Shown here one piece after another: positions 1 through 64,000 of a stretch of DNA of 64,000 bases; the stretch's first letter is position 1, and the number at the start of each line of letters is the position of its first letter. The stretch lies in contig CAMDDO010000005.1 in assembly GCA_945892755.1 (NCBI GenBank), forward strand, positions 1 through 64,000, read 5' to 3'. A model generated the notes under the pieces. It saw nothing but the letters and a program-made list of their open reading frames with translations. It was not told where the DNA came from and made no database searches. A program made the position numbers and the translations under genes. The stretch is from Rhizobium sp. Q54 (GTDB lineage Bacteria > Pseudomonadota > Alphaproteobacteria > UBA828).

Positions 1-525
1 CTTGAAACTCATTTCCACGATCACAGCCAGCGAACCCAGTGACCCCGTGTACAGCTTCGCCAGATCGTAGCCCGTGACGTTCTTCACCACGCGCCCGCCG
101 GTCTTTGAGCTGTGACCATCGGCATGCACGACCGTCATCCCGATAATCCAATCCCGGATCGACCCCGTGCCTCGAAGCGGTCCCTGCGCATTGGTGGCGG
201 CGATCCCGCCTATCGTTGCCTCCGGGCCGTTCCAGGGATCGAGGGGCAACGCCTGCTTGTTCTCCGCGAGCGCAGCTTGAATAACTCCGATCGTGACACC
301 CGCTTCGACGTGGATGGTTAGCTCCGCCGGATTGTAGGTGGTGATGCGATTCAACTTCGACAAGCCAACAACGCAATCCGCCCGCTGCAGAGGATTCCCG
401 AATTCCAACTGGGTACCCGCGCCGACGGGAACAACGGCGCCCTTCTCCGCCGCAATCACCTGCGACAGCTCTTCGACGCTCTCTGGAGAGACAATGCGTC
501 CGGGTGTGATGCCGTCAATGATCAA
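1..525 (-). CDS. FAD-binding oxidase, GlcE/FAD_binding_4-like; truncated by the window edge
   Basis: Reverse-strand translation from a TTG at 525 to base 1 is open: ...VVPVGAGTQLEFGNPLQRADCVVGLSKLNRIT...LPLDPWNGPEATIGGIAATNAQGPLRGTGSIRDWIIGMTVVHADGHSSKTGGRVVKNVTGYDLAKLYTGSLGSLAVIVEMSFK, typical of the GlcE FAD-binding domain. Absent from the ORF track because no stop lies in the window. Confidence 0.72.
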   Translation of the reverse strand, partial: MIIDGITPGRIVSPESVEELSQVIAAEKGAVVPVGAGTQLEFGNPLQRADCVVGLSKLNRITTYNPAELTIHVEAGVTIGVIQAALAENKQALPLDPWNGPEATIGGIAATNAQGPLRGTGSIRDWIIGMTVVHADGHSSKTGGRVVKNVTGYDLAKLYTGSLGSLAVIVEMSFK

Positions 526-739
526 CCGTTACCTCGCAGGCCTGGAGAATAAGCCACCCCATCGTCACGGGCAAGCCCGAGACTCTTCTGTCGCCTTTCG
601 ACGCGCTATAGTATGCACGCCCTTTGCGGTTCTTCTGAAAGGAACCTCAGCCTACGACTCCTGAAGAAAGACAACAGATCGCACAGACCGGATCGAAGAA
701 GCCCAGCAGCCCATTGAAGACGAACAGCGGGAAATTGAA

Positions 740-810
740 TTCGGGGCCGTGCTACTCGAATACCGAATTCTGTGAGACAGGATTCGGTATTCGAGTAACA
801 CGGCCCCGAA
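740..810. repeat. Long near-perfect inverted repeat (34-bp arms, 3-nt loop)
   Basis: TTCGGGGCCGTGCTACTCGAATACCGAATTCTGT-gag-ACAGGATTCGGTATTCGAGTAACACGGCCCCGAA; 32 of 34 arm positions complementary. Confidence 0.9.
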
Positions 811-875
811 AGCGCGGCAATGCGGGACGGTGAGCAATTTGCGGCCGCCGCTATGGGCTGCCCGGCAAACCCGTA

Positions 876-1352
876 TCAGAAACTGAAGAACGGATCCAGG
901 AAGAGCCTGGCGACATCCTCATGGGTGTGGATATGTTCTTCAACGTACCCGACTTCGCCGTTCACGATGCCAATGGTGAGACTCGCCTGATTTTCGACAA
1001 CGTTGGCTCCCTTCCGGGCAGTTCGGCCAATCGCATAGGGAATCGAAGTGCCTGCCTGATTGAGACCAATTTTTACCGTGGCTGCGGGGTACGCTGTTCT
1101 CCGAATCGTCACCGCCGTCGGGGAATTCTTCTCCCACTGATCGATTCGACGCTCGGCATCAGGAAACTCGATATTGAACTGTTTGACCGATTCCTCAAGA
1201 ACCCCCACCAGTTCCTTCCAAAATGGTTCCAGCCGCGCTTTGAGTTCGGTCGCCGTTACAATAAGGCGCTCCCGTTCCGCTTTTCGTTCTTTTTCAACCT
1301 GACGAATTTCTTCGGCACGCACTCTGATCCATTCCGTCATAGCACTCCTCAC
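876..1352 (-). CDS. Hypothetical protein (about 154-158 aa)
   Basis: Open frame with charged helical N-terminus (MTEWIRVRAEEIRQVEKERKAERERL); no family recognised. The overlapping plus-strand ORF 921-1391 is less protein-like. Confidence 0.5.
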   Translation of the reverse strand: MRSAMTEWIRVRAEEIRQVEKERKAERERLIVTATELKARLEPFWKELVGVLEESVKQFNIEFPDAERRIDQWEKNSPTAVTIRRTAYPAATVKIGLNQAGTSIPYAIGRTARKGANVVENQASLTIGIVNGEVGYVEEHIHTHEDVARLFLDPFFSF

Positions 1353-1508
1353 TTCCGGTCAGGGACAGGGATTCTAGACTTGGAAGAGTAACGTCACGAA
1401 AAAGGTGCCGCGAGGTCAGTCCACGAAGAGAATCGGGAAAACCAACAAGGCCAGCATAGTCCGCCGCGGAGTCCTTTGCAATCAACTGTCAGCGACTGTC
1501 AGCGATTA

Positions 1509-1595
1509 CTGGCTGCGCCCGCGGGCTTGCATTCGCATCCGCTCATCTCTCCCTGGCTGCGCCCTGCCGGGCTTGCATTCGCATCCGCTCATCTC
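1509..1595. repeat. Imperfect tandem duplication (~44-46 bp unit, 2 copies)
   Basis: CTGGCTGCGCCC at 1509 and 1553; GGGCTTGCATTCGCATCCGCTCATCTC at 1523 and 1569 (identical 27-mers). Confidence 0.85.
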
Positions 1596-1608
1596 CCGGG
1601 AATTACGT

Positions 1609-1655
1609 AAAAAAAAAATCAGGGCGGGTAGGGTTTGCACCCTGCCCCGCCCTGA
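1609..1655 (-). terminator. Intrinsic terminator for the minus-strand DUF1127 gene
   Basis: On the minus strand: TCAGGGCGGGGCAGGGT-gcaa-ACCCTACCCGCCCTGA followed by ~10 T; begins ~38 nt after the stop at 1693. Confidence 0.85.
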
Positions 1656-1692
1656 AGGTCAAGGGGGAGACAAAGAATCGTCTAAGGCGGGT

Positions 1693-1866
1693 TCAGTCGA
1701 AGCCCCGCCGCGCGACCAGCATACCGTTGCCCGCAAGCGCGGCGGTCACCGCGGCGCGGCTCAAGCCGACATCGGCCAGCGTACGGCTGTCCAGCAACGC
1801 CAGGGCACGGCGTTGCCCGATGCGAACCTGCCACGCGGCAAACCGCTCAGTAAGCCAACCTAACAT
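1693..1866 (-). CDS. DUF1127 domain-containing small protein (57 aa)
   Basis: Manual translation MLGWLTERFAAWQVRIGQRRALALLDSRTLADVGLSRAAVTAALAGNGMLVARRGFD; DUF1127 signature LDxRxLADVGLSR; strong SD (GGAGG) upstream; terminator downstream. Below the ORF-track size cutoff. Confidence 0.85.
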   Translation of the reverse strand: MLGWLTERFAAWQVRIGQRRALALLDSRTLADVGLSRAAVTAALAGNGMLVARRGFD

Positions 1867-2094
1867 CACACCTATCCTCCCATACCCACTTGGCTGGAGC
1901 GTTCCCCGGCATCAGGCCGACACGCTCATGTCCCGTCTACGCCTTGAGATGGGTCGGCGGAGGCATGGTTACCAATCACTTAGCCGTGACCCGAGACACG
2001 CATGAGATCACGGCTCCGAGAGCACGAAACCACCAATGATTTCAAATAGAAAGGCCGGCCCGAAGGCCGCCCGCCCGGGCGCGTTTTAAGGCCT

Positions 2095-2157
2095 TGTGAG
2101 GCTTATCACGGGAAGCGCTGTAAGGCTGGTCACAGCGCGGTTGTGAGGCCCATCACG
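2095..2157. promoter_or_regulatory. Three tandem TGTRA-N6-TCAC[AG] dyad elements, 23-24 bp apart
   Basis: TGTGA-GGCTTA-TCACG (2095), TGTAA-GGCTGG-TCACA (2119), TGTGA-GGCCCA-TCACG (2142). Confidence 0.6.
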
Positions 2158-2243
2158 CGGCCGGGGTCGCGGCGGCAAGGCCTCGCCCCGTCACGCCGTG
2201 ACCCATTATCGCGCGCCCGTACTTCTCGCTATCGGCTGGCGGC

Positions 2244-2411
2244 TTAGGCCGCGTGCCGGCGATCGAAGCTACCCGAGGCGACCGATTCGATGTCGCCGCG
2301 GCTGAGCCCGATATCGGCGAGCTGGCGGTCGTCCATCAACTGAAGCTCGTTCATCACCCGGCCCCGCTCCTGCCAGCGACGCACCGCGCGCACAAAATTC
2401 ATTCCAAACAT
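2244..2411 (-). CDS. DUF1127 domain-containing small protein (55 aa)
   Basis: Manual translation MFGMNFVRAVRRWQERGRVMNELQLMDDRQLADIGLSRGDIESVASGSFDRRHAA; signature MDDRQLADIGLSRGDI; SD AAGGAAG upstream. Below the ORF-track size cutoff. Confidence 0.88.
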   Translation of the reverse strand: MFGMNFVRAVRRWQERGRVMNELQLMDDRQLADIGLSRGDIESVASGSFDRRHAA

Positions 2412-2443
2412 GGCACTTCCTTTCCAACACTTAGCAGGACAAC

Positions 2444-2529
2444 TCTTAACGATATGTTAAGAACGCATGACAGACAAACTGTCGACCTGCTTGCTGGCTT
2501 TGATATATACTGATTTGTGCGGTGCACAA
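2444..2529 (-). promoter_or_regulatory. Candidate promoter/operator region of the DUF1127 gene
   Basis: Perfect dyads TCTTAAC-GATAT-GTTAAGA (2444-2462) and TTGTGC-GGT-GCACAA (2515-2529); TATATA-like AT-rich stretch between them. Confidence 0.45.
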
Positions 2530-2664
2530 TGAGATAAGACGGAAGGCCAGACATGCAAAATATGCATGAGTAATGACTATCCGTTGCCCGCCCGCAACAC
2601 AGCGAGCCGCGTTTCAGGTTCAGATTCGGGGTAGGGGAGGGCCGAGCCCGCCTTTGGGAAGTGG

Positions 2665-4092
2665 CTACGACGCCGTAAGGCCGAGGCCCTTGAGATCCTT
2701 CAACGTCAAATCGAGGCAGAGGCGGAATTTCGTCACCATCTCGTCGACCTCGCTTTCCCTGATGATGAGGGGCGGGGAGGCGAGCATGACGTCGCGCGAG
2801 GCGCGCATGATGAGTCCATTGCGGAAGCAATGATTGCGGCAGGCGAGGCCGACCTTGCCCTCGGGCTCGAAGCCTCGCCGAGTCTTCTTGTCGGCGCTCA
2901 GCTCGACGCCGCAAAGGAGGCCCTTGCCGCGCACCTCGCCGACCAGCGGGTGATCCGCAAGCGTGGCGAATTGGCGCTGGAAATAGGGCCCGATCGAATC
3001 ATGCACGCGCTCGACGATGCCTTCCTCGCGCATGATCCGGATGTTTTCGAGCGCGACCGCGCAGGCGGTCGGGTGGCCCGAATAGGTGAAGCCGTGGACG
3101 AATTCCTCGCCCGCATTGTTGAGCGCGTTGGCGACGCGCGGACCGAGCACCACGCCCGAGACCGGCAAATAGCCCGAGGACAGGCCCTTGGCGATGGTCA
3201 TGATGTCGGGGGTCACGCCGAAGGTCTGGCAGCCGAACCACGCACCGGTGCGGCCGAAGCCGCAGATCACCTCGTCGGAAATTAGCAGCACGTCGTATTT
3301 GCGGCAGATGCGCTCGATCTCCGGCCAATAGCTCATCGGCGGCACGATCAACCCGCCGGCGCCGTGGATCGGCTCGCCAATGAACGCGCCAACCCGCTCA
3401 GGCCCGAGCGCCAGGATGCGGGCTTCGAGCGCCTGGGCCGCCTTCAGGCCGTAGGCTTCGGGCGACATGTCGCCGCCCTGGCGCCACCAATAGGCGGTCT
3501 CGATATGCTCGAAGCCGGGGAGGGGGAGGCCGAATTGCGGGTGCATCGGCTTCAGGCCGGAAAGGCTGGCCGCCGCCATGGTCACGCCGTGATAGCCGAA
3601 CTCACGCGAGATCAGGATCGATTTGTCGGGCTTGCCCTGGAGCTTCCAAAAATAGCGCACGATCTTGACGATCGAATCGTTTGCCTCCGAGCCCGAATTG
3701 GCGAAAAAAACGCGATCGAGGCCGGGCGGTGCGATCTCGGCGATCGCCTTGCCAAGCTCGATCGGTGGCGGCGTCGCGGTTTGGAAGAACGTGTTGTAGT
3801 AGGGCAGCTCGAGCATCTGCTTGTACGCCGCTTCGGCAAGCTCCATGCGGCCATAGCCGAGATTGACGCACCAGAGGCCGGCCATGCCATCAAGCAAGCG
3901 CTCGCCTTCGGAATCCCACAAATAGACGCCCTCGGCCCTGACGATGATGCGGCTCGCCTTGCCGAGCAGGTCCTTGTAGTCGGTGAAGGGATGCAGATGG
4001 TGGCGGTGATCGAGCGCCTGCCAGCGCAGGGTCTCTGCCTTCGGGTTGGCGCGCGCGCTCATGCGGTCTCTCCGGGATTCGACGCCAGACAA
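2665..4092 (-). CDS. Class-III pyridoxal-phosphate aminotransferase (omega-amino acid/putrescine:pyruvate type)
   Basis: FFANSGSEANDSIVK, EPIHGAGG, LLISDEVICGFGRTG, MTIAKGLSSGYLP motifs; neighbour is a PuuD-like hydrolase. Confidence 0.88.
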   Translation of the reverse strand: MSGVESRRDRMSARANPKAETLRWQALDHRHHLHPFTDYKDLLGKASRIIVRAEGVYLWDSEGERLLDGMAGLWCVNLGYGRMELAEAAYKQMLELPYYNTFFQTATPPPIELGKAIAEIAPPGLDRVFFANSGSEANDSIVKIVRYFWKLQGKPDKSILISREFGYHGVTMAAASLSGLKPMHPQFGLPLPGFEHIETAYWWRQGGDMSPEAYGLKAAQALEARILALGPERVGAFIGEPIHGAGGLIVPPMSYWPEIERICRKYDVLLISDEVICGFGRTGAWFGCQTFGVTPDIMTIAKGLSSGYLPVSGVVLGPRVANALNNAGEEFVHGFTYSGHPTACAVALENIRIMREEGIVERVHDSIGPYFQRQFATLADHPLVGEVRGKGLLCGVELSADKKTRRGFEPEGKVGLACRNHCFRNGLIMRASRDVMLASPPLIIRESEVDEMVTKFRLCLDLTLKDLKGLGLTAS

Positions 4093-4107
4093 ACTAGCGT
4101 CGCATCA

Positions 4108-4929
4108 TCATGGCCTTGCGCGCCGGGCTTGTAAAACGCGGCGCCGGGCAGGGGAGGGACGCTCCAATTGGCGGCGTGCCGCGCGCGCGCGCGCCGCTTC
4201 ACCAAACGCGCCGAACAGCGCCATTGAGAACGGATTCTCGGTCACTTTCCATTCCGGGTGCCATTGCGCGCCGAGCGCGAAAGCGGGCGCGTCCTTCACC
4301 CGCACTGCTTCGATCAAGCCGTCGGGCGCGCGCCCTTCGATGATGAGCCCTGGCGCGAGTCGGTCGATGCCCTGGCCGTGCAGGGAATTGACCACGATCT
4401 CGGGCTCGGGCCAGAACGCGGCGAAGGCGCCGTCGGGCTCCAGCCGCACCTTGTGCGCCGGCGCGTACTGCACGTCGCGCGGTTTCGAGGTGTCGGCGCG
4501 ATGGTCCATCAGCCCCGGCACTTCTTCGATGTGTTGATGCAGCGTGCCGCCGAGCGCGACGTTGAGTTCCTGAATGCCGCGGCAGATGCAAAGAATCGGC
4601 ACGCCCGCCGCGATCGCCTCGCGAATCAGGGGAAGCGTGGTCGAATCGCGCTGCGGATCGTGCAACGTGCCCGTGCGGCTCGACGGGCCTTCATAATGGT
4701 GCGGCTCGACATTCGATGGGCTGCCGGTGAAAAGAATCCCGTCGATCCGCTCGATCAGATCCTTGCGGTCCAGTTCATCGCCAAGCGAAGGCAAGAGGAG
4801 GGGCAGGGCTTCGGCGCCCTTCATGACGCCGACGATGTATTTCTCGCCAACGACATGGAAGGGGTGAACGCCGATCTCGCGCACATCGGCCGGAATCGCG
4901 ACCAGGGGTAAAGGATGGTGGAGGGTCAT
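4108..4929 (-). CDS. Gamma-glutamyl-GABA hydrolase-like class-I glutamine amidotransferase (peptidase C26)
   Basis: LLLPSLGD...DGILFTGSPSNVEPHHY, LCICRGIQELNVALGGTLHQ, SLHGQGIDRL, GAQWHPEW. Confidence 0.88.
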   Translation of the reverse strand: MTLHHPLPLVAIPADVREIGVHPFHVVGEKYIVGVMKGAEALPLLLPSLGDELDRKDLIERIDGILFTGSPSNVEPHHYEGPSSRTGTLHDPQRDSTTLPLIREAIAAGVPILCICRGIQELNVALGGTLHQHIEEVPGLMDHRADTSKPRDVQYAPAHKVRLEPDGAFAAFWPEPEIVVNSLHGQGIDRLAPGLIIEGRAPDGLIEAVRVKDAPAFALGAQWHPEWKVTENPFSMALFGAFGEAARARAARRQLERPSPARRRVLQARRARP

Positions 4930-4972
4930 GAGATCGACTTAGAGTGTGCCGGCGTGCCGCGCAAGGGCGGCC

Positions 4973-7375
4973 CTAAGGATGCCTGAGTTGCGTTTCCAGA
5001 TCGTCAATAACCGATCCGAGCGTGCTCTTCGGCCGTGCCCGCTCCTCCGCCAGGATCGCCAACATGATGTCGCGCCTAAACCCGCCGGCGAGCGAATCGA
5101 GCGAGGCTGGTACCTGAGCGGTCCTACTTGCAGCCTTGACGAACAGATCGATCAGACGTTCCGCGCCGTCGAGCCGGCCCCACAGCAAATCGTGCTCGCG
5201 CGCCGGGCGACTGAGAAAGCCCATGAAGGCGCCGAGCTCGCGGCTTTTCAGCCGATGTGGATCGCTCGAGAGCGAGGTCGCGTCGCTCGGCGAGATGCGC
5301 ACGACGTCGACGGTGATCAGGTCTTCCAGACCTGCGGCATCCATCAATGGAAACGCGATCAGATCGACGAAGGGGAAGGTCAGGAAGGCACGCAGCAAAG
5401 CCCGTTGCGGGCGTGGGCGGCCGGAGAGCCTTTTCATCTCGTATGCCAGTGCCTGCTCGACTCGGCTATTAAATTTCTCGCCGTGCTCTGCAAAGCGCGC
5501 CAGAAGCTCAGTGTAAAGCGCGCTGAGTTGTGCGCCGTAGCGTTCCAGCGCGGCCCTCGGATCGTGTTTCAAGCCCTCGATGGCGTCGTCAATCTGGCCG
5601 AGAGCGACGCCCCCGAAGGCTTCCGAAATTTGCGCCTTCACCGGGGCAAGCGCATCAAGCATGTTCTCTTGCTCGGTAACGATCTTGGCCAAATCACTCT
5701 TAAAGGCATCGAGCGCCCAGCGCGTGTCGGCGCCGTAATTGTTGTTGGCGATACGCACCAGATGGCGCACGCGACGCAGTCGATAGGGAACGTCGAACGC
5801 TTCGAGTAGTTTGAGCTGTGGCGGGCCGAGAACGTACATGCGTTCGATTAGCGCGGGCGGGTTCAACGCGCCCTCGCTTCGGAGCCATTCTCGCGTCAAC
5901 CGACGGACGAAGAACGCTTGCGAGGACTCATAGGGGTAGTCAAGCGCCCGGCACAACAGGTCGGCGAAAACCCCGGCGGCGCGCTCTGCTTTGAGTGTGA
6001 CATAGCCGGGATAGCCGGAGAGCGGCTGGCGCGCGGCAAAGGCGTTGGTTTGGTCCCGCCAGTTCTTGAGATCGCCGGTGCTCGACGCAACGCCGATGGT
6101 GTTTATCGACCGCCCGATCGCGAGCTTTACGGCCAGTTTGGCGCTCTCCTGGTCGGCCGCGATGGCGCGCCTGATCCGCTCGACCAAAGCGTTGCGATCG
6201 CGCAGCCGATCAAGGTCGTCATAGATCGGCTCGTGACGCAACAAGCCATACATTCCCTTAACGACGTGCAACGGCGCCGGCGGCGCCGTGGGCGGCTTCT
6301 CGATTTTGATCTCGGGGTCAGGCTCGATGAACACGACGACGCGCTTGACTTCGCGATCTGCCGGCTTCCGCTCGATCGCCTGCGATAACTGCGTGAACGG
6401 CTTATTGTCGAGCACGCCGCCATCGATCATCCAGGCGTGCGCGGGGTCGAACTCCCTTCGCATATGTTCGGCCAGATGGGTGGCGGCGAAGCGAGCGAGA
6501 TCGGGTGACACCGCGCCCGGCTGGCCCTTCTGGAAGCTCGCTTTGATGTCGTTGGTTGCGACCGGCGCGAACGCCACGGGAAAGCCGGCCGTCGTGCGCG
6601 CGGCGTAGGTCAGGGCGTAGTCGTCAAGCTTATCGCCGCCTCTGGCCTGGAAGCTCATCACATGTGCGTGCGTGCGTTCATACAACGACGTTGGATGATA
6701 GATTTCGCTCACCGGCAGATGACGCGGCCAACCGAAGAAGTCCGTGCGGGTGACGAACAAATCAAGCCGCGCGGCGGAAGGCAACAACGGCGTGCCCTTG
6801 CCGAGCGCGCTGAGCCCCTCGGCGATCTTTTCCGCGAAATATGACCCATTGAGCGGCGTCGCTCGGCCGTTGTCACGGTTCTCATAGAGGCTCCACAGAT
6901 GATCACGCACCCAGGGCCACTCCAACCCGAGTCTAAGCACAAGGCCGCGCAAGCGACGCAACGGGCCGATGGGCGTCAGCTCGATAGACAAAGCTCGCAA
7001 CAACCATGGCCCGCGTTTGGGCGGGTCCGCTTTGAGGCTCGTGATGTCCGCCTGATCGAGCCATATCTTGTTGAGGACGGTGGCATCGCCGCCCTCGACG
7101 ATCGCCTTGCCGAGCACCGCGGCGTTGACGCCGCCGGCCGAGGTGCCGGCGAGTGCGTCGACCACCACGCGGATCGATTCCGCATCGTTCGAATCATTGA
7201 ACGCCTTGAACAAGTCCGCATAGATCCGCGCGGTGCCGCCGAGCGACGCCGCCTTGCCGCTGTGCAAGGCCTCCGAGGCGCGCAGCGCCTGCCAGAGCTC
7301 GGTCACGATGCCGTTCATGTAAACGGCCAAGGATACACCGCCGTACAGAACCAGGCCGATACGAAGTTCTCTCAT
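4973..7375 (-). CDS. Patatin-like phospholipase, long form (800 aa)
   Basis: GLVLYGGVSLAVYMNG; nucleophile motif GTSAGGVN; catalytic Asp motif WMIDGGVLDNKPF. Confidence 0.85.
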   Translation of the reverse strand: MRELRIGLVLYGGVSLAVYMNGIVTELWQALRASEALHSGKAASLGGTARIYADLFKAFNDSNDAESIRVVVDALAGTSAGGVNAAVLGKAIVEGGDATVLNKIWLDQADITSLKADPPKRGPWLLRALSIELTPIGPLRRLRGLVLRLGLEWPWVRDHLWSLYENRDNGRATPLNGSYFAEKIAEGLSALGKGTPLLPSAARLDLFVTRTDFFGWPRHLPVSEIYHPTSLYERTHAHVMSFQARGGDKLDDYALTYAARTTAGFPVAFAPVATNDIKASFQKGQPGAVSPDLARFAATHLAEHMRREFDPAHAWMIDGGVLDNKPFTQLSQAIERKPADREVKRVVVFIEPDPEIKIEKPPTAPPAPLHVVKGMYGLLRHEPIYDDLDRLRDRNALVERIRRAIAADQESAKLAVKLAIGRSINTIGVASSTGDLKNWRDQTNAFAARQPLSGYPGYVTLKAERAAGVFADLLCRALDYPYESSQAFFVRRLTREWLRSEGALNPPALIERMYVLGPPQLKLLEAFDVPYRLRRVRHLVRIANNNYGADTRWALDAFKSDLAKIVTEQENMLDALAPVKAQISEAFGGVALGQIDDAIEGLKHDPRAALERYGAQLSALYTELLARFAEHGEKFNSRVEQALAYEMKRLSGRPRPQRALLRAFLTFPFVDLIAFPLMDAAGLEDLITVDVVRISPSDATSLSSDPHRLKSRELGAFMGFLSRPAREHDLLWGRLDGAERLIDLFVKAASRTAQVPASLDSLAGGFRRDIMLAILAEERARPKSTLGSVIDDLETQLRHP

Positions 7376-7475
7376 GAAACCTTCGCTCGATTGCAGGCCA
7401 CATCATAGCCGAGGTTCGCCGGCCCGCCCAGAGCCAGCCATCGAATCGGGACGCCCGTCGTGCGCTTCGCCTCAA

Positions 7476-8120
7476 TCACTTGGGCTTGGCGTTGGGCTCC
7501 CAGACGAACAGCTTGGCCGAAATGTCGACATTGATCTCGAGGTCCTCGAGCGCGACGGTGGTGATCTGACCCTGCGCGTCCTTGATGCGCCATTGCACGA
7601 GCTGCGTCGGGTTGCTGGTGAAATAGAGCGTCAGCGAGCCTTCGCCCGGGTCGTCGCGCCGCGTCACGGTCACGGTCGTGCGGCCTTCGACGCGCGTCAC
7701 CTCGGTGACCACGAGGTCCTTGCCGAAGCCGACCTCGTCGCGGCTCAACGAGCCGATCGGCGTATCGAAGATCGGCCATTCGTTGATCTGGCCAAGCTCT
7801 TTGTCCTGGTAGTGCAGGAGGAAACCGTCACCGACGATCAGAATCGGCACCGGCGGATCGTATTCGAAGCGCAGTCGCCCGGGCCGGCGCAAATAGAATT
7901 TTCCCTCCGCCACGTCGCCATTCGGCGCGATCTGAATGAACCGCGCGCGCAACGAGCGCACATTGTTGAGATAGGCCTCGGCGACCTGGAGCGCGGCCTC
8001 TTGTTCCTTGTCGAGCCTCGCCGCAACGGCTTCGCCGGCCGCGCGCGCGGGCCATTCGGCCGTAGCGGCACCAAGCCCGAGGGCGAGCAAAACGAGCGGG
8101 ATCAGGCGTAGCATTCTCAC
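7476..8120 (-). CDS. lolA: LolA-like outer-membrane lipoprotein carrier
   Basis: Signal peptide; VRSLRARFIQIAPNGDVAEGKFYLRRPGRLRFEYDPP is typical LolA. Confidence 0.88.
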   Translation of the reverse strand: MRMLRLIPLVLLALGLGAATAEWPARAAGEAVAARLDKEQEAALQVAEAYLNNVRSLRARFIQIAPNGDVAEGKFYLRRPGRLRFEYDPPVPILIVGDGFLLHYQDKELGQINEWPIFDTPIGSLSRDEVGFGKDLVVTEVTRVEGRTTVTVTRRDDPGEGSLTLYFTSNPTQLVQWRIKDAQGQITTVALEDLEINVDISAKLFVWEPNAKPK

Positions 8121-8252
8121 GGCGACCTCATAGGGAAAACGCGCGACCGATGCTTTTCCGTCGCGCCGAGCCGCCGCGGTTCGCAGGTCCGGCTCACGAG
8201 GAACAGGTAGGGTGGCGAGGCGCTGCCGTCCAGCGCAATCGGTCCGCTCGTC

Positions 8253-10661
8253 CTATCCCGAATGGTCGCCGACCAAGACCTCGCGCTTGCCGACATGGTT
8301 GGCGCGGGTCACGACGCCCTCGACCTCCATGCGCTCGATAATGCGCGCGGCGCGGTTATAGCCGATCTGCAGATGGCGCTGGATGAAGCTGGTCGAGGCC
8401 TTGCGTTCGCGCGCGACCAGCGCCAAAGCCTGGTCATAGAGCGGGTCGTCGCCAAACGCCTCGGCGCCCGGCCCGGCGCTTGCCTCGGGATCCTCCAGCA
8501 CCTCTTCGACATAAGCGGGACGGCCCTTGGCGCGCAGGGCCTCGGTCACGCGCTCGACCTCGGCGTCGCTCACATAGGGCCCATGCACGCGCATGATGCG
8601 CCCGCCGCCTTCCATATAGAGCATGTCGCCCTGACCCAAGAGCTGCTCCGCGCCTTGCTCGCCGAGCACGGTGCGACTGTCGATCTTCGAGGTCACCTGG
8701 AAGCTGATGCGGGTCGGGAAATTGGCCTTGATCGTGCCGGTGATGACGTCGACCGAAGGCCGTTGCGTCGCCATGATTAGGTGCAGACCCGCGGCACGCG
8801 CCATCTGGGCCAGCCGTTGCACCGCGGTCTCGATGTCCTTGCCGGCGACCAGCATCAAATCGGCCATCTCATCGACCACAATCACGATGTAGGGCAGCGG
8901 GTCGAGGCCGAGTTCCTGCTCGACGAACATCGGCTCGCCGCTCTCGGCATCGACGCCGGTCTGCACGCGGCGCGTCAGTGTCTCGCCCGATTTGCGCGCT
9001 TCCTCCAGTCGCTTGTTGTAGCCGGCGATATTGCGCACGCCGAGCCGCGACATGGATTGATAGCGCGTCTCCATTTCGCGCACCGCCCATTTGAGCGCGA
9101 CCACCGCCTTGCCTGGCTCGGTCACCACCGGCGCGATCAGATGCGGGATGTCGTCATAGACCGAAAGCTCCAGCATCTTCGGGTCGATCATGATCAGCTT
9201 GCACTGGTCGGGCGGCAGCCGATAAAGCAGCGAAAGGATCATCGAATTGATCGCGACCGATTTGCCCGAGCCCGTGGTGCCGGCGACCAAGAGATGCGGC
9301 ATGCGCGCGAGATCGGCGATGATCGGGTTGCCCGCGATGTCCTTGCCGAGCGCGAGCGTCAGACTCACCGCGGTATTCTCATAGGCTTCGCTCGACAGAA
9401 GCTCGCGCAAATAGACCGTCTCGCGTTGCGGGTTGGGCAGCTCGATGCCGATCACATTGCGTCCCGGAATAGTCGCGACGCGCACCGAGACCGCGCTCAT
9501 CGAGCGCGCGATATCATCGGCCAGGCCGATCACGCGGGACGTGCGCGTGCCGGCCTCGGGCGCCAATTCATAGAGCGTCACCACCGGGCCCGGGCGCACC
9601 TTGACGATCTGGCCGTTGACGCCGAAATCCTGCAGCACCGATTCGAGCAAACGTGCGTTCTGCTCGATCTGGGCTTCGTCGATCGCCGCCGAACGCTTCG
9701 GCGCGGGCGCCTCGACCAGGAGCGACAAGGAGGGCAACTCATAGTCCTCGCCCGAGGCGAGTTCGAGCGTGGCCTGCCGCTCGGCGGCGGCGCGGCGCGA
9801 GGTCTTTGGTTTTTTCGCCGGCGCTTCAACGCGCTCGCTGACCAGGCCGGCGAGTTTCGGCGCGCGGGGCTCGGCGGCCTCTTCCTCGATGTCTTCGGGC
9901 TCCGGCGGCGCGCGGCGCGCGGCGTGGTCGAACAGATTCGTCGCCGGTTCCCGCCTTGGCTCGGCCGGATTCATATTCAGCTGCCGCCGCGCCAGATTGA
10001 GCGCGAAGCCGAACGGCCGGAGCGCCATGTGATTGAGCGCGACGCGGCCCGCGCGATAGAGCGCGTGCCATTCCTTGGGCGTCAGCCCAAGCGCGATTAC
10101 CAGCACGCCGAGCGCGAGCGCCAAGGCGGCGAGCGGCAGCACGAAGCCGGGCACGCCAAGGCCATCGAGCAGGCGCGCGAGCGGGCCGCCCACGATGTCG
10201 CCGAGCGCGCCGCCAAGCCCGATCTCGAGTGGCCAGAAGGCCGGTCGCCCCAGGCCCTGTAGGCCGATCGCGCCAAGCACGAGCACGATCGGCGCAAGGC
10301 CGAGGCGGAGCGGCCTTCGGCTCAGGCCGCGATGGCTGATCAGGGCCCAGCCCCAGGCGAGCGCGAGCAGAATCGCAGGGCCGGCGGCGATGCCGACCGC
10401 GTGCAGCACGAGATCGGCGGTATGAGAACCCGCGAGGCCGAGCAGATTGTTGGACGGCGCCGAGGTCGCGACGCTGAACGAAGGATCGCGCGCGTCATAG
10501 CTCGCCAGCGAAAGCGCGAGCAGCGCGGCGAGCGCGATCAGGCCGGCGCCGGCCAACTCATAGAGGCGGCGCCGGAAAAAGCGTGCGACGGTCTCGGGCA
10601 AAAACGGGAGCCGGCGCTCCCCCTCGACGCGACTGACCATGACGGGCCTGAAGGCCTCCAC
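8253..10661 (-). CDS. ftsK: DNA translocase FtsK
   Basis: N-terminal TM helices; [21 protein letters not shown] Walker A; C-terminal gamma domain [24 protein letters not shown]. Confidence 0.95.
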
Positions 10662-10813
10662 AACCCAACAACGCGATCAATGCGCTTTGGCGCTCAGGCG
10701 CGGCGCTCGCCGGACAAAGAACAGATCACGAATCGAGGCCTATTGATAGCACAGGCCGATGGTCTTGTGAAAAGGCTCGCGGCGGCCGTGCGCCGCCTCG
10801 ATGTGGCGAAAAT

Positions 10814-12196
10814 CTATGTGGCGAGCGTGGTCTCGATCGCCTTGGCCATGCGGAGGAGCCGCTCGTCGGCGCCGGGCGCGGCCATCACCATGAGCCCGAC
10901 GGGAAGACCGTTGCGGTCCGTGCCAACCGGCACGGAGATCGCGCAGAGCCCAAGGAAACTGCCGAGTCGCGTATTGCGCAGGCCCTTCAGATTGGCCCTC
11001 GAATAGGCCTCCATGTCGGTCTCGAGCGCGGCGATCGGCGGCGGGCTGAGCGCCATGGTCGGGGCCACGATCGCGCCTTCGGCCCGAATCCGCCCAGCGA
11101 TCCGGGCGCTGAGCCCGGCCAGGATCTCGCGCAATGTTTGCACCGTGACGGCATTCAGCGTGGCGCCGAAGCGCAGGCGCTCGAGGATTGGCGGAAAGAC
11201 CAGATTCGGCCGCGCCTCAATCACATCCTTCCAGATCGCATAGGCCTCGGCCGAGTGATAAGGCCCGTATTGCACGATCGCGTCATGGGCGGCGTCGAAC
11301 TCGGGCGCCTCGCCGTCTTTAACGGTCGCGCCAGCCTTGGCGAGCTTGGCCAGCGCGGTGTCCACCACCTCGCCGATGCCGTCCTCGAGCGCGCTCCACA
11401 GAATACCGCGCGCCGGCTTGAGGAGCGCCATCTCGCCAAGGGTCGCGCCGCCGAGGTCGGGCGGCTGCGCACTGCCGACGCCGAAGCGCCCATCGAGAAT
11501 GGCGAAGAGAGCCGCGGCATCGGCCACGTCGCGGGTCATCGGCCCGGCGCTATCCATGCTCGGCGAGAGCGGCAACGCGCCCTCGAGCGGCAGCCGGCCG
11601 AACGTGGTCTTGAATCCGACCAGGCCGTTCCAGGCCGACGGCGCGCGTACCGAGCCGCCGGTATCCGAGCCGATCGCGCCGGCGGCGAGCCCGCGCGCAA
11701 CCGAGATCGCGGCGCCCGATGACGAGCCGCCGGGCACACGCGCGATCTTGTCGTCGCAAGCATTGGCCGGCGTACCGAGCATCGGGTTGATGCCGAGGAT
11801 CGAGAACGCGAACTCGGTCTGGTTGGTCTTGCCCAAACAGATGAGCCCCGCGCGGGTCGCGCGTGAAACTAGCATGGCGTCTTTCGGTGCGACGCGCTCT
11901 TGCAGCGTGAGCGAGCCATGCGCCGTGATGTCGCCGGCGGTATCGAACAAATCCTTCCACGAGATCGGCACGCCATCGAGCGGTGAAAGGCGGAGTTTTT
12001 CCTTGGCACGCTTGCGCGCCGCGAGCGCTTCGGCACGGGCACGCGCGGGCGTGGTGCGCAAATAGGTCAGATGCTTCGGGTCATGGGTCGCGATGCGCGC
12101 CAGGAAATGCTCGGTCAGCTCGACCGGGTCGATCGTGCCCGTGGCGATGCCTGCGCCGAGCCCGAGTGCGGTCTCATCGTGCCATTCCCTGCCCAT
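10814..12196 (-). CDS. Amidase (amidase signature family)
   Basis: SWKDLFDTAGDITAHGS, GGSSSGAAISVARGLAAGAIGSDTGGSVRAPSAWNGLVGFKTTFGR. The ORF N-terminal extension to 12517 is antisense to the next gene; start set at MGREWHDET. Confidence 0.9.
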   Translation of the reverse strand: MGREWHDETALGLGAGIATGTIDPVELTEHFLARIATHDPKHLTYLRTTPARARAEALAARKRAKEKLRLSPLDGVPISWKDLFDTAGDITAHGSLTLQERVAPKDAMLVSRATRAGLICLGKTNQTEFAFSILGINPMLGTPANACDDKIARVPGGSSSGAAISVARGLAAGAIGSDTGGSVRAPSAWNGLVGFKTTFGRLPLEGALPLSPSMDSAGPMTRDVADAAALFAILDGRFGVGSAQPPDLGGATLGEMALLKPARGILWSALEDGIGEVVDTALAKLAKAGATVKDGEAPEFDAAHDAIVQYGPYHSAEAYAIWKDVIEARPNLVFPPILERLRFGATLNAVTVQTLREILAGLSARIAGRIRAEGAIVAPTMALSPPPIAALETDMEAYSRANLKGLRNTRLGSFLGLCAISVPVGTDRNGLPVGLMVMAAPGADERLLRMAKAIETTLAT

Positions 12197-12260
12197 CGGT
12201 TTCGTTCCTCTGCGGTTCTTCGCGCTTTCCGCTGGCCTGCGGCGCGGCGATACTAGGGGG

Positions 12261-13496
12261 ATGCAAGAGGGCGAGCAAACCCCGCCACCGATGCGGGTCG
12301 ACGTGATTGTCGCCGGCGGCGGGCTGGTCGGCATGTCGCTTGGGCTGGCGCTGGCCGGCGCGGGGCTCGAGATCGCGGTGGTCGATGCCGAGGCGCCCCA
12401 GGCGATGCGTGCGAAGGGCTTCGACGGCCGGGTCTCGTCGATCGCGCTCGGCTCGAAGCGCGTGCTGGAAGGCATCAGCGTCTGGCCGCGTCTGGCGGCG
12501 GTGGCCGAGCCGATCAACGAGATCCGCGTCTCCGATGGTGAGGCGCCGCTCTATCTGCATTATGACCACAGGGATGTTGGCCGCGATCCGCTCGGCTTCA
12601 TCGTCGAGAACCGCGACATTCGCGCGGCGCTGCTCGATGTGGTGGCCGCCTGTCCGACGCTGCGTCACCTTACGCCCGCGCGGGTCGCGCGCTTGACACC
12701 CGAGCCCGGCGCGATCAGCGCCACGCTTGAGGATGGCCGGGCGATCAAAGCGAGCCTCGCGGTGGTCGCCGAGGGCCGCGACTCAAAGCTTCGTGCCGAA
12801 GCCGGCATCGGCGTCGCCGCGTGGCGCTACAAGCAGACCGGCATCGTCTGCACCGTGGCCCATGAGCGGCCACATCGCGGCATCGCGCATGAGCGCTTCC
12901 TGCCGGCCGGGCCGTTTGCGATCCTGCCCATGCGTGGGCTACGCTCGTCCTTGGTGTGGACCGAGCGGGAAGATCTCGCGCCCGGCCTGCTCGCGCTGCC
13001 CGCCGCCGCGTTCCACGACGAGATGGCGCGACGCTTCGGCGATTTTCTGGGCAAGCTCGAGGTCGTCGGGTCGCGCTGGAGCTATCCCTTGTCGCTCAGC
13101 CATGCCGCGCGCTACAGCGCCGAGCGGCTCGCCTTGATCGGCGATTCGGCACACGCGATCCACCCGATCGCGGGGCAGGGGTTCAATTTGGGCGTTCGCG
13201 ACGTCGCCGCGCTCGCTGAGTTGATCGTCGATCACCATCGGCTCGGGCTCGATATCGGCACCAGCGATGTGCTTGGACGTTATGAGCGCTGGCGGCGCTT
13301 CGATGCGCTCGCGCTGATCGCCGTGACCGACGGTCTGAACCGGTTGTTCTCGAACGACATCGGCCCCATCGTTCTGGCGCGCGACCTCGGATTGGCCGTG
13401 GTCAATCAGGTAAAGCCGCTGAAGCGCCTCTTCATGCGCCACGCCATGGGCACCGTCGGCGACCTGCCCAGGTTAGCGAGGGGGGAGAAGTTGTAG
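12261..13496 (+). CDS. UbiH/UbiF-family FAD-dependent monooxygenase (ubiquinone biosynthesis)
   Basis: VDVIVAGGGLVGMSLGLALAG; ALIGDSAHAIHPIAGQGFNLGVRDVAALAE. Confidence 0.88.
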   Translation: MQEGEQTPPPMRVDVIVAGGGLVGMSLGLALAGAGLEIAVVDAEAPQAMRAKGFDGRVSSIALGSKRVLEGISVWPRLAAVAEPINEIRVSDGEAPLYLHYDHRDVGRDPLGFIVENRDIRAALLDVVAACPTLRHLTPARVARLTPEPGAISATLEDGRAIKASLAVVAEGRDSKLRAEAGIGVAAWRYKQTGIVCTVAHERPHRGIAHERFLPAGPFAILPMRGLRSSLVWTEREDLAPGLLALPAAAFHDEMARRFGDFLGKLEVVGSRWSYPLSLSHAARYSAERLALIGDSAHAIHPIAGQGFNLGVRDVAALAELIVDHHRLGLDIGTSDVLGRYERWRRFDALALIAVTDGLNRLFSNDIGPIVLARDLGLAVVNQVKPLKRLFMRHAMGTVGDLPRLARGEKL

Positions 13497-13519
13497 GCGC
13501 GCGGGTCGCATCGCTCGTC

Positions 13520-13548
13520 TTGACTATTTTGTCTAATCTGTCTATTTA
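13520..13548 (+). promoter_or_regulatory. Candidate sigma70-type promoter of the TA module
   Basis: TTGACT-N17-TATTTA, with ATG at 13558. Confidence 0.5.
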
Positions 13549-13557
13549 CTATAAATC

Positions 13558-13812
13558 ATGCGTTATATGTCGGCCACCGACGCCAAGCAGAAATTCGCTG
13601 CCCTGCTCGATGCGGCGCAGCGCGAGCCCGTGACGATTCGGAAGCAGAAGCGGGACGTCGCCGTGCTGATCTCGGCGGACGACTATGAGCGCCTGTGTTC
13701 TCACAACGCCCAGATGTTCCAGCGCTTCTGCGATCAAATTGCCAAGCGCGCCGCGAAACGCGGCATGACCGGGAAAAAGCTGACGGCGCTACTCGCCAAT
13801 GAAGACGCGTGA
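13558..13812 (+). CDS. Phd/YefM-like antitoxin
   Basis: MSATDAKQKFAALLDAAQREPVTIRKQKRDVAVLISADDYERL; overlaps the PIN toxin start. Confidence 0.85.
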   Translation: MRYMSATDAKQKFAALLDAAQREPVTIRKQKRDVAVLISADDYERLCSHNAQMFQRFCDQIAKRAAKRGMTGKKLTALLANEDA

Positions 13813-14212
13813 ACGTCTCGTTGTCGACACCAATGCGCTGATCAGCCGGCTGCTGCTGCCTCAATCGATACCCGGCCGTGCCGTCCGCAAGGCGGTTGAC
13901 GAGGGCAGGGTCCTCGTTTCGGAGGTGACCTTGGCGGAGCTCGCCGAGGTTCTGTCGCGCGCCAAGTTCGACCCCTATGTGACGATCGAGGAACGGCAGA
14001 CCTTCATGCGGCTGCTCGGGCGAACCGCCGAGCTGGTGCCGATCACACGCCGTGTTCAGGTCTGCCGCGATCCCAAAGACGACATGATTTTAGATTTGGC
14101 ACTCAATGGTGAGGCCCACCTTGTCATCACCGGGGATCGCGATCTTTTGGCCCTCGATCCGTTCGAGGGTATCCCGATCATCACCCAGTCGGCCTATTTG
14201 GAGCGGCGCTGA
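13799..14212 (+). CDS. PIN-domain toxin (COG1569-like putative ribonuclease)
   Basis: LVVDTNALISRLLLPQSIPGRAVRKAVDEGRVLVSEVTLAELAEVLSRAKFDPY; CRDPKDDMILDLALNGEAHLVITGDRDLL. Confidence 0.88.
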   Translation: MKTRERLVVDTNALISRLLLPQSIPGRAVRKAVDEGRVLVSEVTLAELAEVLSRAKFDPYVTIEERQTFMRLLGRTAELVPITRRVQVCRDPKDDMILDLALNGEAHLVITGDRDLLALDPFEGIPIITQSAYLERR

Positions 14213-14225
14213 CCGGGCCGCGCGG

Positions 14226-14633
14226 CTACTCGGCCGCCGCCTTCGCGCCCTTGGCGGGCGACATATAGAGGAAGTAGCTCTTCCGCACCGTCTCGATGAT
14301 CTCCCACGTGAGCGTCTCACCCTCGGCGACGAAAAAGCTGTCGCCGGCTTCGAGCGTGGTCCTGCGCCCTTGCTCGTCGGTGATGATGAGTTTGCCTTTG
14401 AGCAACGTCGCAATCTCGTCCATGGGATAGGTGATGCGGAAATTACCCTTGGTGCATTCCCAGATGCCGGCCGAGAACGCGCCGTCGGGTGAGGCAAAAT
14501 CCTCGCGGCCGCATTGTCTCGGATTGCCGCTGAGCACGACCAGACCAGGGAAACTTTCTTCGAGCGAGCCATAGGCTTCGATCGCCGTTTCGCGTTTGCC
14601 GGTTCGATAAACGTGCATTGCCACCTCCCTCAA
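14226..14633 (-). CDS. Cupin-domain protein (DUF861/EutQ-like)
   Basis: GIWECTKGNFRITYPMDEIATLLKGKLIITDEQGRRTTLEAGDSFFVAEGETLTWEIIETVRKSYF. Confidence 0.8.
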   Translation of the reverse strand: MREVAMHVYRTGKRETAIEAYGSLEESFPGLVVLSGNPRQCGREDFASPDGAFSAGIWECTKGNFRITYPMDEIATLLKGKLIITDEQGRRTTLEAGDSFFVAEGETLTWEIIETVRKSYFLYMSPAKGAKAAAE

Positions 14634-14998
14634 GGATCGCGCCGCAGACCCCTGGCATCAAGCGCGTCGAGATAATCGGCCCAGAGCTTGTCCTTGTTCT
14701 CGCCGAGCTGGCGCAGATAGCCCCATGAATAGATGCCTGTGTTATGCGTGTCGTCAAACACCAGGCGAACCGCGTAGTTGCCGACCGGCTCGATCTCGGT
14801 GATGCCGACATGACGCCGTCCCGCCACGATGGTCTTACCCTCGCCATGGCCCATCACTTCCGCCGACGGACTCTCGACGCGCAACAACTCGGCCGGCAGG
14901 ACAAAATTCCTGCCGTCGTCGAAATTAACTTCAAGGCGCTTCTCGGCCCGGCGATAGCGGATTTCAACCGGCCAATGCGCGGTCGCGTACCGGCTCAT
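14630..14998 (-). CDS. DUF971 (GBBH-like N-terminal) domain protein
   Basis: [40 protein letters not shown]...[36 protein letters not shown]. Confidence 0.88.
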
Positions 14999-15201
14999 GC
15001 GCGTTTGTGCTCGGACTCGTCGAGCGAGCGAGCTTCCTCGACCAACATGATCGGAATGCCATCCCGTATGGGGTAGGCGAGGCGCGCCTTTTCGCTGATC
15101 AATTCCTGACGCTCGGCGTCATAGCGCAACATTTCCTTGGTCAGCGGGCAGACCAGGATTTCCAGGAGGCGCGGATCGACGCTCGGGCGAGTCTCGGGCA
15201 T
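14995..15201 (-). CDS. Trm112 family protein
   Basis: [47 protein letters not shown]. Confidence 0.92.
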
Positions 15202-15219
15202 GGCGTGGCGCTCAGCGCG

Positions 15220-15891
15220 TCATTGTCGGCGAATGCACGCCGGCGCACCGCGCGCTTCGTGCACAGCCATTTCCAAGAGGGTGATGACCGCCTCGGCACG
15301 TGCCGCATCGCTCGGATATTCGAGCAGAGCCTGTTTCTCGTTCGGATGAAACGGGCAGATCATGGCGAGGCAGGTGACGAGATGGTTATCCGGCGCGCGC
15401 TCGATGCTTTTCCAATCGGCGGTCATGCCATGGATTTGGAAATAGTCCTTGAGCGCAGGGATCAAACGCCCTCGATCCAGCGCGGCGCAGGCAGGCTCCG
15501 CGAGATCATCGGCAAAGCGCGCGAAATTGGCCTCGACGCGCCGGTGCATACGGCCTTCCTTCGGCAGCTCGCGCTCGACCTCGAATCGAGCGACGCCCGC
15601 CAACGTAATCAAATACCGCCCGTCGTCGGTCTCGGCAAAGGTGGTGATGCGCCCGGCGCAGCCGATACGATAGATCTCGGGGTAATCGAGCGCGGCGCCC
15701 GGGTGGAGCGGCTGGACCATGCCGATCAGCCGGTTCGAGCCGATCGCCTCCTGCGTCATTTCAAGATAGCGCGGCTCGAAAATATTGAGCGGCAATTTGC
15801 CGCGCGGCAGCAGCAGCACGCCTGGCAGGGGAAAGATCGGAATGACCTCGGGCAGATCCTCGATGCGACGAAAAGCGTTAGGCGTCATCAT
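15220..15891 (-). CDS. LON peptidase substrate-binding (N-terminal) domain protein
   Basis: VIPIFPLPGVLLLPRGKLPLNIFEPRYLEMTQEAIGSNRLIGMVQP; GCAGRITTFAETDDGRYLITLAGVARF. Confidence 0.9.
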   Translation of the reverse strand: MMTPNAFRRIEDLPEVIPIFPLPGVLLLPRGKLPLNIFEPRYLEMTQEAIGSNRLIGMVQPLHPGAALDYPEIYRIGCAGRITTFAETDDGRYLITLAGVARFEVERELPKEGRMHRRVEANFARFADDLAEPACAALDRGRLIPALKDYFQIHGMTADWKSIERAPDNHLVTCLAMICPFHPNEKQALLEYPSDAARAEAVITLLEMAVHEARGAPACIRRQ

Positions 15892-15905
15892 CGCACCACG
15901 GGGCC

Positions 15906-16850
15906 TCAGGAGAAGAGCACGGAGGAGAGCTTGCGTCGTCCCGCGCTCGTCACTGGATTGGTCGGGCCGAACGCCTCGAACAGCTTCAGCAATTGCAGCC
16001 GCGCCGCCTCGTCATTCCATTTGCGATCGCGTCGAATGATTTCGATCAGCGCGTCGACCGCCTGATCGTTGCGCCCTGCCGCGTAAAGCGCCATGGCGAG
16101 GTCATAGCGCGCCTGATGGTTCGCCGGGTCGGCGGCGAGCGTGGCTTCGAGCTCGGCGATACCGGCGCCCGCGGCGCCATCGGCGGGCTTGGCTTGCTCG
16201 GCCAAGGCGAGCGCGGCGGTGGCGCCCTTGACCGCCGGATTGTTGGCGTCTTTGGGGTCGACGGTCGCGAGCAAATCCTTGGCTTCCTTGGTCTTGCCCA
16301 AGGCCACGAAGCAGCGGGCCAAGCCGCCGATCGCCTGCGGCTCGCCCGGTGCGTGGCGCAGGATCTGCGAATAGAGATTGCCCGCGGCCTGGAAATCGCC
16401 GGCCTCGAGAGCGACCTTGGCCTGTTCGAGCGCCTGCTCGACCGGGCTCGGGCCCACGGGGCCGATCAGCCGCTCGATAAAGGATTTGACCTGGCTTTCG
16501 GGCAGCGCACCGACGAAGCCATCGACCGGCTGGCCGCGGCTGAAGGCAAACACCGCCGGAATCGATTGAATGCGGAGCTCCTGGGCGATCTCGGGGTTCT
16601 CGTCGATATTGAGCTTGACCAGACGGACCTTGCCGCCGGCCGCCTTGACCACTTTTTCGAGCACCGGGGTGAGCTGCTTGCACGGCCCGCACCAGGGGGC
16701 CCAAAAATCCACGATCACCGGCGTCTCAAGCGAGCCCTGAAGCACGTCCGCCGCGAAAGTCTGCGTCGTGGTGTCTTTGATCAAGTTGGCGGGCGCGGCC
16801 GCCCCGCCGCTTTGGCCGATCAGCGCTTCCATGCCGGTTCTCTGCTCCAT
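15906..16850 (-). CDS. Thioredoxin-TPR co-chaperone, YbbN/CnoX-like
   Basis: Thioredoxin domain with WAPWCGPCKQLTPVLE plus C-terminal TPR-like helices. Confidence 0.9.
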   Translation of the reverse strand: MEQRTGMEALIGQSGGAAAPANLIKDTTTQTFAADVLQGSLETPVIVDFWAPWCGPCKQLTPVLEKVVKAAGGKVRLVKLNIDENPEIAQELRIQSIPAVFAFSRGQPVDGFVGALPESQVKSFIERLIGPVGPSPVEQALEQAKVALEAGDFQAAGNLYSQILRHAPGEPQAIGGLARCFVALGKTKEAKDLLATVDPKDANNPAVKGATAALALAEQAKPADGAAGAGIAELEATLAADPANHQARYDLAMALYAAGRNDQAVDALIEIIRRDRKWNDEAARLQLLKLFEAFGPTNPVTSAGRRKLSSVLFS

Positions 16851-16947
16851 GCCGGATAGGTCATTGTGGCAATTACATGGCAGGTCGGCAGCGGGCTGAC
16901 AAGGGCGGCGCGGTTGGTCTTGGGCCGAGTCGCGGCGAGGCTTTGGA

Positions 16948-17436
16948 TCAGAGCTCGATTTCGATTGGCTGGTGGCCGCAGGCGGCGATAAAGCGGCGCA
17001 GATCGTCGGGGTGGATCGCGGTCGTCGCGCTATTGGTCAGCGGGTGGTAGTTGAGCACCGCCGCCCGCATCATCCCGGCGTCGAGCACGACGCTGACCCG
17101 GTGTTCTTGGTCGTTGATCAGCGCGAACGGGGTGACCGAGCCCGGCATAACGCCCAGCACCGCCATCAACAGGTCCGGCTTTCCGAACGAGAGCCGGGCG
17201 CTGCCGACGATCTTGCCGATCGCGTTGAGCTCGATCGCGCGCTCATCGAGCGCGACGAGAAGATAAAGCCGGTCCTTCTTGTCCTTGAGGAAAAGACTTT
17301 TGCAATGGCCGCCCGGCAAATGCGCGCAATGGGTCCGGGCCTCCTCGACCGTGAAGACCGGCGGGTGCTGGTGTGTCGTGGTCTCGATTCCGAGCGAGCG
17401 GAGCTTGGCGAACAGGTCGGCGGGTGTCGCGGGCAC
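16948..17436 (-). CDS. YbaK/ProX prolyl-tRNA deacylase-type protein
   Basis: TTHQHPPVFTVEEARTHCAHLPGGHCKSLFLKDKKDRLYLLVALDERAIELN; VTPFALINDQEHRVSVVLDAGMM. Confidence 0.88.
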   Translation of the reverse strand: MPATPADLFAKLRSLGIETTTHQHPPVFTVEEARTHCAHLPGGHCKSLFLKDKKDRLYLLVALDERAIELNAIGKIVGSARLSFGKPDLLMAVLGVMPGSVTPFALINDQEHRVSVVLDAGMMRAAVLNYHPLTNSATTAIHPDDLRRFIAACGHQPIEIEL

Positions 17437-17536
17437 GAGGGTTCCCTTTTTTCAGGCTCTTAACGGTTGGGTCATCTTGCCACGGCAGACTTGCACCTCG
17501 CGCCGCTTCGGTTAATATCCGGCGCTCTTCGTGGAC

Positions 17537-17611
17537 GCGGGCGTAGCTCAGGGGTAGAGCACAACCTTGCCAAGGTTGGGGTCGTGAGTTCGAATCTCAT
17601 CGCCCGCTCCA
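17537..17611 (+). tRNA. tRNA-Gly (anticodon GCC), CCA encoded
   Basis: Acceptor GCGGGCG/CGCCCGC, anticodon loop CTTGCCAAG, T-loop GTTCGAATC, 3' CCA. Confidence 0.95.
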
Positions 17612-17674
17612 ATTTCTCATTCGAGAATCGTGGTTGAAAACGCGGCGCCGCTACCCGAGCGGCGCTCGCGCTTC

Positions 17675-17827
17675 TCATGCGCTGGGTGGTTTGCCGAATA
17701 GCTCCTGATGCATGCGCGCGGCATAGGCCTTGAGGTTGGTCAGTTTCAGATAGTTCTCCATCTTGAAACAGAACGGGCTATCGCTCGGCAGCGTTCCGGG
17801 TCCGCGCAGACTATAGAGCGTGATCAT
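17675..17827 (-). pseudogene. Glutathione-S-transferase-like remnant (50 aa) with apparent internal deletion
   Basis: MITLYSLRGPGTLPSDSPFCFKMENYLK resembles a GST N-terminus; it runs in frame into LTNLKAYAARMHQELFGKPPSA, resembling a GST C-terminus. Confidence 0.5.
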
Positions 17828-17923
17828 TGGCAGCGCCTCCCCGGGGGGTGTCGCGGCACGGCGCACCGTCTGGCGTGCGCCTAGCCTGCATGGCAGAGTG
17901 CGCCGGCCGGATTGTGAGGTCAA

Positions 17924-18643
17924 ATGACGGAAATTTTGGCCGGCGTATTGCAACAGGCCGCGCCCCTGGCGTTTGAACGCCTCTCGCTCGACGGCCGCCG
18001 CATCGGGCTTGTCATCGTCGACGAAGTGGTTGGATTTGCCTCGGTCGGTGGCGGCAATCTCGCGCCGAAAGCCGAGAACGCGCAGGTCCGCCGCATGGTC
18101 CAAGAGACCGTGAAGCTCGCGCGCGACTTTGTCGCCGCGCGACGCCCGATCCTGGCCTTTCTCGACACGCATGAGGCGGGCAAGCCCGAGCCGCCCTATC
18201 CGCCGCATTGCATCGAAGGCAGCGGCGAGGAAAAGCTCGTGCCAGAGCTCGCTTGGCTCGCGATCGAGCCGCACGCCACCTTGATGCGCAAGGATTGCAT
18301 CAACGGTTTCATCGGTGCGATGACGCCGAACGGCGACAATCTGCTGATCGATTGGCTTCGCGTGAACCGTCTTGATTCGATTTTGACGGTGGGCATTTGC
18401 ACCGACATCTGCGTGATGGATTTCGTGCTGACGCTGCTCTCCGCGCGCAATCATGGCCTGACGTACAATTTGAAGGACGTCTACGTCTATGAACCTGGCT
18501 GTGCGACCTATGATTTGCCGGAGGCGGCGGTACGCGAGGCCGGTTTGCCCGAAACCGCGACGCACAGGCAAGACCTGACGCACCATATGGGGTTCTACTT
18601 CATGGCAGCGCGTGGCGCGCGCCTGCTTAACGAGGTCGCCTAA
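17924..18643 (+). CDS. Isochorismatase/nicotinamidase-family cysteine hydrolase
   Basis: [17 protein letters not shown]...[31 protein letters not shown]...[23 protein letters not shown]. Confidence 0.85.
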
Positions 18644-18648
18644 GCATA

Positions 18649-19746
18649 ATGCTGATCGACGGCGTTCCCTTTCGTTCGATCTGGCTCGAGCCCGATGGAC
18701 GGACGGTCGGCGTGATCGATCAAACCAAATTGCCGCACGCGTTCGAAACGCTGACGCTCGCGCATCTGGATGACGCGGCTCATGCCATTCGTTCGATGCA
18801 GGTGCGAGGCGCGCCTTTGATCGGCGCGGTGGCGGCCTATGGTCTGGCGCTTGCACTCCGCCTCGATGCCTCGGATGAGGCGTTGGCCAAGGCGTGTGAG
18901 ATTTTGCTCGCCACACGCCCGACCGCCGTGAATCTGCGCTGGGCGATCGAGCGCATGAAAAGCGTGCTCGCGCCCTTGGGCCCGCAGGCGCGCGCCGCCG
19001 CCGCCTACCAAGAGGCCGCCAGGATTTGTGACGAAGACGTCGCGATCAACCAGGCGATCGGCCGCCACGGCCTCGCCCTGATCGAAGCCCACGCAAAGGA
19101 GAAGCGCGGCGCGCCCGTCAACCTCCTCACCCATTGCAATGCGGGCTGGCTCGCCACCGTCGACTGGGGCACCGCGCTCGCGCCGATCTATATGGCCCAT
19201 GATGCGGGGATCGACCTTCATGTTTGGGTCGATGAAACGCGCCCGCGCAACCAAGGCGCCGGGCTGACAGCCTGGGAATTGGGCAAGCACGGCGTGCCGC
19301 ATACCGTGATCGTCGACAATGCCGGCGGGCATTTGATGCAGCATGGCCGGGTCGATCTTTGCATCGTCGGCACCGATCGCGTCACCGCCCGGGGCGATGT
19401 CGCGAACAAGATCGGCACCTATTTGAAGGCGCTCGCCGCGCACGACAATGGCGTGCCGTTCTATGTCGCTCTGCCCTCGACCACGATCGATTGGTCGATC
19501 GAGGACGGCGTGCGCGAGATCCCGATCGAGGAACGCGCCGAGGCCGAGGTGCTGAGCGTCGCCGGGCGAAACGACGCCGGCCTATTGATCAATGTCGCGA
19601 TCACGCCAAAGGGTGCGCGCGCGGCCAATTTCGGCTTCGACGTGACGCCCGCCCGCCTAGTTAGCGGCTTGATCACCGAGCGCGGCGTGTGCGCGGCGTC
19701 ACGAGAAGGTTTGGCCGCGCTGTTTCCCAACACGCATGGCCGCTAA
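18649..19746 (+). CDS. mtnA: S-methyl-5-thioribose-1-phosphate isomerase
   Basis: [93 protein letters not shown]. Confidence 0.93.
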
Positions 19747-20392
19747 GGCCGACCACGCGACCCAGCGTCGCGCGCTGGCCGAGACCGCGCGGCGCCTGAA
19801 CGCGCTCGGGCTCAATCAGGGCAGCTCGGGGAATCTCAGCGTGCGCGTGGCGGACGGGCTCTTGATCACGCCAAGTGGCCTGCCTAAGGACGAGCTTCGC
19901 CAGGCCGACATGGTGACGCTTGATCGGGCCGGCAAAGCGCGCGGCCGGCTCGCGCCGTCGAGCGAGTGGCGCTTCCACGTCGACATCCTGAACGAAAGGC
20001 CCGAGGCGAACGCGGTGCTGCACGCGCATTCGATGTTCGCGACGACGCTTGCCTGCCTGCGGCGAGGAATCCCCGCGTTCCACTACATGGTCGCGGTCGC
20101 CGGCGGGGACGACATTCGTTGCGCGCCCTACGCCACGTTCGGCACCGCCGCGTTGTCGAAGAATGCCCTGGCCGCGCTCAAGGGGCGCAAGGCCTGCCTG
20201 CTCGCCAATCACGGCATGATCGTGCTCGGCGCGTCGCTCGACGACGCGCTCCGGCTCGCCATCGAGGTCGAGACGCTCGCCGCGATGTATTGGCGGGCGC
20301 TCCAAATCGGCAAGCCGGTGTTGCTCTCGAGGCCTGAGATGGCGCGTGTGCTCAAGAAATTCGAGACCTACGGCAAGCCGCAATCCGGTTAG
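19736..20392 (+). CDS. Class-II aldolase/adducin family protein
   Basis: [61 protein letters not shown]. Confidence 0.88.
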
Positions 20393-21321
20393 ACCGGCTC
20401 CGCTGGCGCCAAATCACCGAACCTTGCTTCGATCTCGGCCCACGTCGGCATGGCGCTGGCCGCGCCGGGCTTGAGGCAGGTCAGGCCGCCCGCGACGGAG
20501 GCGAAGCGCAGCGCCTCGGGCAGCATGCGGCCTTCGTCGAGCGCGACGCCAAGCGCACCAACAAAGGCATCGCCTGCGCAGGTCGTGTCGATCGGCGTGA
20601 TCGGCAGCACACCGATGCGCCAAGCGAGCGGGCCGGCGACCGCGAAGGCACCCTCTGGCCCGAGACTGGCCACGAGGTGCACGCCGAGCCGTTTCGCCAC
20701 CGATCGCGCGGTCGGCTCGGGTCGGTCTTTCGCAAGCCCAAATTGCGCCGCCAGCATGGCGAGCTCGATTTCGTTGACCACGAGCAGGGTCGCGTCGCGC
20801 AGCGCTTCCTCGGGCAGCCTGAGCGCGGGCGCGAAATTGAGCACGCTGCGCGCGCCAACCTGTTTGGCGCGATAGAGGAGCGCGATGATCTCGGCCACTG
20901 GCGTTTCCATCTGAAGCACCAGCGTGGTCTCGGGCTTGAGCCAGTCGGCTGGTATTTGTGTCGCACGCGCGTGCTGATTGGCGCCGCTCGCGACCACAAT
21001 GGTGTTCTCGCCTCTGTCATCGACCACGATGCCAGCACAACCGCTCGGCCCGGAAACGCTTGTGACCGCGCTGGTTTCAACGCCCGCGACGGAAAGCGTT
21101 TGCTTCAGCGCTTCGGCGAACTGGTCGCTGCCAAGCGTGCCGGCGAAGCGCACCGGCGCCGAGCCGCCTTGTTGCGCGCGCGCGGCGGCGACCGCCTGAT
21201 TGAGTCCTTTGCCGCCCGGGCCGATCGCGAACGAGCGGGCGATCACCGTCTCGCCCGGCTCCGGCAAATGGGCGGCGCGGAAGACAAGATCGGCATTGAG
21301 CGAGCCGAACACGACGATCAT
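20389..21321 (-). CDS. rbsK: Ribokinase
   Basis: VVFGSLNADLVFRAAHLPEPGETVIARSFAIGPGGKGLNQAVAAARA; ITPIDTTCAGDAFVGALGVAL. Confidence 0.9.
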   Translation of the reverse strand: MIVVFGSLNADLVFRAAHLPEPGETVIARSFAIGPGGKGLNQAVAAARAQQGGSAPVRFAGTLGSDQFAEALKQTLSVAGVETSAVTSVSGPSGCAGIVVDDRGENTIVVASGANQHARATQIPADWLKPETTLVLQMETPVAEIIALLYRAKQVGARSVLNFAPALRLPEEALRDATLLVVNEIELAMLAAQFGLAKDRPEPTARSVAKRLGVHLVASLGPEGAFAVAGPLAWRIGVLPITPIDTTCAGDAFVGALGVALDEGRMLPEALRFASVAGGLTCLKPGAASAMPTWAEIEARFGDLAPAEPV

Positions 21322-21405
21322 GGTGCGTCGAAATTCGAAGGAGCCACGCGAACGCCGCCGCTTCGCTGCGGCGGCGCGCGGAATAGCCCAGGCCGTGGCA
21401 AAAAG

Positions 21406-22758
21406 TCAGGCAATCCCGAAGGCCAGCATCGCGTCGGCGACCTTGACGAAACCCGCGATATTGGCGCCTTTCATGTAATTGATATAGCCGGCGCCCTCGC
21501 CGCCAAAGGCGACGCAGCGCTCGTGAATGCCGGTCATGGTATTCGACAGGAGCCTCTGCAGGTCGTCTTCCGACCACGACAGGCGGGCACTGTTCTGGCT
21601 CATCTCCATGCCCGAGACCGAGACGCCGCCGGCATTCGCCGCCTTGCTCGGGCCGTAGAGAATCTTGGCGTCGATATAGGCGTTGATGGCGTCCTGGTCG
21701 CTCGGCATGTTGGCGCCTTCCGAAATCACCTTCATGCCGTTCTTGAGCAACAACTTGGCTTCGGCGCCGTTGATTTCGTTCTGAGTCGCGCAGGGCAACG
21801 CGACATCGCAAGGCACGCCCCAGGGCCGTCCCTCATGGAACTCGGTGCCCTTGAACTGCTTGACATATTCCTCGATGCGTCCGCGCCGAACCTCTTTCAG
21901 CTCCTGCACCCAGGCGAGCTTCTCGGCATTGATGCCGTCCTTGTCATAGATGTAGCCCGAGGAATCCGACATGGTCAGAACCTTGGCGCCAAGCTGGGTC
22001 GCCTTCTCGACCGCATAGGTCGCGACATTGCCCGAACCGGAGACCAGCACGGTCTTGCCCTCGAGGCTCATGCCGGCGTGCTTCATCATGTTCTGCGCGA
22101 AATAGACCACGCCATAACCGGTCGCCTCGGTGCGAATCTTGCTGCCGCCATATTCGAGGCCTTTGCCGGTCAAGACGCCCGTGAAGCGCGTGGTGAGCCG
22201 CTTGTATTGACCGAACATGTAGCCGATCTCGCGTCCGCCGACGCCGATGTCGCCCGCCGGCACGTCGACGTCGTCGCCGACATAGCGGTGCAGCTCGGTC
22301 ATGAACGATTGGCAAAACCGCATCACTTCGTGATCCGACTTGCCCTTCGGGTTGAAATCGGCGCCGCCCTTGCCGCCGCCCATGGGGAGGCCGGTCAGCG
22401 AGTTCTTGAAGGTCTGCTCGAAGGCCAGGAATTTGAGCACCGAGAGCGTGACCGAGGGATGGAAACGAATACCGCCCTTATACGGGCCGATGGCATTCGA
22501 ACATTGCACGCGATAACCGCGATTGTGCCGGATGCCGTGCTTATCGTCCTCCCAACTGACGCGGAAGATGATGATACGATCTGGTTCGGTCAGCCGCTCC
22601 AGAACATGCGCTTCCATATATTTGGGTTTGGTCGCGATATAGGGCACAAGCGTAGAGGCGACCTCGTAGACCGCCTGATGGAACTCGGTCTCGCCCGGAT
22701 TGCGCCGCTTGAGCCCAGTCATGAAGTTCTCGAGATAGTCGTTCGCCGAAACTGCCAT
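21406..22758 (-). CDS. gdhA: NADP-specific glutamate dehydrogenase
   Basis: GPYKGGIRFHPSVTLSVLKFLAFEQTFKNSLTGLPMGGGKGGADFNPKGKSDHEVMRFCQSFM; DVDVPAGDIGVGGREIGYMFGQYKRL. Confidence 0.95.
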   Translation of the reverse strand: MAVSANDYLENFMTGLKRRNPGETEFHQAVYEVASTLVPYIATKPKYMEAHVLERLTEPDRIIIFRVSWEDDKHGIRHNRGYRVQCSNAIGPYKGGIRFHPSVTLSVLKFLAFEQTFKNSLTGLPMGGGKGGADFNPKGKSDHEVMRFCQSFMTELHRYVGDDVDVPAGDIGVGGREIGYMFGQYKRLTTRFTGVLTGKGLEYGGSKIRTEATGYGVVYFAQNMMKHAGMSLEGKTVLVSGSGNVATYAVEKATQLGAKVLTMSDSSGYIYDKDGINAEKLAWVQELKEVRRGRIEEYVKQFKGTEFHEGRPWGVPCDVALPCATQNEINGAEAKLLLKNGMKVISEGANMPSDQDAINAYIDAKILYGPSKAANAGGVSVSGMEMSQNSARLSWSEDDLQRLLSNTMTGIHERCVAFGGEGAGYINYMKGANIAGFVKVADAMLAFGIA

Positions 22759-23063
22759 CGTGCCCTCCTTGATACCCCCTCCGGTGCCGCCGGAATTCTC
22801 ATCGCCGCCCCGGCGCGAATTAGCCGGCCGGATGCCGAAACGGCCGACAAATTTACCTGCCGATTGTAGAGTCTATATGGTTAATGAGACTTAAGCATCG
22901 GCCCGCGAGCGAGAGCGCCCGCGCGCCTCCGAGGAGCCATGGCCCTGCAATGAATTCTTAGCGTCGATACAACCACAATTGGCCGTTTCGGCCCCGGCGG
23001 CGGCGGACTTTGCGCCGCCGGACAGCCGCGAAACGCGTGGGCGCGCCAGAGGAGTCCCAAGCC

Positions 23064-26000
23064 GTGAGTGCAAGGCATAAGGAGCTGAAAGCCGAGCAGA
23101 TCGCCAAAGTGGCGGCGCTCGCCCGGCGGCGCCTCGCAGGCGAAGAAGGCGCGCTGATCGAGGGCTTCCTGCGCCGCTATTATGCCGGCGCACAGGTTTT
23201 CGACCTCGCCGAACGCAACGACGTGGACCTCTACGGCGCCGCGCTCGCGCACTGGCGCCTCGGTCTCCGCCGCCAGCCCGGAGTCGCGGTCGTCAGGGTC
23301 TACAACCCGACGCTCGAGAGCGACGGCTGGCATAGCGATCACACCGTGATCGCCATGGTCAATGACGACATGCCGTTCCTGCTCGATTCGGTCGCGGCCT
23401 TTCTGGTCGGTGAAGGCCTCCATGTCCACCAGGCCATTCACCCGGTGATCGGGATCGCGCGCGACTCGGCGGGCTTGACCACGGCGGTGGGCGATCCCGG
23501 CGGGGGCGATAGCCTGAAGGCGGAATCCTTCATTCTGATTCAGGTCGATCTCAAGAGCTCGCCCGAAACGCTCGAAGGTCTTGTGGCGGGGATCAAGCGC
23601 GTGCTGGCCGACGTGCGGCTCGGCGTGCGCGATTGGCGCGCCATGCTCGGCAAAGTCGCCGAGGTCATCGCGACCGTCGAACGCTCGACCTTGCCGGTGC
23701 TCGAGGAGGAGCGGCAGGAAGCCATGGCGTTCCTGCGCTGGATCGCCGACAACCACTTCACCTTCCTCGGCGCGCGCGACTACAAGGTCACCACAGATTC
23801 CGACGGCGCCGTTCAATACGAACTGATCGCGGAATCCGGCCTTGGCTTGATGCGCGACCCCGCGGTGCGCCCAATGGGCCTCGAAACCGGACGCCAAGGC
23901 CTGCCGCCCGAGGTCGCCGACTTCGTGCGCGCGCCCAATCTTCTGCTCGTCACCAAGGCGGCGATGCGCTCGACCGTGCATCGCGCCGTGCCGATGGACG
24001 TCGTCGGCGTCAAGGTCTTCGATCCTTCGGGTCGGGTGGTCGGTGAACGGCGCTTCGTCGGGCTGTTCACCTCGACCGCCTATAGCCGCAGCCCGCTCGA
24101 TATTCCGCTGCTCCGGCGCAAGGTGAAGCGCGCGCTCGATCGCTCGGGCCTGCAGCCGAACGGGCATGATCACAAGGCGCTGCAGCACATTCTCGAGACC
24201 TATCCGCGCGACGAGCTGTTCCAGATCGAGGCAGATGAGCTGCTCGATATTTGTCTCGGCATCCTCGCGGTCGAGGAGCGCCGGCGCGTCGGCCTGTTCG
24301 TGCGGCATGATTCTTTCGAGCGGTTCGTCTCGGCACTCATCTATGTGCCGCGCGAGCGCTACAACACCGACATTCGCCGCCGAATCGAGGCGCTGCTGGT
24401 CAATGCCTTCGCCGGCCTGAACGCCAGCCATACCGCGCAAGTCTCGGACGATCCGCTGGCGCGCATCCATTTTCAGATCGATACCACGCCCGGGCGCCTG
24501 CCGCCCTACGACTTGGCCGATCTCGAAGCCCGAATTGGCGAGATCACGCGCTCGTGGACCGATCAGCTCGCGGAGACCTTGATCGCGCGCCATGGCGAGG
24601 AAGAGGGCACCGCGCTATTTCGCCGCTACGGCACGGGTTTTCCGGCGGGCTATGTCGAGGAATTTTCGCCTCAGCTTGCGGTCGCCGATATCGAGCGAAT
24701 CAACGCGACCTGCCGCTCCGACGAACTTGGCATGTCCCTTTACCGGCGGATCGACGACGACGCCGAGCGGCTCAGTTTCAAGATCTACCGTGCCGGCGCG
24801 CCGGTGCCGCTGTTCGAATTGCTGCCGCCGCTCGAGAACATGGGGCTGAAGGTGTTGACCGAGCGGCCGCATCGCGTGCGCTTCGCGGCAGCCCGGAGCG
24901 CCGCGCCCGATAGCGTCTGGATCCATGACCTGACCATGGCCGTGGCCGACGGCGTCGAGGTCAATGTCGCGGACATTCGCGAGTCATTCCACGAGGCGTT
25001 CGAGCGTGTTTGGGCCGGCGACGCCGAGGACGACGGCTTCAACCGGCTCGTGCTCAAGGCCCGACTTGGCTGGCGCGAGGTCGTCGTGCTCCGCGCCATC
25101 GCGAAATATCTGCGCCAGGCGCGCATCCCCTTCAGCCAAGCCTATATGGAAGAGACGCTTGCCCGTCATGCCGCGCTCGCCGGCATGCTGGCACGCTACT
25201 TCGTGGCTCGTTTCGATCCGGCGCGTGCTGGAGGCGGCGATGCCCCGGCGTTGCGCGGCGAAATCCTCGGCGCGCTCGATGCGGTCGAGAGCGTCGATGA
25301 AGACCGCATTCTCAGGCGTTTCCTCAATGTCATCGAATCGTCGCTGCGCACGAATTATTTCCAAACCGCACCCGATGGCCGGCCGAAACCCTATCTCTCG
25401 ATCAAACTCGATTCCGGCGCGCTCGATGATCTGCCGCTGCCGCGACCGGTGTTCGAAATCTTCGTCTATTCGCCGCGCATGGAAGGCATCCATTTGCGCG
25501 GCGGCAAGGTCGCGCGCGGCGGCATCCGCTGGTCCGACCGGCGCGAGGATTTCCGCACCGAGGTGCTTTCGCTGATGAAGGCGCAGATGGTCAAGAACGC
25601 GGTCATCGTTCCGGTCGGCGCGAAGGGCGGCTTCATCGTCAAGCGCCCGCCGGCGGATGGCGGCCGCGACGCGGTCCAAGACGAGGGCATCGCCTGCTAT
25701 CGCACGCTGATTCGCGGCTTGCTCGATTTGACCGACAATCGCGTGAAGGACGCGATCGTGCCGCCCGAGAACGTCGTGCGCCACGACGGCGATGACCCCT
25801 ACCTGGTGGTCGCGGCGGACAAAGGCACGGCGACTTTTTCGGACATCGCAAACGCACTTTCGCTCGACTATGGCTTCTGGCTGGGCGACGCCTTCGCGTC
25901 GGGCGGCGCCACCGGCTATGACCACAAGAAAATGGCGATCACCGCGCGCGGCACGTGGGAATCGGTCAAGCGCCATTTTCGCGAGCTCGAGCGCGACATC

Positions 26001-27917
26001 GCGACGGAGAGCTTCAGCTGCGTCGGCGTCGGCGACATGTCGGGCGACGTATTCGGCAACGGCGCGCTGCAGTCGAAAACGATGAGGCTGCTGGCCGCGT
26101 TCAACCACCGCCATATCTTCATCGATCCCGATCCCGATCCCGATCCGGAACGGAGCTACGCCGAGCGCAAGCGGCTGTTCGACCTGCCGCGCTCGAGCTG
26201 GGCCGATTATGACCGCACGGCGCTCTCCAAGGGCGGCGATGTCTTCGAGCGGAACGCCAAGTCGCTCAGGCTCTCGTCGGAGGCGCGCGCCGCCTTGGGC
26301 ATCGAGCGCGAGCTGATCGCGCCGAACGAGCTGATCAAGCTCTTGCTGCGCGCGGAGGTCGACCTGCTCTTTTTCGGCGGCATCGGCTGCTTCGTCAAGG
26401 CAAGCGCCGAAAGCGACGCCGACGCGAACGATCGCACCAACGACGCGATTCGCGTCGATGCCAAGTCGCTCCGCGCCCGCATCATTTGCGAGGGCGCCAA
26501 TCTCGCCATGACTCAGCACGGCCGTATCGAATATGCCCTGCAAGGCGGCGCGCTCAATACCGACGCGATCGACAATTCGGGCGGCGTCGACTGCTCCGAT
26601 CACGAGGTCAACATCAAGATCCTCTTGGATTCGATGGTGGCTGATGGCGACATGACGGTGAAGCAACGCAATCAATTGCTCGCCGAGATGACGGATGACG
26701 TGGCGGCGCTCGTGCTGCGCAGCAATTATCGTCAGACCCAAACCATCACGGTCGAGCAAGCGCGCGCGCCCAAATACCTCGAAGCCCATGCGCGCCTGAT
26801 CCGTGGGCTCGAGCGGCGCGGTCAGCTCGCGCGCGAGGTCGAGTTCCTGCCGGGCGAAGACGAGATCGAGGCGCGGGCTCAGGCTCACAAAGGCCTGACG
26901 CGGCCCGAGATCGCGGTGCTGCTGTCCTACGCCAAGACCGCGGTCTATCAGGCCCTCCATGAAGATCCCGTGCTCGATGACCCGTATTTTTCGAGCGATT
27001 TGGTGCGCTATTTTCCGACGCGCTTGCACCGGCCGTGCGCGGCCGCGCTGCCAAAGCATCGCCTGCGTCGCGAAATCATCGGCACGACGATCGCCAATTC
27101 GCTGGTCAACCGCGCCGGCCCGCATTTTCTGGTCGATCTGGTCGAGGAAACCGGCACGCAATCGGGCGATATCGTGCGCGCCTATGCCGCGACACGCCAA
27201 GTCTATGCCTTGCGCGAAGACTGGGATCTGATCGATACGCTCGACGCCAAAGTGTCGGCCAAGCTTCAGACCGAGCTGGTGAACGAACTTGGTCGGCTGC
27301 TTGAGCACGGCACGCTGTGGTTCCTGCGATCTTTGCCTCCCGGTTTTGCGATCGGCGCGGAGGTCGAGAAATTTGCCCCCGCCGTCAAGGAAATCTCGGC
27401 CCATATCGACATGCTGCTTGGGCCCGAGGCGGCCGCGCCGGTGCAGCAGCGCGCGGCGTCATTGATAGGCGCGGGCATTCCCGAGCGCTTGGCGAAACGG
27501 GTCGCAGCGATTGACGCGCTGCTGCCGGCCTGCGACGTGGTCGAGGCCGCGGTGGCGGCGAACGCGCCCACGCTTGAGGCGGCGCGCGTCTATTTCATGC
27601 TCGGCGCCCGCCTCAGCATTGCGTGGCTGCGCGACCATGCAACGGCGCTCACATCCGGCAGCCATTGGCAATATCGTGCGGTGCGCGCCATCATCGACGA
27701 TCTTTACAGCCAACAGTGTGCGCTGACGCTCGCCGTGCTCAAGGACACCGAGCCTGGGCTGACGCCCGACCAGCGGCTGGAGCAATGGTACGAGGCAAAC
27801 AAACCGCGCATGAACCGAGCGCTCGAAACGCTCGACGAGCTCAAGCGCGACGCGCCGTTCGATCTTGCCAAACTGGCGGTCGCCAATCGGCAGGTTCGCG
27901 CTTTGCTGACAAGTTGA
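23064..27917 (+). CDS. NAD-dependent glutamate dehydrogenase, large (180-kDa class) type
   Basis: MEGIHLRGGKVARGGIRWSDRREDFRTEVLSLMKAQMVKNAVIVPVGAKGGF; HRHIFIDPDPDPDPERSYAERKRLF. Start probably GTG 23064 (ORF opens at 23010). Confidence 0.93.
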   Translation: MSARHKELKAEQIAKVAALARRRLAGEEGALIEGFLRRYYAGAQVFDLAERNDVDLYGAALAHWRLGLRRQPGVAVVRVYNPTLESDGWHSDHTVIAMVNDDMPFLLDSVAAFLVGEGLHVHQAIHPVIGIARDSAGLTTAVGDPGGGDSLKAESFILIQVDLKSSPETLEGLVAGIKRVLADVRLGVRDWRAMLGKVAEVIATVERSTLPVLEEERQEAMAFLRWIADNHFTFLGARDYKVTTDSDGAVQYELIAESGLGLMRDPAVRPMGLETGRQGLPPEVADFVRAPNLLLVTKAAMRSTVHRAVPMDVVGVKVFDPSGRVVGERRFVGLFTSTAYSRSPLDIPLLRRKVKRALDRSGLQPNGHDHKALQHILETYPRDELFQIEADELLDICLGILAVEERRRVGLFVRHDSFERFVSALIYVPRERYNTDIRRRIEALLVNAFAGLNASHTAQVSDDPLARIHFQIDTTPGRLPPYDLADLEARIGEITRSWTDQLAETLIARHGEEEGTALFRRYGTGFPAGYVEEFSPQLAVADIERINATCRSDELGMSLYRRIDDDAERLSFKIYRAGAPVPLFELLPPLENMGLKVLTERPHRVRFAAARSAAPDSVWIHDLTMAVADGVEVNVADIRESFHEAFERVWAGDAEDDGFNRLVLKARLGWREVVVLRAIAKYLRQARIPFSQAYMEETLARHAALAGMLARYFVARFDPARAGGGDAPALRGEILGALDAVESVDEDRILRRFLNVIESSLRTNYFQTAPDGRPKPYLSIKLDSGALDDLPLPRPVFEIFVYSPRMEGIHLRGGKVARGGIRWSDRREDFRTEVLSLMKAQMVKNAVIVPVGAKGGFIVKRPPADGGRDAVQDEGIACYRTLIRGLLDLTDNRVKDAIVPPENVVRHDGDDPYLVVAADKGTATFSDIANALSLDYGFWLGDAFASGGATGYDHKKMAITARGTWESVKRHFRELERDIATESFSCVGVGDMSGDVFGNGALQSKTMRLLAAFNHRHIFIDPDPDPDPERSYAERKRLFDLPRSSWADYDRTALSKGGDVFERNAKSLRLSSEARAALGIERELIAPNELIKLLLRAEVDLLFFGGIGCFVKASAESDADANDRTNDAIRVDAKSLRARIICEGANLAMTQHGRIEYALQGGALNTDAIDNSGGVDCSDHEVNIKILLDSMVADGDMTVKQRNQLLAEMTDDVAALVLRSNYRQTQTITVEQARAPKYLEAHARLIRGLERRGQLAREVEFLPGEDEIEARAQAHKGLTRPEIAVLLSYAKTAVYQALHEDPVLDDPYFSSDLVRYFPTRLHRPCAAALPKHRLRREIIGTTIANSLVNRAGPHFLVDLVEETGTQSGDIVRAYAATRQVYALREDWDLIDTLDAKVSAKLQTELVNELGRLLEHGTLWFLRSLPPGFAIGAEVEKFAPAVKEISAHIDMLLGPEAAAPVQQRAASLIGAGIPERLAKRVAAIDALLPACDVVEAAVAANAPTLEAARVYFMLGARLSIAWLRDHATALTSGSHWQYRAVRAIIDDLYSQQCALTLAVLKDTEPGLTPDQRLEQWYEANKPRMNRALETLDELKRDAPFDLAKLAVANRQVRALLTS

Positions 27918-27963
27918 ACGGCAAGCCGGCCTAATTCAGCCATAATCCGGTTCCACGCTTGAG

Positions 27964-28614
27964 GTGTTTTCAATGACCGGGGCAATGATCATGCGAATGC
28001 GCTACGGAACGACGATGGTGGCGGCGACCGCGCTCGTTCTCGGGGTGGTGCTGGGCGGCGCGAGCGGCCTTCGCGCCGCCGACGACACGGTGATCGATCA
28101 GGCCGAGGGCGCGCTCCAGGATCTGTCCGACCTGCTGCAGACGCTTTCCAAGGCCTTGCCCGAGGGCGAAGCCTTCGTCGCGTCGAGCTTCGCACAGGCG
28201 ATCCGCGACGTGCATGAGCGCGCCAAGCCCAAGGCGCGGCCGATTCCGGCGGCGATCAAGACCGATCTCGCGTCCTTCTTCAGCACCACGCCCTGGCTGC
28301 TCGACAAGGCGCGCTGGGTGACCGCCGATGAGATCGGCGGCGTAACCGACCTCGTGCTGCTCAACCCCGACGTGACGGCGATCACAATCGACGACATCGT
28401 CGTGTTCCGCGACGGGGCCAGCGCCGAGAGTGATCGCGCGCTCTGGGCCCACGAGCTGGTTCATGTCTTGCAGTATGAGACGCTCGGGGTCGATGGCTTC
28501 GCCAAGGACTATCTCGAAAGCGGCGGCACGGATTTCGAAGCCGAGGCCGAGGCGTTCGCCGGGCGCGTGAGAGAGAAGCTCGGCGTCGCCAAGCCCAAGC
28601 AAATTCAGTCCTAG
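27964..28614 (+). CDS. Secreted DUF4157-like HExxH protein
   Basis: N-terminal signal peptide; FFSTTPWLLDKARWVTADEIGGVTDLVLL...ALWAHELVHVLQYETLGVDGFAKDYL. Confidence 0.75.
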   Translation: MFSMTGAMIMRMRYGTTMVAATALVLGVVLGGASGLRAADDTVIDQAEGALQDLSDLLQTLSKALPEGEAFVASSFAQAIRDVHERAKPKARPIPAAIKTDLASFFSTTPWLLDKARWVTADEIGGVTDLVLLNPDVTAITIDDIVVFRDGASAESDRALWAHELVHVLQYETLGVDGFAKDYLESGGTDFEAEAEAFAGRVREKLGVAKPKQIQS

Positions 28615-28672
28615 CCCCCTCAAGGGTGCCGCGCGCGGCTGTCGCGCCGGCAAGTCGCGACGAAGCCGACGA

Positions 28673-30259
28673 TCAGTGCCGGAAATGACGCATCCCGGTG
28701 AACACCATGGCGAGGCCTTTCTCGTCGGCGGCCGCGATCACTTCGGCGTCGCGCACGGAGCCACCCGGTTGTATCACCGCCGTCGCGCCCGCCTCGGCTG
28801 CGGCGAGCAACCCATCCGCGAAGGGGAAGAAGGCGTCCGACGCCACCACCGAGCCGAGCGCTAGCGATTGAGTCAGGCCCTGCGCCTTCGCCGCTTCGCC
28901 GGCCTTATGCGCCGCGATGCGGGACGAATCGACCCGGCTCATCTGGCCCGCGCCGATGCCGATCGTCGCGCCATCCTTGGCATAGACGATCGCGTTCGAT
29001 TTGACATGCTTCGCCACGCGGAACGCGAATAGCAAATCCGCCAGTTCGCGCGCGCTCGGCTTGCGCTTGGTGACCACTTTGAGATCGCCGAGCCCGATCC
29101 GCCCAGCATCGCGTTGTTGCACCAAATAGCCGCCGGCCAGGGCGCGCAATTCAAGCCCGCGCGCCGTCGGGTCGGGCAGGCCGCCAGTCAGCAACAGGCG
29201 GAGATTGGCTTTGGCGGCCAGCGCCGCGCGCGCCTCGTCATCGGCCTCCGGCGCCACGATCACCTCGACGAACAATTTGGCGATCTCGGCCGCCACCGCG
29301 CCGTCGAGTTTGCGGTTGGACGCGACGATCCCACCAAACGCGCTGACCGGGTCGCAGGCGAGCGCCTTTTTGTAGGCTTCGACCAGCGTGGCGCCGAGCG
29401 CCACGCCGCACGGATTGGCGTGCTTGATGATGGCGATTGCCGGCTGATCGAACTCGGCGACCAACTCGAACGCGGCATTGGTGTCGTTCAGATTGTTATA
29501 GCTGAGCTCCTTGCCTTGCACCTGCGTCGCCGTCGCGACGCCCGACCGCGCCTCGCCGCTCACATAGAACGCCGCCTTCTGGTGCGGGTTCTCGCCATAG
29601 CGAAGCGTCTGCTTGAGCGTGGCGCCGATAGCGAAGCGCTTGGGGAACGGCTCGTCGATCACGCCGCTGAACCATCGGCTGATCGCCGCGTCATAGCTCG
29701 CGGTGCGGGCGAAGGCGCGCGCGGCGAGACGCTTTCGTAGCTCAAGCGTGGTCGCGCCGCCATGGGCCGTCATCTCGGCCATCACGGCGGCATAATCCTC
29801 GGGCTCCACGACAATCGTCACATCGCCATGGTTCTTGGCGGCGGCGCGAATGAGGGCCGGCCCGCCAATATCGATATTCTCGATGCACGCGTCGAACACC
29901 GCGCCCTTCGCGACCGTCGCCTCGAATGGATAAAGGTTCACCACCACGAGATCGATCGGCTGAATGCCGTGATCCTTCATCGCGGCCCGGTGCGCCGCCT
30001 TGCCGCGCTCGGCCAAGATGCCGCCATGGATCATCGGGTGCAGGGTTTTCACCCGCCCGTCCATGATCTCCGGAAAGCCGGTATGCGCCGACACGTCGGT
30101 GACCTTGATCCCCTCGGCCTGCAACGCCTTTGCCGTGCCGCCGGTGGATATGATCTCGACGCCTTGGTGGCTCAAGAACCGCGCAAACTCAAGGAGCCCG
30201 GTCTTGTCGGAAACGGAGACGAGGGCGCGGGCGATGGGCGGGCCTTTGTCGAGAGGCAT
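28673..30259 (-). CDS. purH: Bifunctional AICAR formyltransferase/IMP cyclohydrolase
   Basis: [58 protein letters not shown]. Confidence 0.96.
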
Positions 30260-32157
30260 CAGGTCGCCGCCCGTTTCGTCGTCTCATCCGCGCGATACTC
30301 GGGCACGAGCGCGTTGATCAAAGCGAGCGTGCGGGGCGTCAGACCGGCGCGGGCGGCGGCGCCGAGCTCGTCGACCTGGCGTGCCACCAGCGCCGCGTCG
30401 AGCGGCCTCGAAATGGCGCGGTACAGCCCGGCGAGGCCGGCATCGCCTTGCCGTTCACTGTCGTGGAACAGGGCCTCGTGCAGCTTCTCGCCGGCGCGAA
30501 GTCCGGTGAACTGAATCGCGATGTCACGCTCGGGCTGGCGCCCGGCCAAGCGGATCATCTGGCGCGCAAGGTCGGCGATCCTGATCGGTGCGCCCATGTC
30601 GAGCACGAAGATCGAAGGCTCGGCCTCGCGCGCGCCGAGCGCCGAGGCCTGTAGTACTAGCTCGACCGCCTCGCGCGTGGTCATGAAAAAGCGCGTGACG
30701 TCGGGGTGCGTCACGGTCACCGGCCCACCCGCCGCGATCTGGCGCTGGAACAGCGGCACGACCGAACCTGACGAGCCCAGCACATTGCCGAAGCGTACAA
30801 TAATGAAGTGCGTGCGTCGGCGCGCGTCGCGGTCGGCGCCCTTGGATTGGCAGTAGGATTCGGCGATGCGCTTGGTCGCGCCCATCACGCTCAAGGGGTC
30901 GACCGCCTTGTCGGTCGAGATCAGCACCATCGCGCCAACGCCCGCTTCGACGCAGGCATCGGCCACGTTCTTGGTGCCCATCACATTGGTCAGCACGCCC
31001 TCATTCGGATTGTCCTCGACGATCGGCACATGCTTGAGCGCGGCGGCATGGAACACGAGATCGGGCCGCTCGCGCGCGAAGATGGCGTCGAGCCGCGCGC
31101 GCTCGCGCACATCGGCGATCAGCGCGGCGCGGGGCAGAGTCGGAAAACCGGCCTGCAGCTCGGCGTCGATGGCATAGAGGTTGAACTCGCTATTGTCGAG
31201 CAGCACGAGACGCGCCGGACCATAGGACGCGATCTGGCGCACCAATTCGGCGCCGATCGTGCCGCCGGCCCCGGTCACGCAGACGCGCCTGCCCAGGATC
31301 AAGGCCTTCATGCCGGCGCGGTCAAGCACGGTTTGCGGCCGTCCCAGCAGGTCTTCGATCGCGATCGGCTTCAACTCGATCGTCTGCGCCTGGCCGGTTC
31401 TGAAATCGGTCAGGCGCGGCAGGCGTGCGAAGCTGAGCCCAAAGCCGTCGGCCACCTCGAGCAGCCGGCGGACCCGCTCGGGCGCGACGCGCTCGTCGGC
31501 CAGAATCAGCCTTTGCGGCCTCAGGCCATGGCGTCTGAGCTTGCGCAAGGCATCGGGCAGATTGTCGAGTCTGCCGAACACGCGCACGCCACGAATATGC
31601 AGCCCCCTCTTGGTCGGGTCGTCGTCGAGTAGACCGACCACGCGATAGCCGCTCGAAGCGCCGCTCTGAGTCGAGCGAATGAACTCGTCGGCCGCCGCGC
31701 CGGCGCCGACCAGCAGCACCGGCACGCGCCCGCCTTCGGTGCGCTCGAGGAGGCCCGACACGCTGCGCTCGACAAACGCGCGATAGGCGACGCGCGGCCC
31801 GATCAGCAGCAGGAGCAGAATGATCCAGATGATGATCAGGCTCGAGCGCGGGAACGATTCGAGCCTCGTGATCGCGAACAGGGCGGGGAGGAAGATCAGG
31901 ATGACAAGGCTCGCCGCCTTGACCAGCTCGATCACGTCGCGCAGCGAAACATAACGCCAGAGCGAGCGGTAGATGCGCGTGCGCCAGAACACGATCGCCG
32001 CGATGCCGGTAAAGAGCAGCAGGCCCTCGAGCAGGAACGGGCCGGATTCGCGCCAGAAATCATCCGAGCCCCGGCGCAGCAAGAGGCCAAGCACGAACGC
32101 GCCGGCCGCCACCATCACGTCATGAGCGGCAACGACATAGGTACGGTTCAGACGCAA
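30259..32157 (-). CDS. Membrane nucleotide-sugar 4,6-dehydratase/epimerase (CapD/FlaA1/PglF family)
   Basis: Four N-terminal TM segments; [65 protein letters not shown]. Confidence 0.9.
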
Positions 32158-32170
32158 GTCGGCATCCCCG

Positions 32171-33205
32171 TCAACGGTACTCCGAGAGCCTTAGAGCGCG
32201 GGCAAAATACCACAGAAGCACGACGACGATGAGCGCCGCGCCACCGAGCGCGGCAAAGGAGGAAAGCGTCCCCGCGGTCGACACGAAGGCGAGTCCGATC
32301 AATCCCAGATTGAACAAGCAAATCCAAATCACCGTGGCCTGATGGCTCATGCCGCTGCGCACCGCGCGCTGATAGAAATGTTCGCGGTGCGCCTCCCAGA
32401 CCTTCTCGCCGCGCCGCAGCCTGAGCGCGAGCGTCAAGGTCGCGTCGCCCAGATAATAGGCCGGCAGGATCAGCGCCGCGGCCCAAAAGCCCTGTGTCGC
32501 GATCCCGAGCAAGAGCCAGCCGAGCAAATAGCCGAGCGGCACGCTGCCGACGTCACCCAGGAAAATCCGCGCCTTCTGCCAGTTCCAAACCAGGAACCCG
32601 ATCGATCCGCCGATCAGCACGAGGCCAATCGCACCGAACGGAAAAAGCGCCGGAACCGCCAGGCACATGACCATGAGGCCGGCACCAATCGACGCGGTCT
32701 CGGCGCCAGCCAGGCCGTCAATGCCATCCATGAAATTGAACGCGTTGATGAACCAAAGCCAAGCCGCCGCTGCGATCGCCCAATCGAGCCAGTGCGGCAG
32801 GAGTCCCTGAAAGATCAGCCCGGGCGGCGGCAGGGTGAAGAGGCCGACGACGACCCAGCCGAATTGGGCGAGGAGGCGGGTGAACGGGCTCAGGCCGCGC
32901 CGGTCGTCGAGCCAGGAAACCGCGCCAAGCACGGCCATGCCGACGATCACGATCCAGCCGGCCGGATCGGCGGGGACCGTGTCGGTGATGATCAACGCGG
33001 CGAAGGCGAGGACAATGACCGGGATGAGAGCGAGCCCGGCGCCGCGCGGCGTCGGCACGCTGTGGCTCGAGCGCGCGCCCGGCACGTCGAGTACGGCGTG
33101 CCGGATCAGGACACGACGCAGAGGCCCGATCAGGAGCATGACCGCGGGCAGTGAGCAGGCCGCCGCCGCGCCCGCGATCAACCATTGGTCGGCCGACGCC
33201 ATCAT
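32171..33205 (-). CDS. MraY/WecA-family glycosyl-phosphate transferase (GT4)
   Basis: DVPGARSSHSVPTPRGAGLALIPV; NAFNFMDGIDGLAGAE; ARIFLGDVGSVPLGYLLGWLLL. Confidence 0.9.
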   Translation of the reverse strand: MMASADQWLIAGAAAACSLPAVMLLIGPLRRVLIRHAVLDVPGARSSHSVPTPRGAGLALIPVIVLAFAALIITDTVPADPAGWIVIVGMAVLGAVSWLDDRRGLSPFTRLLAQFGWVVVGLFTLPPPGLIFQGLLPHWLDWAIAAAAWLWFINAFNFMDGIDGLAGAETASIGAGLMVMCLAVPALFPFGAIGLVLIGGSIGFLVWNWQKARIFLGDVGSVPLGYLLGWLLLGIATQGFWAAALILPAYYLGDATLTLALRLRRGEKVWEAHREHFYQRAVRSGMSHQATVIWICLFNLGLIGLAFVSTAGTLSSFAALGGAALIVVVLLWYFARALRLSEYR

Positions 33206-33276
33206 CTCATTACGCCCTTTCGCCGCATCCGCTATGCTCGCCCGCCTTTGCCCCGCCAGCCCGGCCACGCGAAACC

Positions 33277-33951
33277 ATGCCAGATCACGACGAATCCTCG
33301 CGCCGCCGCTTTGGCTGGCATGCCTACTACAGCGAGAAGCGTATCGTCCACCAATGGCTGCAGGTCGAGCTACTGCGCACCCTGCCGGTCGCCCAGGTGC
33401 TTGAGATCGGGCCCTATTTCGGCCTGGTCACCGCCATACTGAGCAATGCCGGCTATCGGGTCGCGACGCTTGATATCGAAGGCGACGGCCCGCGTCACGG
33501 GGCGCTGCGCCATATCCGCGCCGATGTGCGCCATTTGGACCCGGCAAGCCTGCACGGCTTCGATGCCATTCTGTGCTGCGAGACGCTTGAGCATTTGCCG
33601 TTCGCCGACATTCCGGGCGTGCTCGGCGCGTTTCATCAAACCGGCGCGCCCTTTCTCGTGCTCTCGGTGCCCTATGATGGCCCGCAGCTCGGCTTCTCGC
33701 TCTACCTCAATCCGCATCAATGGCCGCGCCTCAAATTCTTCCGCAAAGTCCATTTCCTGCGCCGCTTCCCGAAGCCCCGGTCAGACGCCTGGGAGAACCA
33801 CCGCTGGGAGATCGGCTATCGCGATTATCCATTGCGAAAACTGATCCGCGCCGTCGAGGCGGCAGGCTATCGGGTGCTCCGCCGCGAATTCACCAGCGGC
33901 ACGCGCGCGGTGTTCGTGGTCTGCGAGCGCCTCGCTCATCCCCGCCCATAG
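33277..33951 (+). CDS. Class-I SAM-dependent methyltransferase
   Basis: QVLEIGPYFGLVTAILSNAGYRVATLDIEGD; FDAILCCETLEHLPF. Confidence 0.8.
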   Translation: MPDHDESSRRRFGWHAYYSEKRIVHQWLQVELLRTLPVAQVLEIGPYFGLVTAILSNAGYRVATLDIEGDGPRHGALRHIRADVRHLDPASLHGFDAILCCETLEHLPFADIPGVLGAFHQTGAPFLVLSVPYDGPQLGFSLYLNPHQWPRLKFFRKVHFLRRFPKPRSDAWENHRWEIGYRDYPLRKLIRAVEAAGYRVLRREFTSGTRAVFVVCERLAHPRP

Positions 33952-35651
33952 ACCGCGCGTTCGGTCGCGACATAGTCGATGCGATCGTCCAAGAGCGCGC
34001 GGGCGCATTCCGCCGGCGTGTTGATGATCGGCTCCTCGTGCACATTGAAGCTGGTATTGATCATCACCGGCAGGCCGGTCAGCGCCTTGAAGCGCGCCAC
34101 GATGTCGTAATAGGTCGGGTTCGCCGCGCGCTCGATCAATTGCGGCCGCGCCGTGCCGTCGACATGAACCACCGCCGGAATGCGCTTTCGCCACTCGTCG
34201 CGCACGGCGCAGGTGATGGTCATGAAGCGCGCGGCATAGCGCGACGCGGCGGGCAAACGGAACACCGCATCGGCATCCTCGGCCGCGACCACCGGCGCGA
34301 ACGGCATGAATTCCGAGCGCGCCAGGCGCCGATTGAGTGAATCATTGATCCCCGAATCGGCCGGTGAGCCAAGAATCGTCCGTGCGCCGAGCGCGCGCGG
34401 GCCGTATTCCATGCCCTTGGTATAGAGCGCCACCACCTTGCTGGCGGCGCACAATTCCGCGGCCAACCGCACCGGCTCGTCGCCGATTTGCTTGAGCCCT
34501 GGCGCCGCCGCGATCATCTCATCCGCCGCAGCGCCGAAGTCGCGGCCGAAATAGAGCTGGTCGAGCTTGTAGCGCCGCGCGAGCCAGGCGTCGAGCCCGT
34601 CGCGCTCCAACAGGAATTGCAGCACGCCGCCGGACGGCAGGCCTTGATCGCTCATCGCCGGATAGACGAACAGTTCGTCCACCCCGGTCTCCTCGGCCAG
34701 GCGTTGATTGAGCCTGACGTTCGCAAACACGCCGCCGGCGAGGCCGAGCTTGGTCACTCGATGGCGCGCGAGCAGGCGTTTGACCGATTGCAGAATGAAA
34801 TGCTCGAGCGCGGCTTGGATCGAGGCCGCCATGTCCTCGCGCGACACCCTTTGTGCGGTCTCGTCCATGAACCGCTTGAGATCGGGGTTGGAGGCGAAGT
34901 CGCTCCTGATCTGCCCGGCATCGTCGACCGTGAAATGCGCCGCGATTGACTCGAACGCGGCGGGCTTGCCATAGGCTGCGAGCCCGGTGAGCTTGCCCTC
35001 GTGCCGATTGATGCGAAAGCCAAGGGCCTGGGTCGCGTAGCCATAGGCGAGGCCGAGGCTGTCGATTCGCATCGGGTGCGTCAGCGCGTCATCGCCGCCG
35101 TAAAGCGTATCGATGCGCCCGTTCTGAAAAACGCGGTGGCTGTATTGCACATTGTCGCCCCCGCCATCGGCGGTATAGAGCAGCGCCTCCGACCAATCGG
35201 TGTGGAAGAGGGTCGGTAGCGCGTGCGCCAGATGGTGGTTGAAGAAGCGCACGCGGCAATCGGGACGGAAGCCGTGCTCGACCAGGAACGTCTCGTGCCG
35301 GAAGATCGCCTCCGAATCGGTGCGCTTCGCCAGCATCAGCTCGCGCTCCATGCTCTTGTGCTTTTCGCGGCCGATCGCCTGGCGCACCAGCCCCTCGACC
35401 AGCCGGCCGCCGCCAAAGTGGTTGTAGTATCGCCAAGGGAAGGGACCGCGGCCGAGCACCACCGCGTCGACCTTGTGCCGAGCGCTGCGCGCGATCGCGA
35501 GGCACTCGTCGATCGCTTCCTCCGGCACGCGGCCGCCATCGATCTTGCGCCGGGTCAAGCGCTCGAGCGCAACCGCCGCGATCATGCGGTAGTCGTCGAA
35601 CAGACAGGCCGAGGCTTCGTGATAGCCGGAATGCACGCCGAGGATGAGCAT
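33936..35651 (-). CDS. NodU/CmcH-family carbamoyltransferase
   Basis: MLILGVHSGYHEASACLFDDYRMIAAVALERLTRRKIDGG; EGKLTGLAAYGKP; LAGGVFANVRLNQRLAE; ALGARTILGSPAD. Start revised from 35975. Confidence 0.9.
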   Translation of the reverse strand: MLILGVHSGYHEASACLFDDYRMIAAVALERLTRRKIDGGRVPEEAIDECLAIARSARHKVDAVVLGRGPFPWRYYNHFGGGRLVEGLVRQAIGREKHKSMERELMLAKRTDSEAIFRHETFLVEHGFRPDCRVRFFNHHLAHALPTLFHTDWSEALLYTADGGGDNVQYSHRVFQNGRIDTLYGGDDALTHPMRIDSLGLAYGYATQALGFRINRHEGKLTGLAAYGKPAAFESIAAHFTVDDAGQIRSDFASNPDLKRFMDETAQRVSREDMAASIQAALEHFILQSVKRLLARHRVTKLGLAGGVFANVRLNQRLAEETGVDELFVYPAMSDQGLPSGGVLQFLLERDGLDAWLARRYKLDQLYFGRDFGAAADEMIAAAPGLKQIGDEPVRLAAELCAASKVVALYTKGMEYGPRALGARTILGSPADSGINDSLNRRLARSEFMPFAPVVAAEDADAVFRLPAASRYAARFMTITCAVRDEWRKRIPAVVHVDGTARPQLIERAANPTYYDIVARFKALTGLPVMINTSFNVHEEPIINTPAECARALLDDRIDYVATERAVYGRG

Positions 35652-36062
35652 GGAACCGATGCGGCGCGGGTGAAAGTCGCGCGGACCGTAAGGCCCGGGC
35701 CCGGTCGCGTCAATCGCACCAGATCGGTGGCCGCACGGGTTTCCGTTTGCCAAGGCGGCGCAAATGCCGAATTGTTGGTCTCGCCGATCGGGCGATCGGA
35801 GACCGTTGGGATCGGGCTGTGGCGCGCCGCGATGCGGGAAATATCTCGCAGAGCGCCAATCACCGTTCGGTCCAGCTGGCCATGATGAAGGGCCGCCATA
35901 CGATTCCGCTCTGCGCGCGCTGCGACAATCTGATGTGGGCGAACCCATCACGCATCGCCAGGGCGCTGGCGACAAAGAATTTTACCGCCGGTTGACTATC
36001 GACGCGTCGCTCGGGTTCGGACACAAGGCGATCACGATGACGACGCACCCTTTTGGGCTCTA

Positions 36063-37457
36063 ATGCGCTGGCGATCGGCGCGAGCCGATGCTAAGCAGGC
36101 GCCGGCAGAGTCGCGCGCCGCGAGGAACCCAGGAGTGGCGGTCGAGTCGAACGATACGTACGAAAGGCTCGCGCCGCCCTGGCGCATTGTGCTCCTCGTC
36201 AGCGGTGGGCTGATCGGGGTTGGCGTGCCGCTCCTGATCTCGGGCCAAACCACGGAAGCGGTCGCTCTTGCGCTTGGGCTCGTGCTCATGCTGGCCGCGC
36301 CCGGGCGCGTTATCTTGTTGCGAGCCGTCGCCGAGACATTGACGAGCAGGCTCGGTCTCGCGGCCGCGCTCATGTTCTTGGCCTGGGTGCCATCGCTTGG
36401 CCTTTCACTCTCGCCAATGCATTCCCTCGCGATCTGGGGACGCTCGATCGGCCTGATGCTGGCAGCCGCATTGATCGCGTGCTTTTTCGCGCGCTCGGCG
36501 GTCGCACGCGACGTCGCGGCGAAAGCCCTGGTGATCGGCGCGCTTGGCTGCGGAGCCCTCGCGCTGATCGGTCTTGCCGGCGGCTCGCCGCTTCTCGCGC
36601 TGTTTCGTGGCCAACCCTTTCAAACGTTCGAAGTCGTCCATTTTGTCAAATATTACGCGTCGACCGTCGTTTGCCTCGTGCCGGTCGTTCTGTTCCTTGG
36701 GCATAGGCTCGGTGGCGCGTGGCGGCGTTCGTCCTGGTTCTACCCGCCGATGGCGCTCGCGATCGGGCTATTGCTTGGGAGCGGCGCGTTCGTCTTGGGC
36801 TTGATCGCGGCCGCCGTGGTCGGTGGCCTCGTCTGGCTCGGCGGCCTGCGCGGGCTTCGCCTCCCGGCGCTTGCCGTGCTGGCGTTGCTGGTCGCGCTGG
36901 TCCTGGCCGGACTCGGCTATATGTTCGCGCACGCGCCGCCGCCTCCGTCGCCCGAACTGATCGTCGATGGCCGCTTTGACGGCCCGATCGTCACGACGCT
37001 GCCGCTCTGGCTGGTCGACGCGCACCGCCAGCAAATTTGGGGTTTCTCACTTCAGGCCGCGCTCGATGCACCGTGGTTCGGTCACGGGCTCGATCAATCG
37101 AATTATGTGCCGAACGCCGATGCCAGGATCACCCTGTTCAATCAGGCGTTCGTGCCGGGGCATCCGCACAACTGGCTGATCGAATTGCTTGTCGACTCCG
37201 GATTCGTCGGGCTGATCGCCACGCTCGGCGCACTGAGCGTGCTCATAGCGTATTGGTTTGGCATCGCGCGAAACAACCGCCTGCTCGGGGCGGCGGGGCT
37301 CGGTCTCACCGCCGCGTATTTCGCGTCCTCGCTGCTGAATTTCTCGTTCTGGCTGACATGGTGGCAGTCCGAGTTCTTGGTGCTCAGCGCGATGCTGATT
37401 GCCCATGCGCCGCGCTCGCGCCGCGCCGCGCTCGCCAATCAAGCAGCGCAAGAATGA
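36063..37457 (+). CDS. Polytopic membrane protein, Wzy/O-antigen ligase-like
   Basis: Many hydrophobic segments; ...APWFGHGLDQSN...FVPGHPHNWLIELLVDSGFVGLIATLGALSVL. Confidence 0.78.
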   Translation: MRWRSARADAKQAPAESRAARNPGVAVESNDTYERLAPPWRIVLLVSGGLIGVGVPLLISGQTTEAVALALGLVLMLAAPGRVILLRAVAETLTSRLGLAAALMFLAWVPSLGLSLSPMHSLAIWGRSIGLMLAAALIACFFARSAVARDVAAKALVIGALGCGALALIGLAGGSPLLALFRGQPFQTFEVVHFVKYYASTVVCLVPVVLFLGHRLGGAWRRSSWFYPPMALAIGLLLGSGAFVLGLIAAAVVGGLVWLGGLRGLRLPALAVLALLVALVLAGLGYMFAHAPPPPSPELIVDGRFDGPIVTTLPLWLVDAHRQQIWGFSLQAALDAPWFGHGLDQSNYVPNADARITLFNQAFVPGHPHNWLIELLVDSGFVGLIATLGALSVLIAYWFGIARNNRLLGAAGLGLTAAYFASSLLNFSFWLTWWQSEFLVLSAMLIAHAPRSRRAALANQAAQE

Positions 37458-38817
37458 CGATCGCGAGGCCAAGCGCGGCCAGCGGCTCGATCGGCAGGCG
37501 GTATTTGGCCGAGGCAACCGGGCCATTGACCAGCAAGACATAGCCCGCCCACATCAAGAGAACGGCGAGGGAAGCGCGCCGAAGCCGCGCCGAAGCCGCG
37601 CCACGGGCGCGCGCGACAAGCCCGAGACCCAATAGCTCGACCAGGCGGAACGCGATCGCACCGAGGCCGGTCAGCAGCATGACCCAGGCATAAGTCGGGC
37701 TATCGTTGGCGAACAGGAAATGTCGAACCTTGGCGAGCTTGGTCTCTCCCGGCGCGCTGAAAAATCCAGTGCGCGGCAAGGCGCGCATCGGCGGCGAGAC
37801 CAGCGCGGCCGGCGAGAAAAGATTGATCGCGGCGCCGATGATCCACGCCTTCGCGATTGCACCGACGCCAAGCTCGCTCAGCACCTCGCGACCGAGCGCG
37901 TCTCGTTGCCGCGATTGCTCGAACGGGTTTTCGCTTGGCACGGGGTAGCGTGCATCGAAGCGCGCGTTGTTGTCGCGCGCGCCCTGCTCGTGACTCGTGC
38001 CGTCCGCCGCTTCGCGCACCAATGGCGCGATCCAGAGCAGCGAGTGCGTGCCGCCCTGGCTGGTCAGATAGATCGAGCCGTAGGTTCCGAGATTGCGTGC
38101 GAAGATCGGAGCCTGCACGGCCAGGCAGAGCAGCACGACCAGGCTCATGTGCGCGACGCTTCGGCCGACCAGACGAGGATAGGCGTTCCATTGCACGCCG
38201 ACGCCATGGACGACCAGCGCGAGGATGGGCAACAGCAATGCGATCAGCGCGGTCCAGGGCAACAGCATCGTGCGGGTCGAAACGCCAAGTCCAAGCGCCG
38301 CGCCAAGCACGATCGCCGCTCGCCAGTTTGGCCCGCGCAGCCAGAGGAGCGCGCCATAGAGCGCGAGGCAGCAAAACAGGAAGAACACGCTATCGTTCAA
38401 AATAAGGGCGCTGACGACGATTTGTGTCGGATTGAGCGCGGCGACGAGGCCGGCCGGCAGCATGTACCGGCGGTCGAATAGTGCGGCCATCCGCGCGATC
38501 ACGAGGCAGGCCAGCGCATCGAGCACGCCCTGAGTCAGACTTGGAAACAGCGGATCCGAGGCACCGCTGATCATGCGATGCAACGCCAGCCAAATGACGT
38601 AGAGCGGCATGCGCTCGGTCTCGGGCACGAGTCCGCCCTCGACCGGCCGCACGAAATCGCCGTAGCGCACGAAGATTTCACTGAGGCTGAGATAAAGCCC
38701 CGAGTCCTCGCTTTGCAGGCCATCGGGTCCGGCTATCAAGTACATGGCGAGCGCGTAGGCGACTCTGAGCGCCAGGGCGACGCCAAAGATCAACCAGAGC
38801 ACGCGTGCCGTGCTCAT
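37384..38817 (-). CDS. GT39/ArnT-like membrane glycosyltransferase
   Basis: Polytopic; SEDSGLYLSLSEIFVRYGDFVRP; LVAALNPTQIVVSALILNDSVFFLFCCLALY. Confidence 0.75.
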   Translation of the reverse strand: MSTARVLWLIFGVALALRVAYALAMYLIAGPDGLQSEDSGLYLSLSEIFVRYGDFVRPVEGGLVPETERMPLYVIWLALHRMISGASDPLFPSLTQGVLDALACLVIARMAALFDRRYMLPAGLVAALNPTQIVVSALILNDSVFFLFCCLALYGALLWLRGPNWRAAIVLGAALGLGVSTRTMLLPWTALIALLLPILALVVHGVGVQWNAYPRLVGRSVAHMSLVVLLCLAVQAPIFARNLGTYGSIYLTSQGGTHSLLWIAPLVREAADGTSHEQGARDNNARFDARYPVPSENPFEQSRQRDALGREVLSELGVGAIAKAWIIGAAINLFSPAALVSPPMRALPRTGFFSAPGETKLAKVRHFLFANDSPTYAWVMLLTGLGAIAFRLVELLGLGLVARARGAASARLRRASLAVLLMWAGYVLLVNGPVASAKYRLPIEPLAALGLAIVILALLDWRARRGASAAHGQSASR

Positions 38818-39542
38818 GCCTGGCGCTCAAGCGCGACCAAGAGACGAAACGCCATGAACCGCCCGAACAGGGGCAGCAAGGCGTCTTCGACGCGAAGCAG
38901 CGGGCCTACGAGCCAGGCCGGAATCAAGCTGAAGCGGCGATAGCCGCCCGACAACGGATAGGCGAACAGGCTCAGCCTTCGGCGCTCGATCAGCTTGAGC
39001 CGCGGAAAGCGCCGCTCGAAGCGCGCGCGCGCCGGGCCGAACAAAAGGCTCGGGATCGCCTGATTGGCCTCATAGGGGTCGCGGCCCGGCGTCGGCGCAC
39101 CCTCCGGCAAGGGATCGGCCGAAAGCTCGACGGGCTCGTCATGAAACAGACGAAAGACGAGCCGGCTGACCGGCGTGATGCCCGGCTCAATCATGACCAG
39201 GCGCCCGCCCGGCCTCAGCACCCGCTCGGCCTCGGCAAAAAACAGTGGCGGCCGTTCGAGGTGGTGCAGCACATCGAGCATCACGACGTTATCGAAGCTG
39301 CCACTGCGAAATGGCAGACGCTGTGCATCGGCCACAACATCGAGCCAGGGTGCCGGCTGCACATCACTCAGGACCACGTCTTCGAGACATTCGCGCAGCC
39401 AGCCCGTGCCGGCGCCGATCTCGAGCGTGCGGCCGGGCCGCGTGCGCTGGGCCATGCGCCGATAATAGTCGTGATAGATCGCGCGCAGACCCGGCTTGGT
39501 CTGCCACCGTGCGCGATGCGCAAGCAGGATCGAGGCGCCCAA
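38814..39542 (-). CDS. SAM-dependent methyltransferase
   Basis: RTLEIGAGTGWLRECLEDVVLSDVQPAPWLDVVADAQRLPFRSGSFDNVVMLDVLHHLERP. Start uncertain (candidate TTG 39542). Confidence 0.8.
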   Translation of the reverse strand: MGASILLAHRARWQTKPGLRAIYHDYYRRMAQRTRPGRTLEIGAGTGWLRECLEDVVLSDVQPAPWLDVVADAQRLPFRSGSFDNVVMLDVLHHLERPPLFFAEAERVLRPGGRLVMIEPGITPVSRLVFRLFHDEPVELSADPLPEGAPTPGRDPYEANQAIPSLLFGPARARFERRFPRLKLIERRRLSLFAYPLSGGYRRFSLIPAWLVGPLLRVEDALLPLFGRFMAFRLLVALERQA

Positions 39543-39544
39543 GC

Positions 39545-40993
39545 CTAAAACGCCTTCAGCTTGCGAAAGGCGAAAAGCACCATGCGCAACAGCATGAAGC
39601 CGTGACGGAAGCGCGAAATTTGCGTCGTGCCATAAAGCCGGTCGGCATAACGGATCGGTACCTCGATCAGCTTGAGATTGAGCTTGGCGGCGCCGAACAG
39701 GAGATCGAAATCGCCGAACGGATCGAACTCGCCGAAATAGCCGCGATTGGCCGCGATGCGCTGGTAATGCGCCTTGGTCAGCACCTTGGTGCCGCACAGC
39801 GTGTCGGTGAAGCGCTGATTGAGAAGCCAGGAGAACAACGTCGAGAAAAACAGATTGCCCGCGAAATTCAATGGCCGCATGGCGCCGCGCTCCATCGGAT
39901 AGATCAGTCGGCTGCCATTGATGAATTCGCCTTTGCCCGAGATGATGGCGTCGTAGAATTTGGGTAGCGCCTCGGGCGGTACGGTGAGGTCGGCGTCGAG
40001 GATCATCAAGAGTTCGCCGCGCGCCTGCGCGAAGCCTTTACGCACCGCATCGCCCTTGCCCTTGCCATCCTGCTGAAAGACCTTGATGTCGCGCTCGGGG
40101 TAGGCGGCCTGCACACGCTTCATTTCCTCGAGCGTGCCGTCCTGGCTGTGGCCCTCGACGAAGACGACCTCGATGTCATCGCAGAAGGCGGGCAGGCGCT
40201 TCACCGCGTTCTCGATATTGCCCCTCTCGTTGCGCGCCGGAATCACGATCGAGGTCGAAAGCTTTGCATAGCCGGCGTGCCGCTTGGAGCGCGCGACGAG
40301 ATAGTGGCGGAGACAGAGTCGCCGGATCATCGGCAACGTCGCGATGCTGCGATTGATCAGCCAACCGAGGCCGAACAGCGAATAGGGCACCAACATGCGC
40401 CAGTCGCGCTTGATCACCTCGTAGTCGGCGAGCGCGAGCAGGCCGGCTATGTCGTCGGGGCCCAGACGGTTTTGCGGCGGCTGTGGCATTTTGAGCCCGA
40501 TGCGCTCGGCGAGTGCGACCAAGGGCTGCCAGAGCCAGGAATAGTACGCGACGACCAGCCTGGTATCGCGGTTGGCCAGCGCTTGGAGCGAGTCGAGCAT
40601 GGTTTGGACATCGTCGAGCGCGCCAATCGAATCGGCGAGCAGAATGGCGTCGAACGGACCGTCAAGCGCGCCCAGGGTCGCCGGGTCCTCTACGTCGCCG
40701 ACAATGAAGCGGAGCTCCGGCCGGGCAGCCTCGCCATGACGCCGGCGTGCCGTTTCGATCATGCCGGGGCTGAGGTCGATGCCGACGCCACGCGCCGGCT
40801 TCAGCGTCGCCAGCAAATTGCCCACGCCGCAGCCAAGCGCCAGCACGCGTTTCCCCGGCTCGACGAGAAAGCGCATCATGCGCCCGTCTTCGTCATGGAA
40901 ATACCGACTGCGCGCGATCCATTGCTCGCGCGATGGCGCCAGTCGGTCGCTGTGACGTCGCTGTACGTCCTTGCGGCTGGTGGGCTCGGTCAT
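39545..40993 (-). CDS. Fusion: SAM methyltransferase (N-terminal) and family-2 glycosyltransferase (C-terminal)
   Basis: N: VLALGCGVGNLLATLKPARGVGIDLSPGMIETARRRHG; C: TSIVIPARNERGNIENAVKRLP...LLMILDADLTVPPEALPKFYDAI...FTDTLCGTKVL. Confidence 0.85.
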   Translation of the reverse strand: MTEPTSRKDVQRRHSDRLAPSREQWIARSRYFHDEDGRMMRFLVEPGKRVLALGCGVGNLLATLKPARGVGIDLSPGMIETARRRHGEAARPELRFIVGDVEDPATLGALDGPFDAILLADSIGALDDVQTMLDSLQALANRDTRLVVAYYSWLWQPLVALAERIGLKMPQPPQNRLGPDDIAGLLALADYEVIKRDWRMLVPYSLFGLGWLINRSIATLPMIRRLCLRHYLVARSKRHAGYAKLSTSIVIPARNERGNIENAVKRLPAFCDDIEVVFVEGHSQDGTLEEMKRVQAAYPERDIKVFQQDGKGKGDAVRKGFAQARGELLMILDADLTVPPEALPKFYDAIISGKGEFINGSRLIYPMERGAMRPLNFAGNLFFSTLFSWLLNQRFTDTLCGTKVLTKAHYQRIAANRGYFGEFDPFGDFDLLFGAAKLNLKLIEVPIRYADRLYGTTQISRFRHGFMLLRMVLFAFRKLKAF

Positions 40994-41105
40994 GCGGGTC
41001 GGGAATCTCGTGGCATCGCGAATCGGGTTCTAGCAGGCTGACTTACCCTCGCCCGCCGCGCAATGCTATGAAGGATCGCATGGACCCGATGAATGAAAGA
41101 CCCCG

Positions 41106-41606
41106 ATGACGCGCCATTGGTACGTCGTCCGCAGCCAGCCACACGCCGAGCGGCGCGCGCGCGAGAACTTGGAACGCCAGGGGTTCGACCCCTGGCTGCC
41201 GCTTTGCCGCCGCCGCAGGCGCCACGCCCGCAAGATGGAAATCGTGCTGCGCCCGTTGTTCCCGCGCTATCTGTTCGTCGCCGTCGATCTCGATACGACG
41301 CCCTGGCGCGCCATGCTTTCGACCTTCGGGGTGGCCAATGTGATCCAAGGGCCCGCCGGCCCCGTCCCGGTGCCGGATTCGGTCATCGAAGGCCTGCGTG
41401 CACGAGCTGATCAAGCGGGCGTGCTCGATCTTGAACCGCCGGCCTATCAAACTGGTGCGAAGGTGCGCATCACGACCGGGCCGTTGAGCGACATCGAGGG
41501 CATCTTTCAGGCGCGGACCGATGCCGAGCGCGTTTCGATTCTTTTGACGCTGATGGGTCGCGCCGTTCGGGTCATGGTGCCCGAGGGCGATATCGAGCCG
41601 GCATGA
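41106..41606 (+). CDS. NusG paralogue, RfaH/LoaP-like transcription antiterminator
   Basis: MTRHWYVVRSQPHAERRARENLERQGFDPWLPLCRRRRRHARKMEIVLRPLFPRYLFVAVDLDTTPWRAMLSTFGVANVI; KOW-like KVRITTGPLSDIEGIFQARTDAERVSILLTLMGRAVRVMVP. Confidence 0.9.
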   Translation: MTRHWYVVRSQPHAERRARENLERQGFDPWLPLCRRRRRHARKMEIVLRPLFPRYLFVAVDLDTTPWRAMLSTFGVANVIQGPAGPVPVPDSVIEGLRARADQAGVLDLEPPAYQTGAKVRITTGPLSDIEGIFQARTDAERVSILLTLMGRAVRVMVPEGDIEPA

Positions 41607-41637
41607 TCGTGAGCACTGGCCAGAGCGGGAGAGACTC

Positions 41638-42468
41638 ATGGATATCGAGCAACGCGTAGCCGCGCATTATGGCGATGAGGCGCTGGGTCGAAGGCTCCTG
41701 GAGGCACTGGCCTTGGCCGGCCTCGATGTCGATCGTCTGAGCCCTGATGAGCTTGCCCCGGTCGATGAGTTCCACGTTGGCGGACGGCAGGCGACAGTCG
41801 ACTTTGCCGAGCAGCTTGGCCTCCACCCTGGCCTTCGGCTGCTCGATATCGGCAGCGGCATAGGCGGGCCGGCGCGCTATTTCGCGAGCGCCTTCGGCTG
41901 CGACGTGGTCGGGATCGATCTGACCGACGTCTTCGTTCGCGTCGCGACCGATCTGACGCGGCGCTCGGGCCTCTCGACCAGGGTTTCGTTCCATCAGGGC
42001 AGCGCGCTCGATTTGCCATTCGAGGCGGCGAGCTTCGATCGCGCGACCATGATCCATGTCGGCATGAACATCGATGACAAGGCGAAATTGTTCCGATCGG
42101 TCCGCACGGTGCTCCGCCCGGGCGGCATTTTCGGCGTCTATGATCTCATGCGCACGGGCTTGGGCGATCTTGAGTTTCCCGTGCCGTGGTCGAACCGCCC
42201 CGAAACCAGCTTCGTGGTCGAGCCCGCGGCCTATCGCAAATCACTCGAGGCGGCCGGCTTCGCGGTCGTTGTCGAACGCAACCGGCGCGACTTCGCGCTC
42301 GACTTCTTTCGCGAGATGCGAGCCAAGGCGGAAGCGGCCGGCGGCACGCCGCCGCTTGGCACGCCGCTCATCATGGGGGCGGGCTTCAAGGAGAAACTGC
42401 GCCACGCCGCCGAGGCGATCGAGCGTGGCGTGATCGCGCCCATCGAGCTCTTTGCGCGGGTGGCCTGA
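41638..42468 (+). CDS. SAM-dependent methyltransferase (glycine/dimethylglycine or sterol MTase-like)
   Basis: GLRLLDIGSGIGGPARYFASAFGCDVVGIDLTDVFVRVATDLTRRSGL; FDRATMIHVGMNIDDKAKLF. Confidence 0.85.
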   Translation: MDIEQRVAAHYGDEALGRRLLEALALAGLDVDRLSPDELAPVDEFHVGGRQATVDFAEQLGLHPGLRLLDIGSGIGGPARYFASAFGCDVVGIDLTDVFVRVATDLTRRSGLSTRVSFHQGSALDLPFEAASFDRATMIHVGMNIDDKAKLFRSVRTVLRPGGIFGVYDLMRTGLGDLEFPVPWSNRPETSFVVEPAAYRKSLEAAGFAVVVERNRRDFALDFFREMRAKAEAAGGTPPLGTPLIMGAGFKEKLRHAAEAIERGVIAPIELFARVA

Positions 42469-42477
42469 CCCGAGCGC

Positions 42478-43617
42478 TCAGGCCCCGGCCAAAAACGCCT
42501 TGAAGCGCAAAGCGACCTCGGACGGTTTGATGGTCGGACGCCCGAGTTTGGCCATCGAGCCGGGCACGATCCGGACATGGAGCAAAGCAGGTTTCGGTCC
42601 GGCCAGCGTATCCTCGAAGGCGCGCTCGAAGCCGGCAAGGCTCTCGCACGAATAGGCCCGCTCATAGCCGCACGCCGCGGCGATTTCGCTGAACGAGACC
42701 GACGAAGAGACGGTGGCTTGGCCGCCGGTCGAATCGTGCGTGCCATTGTCGAGCACGATATGGGTCAGGTTCGGTGGCGCATAGGTGCCGATGGTGGCGA
42801 GATTGCCAAGTTTCATCAGGGCGGCGCCGTCACCGTCGAGCACCATCACCGGGCGCGTCGTATTGAGCGCGACGCCCAGGCCCATCGCGCTCGCGCCGCC
42901 CATCGAGCCGACCTGATAGAGCTGCTGCTTGCGATCCATCAGGGTGAACAGCTCGCGCCCACACTTGCCGGTCGTGGCGATCACCGCGGCGTCGGCCGGC
43001 ACGCGCCTCAAAAAGCGCTCGAGCACGGCCGCGCGGGTTGGCCGTTCGCCCCGCTCGCTCAGATCGAGCGTCGTGCCCGGCGGGCGTTCGGGCGGTGGGC
43101 CCTGATCGAGCCCTTCGTCCGTCACCGTGTCTTTCTCCATCACGAAGGCGAAAGGCAGGCCCGAATCCGCCATCCATTCGGCGGCTTGATCGAGCGCCGG
43201 GCCAACCAGGCGGGCTTCCGAAGGAAACGCCGCATGGGGAATCCGCATCAGCTCAAGCAGATCCTGCGTAATCTCACCCATGAGTCCGTGCTGCGGCTCG
43301 TCATTGAGGCCGGGCTGACCGCGCCACGTCACGATCAACAGAGTCGGAATCCGGAACGGGAAGTTCAGCGAAGTCAGCGGGTTGACCGTGTTGCCGAGGC
43401 CCGAGTTCTGGCACATCACGACGGTCTTGCGCCCAGCGAGGTGCGCGCCGGCGGCGATTGCCACGGCCTCGCCCTCCGATGTCGCGCCAACATAATTCGT
43501 TGCCGGGTCGGAGATCACGCGGTTGATCAGCGGCGTCAGGAACGAGCACGGCACACCGGTATAGAAATCGAAACCACGCGCACGCGCGGGGCCCAGAAAT
43601 TCATCGGTGGAAATCAT
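42478..43617 (-). CDS. ppd: Phosphonopyruvate decarboxylase (ThDP-dependent)
   Basis: YTGVPCSFLTPLINRVI, GATSEGEAVAIAAGAHLAGRKTVVMCQNSGLGNTVNPLTSLNFPFRIPTLLIVTWRGQPG; ThDP motif VLDGDGAALMKLGNLATIG. Confidence 0.88.
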   Translation of the reverse strand: MISTDEFLGPARARGFDFYTGVPCSFLTPLINRVISDPATNYVGATSEGEAVAIAAGAHLAGRKTVVMCQNSGLGNTVNPLTSLNFPFRIPTLLIVTWRGQPGLNDEPQHGLMGEITQDLLELMRIPHAAFPSEARLVGPALDQAAEWMADSGLPFAFVMEKDTVTDEGLDQGPPPERPPGTTLDLSERGERPTRAAVLERFLRRVPADAAVIATTGKCGRELFTLMDRKQQLYQVGSMGGASAMGLGVALNTTRPVMVLDGDGAALMKLGNLATIGTYAPPNLTHIVLDNGTHDSTGGQATVSSSVSFSEIAAACGYERAYSCESLAGFERAFEDTLAGPKPALLHVRIVPGSMAKLGRPTIKPSEVALRFKAFLAGA

Positions 43618-43645
43618 GTCGGGCGTCGCCCAGGTCTAGCCCGAT

Positions 43646-44476
43646 TCAGCGAGCGGCAGCCGGCTTGAGCGTGAAGGCGGCAAGGCGCGTCGCGTCATGG
43701 TACGCCATGTTCTGTCGCAGGGTTTCGGTGTGGAGTTGCATGTCGAAGCCATAGCGCTCGCCGAGATCGCGAAAATAGGCCGCATTGTGCCACCAATCAT
43801 GAGACCCCATGCGTTCGATCCGCTTGTTCGGATTCTTCTCGGAGTAGGTGAAGAAGAAGACCGACTTCTCGTGCATGATTTTCCGTACGTTCTTGATGAC
43901 ATCCTCGATATCGCGCTCGGGCATGTGCATGAAGACCGCGAAGCACCAGATGTAATCGACTTCCCGACCCTTCAGCCAATCGAAAGAATTGTCCTTGTTG
44001 GCGACGATCAAAAGGTGATCCGCATCGATGCCCTGTTCCCGCTTCAGATAATCGAGCCCCTTTTTGAGCCTGCCAGCGCTCGCGTCATTGCCGGAAAAAC
44101 TGCCGCCGCTGAGGTAGGGGACCAAAAGGCCAGCCACGCGACCCATCCCCATGCCGAACTCATGCACAGCGTGATGAGGCTGCACGCCGAGCGCCTTGAT
44201 GACGTTGAATTGGTCTCGGCCGTTCTCCATGTACTTCCGGAATTTTTCGCGCCGCTCAGGGGAATCCACGGTGGTGAACCCATCCAGTCGCCGCGCATAC
44301 CACTCGAGATAGCTCATTCCGCGAAGGCGGCTGAGGCACAGATTTAGGTCCTCGATGGGCCTTTGAATCCATCGGCCGCGAACCGAGCTATAATCGCCGC
44401 GCAACCACATGACAACGCGCCGCGGCAAGATTGCGCGGCAGATCGCCGCGACGCCATCGAGAATTCCGCCAATCAT
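43646..44476 (-). CDS. SAM-dependent methyltransferase-like protein
   Basis: VQPHHAVHEFGMGMGRVAGLLVPYLSGGSFSGNDASAG; VDYIWCFAVFMHMPERDIEDVIKNVRKIMHEKSVFFFTYSEKN. Start revised to 44476. Confidence 0.72.
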   Translation of the reverse strand: MIGGILDGVAAICRAILPRRVVMWLRGDYSSVRGRWIQRPIEDLNLCLSRLRGMSYLEWYARRLDGFTTVDSPERREKFRKYMENGRDQFNVIKALGVQPHHAVHEFGMGMGRVAGLLVPYLSGGSFSGNDASAGRLKKGLDYLKREQGIDADHLLIVANKDNSFDWLKGREVDYIWCFAVFMHMPERDIEDVIKNVRKIMHEKSVFFFTYSEKNPNKRIERMGSHDWWHNAAYFRDLGERYGFDMQLHTETLRQNMAYHDATRLAAFTLKPAAAR

Positions 44477-44505
44477 TACTGGTTCCGTGCCTCTGCTGAG
44501 TTGAA

Positions 44506-45336
44506 TTACGACCGGGGAATCAAATTGCCGGCCCATCGACGCAGGCGCTGTGTCAGCGCCTCGTGGGTTGGCTCGCCGCGATAGAGGTCCGGATGCTCGA
44601 GCGTCGTCACCGCGCCCGGATCGGCGAGCCCGTGCTTCGCGAAGAAGACGATGAGGCGGCTGCGACCGGTCACATAGATCTGACCGCGCCAATCGCGAAC
44701 GTCGGGGCCAAGTAGCCCAGCAACCGAGACGCGGCGCGCGCTCATCGGCTCGACCTTGACCTTTTCCATGGTCGGCAAACCGACGAGCTCGATGTTGACC
44801 ACCGCGGGGCGATGATAGGGGTTGATCAACACAACCGATTCATCGGCATCCACCGCTGGATCGACCGCGCAACAGGGATAGCCGGCGCACCATGCGCCAA
44901 GCTCACGGACCTGATGGATGGTGACGGGATCGCCGAATTTGATCGCGTTGTCATTGAAAAACGTCTTGCGTTCCGGGCCGCTGAACAAGGTGTAGGTGGG
45001 GGCGGGCTGGTTGGTCGTGAACGCGCCCGGCGGCTCGACCGCGACGTCGACTTCCCAATAGGAAATCCGCGCGCCGCTGGCCCAATCGCTACGGCCGTCG
45101 TCCTCGATCGCGACCTCCCATTCCGATATCGATGGGCGGCCGTTGTCGAAAACGATCGTGGTCGCGCGTGAGCTGACCTCGACGCCATCTCGGCATAGCC
45201 GATGAAGCACGTTGACCGTCGCGGCCTGGGTCTTGAGGCGATCGCCAATGGTCGTGATCGGGAGCGAGTAATTCACCGTATAGCCCGGTGGCGGGCCAAC
45301 GCCCACGACCGGCAACAAATAAGAGAATCCGGGCAC
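44506..45336 (-). CDS. Uncharacterised beta-rich protein in the phosphonate operon
   Basis: 276-aa ORF collinear with its operon neighbours; no family recognised. Confidence 0.7.
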   Translation of the reverse strand: MPGFSYLLPVVGVGPPPGYTVNYSLPITTIGDRLKTQAATVNVLHRLCRDGVEVSSRATTIVFDNGRPSISEWEVAIEDDGRSDWASGARISYWEVDVAVEPPGAFTTNQPAPTYTLFSGPERKTFFNDNAIKFGDPVTIHQVRELGAWCAGYPCCAVDPAVDADESVVLINPYHRPAVVNIELVGLPTMEKVKVEPMSARRVSVAGLLGPDVRDWRGQIYVTGRSRLIVFFAKHGLADPGAVTTLEHPDLYRGEPTHEALTQRLRRWAGNLIPRS

Positions 45337-45341
45337 GACAC

Positions 45342-46394
45342 TCAGATGTGATGCAGGGAAATGCGCGCCGGATCTCCGGCCGCAACGACGATGTGGGTGC
45401 GCAGGCGGCGGTCGGACTTGAGCTCGGCCACGATTGGTTTGCTTGAATGGCGCTGCTCAAATGGCACCGCGAGCTCGATGAGCATGGCGCCGAGCGGCGC
45501 GATCGTGACCCGCCGAATCATCAGCTCGTCACCATCGCGCGTCGCCCGCACCTGGATCGACGCGGCCTCCGGCTCGCAATTCACCACGCTCAAATACTGG
45601 GTCTCGCCTTGGGGCCGCGCTACCGTTCGAAGGAACGCCGTGCGCCGGCCATTGCTTTGGGAATGAACGCAGCTGATCGAGCGCGTCGTTTTCACCGTGA
45701 AATGCGGACGGATCGAGCCGCGATAGCCGTTCCCAAGCGCCTTCATCGAGACCCGGCACGAGCCGGTCGAAAGGCCTTCGCCATCGGTCCAAGGCGGAAC
45801 CTCATGGTCAAGGCGCTCGCCCGGCGCGAGCGTCCGGGCGACGGAGCCCATGCTTCGACCGTCGGCGTCGCGCAAATCCAATTGAACGGCGAATCGCGGC
45901 GAATGCGCCCCGATCGCGCGTGAGGATGAATTCGAGACGCTGACGGTCGTGCTGATGCCTGCCCCCGCCAGCACGGGAACGATGCCACGCATGGGAATCA
46001 CGGCGCGCGGTGACAAGCGGTCGAGCCAGGCGTAGAGAGTTCGCTTCGCATTCAGCCGGTCCGTACGTCGAGGGGCTGCCGTCGTGCCGATCCTTGTCAT
46101 GGGTTGACGCGCAGCCTCGTCATAGGCGGCTTCCGCGTCGAGCAAACATGACGTGCACTTCGTGCCTACGCCGGTCGCGCGGCAAAGGTCGTAAAACTGC
46201 TCCTCGGGCGCGCTCGAGACCGCGCGGCGGAACGCGTCATGCGTCACCTTTTCGCACCAACAGAGAAACGCCTCGCGAGGCGTGCCCGAATGCGAGACCG
46301 GCGCGGCCGAGACATCCTCGACCCCACGGCCGCGAGTCTGGGCCGATTTCTCCGTCTCGGACGGCGGTCGCGAAATCTCGCGCATTCGGTTCAA
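45342..46394 (-). CDS. Uncharacterised protein with N-terminal BFD-like [2Fe-2S] domain and a beta-rich C-terminus
   Basis: CWCEKVTHDAFRRAVSSAPEEQFYDLCRATGVGTKCTSC matches the C-x-C...GxGT-x-C-x2-C BFD-like pattern. Confidence 0.72.
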   Translation of the reverse strand: MNRMREISRPPSETEKSAQTRGRGVEDVSAAPVSHSGTPREAFLCWCEKVTHDAFRRAVSSAPEEQFYDLCRATGVGTKCTSCLLDAEAAYDEAARQPMTRIGTTAAPRRTDRLNAKRTLYAWLDRLSPRAVIPMRGIVPVLAGAGISTTVSVSNSSSRAIGAHSPRFAVQLDLRDADGRSMGSVARTLAPGERLDHEVPPWTDGEGLSTGSCRVSMKALGNGYRGSIRPHFTVKTTRSISCVHSQSNGRRTAFLRTVARPQGETQYLSVVNCEPEAASIQVRATRDGDELMIRRVTIAPLGAMLIELAVPFEQRHSSKPIVAELKSDRRLRTHIVVAAGDPARISLHHI

Positions 46395-46478
46395 TCTATC
46401 GAGCCTTCGACGATTCGGATTTCGAACGAACGCCGCACGCCACGAGGCAGCACCCGCGCCCCGAAAGGCGGCCGGACC

Positions 46479-48149
46479 CTACATCAGATTGCGTGCCTTG
46501 GCGAGGTCGAAGGCGTCGTCGACGTCAAGCCAATGGCCGGTGATGTAAAGCACCGAAACTGGAACGCCTTGCGCCATCAGGCGGGTCAGGAGATCGGGCA
46601 GGTCGGCACTGGCGATGCTGCCATCGGCACGCATGCGCGCGAGCTCGGCCTTGACCAGCGACGTGCCTCGATCGCTCAACTTGACCAGGCCGATGAACTC
46701 GCCATGGGTTTCGCTCGACGGCAGGTCGGGCGCGATCGCGACCAATGGCGCCGGTCCCTCGTCGAGATAGCTGCCGGTAAACGCCCGCCCGCATTTGACC
46801 CGGTCGATCTGGCGGTCCGGCGCGCGATGGCCCGGGCTGTTCCAACGCGCATCGGCGACCACCACGATATCGCCCTCGGCGCCGATCAGATCGTCGACGA
46901 TATAGGGGCGGAACAGAATGTCGCCATAGCTCACGACGCAGTCGCCGTCGAGCGCTGCTTCCGCGCACGCCAGCGAGGCGACCTCGCCGGTCGCGGCGAA
47001 CGCGTCATTGTCGACCGTCTTGATGTTGGCGAGGTCCACGGTCTCCTTGGCGAAGCCGCGCACGACGGTGATGTCGCGCACGCCGCTCTCGTTCAACGTG
47101 GCGACCAGCCGGCGCAGCAGCGGCTCGCCGCGCAAATCGATCATGCACTTCGGCCGGTTCGCCGTGAGCGGGCCGAGTTTGGTACCTTGCGTCGCGGCCA
47201 GCACGATCGCGCGCGGTCTCTGCTGCTGCGGCGCGAGATAGCGACTTTCCGCCTGGGTCAGCTCGCTCTGGCCAACCAGATCAAAGACTTCCTTCACGCC
47301 GGCGATCTCGCCTTCGACCCCGATCAGGCCATGCTCCCGCATGATGCGGCTCGATACGGCGCGCATCGCGGTGATCGCGGCGCGCAAATTGTGGTTGGCC
47401 CAGATCACCATGTTGACGCTATTGGCCTCGAAGGCTTCGCTCGGCGTGCGGTAGTACATGGTCGGCACGATCACGACCGGCGAACGGCCCGCCCACTCGC
47501 GGCAGAAGGCGAAGATCTCGTCGGCGGTAGATTTTTTCGAGTGGATCAGCACCGCGTCAGCCCCCGACCGGTGATAGGCCTCGGCGCGGCGCAGCGCTTC
47601 GTCGAGTCCCCAACCCGAAATCAGCGCTTCGATGCGCGCGACCAGCACGAAGTCGGCGTCGGTCTGGCTATCCTTGCCGGCTTTGATGCGGCCGCAGAAC
47701 TCGTCGATATCGGCCAAGGGCTGCGCCTCGCCGACGAAGGAATTCGTCTTCGGAAACAGCTTGTCCTCGATGCAGACGCCGGCGATCTGGCGTTGGCACA
47801 GCTTCCTCACCAGACGACGGACATTGTTGAAATTGCCATAGCCGGTATCGCCATCGACCAGGATCGGGATCGTGGTCGCATCCGACATGAACTCGAGCTG
47901 GTCGAGCACCTGGGTCCAGGAGGCCTCATTGTTGTCGCGCACGCCGAGCGCCGCCGACATCGACAGGCCCGACGCCCAAATGCCCTTGAAGCCGGCCTCC
48001 TCGACGATTTTGGCCGACAGCCCGTTATGAGCCTCCATGAGGTAGGAGAGCGTGGGCGAAAACAGCTCGGCGCGGAGCCGGGCCGGCTTGGAGCGGGCGG
48101 GATCGGTTGCGGCATCCGGGGTGGGCTGCGCTCGGGAACGGGTCGCCAT
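46479..48149 (-). CDS. Phosphoenolpyruvate phosphomutase fused to a nucleotidyltransferase (PepM-PntC-like)
   Basis: Pep[63 protein letters not shown], signature [12 protein letters not shown]-terminal NTP transferase: [40 protein letters not shown]...[10 protein letters not shown]. Confidence 0.92.
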
Positions 48150-48228
48150 CTAAGCCTCCACAAACAATCAACTTAGCACGCCTGTATCACGCCTGAGAAC
48201 GGAGCGACCGATTGAGCCTAGGTTTTGG

Positions 48229-48284
48229 TGTTCACGAACTGAACATTTCGCTTGACCCGCCATGTTCGAAAATTGAACATGGCG
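48229..48284. promoter_or_regulatory. Divergent promoter/operator region with two perfect inverted repeats
   Basis: TGTTCA-CGAAC-TGAACA (48229-48245); CGCCATGTTC-GAAAATT-GAACATGGCG (48258-48284), between a TTGACC (48252) and a GAACAT (48275) spaced 17 nt. Confidence 0.65.
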
Positions 48285-48332
48285 ATTGTCGCGCCGGAAT
48301 CGGCCTTTGGCCGGCGCCGGCTGTTTTACGCA

Positions 48333-48366
48333 CCGGGTGCGGTGCACCCGGGAGGGCGGTAGCGTG
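48333..48366 (+). promoter_or_regulatory. Leader hairpin plus ops-like RfaH-recruitment element
   Basis: CCGGGTGC-GGT-GCACCCGG (48333-48351), then GGCGGTAGCGTG (48355-48366), 40 nt before ATG 48407 on the coding strand. Confidence 0.6.
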
Positions 48367-48406
48367 GCCGGATTTCAAACCCGGCCCGGGCCGCGCACGA
48401 TCTCTC

Positions 48407-49057
48407 ATGCCAAAATCCCGCGAAGAAGACATCATCCGAGACATCCTCGTCCGCATCGACGATTCGGCGGAGGTCAACCAGCGTGCGCTGTCCAAGGAGC
48501 TTGGCATCGCGCTCGGCATGACCAACGCCTATATGCGCCGCTGTGTTCGCAAGGGCTATATCAAGATTAGGCAGATTCCGCCCAATCGCTACGCCTATTA
48601 CCTGACGCCCAAAGGCTTCACCGAGAAGACGCGGCTGACCGCGCAGTTTCTGTCTGATTCGTTCGGGTTCTTCCGCCGCGCGCGCGGGCAATATGGCGAA
48701 CTCTATGCGACCTGCGTGGCGCAGGATTGGCGCCGCCTTGCGCTCGCGGGCATCAGCGAGCTCGGCGACGTTGCCGTGCTCTCGGCGCGCGGTCATCCGG
48801 TCGAGTTGGTTGGCATGATCGAGCCGATGCGGGCGGGCGAGCACTTTCTCGGGCTGCCGGTGATGTCGGAACCACAGGCGTTCCCGACGCTCGATGCGAT
48901 ACTGCTCACCTCGGTCGAACGCCCGCGCGAGACTCACGCTTGGCTCACCTCGATCTTCCCGCCCGAGCGCGTGCTCGCGCCGAAGCTCTTGGGCCTGCAT
49001 CGCGGCAATGGTGCGGCCGCAAAGTCCATTGGCGAACCGAAAGGCGACAGCGCGTGA
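48407..49057 (+). CDS. EPS-locus winged-helix (MarR_EPS-like) transcriptional regulator
   Basis: EVNQRALSKELGIALGMTNAYMRRCVRKGYIKIRQIPPNRYAYYLTPKGFTEKTRLTAQFLSDSF. Start revised from 48212. Confidence 0.82.
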   Translation: MPKSREEDIIRDILVRIDDSAEVNQRALSKELGIALGMTNAYMRRCVRKGYIKIRQIPPNRYAYYLTPKGFTEKTRLTAQFLSDSFGFFRRARGQYGELYATCVAQDWRRLALAGISELGDVAVLSARGHPVELVGMIEPMRAGEHFLGLPVMSEPQAFPTLDAILLTSVERPRETHAWLTSIFPPERVLAPKLLGLHRGNGAAAKSIGEPKGDSA

Positions 49058-50142
49058 GCGGCGGGTCCGAGCGCCTTTGCTTGCTCATCACCGGCGGCGC
49101 GGGTTTCATCGGTTCCAACCTGGTACGCCGGCTGGTCCGCGAGGGTCGCCACCTCATCGTCAATCTCGACAAACTGAGCTATGCCGGTAATCTCGATTCG
49201 CTGGTCGGGATCGAGGTCGCGCCCCTCTATCGCTTCGAGCACGCCGACGTCGCGGACGGGCGCGCGGTCGCGCGCATCATGGAGCGTTATCGGCCGGATG
49301 CGCTGCTCAATCTTGCCGCCGAAACGCATGTCGACCGCTCGATCGAAGGGCCGCAGGATTTCATCCAGACCAATGTAGTCGGAACCACGATATTGCTCGA
49401 CGCGGTTCGCGCCTATCTGCGTGGGCCGCGCGGCGTGCGGGCGAATGCTGCGTTGGGCGATGGTGGCTTTCGTTTCCTTCAGGTCTCGACCGACGAAGTG
49501 TTTGGCGCGCTCGGCCCGGTCGGCCGTTTCTCGGCGGCGAGCCCCTACAGGCCGAACTCGCCTTATGCCGCCAGCAAGGCTGCGGCCGACCATTTGGCGC
49601 GCGCTTTTGGCCGCACCTTTGGCTTACCGGCGATTGTCACCAACTGCACCAACAATTATGGCCCGCACCAATTTCCGGAGAAGCTGATTCCGCTCGCGAT
49701 CCTAAAGGCGGAGAACGGGCGCGCCATCCCGGTCTATGGCGATGGTCTCCAGGTGCGCGACTGGCTCCATGTCGACGACCACGTGGACGGGCTTCTGGCA
49801 GCGCTCTTCAAGGGAGAACCGGGCGAAACCTACGTGTTCGGCGGTGAAGCCGAGCGCACCAATCTTGAGGTGGTCGAGCTGATTTGCACGATCATGGATC
49901 GGTGCCGCCCTGCCGGAGCGCCACATCGCCGGCTGATCGAACATGTCGACGATCGACCGGGCCACGATCGGCGCTATGCGATGGACATTCGTACCACCGT
50001 GGCGCGCCTCGGCTGGCGCCCGACGGCGCGATTCGAAGACGGCCTCGAGGCCACGGTGCGCTGGTATCTTGACAATCTCGCCTGGTGCCGTCGCGTACAG
50101 GACGGTTCCTATCGTGGCGAGCGGCTCGGGCTGCTGGCATGA
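49054..50142 (+). CDS. rfbB: dTDP-glucose 4,6-dehydratase
   Basis: [69 protein letters not shown] start overlaps the upstream stop. Confidence 0.93.
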
Positions 50143-51077
50143 GCGCCACCAAGCGTAGAGGCATCGTTCTCGCCGGCGGCACCGGCTCACGCCTGCTGCC
50201 AACCACGCGCTCGATCTCCAAGCAGCTTCTGCCGGTTTACGACAAGCCGATGATCTATTACCCGCTCTCGGTCCTCATGCTCGCCGATATCACGGAAATC
50301 CTGATCATCACGCGGCCCGAGGAGCGCCACTTGTTCGAGCGCCTGCTTGGCGACGGTGCGCAATGGGGCCTGCGTCTCGACTATGCGACGCAAGACGCGC
50401 CGCGCGGCATCGCAGAGGCCTTCATCATCGGCGAGAAATTCCTCGACGGTGCGCCTGTCGCCATGGTGCTCGGCGACAATATTTTCTATGGCGAAGGTCT
50501 CGGCCGGACCTTGCGCCGCGCCGGTCGCGCCGGCGATCCGGCGGCGATTTTCGCCTACTACGTGCAGAATCCGCGCGACTATGGCGTGGTCGAATTCGAC
50601 GCCGACGGCGCCGTGCGTTCGATCGAGGAGAAGCCGTCACAGCCGCGCTCGTCCTACGCGGTCACGGGGCTCTATTTCTATGACGAGCGGGCGCCGGCCA
50701 TGGCGCGCGCGCTCAAGCCATCGGCGCGCGGCGAGATCGAGATCACCGACCTGAACCGGCGCTATCTCGACGAGGGCGTCCTCAAGGTCCATGTGCTCGG
50801 GCGCGGCGCGGCCTGGCTCGATATGGGGACGCACGACTCCTTGCTCGAGGCCGGCAATTACGTCGCCACGATCGAGCGTCGCCAGGGCCTTAAGATCGCC
50901 TGCCCGGAGGAGATCGCGTTTCGTCGCGGCCTGATCGGGCTCGATCAGCTGCGCGCGTTGGCCGAGGCCATGGGTCAGACCGATTATGGCCGCTATCTCT
51001 TGGCGTTGACCGAGGAGAGCCGGACCTATTTGAGCGATGAGATCGAAGCTTCGCCGCGCTTCGTGAAGCCGCGATAG
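50139..51077 (+). CDS. rfbA: Glucose-1-phosphate thymidylyltransferase
   Basis: [62 protein letters not shown] overlap with rfbB. Confidence 0.95.
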
Positions 51078-51118
51078 GGCCGCCCGACAGGACTCCGACC
51101 ATTTCTCCGACACGCGAC

Positions 51119-51976
51119 ATTGAACGCTGGGTCTTCACCGCCTCGCCCGGCCGCAGCGGGCAGGGCACGCTTGCGGCGTTCCTTGCCACCCATGTTGAGG
51201 GGGCCCATGTCGCCTTCGAGGAACCCCAAGTGCGCCCGCTCTTGCCCGGCGCGCTCGGCGACCTTGAGCGCCATTTCAGGCGGCGCTTTATCGAGACCGA
51301 CGAAATGCTCGGCCGCGGCCGCATCCTGGCGGCCGACGCGGCCGCCGACCATCGCTATATCGACCGCGTCGTGGCGCAACGATTGCACGTCATTCGTCGC
51401 GAGGCACGGCGCACAGGCGCGCGCCTCTACATCGACGTCAATAGCCGCTTCGTGCGCGGCCTGTGCTGGGGCTTCATGCGTGCCCTGCCGCGCCTATCAC
51501 TGATCCGCCTGCTCCGCGATCCGGTTCTGGTGATGCGAAGCTACCTCAATCGGAGCAAGAGCTTCGCCAAGGAACATGTCTCGCCGAACGCGCCTAATAA
51601 TCTTCTCCGGCTCGACCCATCGGGCTTTTCACCGGGAGAGTTCTATCTATGGGCGTGGTGCGAGTGTTATTTGCGTTTCGATCAGTTCGCGGCGTTGCCG
51701 GTGGTCGATAAGGCCGTCGAGCTTCGTACGGAAGCCCTGAACGATGCGGCGAGCATGAACCGGTTCATGGACGCGCTCGATTTGCCGCATCGACCCGCCC
51801 GTGTCCTCGCGCCAAGCAACAGCAATCTCGGCCAAGGCTATGGGGCTACCCGGATCTCGGCCGACGATGTGCGCCTGCTGCATCGTTTCCTCGATCGATT
51901 GACGCCCGAGCTGCGCGCGCGCCTGCGCTATTTTGAGAGCTATGCACCGCCCCAGCTCGGCGAGACTGCGTCATGA
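51119..51976 (+). CDS. Sulfotransferase-like P-loop protein (start codon uncertain)
   Basis: Frame is open from 51041; P-loop-like RWVFTASPGRSGQGTLAAFLATH lies upstream of the first standard start (GTG 51230). Confidence 0.6.
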   Translation: MERWVFTASPGRSGQGTLAAFLATHVEGAHVAFEEPQVRPLLPGALGDLERHFRRRFIETDEMLGRGRILAADAAADHRYIDRVVAQRLHVIRREARRTGARLYIDVNSRFVRGLCWGFMRALPRLSLIRLLRDPVLVMRSYLNRSKSFAKEHVSPNAPNNLLRLDPSGFSPGEFYLWAWCECYLRFDQFAALPVVDKAVELRTEALNDAASMNRFMDALDLPHRPARVLAPSNSNLGQGYGATRISADDVRLLHRFLDRLTPELRARLRYFESYAPPQLGETAS

Positions 51977-52947
51977 GCCCGCGCGATGCGCTCAAGGCGC
52001 GGGTGCGCCGCATCAGCCCTGGCTGGCGGCGCAGTCATGCCGCCTTGGTCGAGCATCTGAGCAAATTGGCCCCTCGGTTGAAATTTGGCGCGGACGACGA
52101 TCCGGTTGCGCGGCTCGTCGACGAAGGCGTTTCGCTATTCGGCTTTTGGAGCGACGAGGCGGCGCTCGCCTTGCACGCGACGATGCCGTCCAAGCTCAGG
52201 GGGTTGATTCCCGCGCGCCATTTCCGCCTCGCGCACGATGTGTTGACCCGCTTCGTCTATCCTCATATGCGCCCCGACCTCAAGCCAGGTGGCTATGCCC
52301 CGCCGCAAATGACGGGCTTCCACGGTCAGCACAAGGATGCCATCGCCGATTTCCCTGATGTCGCGGCGCGAAGTTTGTTGCTGGAGGCGTTCCAACCCAG
52401 ACCGGGCGAAACGGTTCTCGATGGCGGCGCCTTCCTAGGATTTGGCGCCCTCGCCTTGAGGCCAGCGATCTTAGGCGGGCGCATTATCGCGGTAGAGGCC
52501 GCCGGCGCTTGTGTCCGTCTGCTGGAACGAAATATCACCGCCAATGGCGCGACGGGAGAAATCGTTCCTGTTCATGCCGCGCTGTGGTCGACGCCCGGCA
52601 GGCGCACGCTGAAACGCCAATTCGCGCAGGCGGCCAGCCTGATCGACGAGATCGTGCCAGAGGGCGCCGATGAAACGGTCGAGGCCACGACTGTTGATCA
52701 GCTGGTTGAGCGCTTCGGGCTCGCGCGTCTCGACATGCTCTCTTTGACCATCAATGGCGCCGAGATCGCCGCTCTTGAAGGGGCTGGCGAGACGCTCCGA
52801 CGCTGGCGCCCGCGCGTCAGACTCGCCGGTTGGTACAAGATCGACGGTCAGCCGGTGGCGGCGCGCGCGGTCGAGTGTCTCGGAGCCGCCGGTTACCGAA
52901 CCTTCGTCGGCCCGCGCGGCAATGTCCTGGGCTTGCCGTTGGCGTAG
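51973..52947 (+). CDS. FkbM-family methyltransferase
   Basis: PGETVLDGGAFLGFGALALRPAILGGRIIAVEAAGACVRLLERNITANG; TTVDQLVERFGLARLDMLSLTINGAEIAALEGA. Confidence 0.85.
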   Translation: MSPRDALKARVRRISPGWRRSHAALVEHLSKLAPRLKFGADDDPVARLVDEGVSLFGFWSDEAALALHATMPSKLRGLIPARHFRLAHDVLTRFVYPHMRPDLKPGGYAPPQMTGFHGQHKDAIADFPDVAARSLLLEAFQPRPGETVLDGGAFLGFGALALRPAILGGRIIAVEAAGACVRLLERNITANGATGEIVPVHAALWSTPGRRTLKRQFAQAASLIDEIVPEGADETVEATTVDQLVERFGLARLDMLSLTINGAEIAALEGAGETLRRWRPRVRLAGWYKIDGQPVAARAVECLGAAGYRTFVGPRGNVLGLPLA

Positions 52948-52949
52948 CC

Positions 52950-54788
52950 ATGATCGGTCTCTTCGGATTGTTTCACGGCGCGCGCGACGCGCCGGCCGAT
53001 CTTGCGCCACTTGCTCGCCGCGTGCCGTCGCGCTACGCGCTTGACGCGCCGGCCGGTCGGGGCGCGGCGCTCGCGCGTGTCGCCCATATGCTCGATCGTG
53101 CAAATAGCCGCGCGACCGACCATCGATTCACCTGCGTAGTCACCGGCGAGCTATTCGATTCGGCCCCCTATCGCGGACTTGGCGCCGAGAGCAGTTTTGC
53201 GGCGCTCATCGTTGCCCTGGCCCACGACAGGCAACTTGACCGCTTGTCCGAAGCCAATGCCCAGTTCAGCGCCGCGCTCTATGATCATCAGCGCCACGCC
53301 CTGACGCTGATCACCGATAGGCTGTGCACTCACCCGCTTCACCTATGGCGCGGCGGTGGCGAGCTCGTATTCGCCAGTCAAATTCATACGCTGATTGGTG
53401 ATTCTCGGGTGTCGCGCGCGCTCGATCCGGCGGCGCTTGCGCAACTCTTCACCATGCAGCGGACCTTCGGCAGTACGACGCCGTTTCGAGATATCGTCGC
53501 CCTACCTGCGGGCGCGCTGGTTTCGTTCGATGGCAAGACGGTCGAGGAGAAGCGCTATTGGGAAATGCGCTGGCGCCCGGCGGGCTTGAGCAAACGCGAG
53601 ACCGCCGCCGCGCTCGCGACGGCGTTGCGAAACGCGCTTGCGCGCCAATCGTCGGGCCGCGTTGGCATGTTGCTTTCGGGCGGACTCGATTCGCGCACTC
53701 TGCTTGCCGCGGCGCCCGCGCCGATGCCGAGCTTCACCACCGCGAGCTATGACAATCCGGAAATGGCGATAGCGCGTGAGACGGCGTCACGGCTCGGCGC
53801 GGCCCACCACCCGATCATATTCGATCCGGCGTCGATCCTTGAATTTCATGACGAGGCGGTGCGCGATTCGGGCGGTATGTACCCGGCCTCGACGCCGTTC
53901 GCCGCCATGATGCCGGTTGTCTCGGCCGGCTGTGATATCACGCTCAGTGGTCACGGCCTCGACTACACGCTGCGTGGCTACTATACGCCGGCACGCTTTT
54001 TGGATGTTGGCGGTTCACACACCCGGCTGCCGACGCTGCGCGCGCTACCGGCGCACCCCTCGGGCGCCGACGTTCTCGCCAATTTACGCCAGGGTCCGCC
54101 ACGCGCCACGGTTGAGCACATCATCGCGCCCGAATGGCGCACGGCGTGGTGGGAGGGTCAGGCACGCACGCTCGATCGGGTGCTGGAGCCTTGGCTTCAT
54201 TCCGATGAACCGCGCAACGCCTGGGACGCGCTGATCCTTCACGCGGTCAGCAAGCACTATGCGTTCTGCGGCATGATGGCGGTGCGCGCGGCGACCGATT
54301 TGCGCCTCCCGGCATTCGACAACGAAGTGTTCGAGATCTATCTCGGCATGAAGCCGGCGTGGCGTGTCGGCGCGCGGGTCATGCAACGCGCTGCGCAATT
54401 GATCAATCCGGAGATAGCGCGTCTGCCCAACGCCAATACCGGTTTTCGTGCCGACTTGCCTGGCTGGCTCGAAGTCGCCGGCCTTCTGGGTCGCGGCCTG
54501 ATGCGTCGGCTCGGTCTTGCGATGCGACCGGCCCTACCGAGTGAGGCGCACAGCGCCGGCTCGTGGCAGAATTTCAGCGCACTTTATCGCAACGACCCGG
54601 CGCACCGGGCTCGGCTTCTTGAAGTTCGCGGCCGGCTCGATTCCCTATCGTTCGGCGTGCTTCGGATCGACGCGCTTGCCGCTTGTATCGACGAGCATCT
54701 GACCGGCGCCGCCAACCACCCCAAGCTCTTACGCCAGCTCATCACGCACGATGCGTGGGTTCGTCTGTTCGAGCCACGTGCGGCATGA
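52950..54788 (+). CDS. Asparagine synthase-like protein lacking the N-terminal catalytic Cys
   Basis: MIGLFGLFHGARD N-terminus; PP-loop GRVGMLLSGGLDSRTLLAA; HALTLITDRLCTHPLHLWRGGGELVFASQIHTL. Confidence 0.85.
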   Translation: MIGLFGLFHGARDAPADLAPLARRVPSRYALDAPAGRGAALARVAHMLDRANSRATDHRFTCVVTGELFDSAPYRGLGAESSFAALIVALAHDRQLDRLSEANAQFSAALYDHQRHALTLITDRLCTHPLHLWRGGGELVFASQIHTLIGDSRVSRALDPAALAQLFTMQRTFGSTTPFRDIVALPAGALVSFDGKTVEEKRYWEMRWRPAGLSKRETAAALATALRNALARQSSGRVGMLLSGGLDSRTLLAAAPAPMPSFTTASYDNPEMAIARETASRLGAAHHPIIFDPASILEFHDEAVRDSGGMYPASTPFAAMMPVVSAGCDITLSGHGLDYTLRGYYTPARFLDVGGSHTRLPTLRALPAHPSGADVLANLRQGPPRATVEHIIAPEWRTAWWEGQARTLDRVLEPWLHSDEPRNAWDALILHAVSKHYAFCGMMAVRAATDLRLPAFDNEVFEIYLGMKPAWRVGARVMQRAAQLINPEIARLPNANTGFRADLPGWLEVAGLLGRGLMRRLGLAMRPALPSEAHSAGSWQNFSALYRNDPAHRARLLEVRGRLDSLSFGVLRIDALAACIDEHLTGAANHPKLLRQLITHDAWVRLFEPRAA

Positions 54789-56101
54789 CCGCGTCATTCG
54801 CTTATCGTTTCTCGCTCGCGCCGAACCTCGCGCTCTTTCGTGCTGAAATCGAGCACGCACTCAGCTTTGTGGAGCGCGCGCATGGCATCGGCCGCGATCC
54901 ATCCGCCGCGCGCGTGCTGCACTATGGACCGGAGCCACCGGAAGGCGCGCTCGCCGTGCCGGCGGTCTTGTTTCCGGGCGGTGTGCGTTTGGCGGAAGAC
55001 GGTATTCATCCGGTACGCGAGGCGCTCGAAAAACTTGCCGCTGGCGTCGGGCCAGCCCCGCTTTTTCCGGTCCGGGGACCGGCGGCCTCGGATGAGCGCT
55101 TCGCTTATGACGCGATCGGTTTGATCGCCCTGATGCTGACCCGGCTCGAAGAGCGAGGCAGCCCGGCCAATGATCGCTATGGCCGTTTTCCTTATGCCGC
55201 GTCCATGGCGGCACGCTTTCATTCGAGCGCCGAGCCCGCCGCCGACCAAGCGGCGCGCGATCTCGCTTTGGCGCTCACCGGTGGTCACGCGCCGAGCGCC
55301 ACGTCCTATGAGGTGCTGGTGACCCATGATGTCGACCGTTTGCGCGGCTATCACCGGCCGCTTACACCCTTGCGCGAGGCGGCGGGTGATCTCCTGAAAC
55401 GCCGAAGCCCGTTGAGGGCATCGCGGCGTCTGTGGCGCGCTTTTGGCGGTGGCGATCCCTGGCGCTCGGCGCGCCGGTTGATGGCGCGCTCCGAGGCCAG
55501 AGGCGTCCCGAGCCGGTTCTATTTCATGGGGCCCAGTGCGGCCTCGATGGATAGTCCCTACGCGCTTTCAATGGCGCCACTCTTACGCCGCTTGGTCGGG
55601 GAGATTCAGGGTCGTGGCCACCTTATCGGCTTTCATCCCGGTTTTGGCACGGCGAGCGATGCGGCCTTATGGACGCGCCAGAAACAAGGCCTTGAGCGAA
55701 TCATCGGGCTCCAGGTGAACGAAGGCCGTCAGCATGTGCTTGGCTATGACGCCGCGACGACGCCCGATATCTGGGCCAGCAACAGCATGGTGCTCGACCT
55801 CACACTCGCCTTTCCCGAAATTACCAATTTTCGCGCTGGCACCTGCCGTCGGTTCAAGGCCTATAGCTTGACCCGTCGTACGCCGCTGGCGCTGGAACAA
55901 GCCTCGACCGCGTTGATGGATTTCGGCCTATTCGGCGGCAAGTACCGCGACCTAAGTCCCCAACAGGCGCTTGATGAGGCGTCGCGCGCCGCCGATATTT
56001 GCCGGCGCTTCGGCGGCGCGTTCGTGGTGCTGCACCATCTTGGGTCGTGCGATGCCAAGGTCGACCGATTTTTCGAGACCGTCATGCGCGAGGTTGCATG
56101 A
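54785..56101 (+). CDS. Polysaccharide deacetylase-like protein (long form)
   Basis: YEVLVTHDVDRLRGYHRPLTPL; PSRFYFMGPS; GHLIGFHPGFGTASD. ATGA overlap with the upstream gene. Confidence 0.78.
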   Translation: MTASFAYRFSLAPNLALFRAEIEHALSFVERAHGIGRDPSAARVLHYGPEPPEGALAVPAVLFPGGVRLAEDGIHPVREALEKLAAGVGPAPLFPVRGPAASDERFAYDAIGLIALMLTRLEERGSPANDRYGRFPYAASMAARFHSSAEPAADQAARDLALALTGGHAPSATSYEVLVTHDVDRLRGYHRPLTPLREAAGDLLKRRSPLRASRRLWRAFGGGDPWRSARRLMARSEARGVPSRFYFMGPSAASMDSPYALSMAPLLRRLVGEIQGRGHLIGFHPGFGTASDAALWTRQKQGLERIIGLQVNEGRQHVLGYDAATTPDIWASNSMVLDLTLAFPEITNFRAGTCRRFKAYSLTRRTPLALEQASTALMDFGLFGGKYRDLSPQQALDEASRAADICRRFGGAFVVLHHLGSCDAKVDRFFETVMREVA

Positions 56102-56835
56102 GCGCGGCCACCGGCTTCTCGCCCGAGAGCTATGCCGCGCTGATTGATTCCCTTCGCGCGCGCGGCTATGAGGGGCGCGATTTCTTCACGGTGCGCCCGG
56201 AGGCGCGCCATCTCGTCTTGAGGCACGACATTGACGTCTCACTCGATGCCGCCCTCGCCATGGCTGAGTTCGAGGTCAAGCTTGGTCTGCGCGCGACCTA
56301 TTTCGTTCTGTTGCGTTGCGAACTCTATAACCCGTTCGCCGAGGCCGGTCGCAAGGTATTACGGCACCTTGGTGCGCTCGGCCACGAAGTCGGACTGCAT
56401 TTCGATGCGGCGCTCGTCGACGGCGGTATGGAGGCGCTCGACCAAGCCGCCGCCGAGGAATGCGCCATGCTCGAAGGCTTGATTGACCGGCCGGTTCGAA
56501 TCATCAGTTTCCACCGGCCGGCACAAGCGCTGCTTGGGCTCGCGCGCCCGCTCGCGGGGCGCGCCCATGCCTATGAGCCGCGCTTCTTCAAGGCGATCGG
56601 TTATTGCAGCGATTCGCGCGGCGCGTTTCACCATGGCGATCCGTCGTCTCACCCGGCGGTGATGGCCGGAACCGCCTTGCAATTACTCACCCACCCGATC
56701 TGGTGGATGGCGGAAGCCGGCATCGACGCGACGGATCGGCTGGAGCGCTATGTCACTGGCCGCAGCGCCGCCATGCGTCGAGCGCTCGCCACCATGATCG
56801 AAAGCTATGACCCACAGCGCGGGGCCGGCGAATGA
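56098..56835 (+). CDS. Polysaccharide deacetylase-like protein (short form)
   Basis: LVLRHDIDVSLDAALAMAEFEVKLGLRATYFVLLRCELYN; LGHEVGLHFDA. Confidence 0.78.
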   Translation: MSAATGFSPESYAALIDSLRARGYEGRDFFTVRPEARHLVLRHDIDVSLDAALAMAEFEVKLGLRATYFVLLRCELYNPFAEAGRKVLRHLGALGHEVGLHFDAALVDGGMEALDQAAAEECAMLEGLIDRPVRIISFHRPAQALLGLARPLAGRAHAYEPRFFKAIGYCSDSRGAFHHGDPSSHPAVMAGTALQLLTHPIWWMAEAGIDATDRLERYVTGRSAAMRRALATMIESYDPQRGAGE

Positions 56836-57827
56836 CGCCGCGCATCGCCGTCATCGGCGCCGGCCATTGGGGCCGCAATCTGATGCGCAATTTCGATGCG
56901 CTCGGTGCGCTCGCCGCGTTCTGTGACGAAGACGCGGCAACGCTCGCGCGCGAAGCCGCGGCCTTTCCGAAGGCGCGCGTCGCCCGAACGCTTGAGGCGC
57001 TTCTGGCCGATCCCACCATCGATGCGGTCGCGATCTCGACGCCGGCCGCGACCCATAGCCTGCTCGGCCGCCGTGCGCTCGAAGCCGGCAAACATGCATT
57101 TATCGAAAAGCCGCTTTGCCTGACTGCGACCGAGGCCGAAGCGCTTGGCCGCCTTGCCGACAAGCTCGATCGCACGCTGATGGTCGGCCATCTCTTGTTG
57201 TTTCACCCGGCGTTCGCGGCCTTGAAGCGCTTTGTCGCCGAGGGCCGCATCGGGCCCTTGCGCTATATCTATTCGAACCGCGCGAGCCTCGGGCGGATCA
57301 GGCGCGAGGGTGGTGCGCTCTGGGAGTTCGCTCCGCATGACGTGTCGATGATTCTCGGTCTGACCGGTGCCATGCCGGAGCGGGTCACTTGCGTTGGCGG
57401 CGCTTGGTTGCAGGCGGAGGTCGCTGATCTGACCCTGACGCATTTGGCGTTTCCGAACGGTATTCAGGCCCATATTTTCGTGTCGTGGCTGCACCCCTAT
57501 AAGGATCACCGCATGGTGGTGATCGGCGCCGAAGGCATGGTGGTGTTTGACGATGTCGCACAGGGGCCGAATAAATTGTTGCACTACCCGCACGTGGTCG
57601 ACATCACGGGCGATATTCCGGCCGTCACCAAAGCGCCCGCCATGCCGATCGCCTATAACGCCGAGGAACCCTTGGCGCGCGAATGCCGGCATTTTCTTGA
57701 CTGCGTGGCGAATCGAAAAACGCCGATCAGCGATTGGCGGGAGGGTCATCGGGTGCTTGCGGTCTTGCAGGCCTGCCAACGCGCGTTGAACTCGGGCGGC
57801 GCGTCGATTGTCGAGGCTTTGCCGTGA
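56832..57827 (+). CDS. Gfo/Idh/MocA-family oxidoreductase
   Basis: RIAVIGAGHWGRNLMRNFDALGALAAFCDED; AISTPAATHSLLGRRALEAGKHAFIEKPLCLT. Confidence 0.9.
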   Translation: MTPRIAVIGAGHWGRNLMRNFDALGALAAFCDEDAATLAREAAAFPKARVARTLEALLADPTIDAVAISTPAATHSLLGRRALEAGKHAFIEKPLCLTATEAEALGRLADKLDRTLMVGHLLLFHPAFAALKRFVAEGRIGPLRYIYSNRASLGRIRREGGALWEFAPHDVSMILGLTGAMPERVTCVGGAWLQAEVADLTLTHLAFPNGIQAHIFVSWLHPYKDHRMVVIGAEGMVVFDDVAQGPNKLLHYPHVVDITGDIPAVTKAPAMPIAYNAEEPLARECRHFLDCVANRKTPISDWREGHRVLAVLQACQRALNSGGASIVEALP

Positions 57828-58837
57828 GCGGGCGCGCCACCAAGCAGCCAGTCCGCGTGGCGGTCATTGGCACAGGCTATTTTGGCAGCCTGCACGCCGG
57901 CAAATTGGCGACGATGGAGGGCGTCGAACTGGTCGCCGTGGTCGACGCCGATCCCGAAACCGCGCAGACGGTCGCGACCAAGCATGGCGTGCTCGCGCTC
58001 AGCGATCCGCGCGCGGTGATTGGACGCATCGATGCCGCGATCGTCGCGGTGCCGACCAAAGCGCATTTCGAGGTGGCTGACATGCTTCTCGGCCATGGCA
58101 TTCACGTCATGGTCGAAAAGCCGATCACCGACGATCCTATAACCGCCCGCCGCTTGGTTGACCTTGCCGCCAAGAAGGGTTCGGTTCTACAGGTCGGTCA
58201 TTTGGAGCGATTTTCGGCGGTCGGCGTCGCGCTGCGCGAAAAGGTGCGCGATGCGCTCTATATCGAATCCTATCGCATCGCGCCGTTTCGCGAACGCGGC
58301 ACCGATGTTGGCGTGATTCTCGATCTCATGATTCATGACATCGATTTGATCTTGGCCTTCGTGCGGGCGCCGATCGATTCGGTCGAGGCGATCGGTGTTC
58401 CGGTGTTGTCGCCCTCGGAAGACGTCGTCAACACGAGGGTCCGCTTTCAGAACGGCTGCTTCGCGACCATGACGGCGAGCCGGGTCAGCTTCAAGGCCGA
58501 GCGCAAAATGCGCATCTTCCAGCCAGAGTCCTATATCGGAATCGATTTTCTCGAGCGCACCTTGAGACATGTCTACAAGAAGGACTCGACCTCTGGCGTC
58601 GGGCGCCCTGAAATCGCCATCGAAAACCAAACATACCAGGAATCCGATGCCATTCTTGAAGAGGACAAGGCCTTCATCGCCGCCATTGCCAATGGCACGG
58701 CGCCGTTGGTCAGTGGGACCGATGGTTTGAGGGCGCTCGAGGCCGCGACCTTGATCATGAAAAGCCTGCATGAAAATCTGGCGCGCTTTGCCACGGCGCG
58801 CATGGCCGCGCACCGGCGGATCCCCGAGGCGATCTAA
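57824..58837 (+). CDS. Gfo/Idh/MocA-family oxidoreductase (second paralogue)
   Basis: VRVAVIGTGYFGSLHAGKLATMEGVELVAVVDAD; GIHVMVEKPITDDPITARRLVDLAAKKGSVLQVGHLERFSAV. Confidence 0.9.
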   Translation: MSGRATKQPVRVAVIGTGYFGSLHAGKLATMEGVELVAVVDADPETAQTVATKHGVLALSDPRAVIGRIDAAIVAVPTKAHFEVADMLLGHGIHVMVEKPITDDPITARRLVDLAAKKGSVLQVGHLERFSAVGVALREKVRDALYIESYRIAPFRERGTDVGVILDLMIHDIDLILAFVRAPIDSVEAIGVPVLSPSEDVVNTRVRFQNGCFATMTASRVSFKAERKMRIFQPESYIGIDFLERTLRHVYKKDSTSGVGRPEIAIENQTYQESDAILEEDKAFIAAIANGTAPLVSGTDGLRALEAATLIMKSLHENLARFATARMAAHRRIPEAI

Positions 58838-58843
58838 GAGCCG

Positions 58844-59413
58844 ATGAATTCAGCGAGCTTCTTCGCTCACCCGAGCGCGATCGTGGCCGATGGCGCGGTC
58901 ATTGGTGCCGGCACCAAGATTTGGCATTTTTGCCATGTCATGGCGAAGGCGCGGCTCGGCGAACGCTGCGTGCTTGGCCAGAACGTCATGATCGGCCCCG
59001 ATGTCGTCATCGGCAATGGCTGCAAACTGCAAAACAATGTGGCGCTCTATACCGGCGTCACGCTGGAGGATGAGGTGTTTTGCGGCCCGTCTTGCGTTTT
59101 CACCAACGTGTTGACGCCGCGCGCCTTCGTCGAACGTAAGACCGAGTTCATGCCCACTTTGGTCAGGCGCGGCGCTACCATCGGCGCCAACGCCACCATT
59201 ATTTGCGGCGTTACCATCGGGCGCTATGCCATGATTGGCGCGGGCGCGGTGGTCACGCGCGATGTCAGGGATCACGCCCTAATGATTGGCAACCCGGCGC
59301 GCGAGCGCGGCTGGGTCGGCCGGTCGGGCGACGTGCTCGGCGCCGACCTCATTTGTCCTCGTACCGGAGAGCGTTATCGTGAAACCGAGCCCGGCCTTGT
59401 CGCCATCGGCTGA
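58844..59413 (+). CDS. Left-handed beta-helix N-acetyltransferase (WbpD-like)
   Basis: Hexapeptide repeats: AIVADGAVIGAGTKIWHFCHVMAKARLGERCVLGQNVMIGPDVVIGNGCKLQNNVALYTGVTLEDEVFCGPSCVFTNVLTPRA. Confidence 0.9.
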   Translation: MNSASFFAHPSAIVADGAVIGAGTKIWHFCHVMAKARLGERCVLGQNVMIGPDVVIGNGCKLQNNVALYTGVTLEDEVFCGPSCVFTNVLTPRAFVERKTEFMPTLVRRGATIGANATIICGVTIGRYAMIGAGAVVTRDVRDHALMIGNPARERGWVGRSGDVLGADLICPRTGERYRETEPGLVAIG

Positions 59414-60548
59414 ACCGGCCGGGGAGCCGATCAGCTTCTTCGATCTCAGGGCGCAGCACGCGCGGCTGCGCACCCAGATCGACATTCGCTTGGCGCGCGT
59501 GCTCGAGCACGGCGCCTTCGTGCTCGGCCCCGAGGTCCAGGAGTTCGAGCGGCGAATGGCGTCCTATACCGGCGCGCCACATGCCGTGACTTGCGCCAAC
59601 GGCACCGACGCACTCACCATCGCCTTGATGGCCGACAACATCGGGCCGGGCGATGCGGTGTTCCTGCCATCCTTCACCTTCACCGCGACCGCCGAGGCCG
59701 TCGCCCTGATCGGCGCCACGCCGGTCTTCGTCGATGTCGACGCCCGCACCTTCTTGATCGATGGCGATGACCTCGAGCGGCGCATCGCGGCGGTGCGAAA
59801 GGCCGGTGCGCTCAAGCCACGCGCATTGATCGCGGTCGATCTGTTCGGTCAGCCCGCCGATTACGACCGGCTCAATCCGCTCTGCGAATCCGAGAACCTG
59901 CTGCTCATTGCCGATGCCGCGCAAAGTTTCGGCGCGCGCTATAAGGGCCGCGTCGCGGGCGCCCTCGCGCCGGTTTCGACGACCAGCTTCTTTCCGTCGA
60001 AGCCGCTCGGCTGCTATGGCGATGGCGGCGCACTGTTCACCACGGACGAAGGACGCGCGGCGGTCTATCGCTCGATCCGCGGCCATGGCACCGGCGACGC
60101 GAAGTACGAGGTGGTCCGGATCGGCCTCAATAGCCGGCTTGATTCGCTCCAGGCCGCGGTTCTGCTTGCCAAGATCAACGTGGTGGACGACGACCGCGCG
60201 GCGCGCGCGGCGCTCGCCGCCGCCTATTCCGAGGGCCTCGCCGATCTCGTGATGACGCCGATCACCCTGCCTGAGCGTGAGAGCGCCTGGGCCCAATACA
60301 CGATTCAAGTCGATCGACGCGACGACGTGCAGGCGGCCTTGAAGGCGCGCGGCGTGCCGACCGCGATCTATTATCCGCGCCCGATGCATTTGCAGCCGGC
60401 CTATGGGCGCTGGAGCGAGGGGCCGGGCTCGTTACCGGTGAGCGAGCGGCTTTCGGCGCGCGTGCTTGCTCTGCCCATGCACGCCGACATGCGGCCCGAG
60501 GCACGTGCCCGCATCATCGAGGCGGTGCGTGAGGTCGTGAAAGGGTGA
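59379..60548 (+). CDS. DegT/DnrJ/EryC1-family sugar aminotransferase (WbpE-like)
   Basis: AVTCANGTDALTIALMADNIGPGDAVFLPSFTFTATAEAVALIGATPVFVDVD; AAQSFGARYKGRVAGALAPVSTTSFFPSKPLGCYGDGGALFT. Confidence 0.92.
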   Translation: MKPSPALSPSAEPAGEPISFFDLRAQHARLRTQIDIRLARVLEHGAFVLGPEVQEFERRMASYTGAPHAVTCANGTDALTIALMADNIGPGDAVFLPSFTFTATAEAVALIGATPVFVDVDARTFLIDGDDLERRIAAVRKAGALKPRALIAVDLFGQPADYDRLNPLCESENLLLIADAAQSFGARYKGRVAGALAPVSTTSFFPSKPLGCYGDGGALFTTDEGRAAVYRSIRGHGTGDAKYEVVRIGLNSRLDSLQAAVLLAKINVVDDDRAARAALAAAYSEGLADLVMTPITLPERESAWAQYTIQVDRRDDVQAALKARGVPTAIYYPRPMHLQPAYGRWSEGPGSLPVSERLSARVLALPMHADMRPEARARIIEAVREVVKG

Positions 60549-61261
60549 CGAAGCCGGCCGATCGAACTGTTGTCGTCGCCATTCACCAGCCCAATTACCT
60601 GCCCTGGCTCGGCTATTTTCATAAGCTCGCGCGCGCCGAGGTCTTCGTCTTCCTCGAAGCCGCACAGTTTTCAAAGGGCAGTTACACCAATCGCGTTCAG
60701 ATCCTGCGCGACGGTAAGCCGGTCTGGCTCACCCAACCCATCGAACAATCTTTGGGCCAGCCGATTGAGACCGTTGCCTTTGCCGATCGACTTTGGCCCC
60801 GCCGCCACGTCGATACTCTGCACGGTGCCTATCGCGGTGCCGCCGCCTTTCGCGCGGTGTTTCCGTACCTGGAATCGTTGCTGCTCAAGGCGCCGCTCGA
60901 CTCGCTCGCCGCCGCCAATCGTCATCTGATCGAGGGGCTCGCCGCGGCGCTCGGACTTGCGCCGCGCTTCGCCCGCGACGGCGTGCTTGGTGTCAGCGGA
61001 CTCGAGGGCGATGATCGCCTCGTTGCGTTGGTTGGCGCCGTGGCGCCGGGCGCAGTCTACCTCTCGGGCAAAGGTGGCGCCCTCTATCAGGACGAAGCCA
61101 AATTCGCCAGTGCCGGCATTGCGCTGCGTTATAGCGCGTTCACGCCGAAGGCCTACCAGCAAACCGGCGGCGGCGGATTCGTGCCGGGGTTGTCGATTGT
61201 CGATGCACTGTTCTCGCTCGGCATCGATGCGACGAGGGCGTTGGTCGCCCCGGAAGAGTGA
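60545..61261 (+). CDS. WbqC-like family protein
   Basis: VAIHQPNYLPWLGYFHKLARAEVFVFLEAAQFSKGSYTNRVQILRDGKPVWLTQPI. Confidence 0.88.
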   Translation: MTKPADRTVVVAIHQPNYLPWLGYFHKLARAEVFVFLEAAQFSKGSYTNRVQILRDGKPVWLTQPIEQSLGQPIETVAFADRLWPRRHVDTLHGAYRGAAAFRAVFPYLESLLLKAPLDSLAAANRHLIEGLAAALGLAPRFARDGVLGVSGLEGDDRLVALVGAVAPGAVYLSGKGGALYQDEAKFASAGIALRYSAFTPKAYQQTGGGGFVPGLSIVDALFSLGIDATRALVAPEE

Positions 61262-61267
61262 AGTCGC

Positions 61268-62455
61268 GTGGTCCTCAAAGTGCTTTGCCTCGACGGCGAG
61301 GGCGGCTATGGCGGCTCCTCGCGCAGTCTGTACGAATCGCTCGCGGCGATGGATCGACGCGCGATCGAACCGATCATTTGGTGTGCCCGCAAGGGCCCGA
61401 TCGTCGAGCGTTATGGTGCGCTCGGCATGACATGCACGGCCGAGCCTCTCATGCCGCGCTTCACGTCTCTGCCGCGCCTCTCACGGAGTCTTTATGGTCT
61501 GCTTCGGGTTGCGTTGGCGTTTCGCGCGGCGCGGCCGCTTCTTGGTCGTTTAGCGCAGGCCGCCAACGAGGCCGACATCGTCCATTTCAACCATGAGGGC
61601 CTCTTTCTATTGGCGCACTGGCTCAGACGACGCTGTCAGACCCCGATCGTGATGCACCTGCGCACCAATTTGGTCGATACGCCGGTCGCGCGCTGGCAGG
61701 CGCGCATGATCAGTCGATGCGCCGACCGCTTGGTATTCATTACCGAGAACGAGCGGGCAAGCTTCGTTCGGCACGGCGGCGATCCATCACGCGGCGTGGT
61801 GATCTACAACATCGCGCGCCCACCCGATGCTTCGGTCACGCCGCATCCCGTCGTGACGCAAGACGGGCGCTTCACCGTCGCCGCGCTGGCCAATTTCGCG
61901 CTGGTGCGTGGCACCGATCGGCTGCTCGACATCGCGGCCGAGCTGAAACGCCGTGGCCGGTCGGACATTCGCCTGGTGATCGCCGGCGACATGCGGATGA
62001 GAGGGCGTATCCCCTCGAACCTCAAGGCCGCTGACCCCAGCGCGACGAGTCTCGATCGGCTCGCCAAGGCACGCGGGCTCGACGACGTGATGCTGTTTCT
62101 GGACCACGTCGCCGAGCCGGAACGCGTTCTGACCGCCGCTCATGCACTGATCCGGCCGAGCCGGGGCGATGACCCGTGGGGCCGCGACGTGCTTGAGGCC
62201 CTGGCCGCTGGCAAGCCGGTGATTGCGACCGGCCGCTATGATCGCTTCGTCGAGACCGGCTTAACCGGCGTGCTGTTGCCCGAATACAGCCCTGGCGCCG
62301 CCGCCGACGCCATTGTCGGTCTGGCCGACGATCGCGCGACTGCCGCTCGGCTCGGCGCCAATGGCCGCGCCCGCGTGCTCGCGCTCTGCGATGGTAAAGC
62401 GCGCGCCGCCGATTTGCTCGCGGTCTGGCACGCCGCGGCAAATCCGGTGGCATGA
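61268..62455 (+). CDS. Family-4-like glycosyltransferase
   Basis: LCLDGEGGYGGSSRSLYESLAAM; FTVAALANFALVRGTDRLLDIAAEL; RPSRGDDPWGRDVLEALAAGKPVIATGRYDRFVETG. Confidence 0.85.
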   Translation: MVLKVLCLDGEGGYGGSSRSLYESLAAMDRRAIEPIIWCARKGPIVERYGALGMTCTAEPLMPRFTSLPRLSRSLYGLLRVALAFRAARPLLGRLAQAANEADIVHFNHEGLFLLAHWLRRRCQTPIVMHLRTNLVDTPVARWQARMISRCADRLVFITENERASFVRHGGDPSRGVVIYNIARPPDASVTPHPVVTQDGRFTVAALANFALVRGTDRLLDIAAELKRRGRSDIRLVIAGDMRMRGRIPSNLKAADPSATSLDRLAKARGLDDVMLFLDHVAEPERVLTAAHALIRPSRGDDPWGRDVLEALAAGKPVIATGRYDRFVETGLTGVLLPEYSPGAAADAIVGLADDRATAARLGANGRARVLALCDGKARAADLLAVWHAAANPVA

Positions 62456-63531
62456 CCCACCGCGTTGCGTTCGTCCTGCCGTCGTTCGCCGGTGGCGGCG
62501 CGGAGCGCGTGATCCTGACGCTGCTTGGCGTGATCGATCGTTCCCGCGTGCAGCCCATTTTGATTCTGCTCGATGCGCGCGGGCCGCTCGCGGCACTCAG
62601 GCCGCCCGATGTGCCGCTGCTCGATCTCGCGCGACCGCGTCTGCGCCAGGCGCTGCCGGTGCTGGTACGCACGCTGCGGCGCGAACGGCCCGATGCGATC
62701 GTCTCGACGCTCGGTTACGTCAATATCGCGCTGCTCGCGCTTCGGCCGCTGCTCCGGGGCCGGCCGCGTCTCATCGTGCGCGAGGCGAACCGACCCAGCA
62801 TCAGCATCGCGGCGGCACCGTGTCCGCCGGCGATGCGGCTTGCCTATCGTTGCCTCTACCGACGCGCGGATGCCGTGCTCAGCAATGCCGGCACCACCGC
62901 TACCGAGCTCCGTACCATGATCGGGGTGCCGGCCGAACGGCTGATCTCGCTGCCCAATCCGGTCGATGTCGCGCGCCTGCGCGCCGCCGCCGCATCGCCG
63001 CTGCGTGAGCCCGGGGAGGGCGTGCGTCTCATTGGGTCCGGCCGGTTGACACATCAGAAGGGCTTCGACCGCTTGATTGAGATGATGAGCCAATTGCCGC
63101 CGCACGCGCATTTGACCATCGTCGGGGCCGGGCCCGACGAAGCGGCGCTGCGCAGCCAATCCGAGCGGCTCGTGTTGGGCTCGCGCCTGCGCTTTGCGGG
63201 CTTCCAGTCAGACCCGTTTCCGCTCTATGCCGGCGCTGACGCCTTCCTTCTGCCGTCGCGCTGGGAGGGGCAAGCCAATGCCGCACTCGAGGCGCTCGCG
63301 CTCGGCACGCGCGTGATCGCGACGCCCGAGGCCGGCGGCATCGCCGAGCTGGCGTCGGAAGCGCCCCTCGGCGCGGTCACGATCGCCGAGGCCGGCGAGC
63401 CCTACATTGCCGCCGTGCGAGCCGTTGCGCCCGATCCGGTGCCCGCGCCGCGCCGGAGCCTGTTGCCGCTGGGCCATGAGCCCAGGGCAATCGCCGCGCG
63501 CCTGGTTCAGGTGATCGAGGGCGAATTCTAG
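62452..63531 (+). CDS. Family-4-like glycosyltransferase
   Basis: VAFVLPSFAGGGAERVILTLLGVID; GSGRLTHQKGFDRLIEMM; LLPSRWEGQANAALEALALGTRVIATPEAGGIAEL. Confidence 0.9.
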   Translation: MTHRVAFVLPSFAGGGAERVILTLLGVIDRSRVQPILILLDARGPLAALRPPDVPLLDLARPRLRQALPVLVRTLRRERPDAIVSTLGYVNIALLALRPLLRGRPRLIVREANRPSISIAAAPCPPAMRLAYRCLYRRADAVLSNAGTTATELRTMIGVPAERLISLPNPVDVARLRAAAASPLREPGEGVRLIGSGRLTHQKGFDRLIEMMSQLPPHAHLTIVGAGPDEAALRSQSERLVLGSRLRFAGFQSDPFPLYAGADAFLLPSRWEGQANAALEALALGTRVIATPEAGGIAELASEAPLGAVTIAEAGEPYIAAVRAVAPDPVPAPRRSLLPLGHEPRAIAARLVQVIEGEF

Positions 63532-64000
63532 TGGCTCGGTTTGCGCGCCACCAGCACCACGCCGCTGACGGCGAGCGACTCGTCGTCGAATGTACCGAAG
63601 GCTTCGGCCAGACGCGTTCGAATGGTTCGCACCTGATCGACCGCGCGCCCCAGCAACGCGGGATCGAGTGCCTCGATCGCGACCGGCTCGATCTCGTCGG
63701 CGAGGCCGGCTAGCCGGCTGATGCGAAGGCTGCCGTCTAGGCCCGAGCGCGCCAGCCAGCTTCGATAGGCTGGCATAAGCACGCGATTTGGGCGGCCCGA
63801 GGCCCGCGTCATGGGTCGATAAAGCCAGGCGGGGATGGTCAAGAAGGTCAGGGGATGATGCCCGGCGAACATGCCATGATCGCGCAAATCGATGCGGTGC
63901 ACCATGGTTCCGCCCGGCTTGAGCGCCCGCGCCATGTCGTCGAGCGCGGCAAGCGGATCGTAGAGGTGCTCCAGCACGGCGCGCGAAACGATCGCATCGA
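63528..64000 (-). CDS. SAM-dependent methyltransferase, truncated by the window edge
   Basis: Open to base 64000: DAIVSRAVLEHLYDPLAALDDMARALKPGGTMVHRIDLRDHGMFAGHHPLTFLTIPAWLY. Confidence 0.75.
   Translation of the reverse strand, partial: DAIVSRAVLEHLYDPLAALDDMARALKPGGTMVHRIDLRDHGMFAGHHPLTFLTIPAWLYRPMTRASGRPNRVLMPAYRSWLARSGLDGSLRISRLAGLADEIEPVAIEALDPALLGRAVDQVRTIRTRLAEAFGTFDDESLAVSGVVLVARKPSH

Follow-up and report, generated by a model that had tools for sequence, protein, structure and literature searches.

A conserved hairpin-ops element of the JUMPstart kind in a glycan operon leader and beside RfaH-like genes of Alphaproteobacteria

The ops-like element and its operon

The window, by which we mean the whole 64,000-nucleotide stretch of Rhizobium sp. 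Q54 DNA that was analysed, contains on its plus strand a glycan operon of 15 genes and 15 kb (48407-63531). Nine of its 15 open reading frames begin in a 4-base overlap with the preceding stop codon, in agreement with the run of overlapping stop and start codons described in the original prediction. The operon products include RmlB (dTDP-glucose dehydratase), RmlA, an FkbM methyltransferase, WbqC, two glycosyltransferases, an asparagine-synthase-like protein and a deacetylase-like protein, together with oxidoreductases, an acetyltransferase and an aminotransferase that were named from reading their translations. The first gene (48407-49057, plus strand) encodes a winged-helix protein similar to MarR_EPS (TIGR04176, 59 bits, below the cut-off). 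Further upstream on the same strand lies a gene for an RfaH-like NusG paralogue of 166 amino acids (41106-41606), and between this gene and the operon we observed minus-strand phosphonate genes, encoding a phosphonopyruvate decarboxylase and a PEP mutase fused to a nucleotidyltransferase-like domain (42478-43617 and 46479-48149).

In the operon leader, the ops-like 12-mer GGCGGTAGCGTG (48355-48366, plus strand; core GCGGTAGC at 48356-48363) is separated from the ATG at 48407 by 40 nt, an exact match at the predicted spacing from the first gene. GGCGGTAGNNT is present here on the non-template strand of a long-operon leader, with the operon as the likely target of the element and the RfaH-like protein as its likely ligand. 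In Escherichia coli, recruitment of RfaH requires C3, G4, G5, T6, A7 and G8, a change at G4, G5, A7 or G8 abolishes it, and the TG at positions 11-12 serves pausing, for which the central ops bases needed by RfaH are dispensable (PMC5995543). All of these bases, including the pausing TG, are found in the window element, and GGCGGTAGCGTG is identical in the E. coli JUMPstart/ops with RfaH (RF01707).

By number alone, the 12-mer is not significant in either the window or the genome: when up to one mismatch was allowed, GGCGGTAGNNT had 15 matches in the window compared to 11.4 expected, and GGCGGTAGCGTG occurs twice in the 3.27-Mb genome compared to three occurrences of a reversed control pattern. 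It is through position, context and conservation that the element goes beyond chance. A second GGCGGTAG in the window (47523), which falls within the PEP mutase gene of the opposite strand and is not matched by the covariance model described below, was taken as a chance occurrence.

Upstream of the element, a -35-like CTTGAC (48251-48256, plus strand) is located between two GTTC-N7-GAAC palindromes on the same strand (48230-48244 and 48264-48278), the second of which overlaps this predicted promoter. Judging from the promoter-like motif, the likely transcription start is some 70 nt before the element and not downstream of it. In the whole genome there are exactly two matches to the combined motif CTTGAC-N6-9-GTTC-N7-GAAC, and each precedes a copy of GGCGGTAGCGTG, by 76 nt in one case and 78 nt in the other. 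The second copy (contig C4, position 24387) heads a plus-strand glycan cluster of more than 15 kb, which is a predicted trans target of the RfaH-like protein. We named formyltransferase, deacetylase, NeuB-like, asparagine-synthase and WbpG-like genes from their translations in this cluster (locus L003, contig C4 20000-39999), and GTTC-N7-GAAC palindromes are also found in its leader, which is without a MarR_EPS-like gene. Within the window's family, tandem palindromes (two or three) surround a TTGA(C/T) box in every leader with the element (L048, L049, L051, L052, L054-L057, L089, L095 and L109, and the window at 48230-48278). This arrangement suggests a regulated promoter, in which the palindromes would likely be operators for the MarR_EPS-like first gene product, a candidate to bind them.

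The original prediction had also noted that the lack of a strong Shine-Dalgarno sequence would fit RfaH-type coupling. None is visible before the ATG at 48407, but this feature does not discriminate, since in a crude test 38 first genes were no poorer in Shine-Dalgarno content than 494 other open reading frames of the same loci.

Conservation in the family and across Alphaproteobacteria

We searched 95 relatives and found an orthologous RfaH-like gene, with 47-82% identity to that of the window, in ten family genomes including the window's own. All ten (10/10) carry GGCGGTAGCGT in the leader, and this 11-mer is invariant across the family leaders, in genomes ranging from 35 to 65% GC. The aligned leaders have diverged nearly throughout, except for the palindromes, CACCC and the 11-mer, and the conservation across orthologous operons that was to be checked was thus borne out. 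The element was not found in any of nine family genomes without the ortholog, and in two genomes of 78% and 84% completeness the element was present and no gene was found; in total, 12 family genomes have 13 leader sites between them. For four genomes, including two at 35-36% GC, the leader copy is the sole GGCGGTAGCGT, and all other copies in family genomes whose context was read lie inside a long open reading frame. The element is 3-7 kb from the rfaH-like gene in the window's family and precedes a MarR_EPS-like gene in the family loci with a readable downstream gene. Genus g5, also in this family, has RfaH-like genes of a more distant type (37-41% identity), and no element was found in the stretches examined for them. 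In one genome (G037, locus L059), a pair of GGCGGTAGTGTCC sites close to the rfaH-like gene share their flanks and resemble the ends of a repeat or mobile element, and were not counted; two identical CGGCGGTAGTGTCCTAATTTGAAAT stretches on the minus strand upstream of an rfaH-like gene (L059, 2481 and 3655) are perhaps mobile-element ends.

In the wider class, a scan of 85,462 species yielded 80 loci with RfaH-like genes, including loci from Bradyrhizobium, Nitrobacter, Pseudolabrys, Paramagnetospirillum and many Rhodospirillales. In an unselected count of all 8-mers in the 250 nt that follow the gene, over 79 loci, GCGGTAGC ranked top (50/79 loci) and was found in none of them antisense or upstream. 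The typical class form is TCACCCGGACTGCGGTAGCRTG, which mostly lies 47-94 nt past the rfaH-like stop codon, ahead of the first glycan gene; outside the window's family the element usually begins with T, unlike in E. coli. Among 94 elements compared, positions 2-5 and 7-9 were invariant, with T6 in 91, T11 in 89 and G12 in 77, and although the searches that collected these elements favoured core bases, the ranking of GCGGTAGC over the 79 loci is free of such a choice. GTTC-N7-GAAC palindromes were absent near the class-wide elements. In three loci (L210, L211 and L224), T6 is replaced by C (GCGGCAGC); in E. coli, T6 is flipped into a pocket of RfaH. In addition, Bradyrhizobium retamae (L189) has two copies of the element behind the rfaH-like gene, at 4297-4335 and 4536-4575, about 240 nt apart.

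The RNA hairpin and co-occurrence with RfaH-like genes

While the predicted 12-mer is exact, the true element is longer than 12 nt, with a covarying RNA hairpin abutting the 12-mer. In the window this hairpin, CCGGGUGC-ggu-GCACCCGG (48333-48351, plus strand), lies directly upstream of ops, has CACCCG as its 3' arm, and in general ends at or just before the element. The whole hairpin and ops element (48331-48366, plus strand) matches covariance model R1 with 28.0 bits (E 4e-4 over 1.5 Mb). R1 was trained on nine loci from species other than the window's, with a seed of equal geometry, and a search of 1.5 Mb returned 57 places at E < 0.02, the window and C4 sites among them. On the whole genome, R1 found exactly these two sites, so that the 12-mer, the promoter motif and R1 each have exactly two genomic sites, in the same two glycan leaders. 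We counted 33 double changes in the stem compared to 13.4 +/- 2.7 after shuffling, and 30 compared to 11.7 +/- 2.6 in a further, class-wide sample. Because the structure guided both alignments, their absolute values are biased in its favour, and shuffles and slides are the fair comparison; the double changes were well above both controls. Matched arms also paired more stably than arms swapped between loci (-14.4 versus -11.6 kcal/mol, permutation sd 0.23).

A stem-loop has been described in the gammaproteobacterial JUMPstart (Weinberg et al., PMC2864571), and of all Rfam families, JUMPstart (RF01707) alone matched the window leader (48340-48366), albeit with 20.5 bits against a cut-off of 35; no match to this model exceeded the cut-off in any of 289 alphaproteobacterial genomes. 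R1, on the other hand, also detects the E. coli rfb JUMPstart, in which a CUGGU...GCCAG stem-loop is followed by one nucleotide and then GGCGGTAGCGTG; here too, a stem-loop precedes ops. Both signals occur in polysaccharide-operon leaders of genomes that encode an RfaH-family protein, whereas the CACCC 3' arm of the alphaproteobacterial hairpin is missing from the E. coli JUMPstart. With the RNA 3' end at U11, the predicted pause, the stem of the window hairpin ends 14 nt behind it; for many of the other Alphaproteobacteria this distance is 11 nt, and for E. coli 12 nt. The covarying RNA hairpin belongs to the conserved signal in Alphaproteobacteria and Gammaproteobacteria alike, and the element is a real, widely conserved regulatory element of the JUMPstart/ops kind.

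Co-occurrence was assessed over 289 alphaproteobacterial genomes with a completeness of 90% or more, using thresholds of E <= 0.01 for R1 and E <= 1e-25 for RfaH-like genes. The element was found in 42 and the gene in 72 of the 289, with both in 37 genomes, and this association (37/42 compared to 72/289) has a Fisher P of about 2e-21 when phylogeny is ignored. An ops-like site is not unusual in Alphaproteobacteria, contrary to the original prediction: about 15% of the sampled genomes have one, mostly those with an RfaH-like gene. Five genomes (G054, G215, G225, G227 and G277) have the element and no RfaH-like match at this threshold, which may reflect chance, missed genes or another partner, and 35 genomes have the gene and no R1 match. 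Coordinates were compared for 28 gene-element pairs, and in 21 of these the element is on the same strand within 250 nt downstream of the gene. In other genomes, the elements are 20-650 kb from the gene (68 kb and 647 kb among them), and such far-off elements fit trans targets, as expected.

The RfaH-like protein and its proposed recruitment

The gene at 41106-41606 was predicted to encode an RfaH/NusG paralogue, and RfaH (TIGR01955) is indeed its best family match with 125.4 bits, compared to 81.9 for UpxY, 50.8 for NusG and 47.3 for LoaP, although the score is under the RfaH equivalog cut-off of 144.5 bits. At E <= 0.01, no second gene of this type was found in the 3.27-Mb genome, and all 72 homologs match TIGR01955. 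Of the side chains through which E. coli RfaH contacts ops directly, K10, H20, R23 and R73 (PMC5995543), the window protein keeps R23 alone, having Q11, N21, R24 and F74 at these positions. Across the 72 homologs, K10 is Q, H, R or K, H20 is H or N in 71, R23 is R in 58, and R73 is replaced by a hydrophobic residue in nearly all, while Q24 and T72 are kept in 71. E48 forms the salt bridge whose change releases E. coli RfaH from autoinhibition; it is R in the window protein and mostly R or A in the homologs, so that both R73 and E48 of E. coli RfaH are lost here. AlphaFold2 predicted an all-beta barrel for the C-terminal domain (CTD) with 72 sequences (pLDDT 80-89), and no CTD fold was resolved with 13 sequences. 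Structures 8phk (RfaH recruited at the ops-paused complex) and 6c6s were among the top fold matches, and NusG structures score alike.

The changed E48 and the predicted beta CTD argue against an autoinhibited alpha-helical CTD. Given the loss of R73 and E48 and the predicted NusG-like beta CTD, recruitment probably works without metamorphic autoinhibition. Thus, the site has been kept, whereas part of the known recognition and the autoinhibition seem to have changed. Either other residues read the site, for example the near-invariant W67-R68 or R24-Q25, or its main role is to halt polymerase so that an always-open RfaH made nearby can load. Reading appears favoured over pausing alone, because the invariant bases are those that RfaH needs and that E. 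coli pausing does not.

Several known systems resemble parts of this arrangement. As described in a 2026 preprint (PMC13015549), monomorphic RfaH of Idiomarina and Pseudidiomarina has a predicted NusG-like beta CTD, lacks some of the ops-contact residues and is encoded near its target operon, as here; the proteins tested were active without ops in E. coli, whereas here a conserved ops-like element lies beside the gene. Proximity of the rfaH-like gene to its target also differs from E. coli, where the gene is distant. LoaP/EAR and put-type systems likewise have a leader RNA hairpin before a long operon and, for LoaP, a NusG paralogue, but here the ops pause core is fused to the hairpin and the protein scores 125 bits for RfaH compared to 47 for LoaP. 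UpxY of Bacteroides and TaA are NusG paralogues encoded in or beside their own glycan operons, as here; according to Wang et al. 2020 (PMC7593976), no recruitment mode is known for either, while a candidate site is identified here.

Family conservation and the class-wide occurrence of the close variant TGCGGTAGCRTG adjoining RfaH-like genes support the original pairing of an ops-like element with an RfaH-like gene. Very probably, the element is where an RfaH-like antiterminator is loaded as the leader of a long polysaccharide operon is transcribed, which would make it the alphaproteobacterial counterpart of JUMPstart/ops. In the mechanism that we infer from these sequences, RNA polymerase would initiate about 70 nt upstream at the palindrome-flanked promoter, make the hairpin and then pause at the ops consensus U11 (window 48365), when the hairpin would be just out of the RNA exit channel. 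The exposed non-template strand could fold into a GC-GGTA-GC hairpin, which is what E. coli RfaH reads. There the RfaH-like protein (41106) would bind and remain on polymerase, excluding NusG and Rho and aiding the following ribosome, such that all 15 genes are expressed; it would also act in trans on the second glycan cluster of more than 15 kb on contig C4. Since the element lies about 40-95 nt behind the rfaH-like stop in most Alphaproteobacteria, the protein could load near where it is made. A more tentative extension, which we consider possible but would not rely on, is a composite signal made of an RNA hairpin in the exit channel and the ops hairpin of the non-template strand, which would be read jointly or act in concert and load a permanently open, non-metamorphic RfaH with a beta CTD from the gene directly upstream. 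If true, sequence-specific ops recruitment would be older than, or independent of, autoinhibition and fold-switching.

The signal might instead be a pause or RNA-hairpin antitermination signal, put-like or EAR-like, that acts alone or via NusA, NusG or the ribosome, with the RfaH-like protein loading nonspecifically in cis and the sequence unread. Covariation of the hairpin would suit such a signal, as would the loss of R73 and E48, the predicted beta CTD and the ops-independent activity of beta-type gammaproteobacterial RfaHs in E. coli (PMC13015549). However, the central ops bases required by RfaH and dispensable for pausing are invariant (in a collection that favoured them), element and gene co-occur strongly, and elements far from the gene (contig C4, and 68 kb and 647 kb elsewhere) are what trans recognition needs, which makes this explanation improbable. 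A DNA operator for an initiation factor such as the MarR_EPS-like protein, controlling the promoter rather than elongation, would fit the family arrangement, in which the element precedes a MarR_EPS-like gene close to conserved palindromes. We regard this as very unlikely, since the palindromes are a separate and better candidate operator that is absent near the class-wide elements, where the site sits behind the rfaH-like gene and before glycan genes, and since the hairpin shows RNA-type covariation and the element is specific to one strand. Finally, the copy numbers in window and genome would be compatible with a chance 12-mer match beside an unrelated NusG paralogue, but strand- and position-specific conservation in 12 family genomes and dozens of class loci, together with hairpin covariation, leaves this almost certainly wrong; family leader conservation and the class-wide ranking of GCGGTAGC refute it.

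According to Wang et al. 2020 (PMC7593976), 18% of rfaH genes are alphaproteobacterial, although within this group the mode of recruitment is known for E. coli RfaH alone; the 2026 preprint (PMC13015549) reports tests of gammaproteobacterial homologs alone. The portions of these two studies drawn on here contain no description of a site beside alphaproteobacterial rfaH genes, and the open-access literature that we searched, which leaves subscription papers outside, contains none of an ops/RfaH site in Alphaproteobacteria or rhizobia. A hairpin-ops signal by RfaH-like genes across Alphaproteobacteria therefore seems previously undescribed. It provides a precise, testable recruitment site for alphaproteobacterial RfaH-like proteins, plus a predicted target list, and it calls into question a joint origin of ops recognition and autoinhibition, given that the site persists alongside proteins in which residues for both functions have changed. 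In addition, one genome (G177) has two RfaH-like paralogues (C3:349037-349681 and C9:42562-43189), each followed by its own hairpin-ops element at 120-140 nt, and these pairs are a natural test of specificity.
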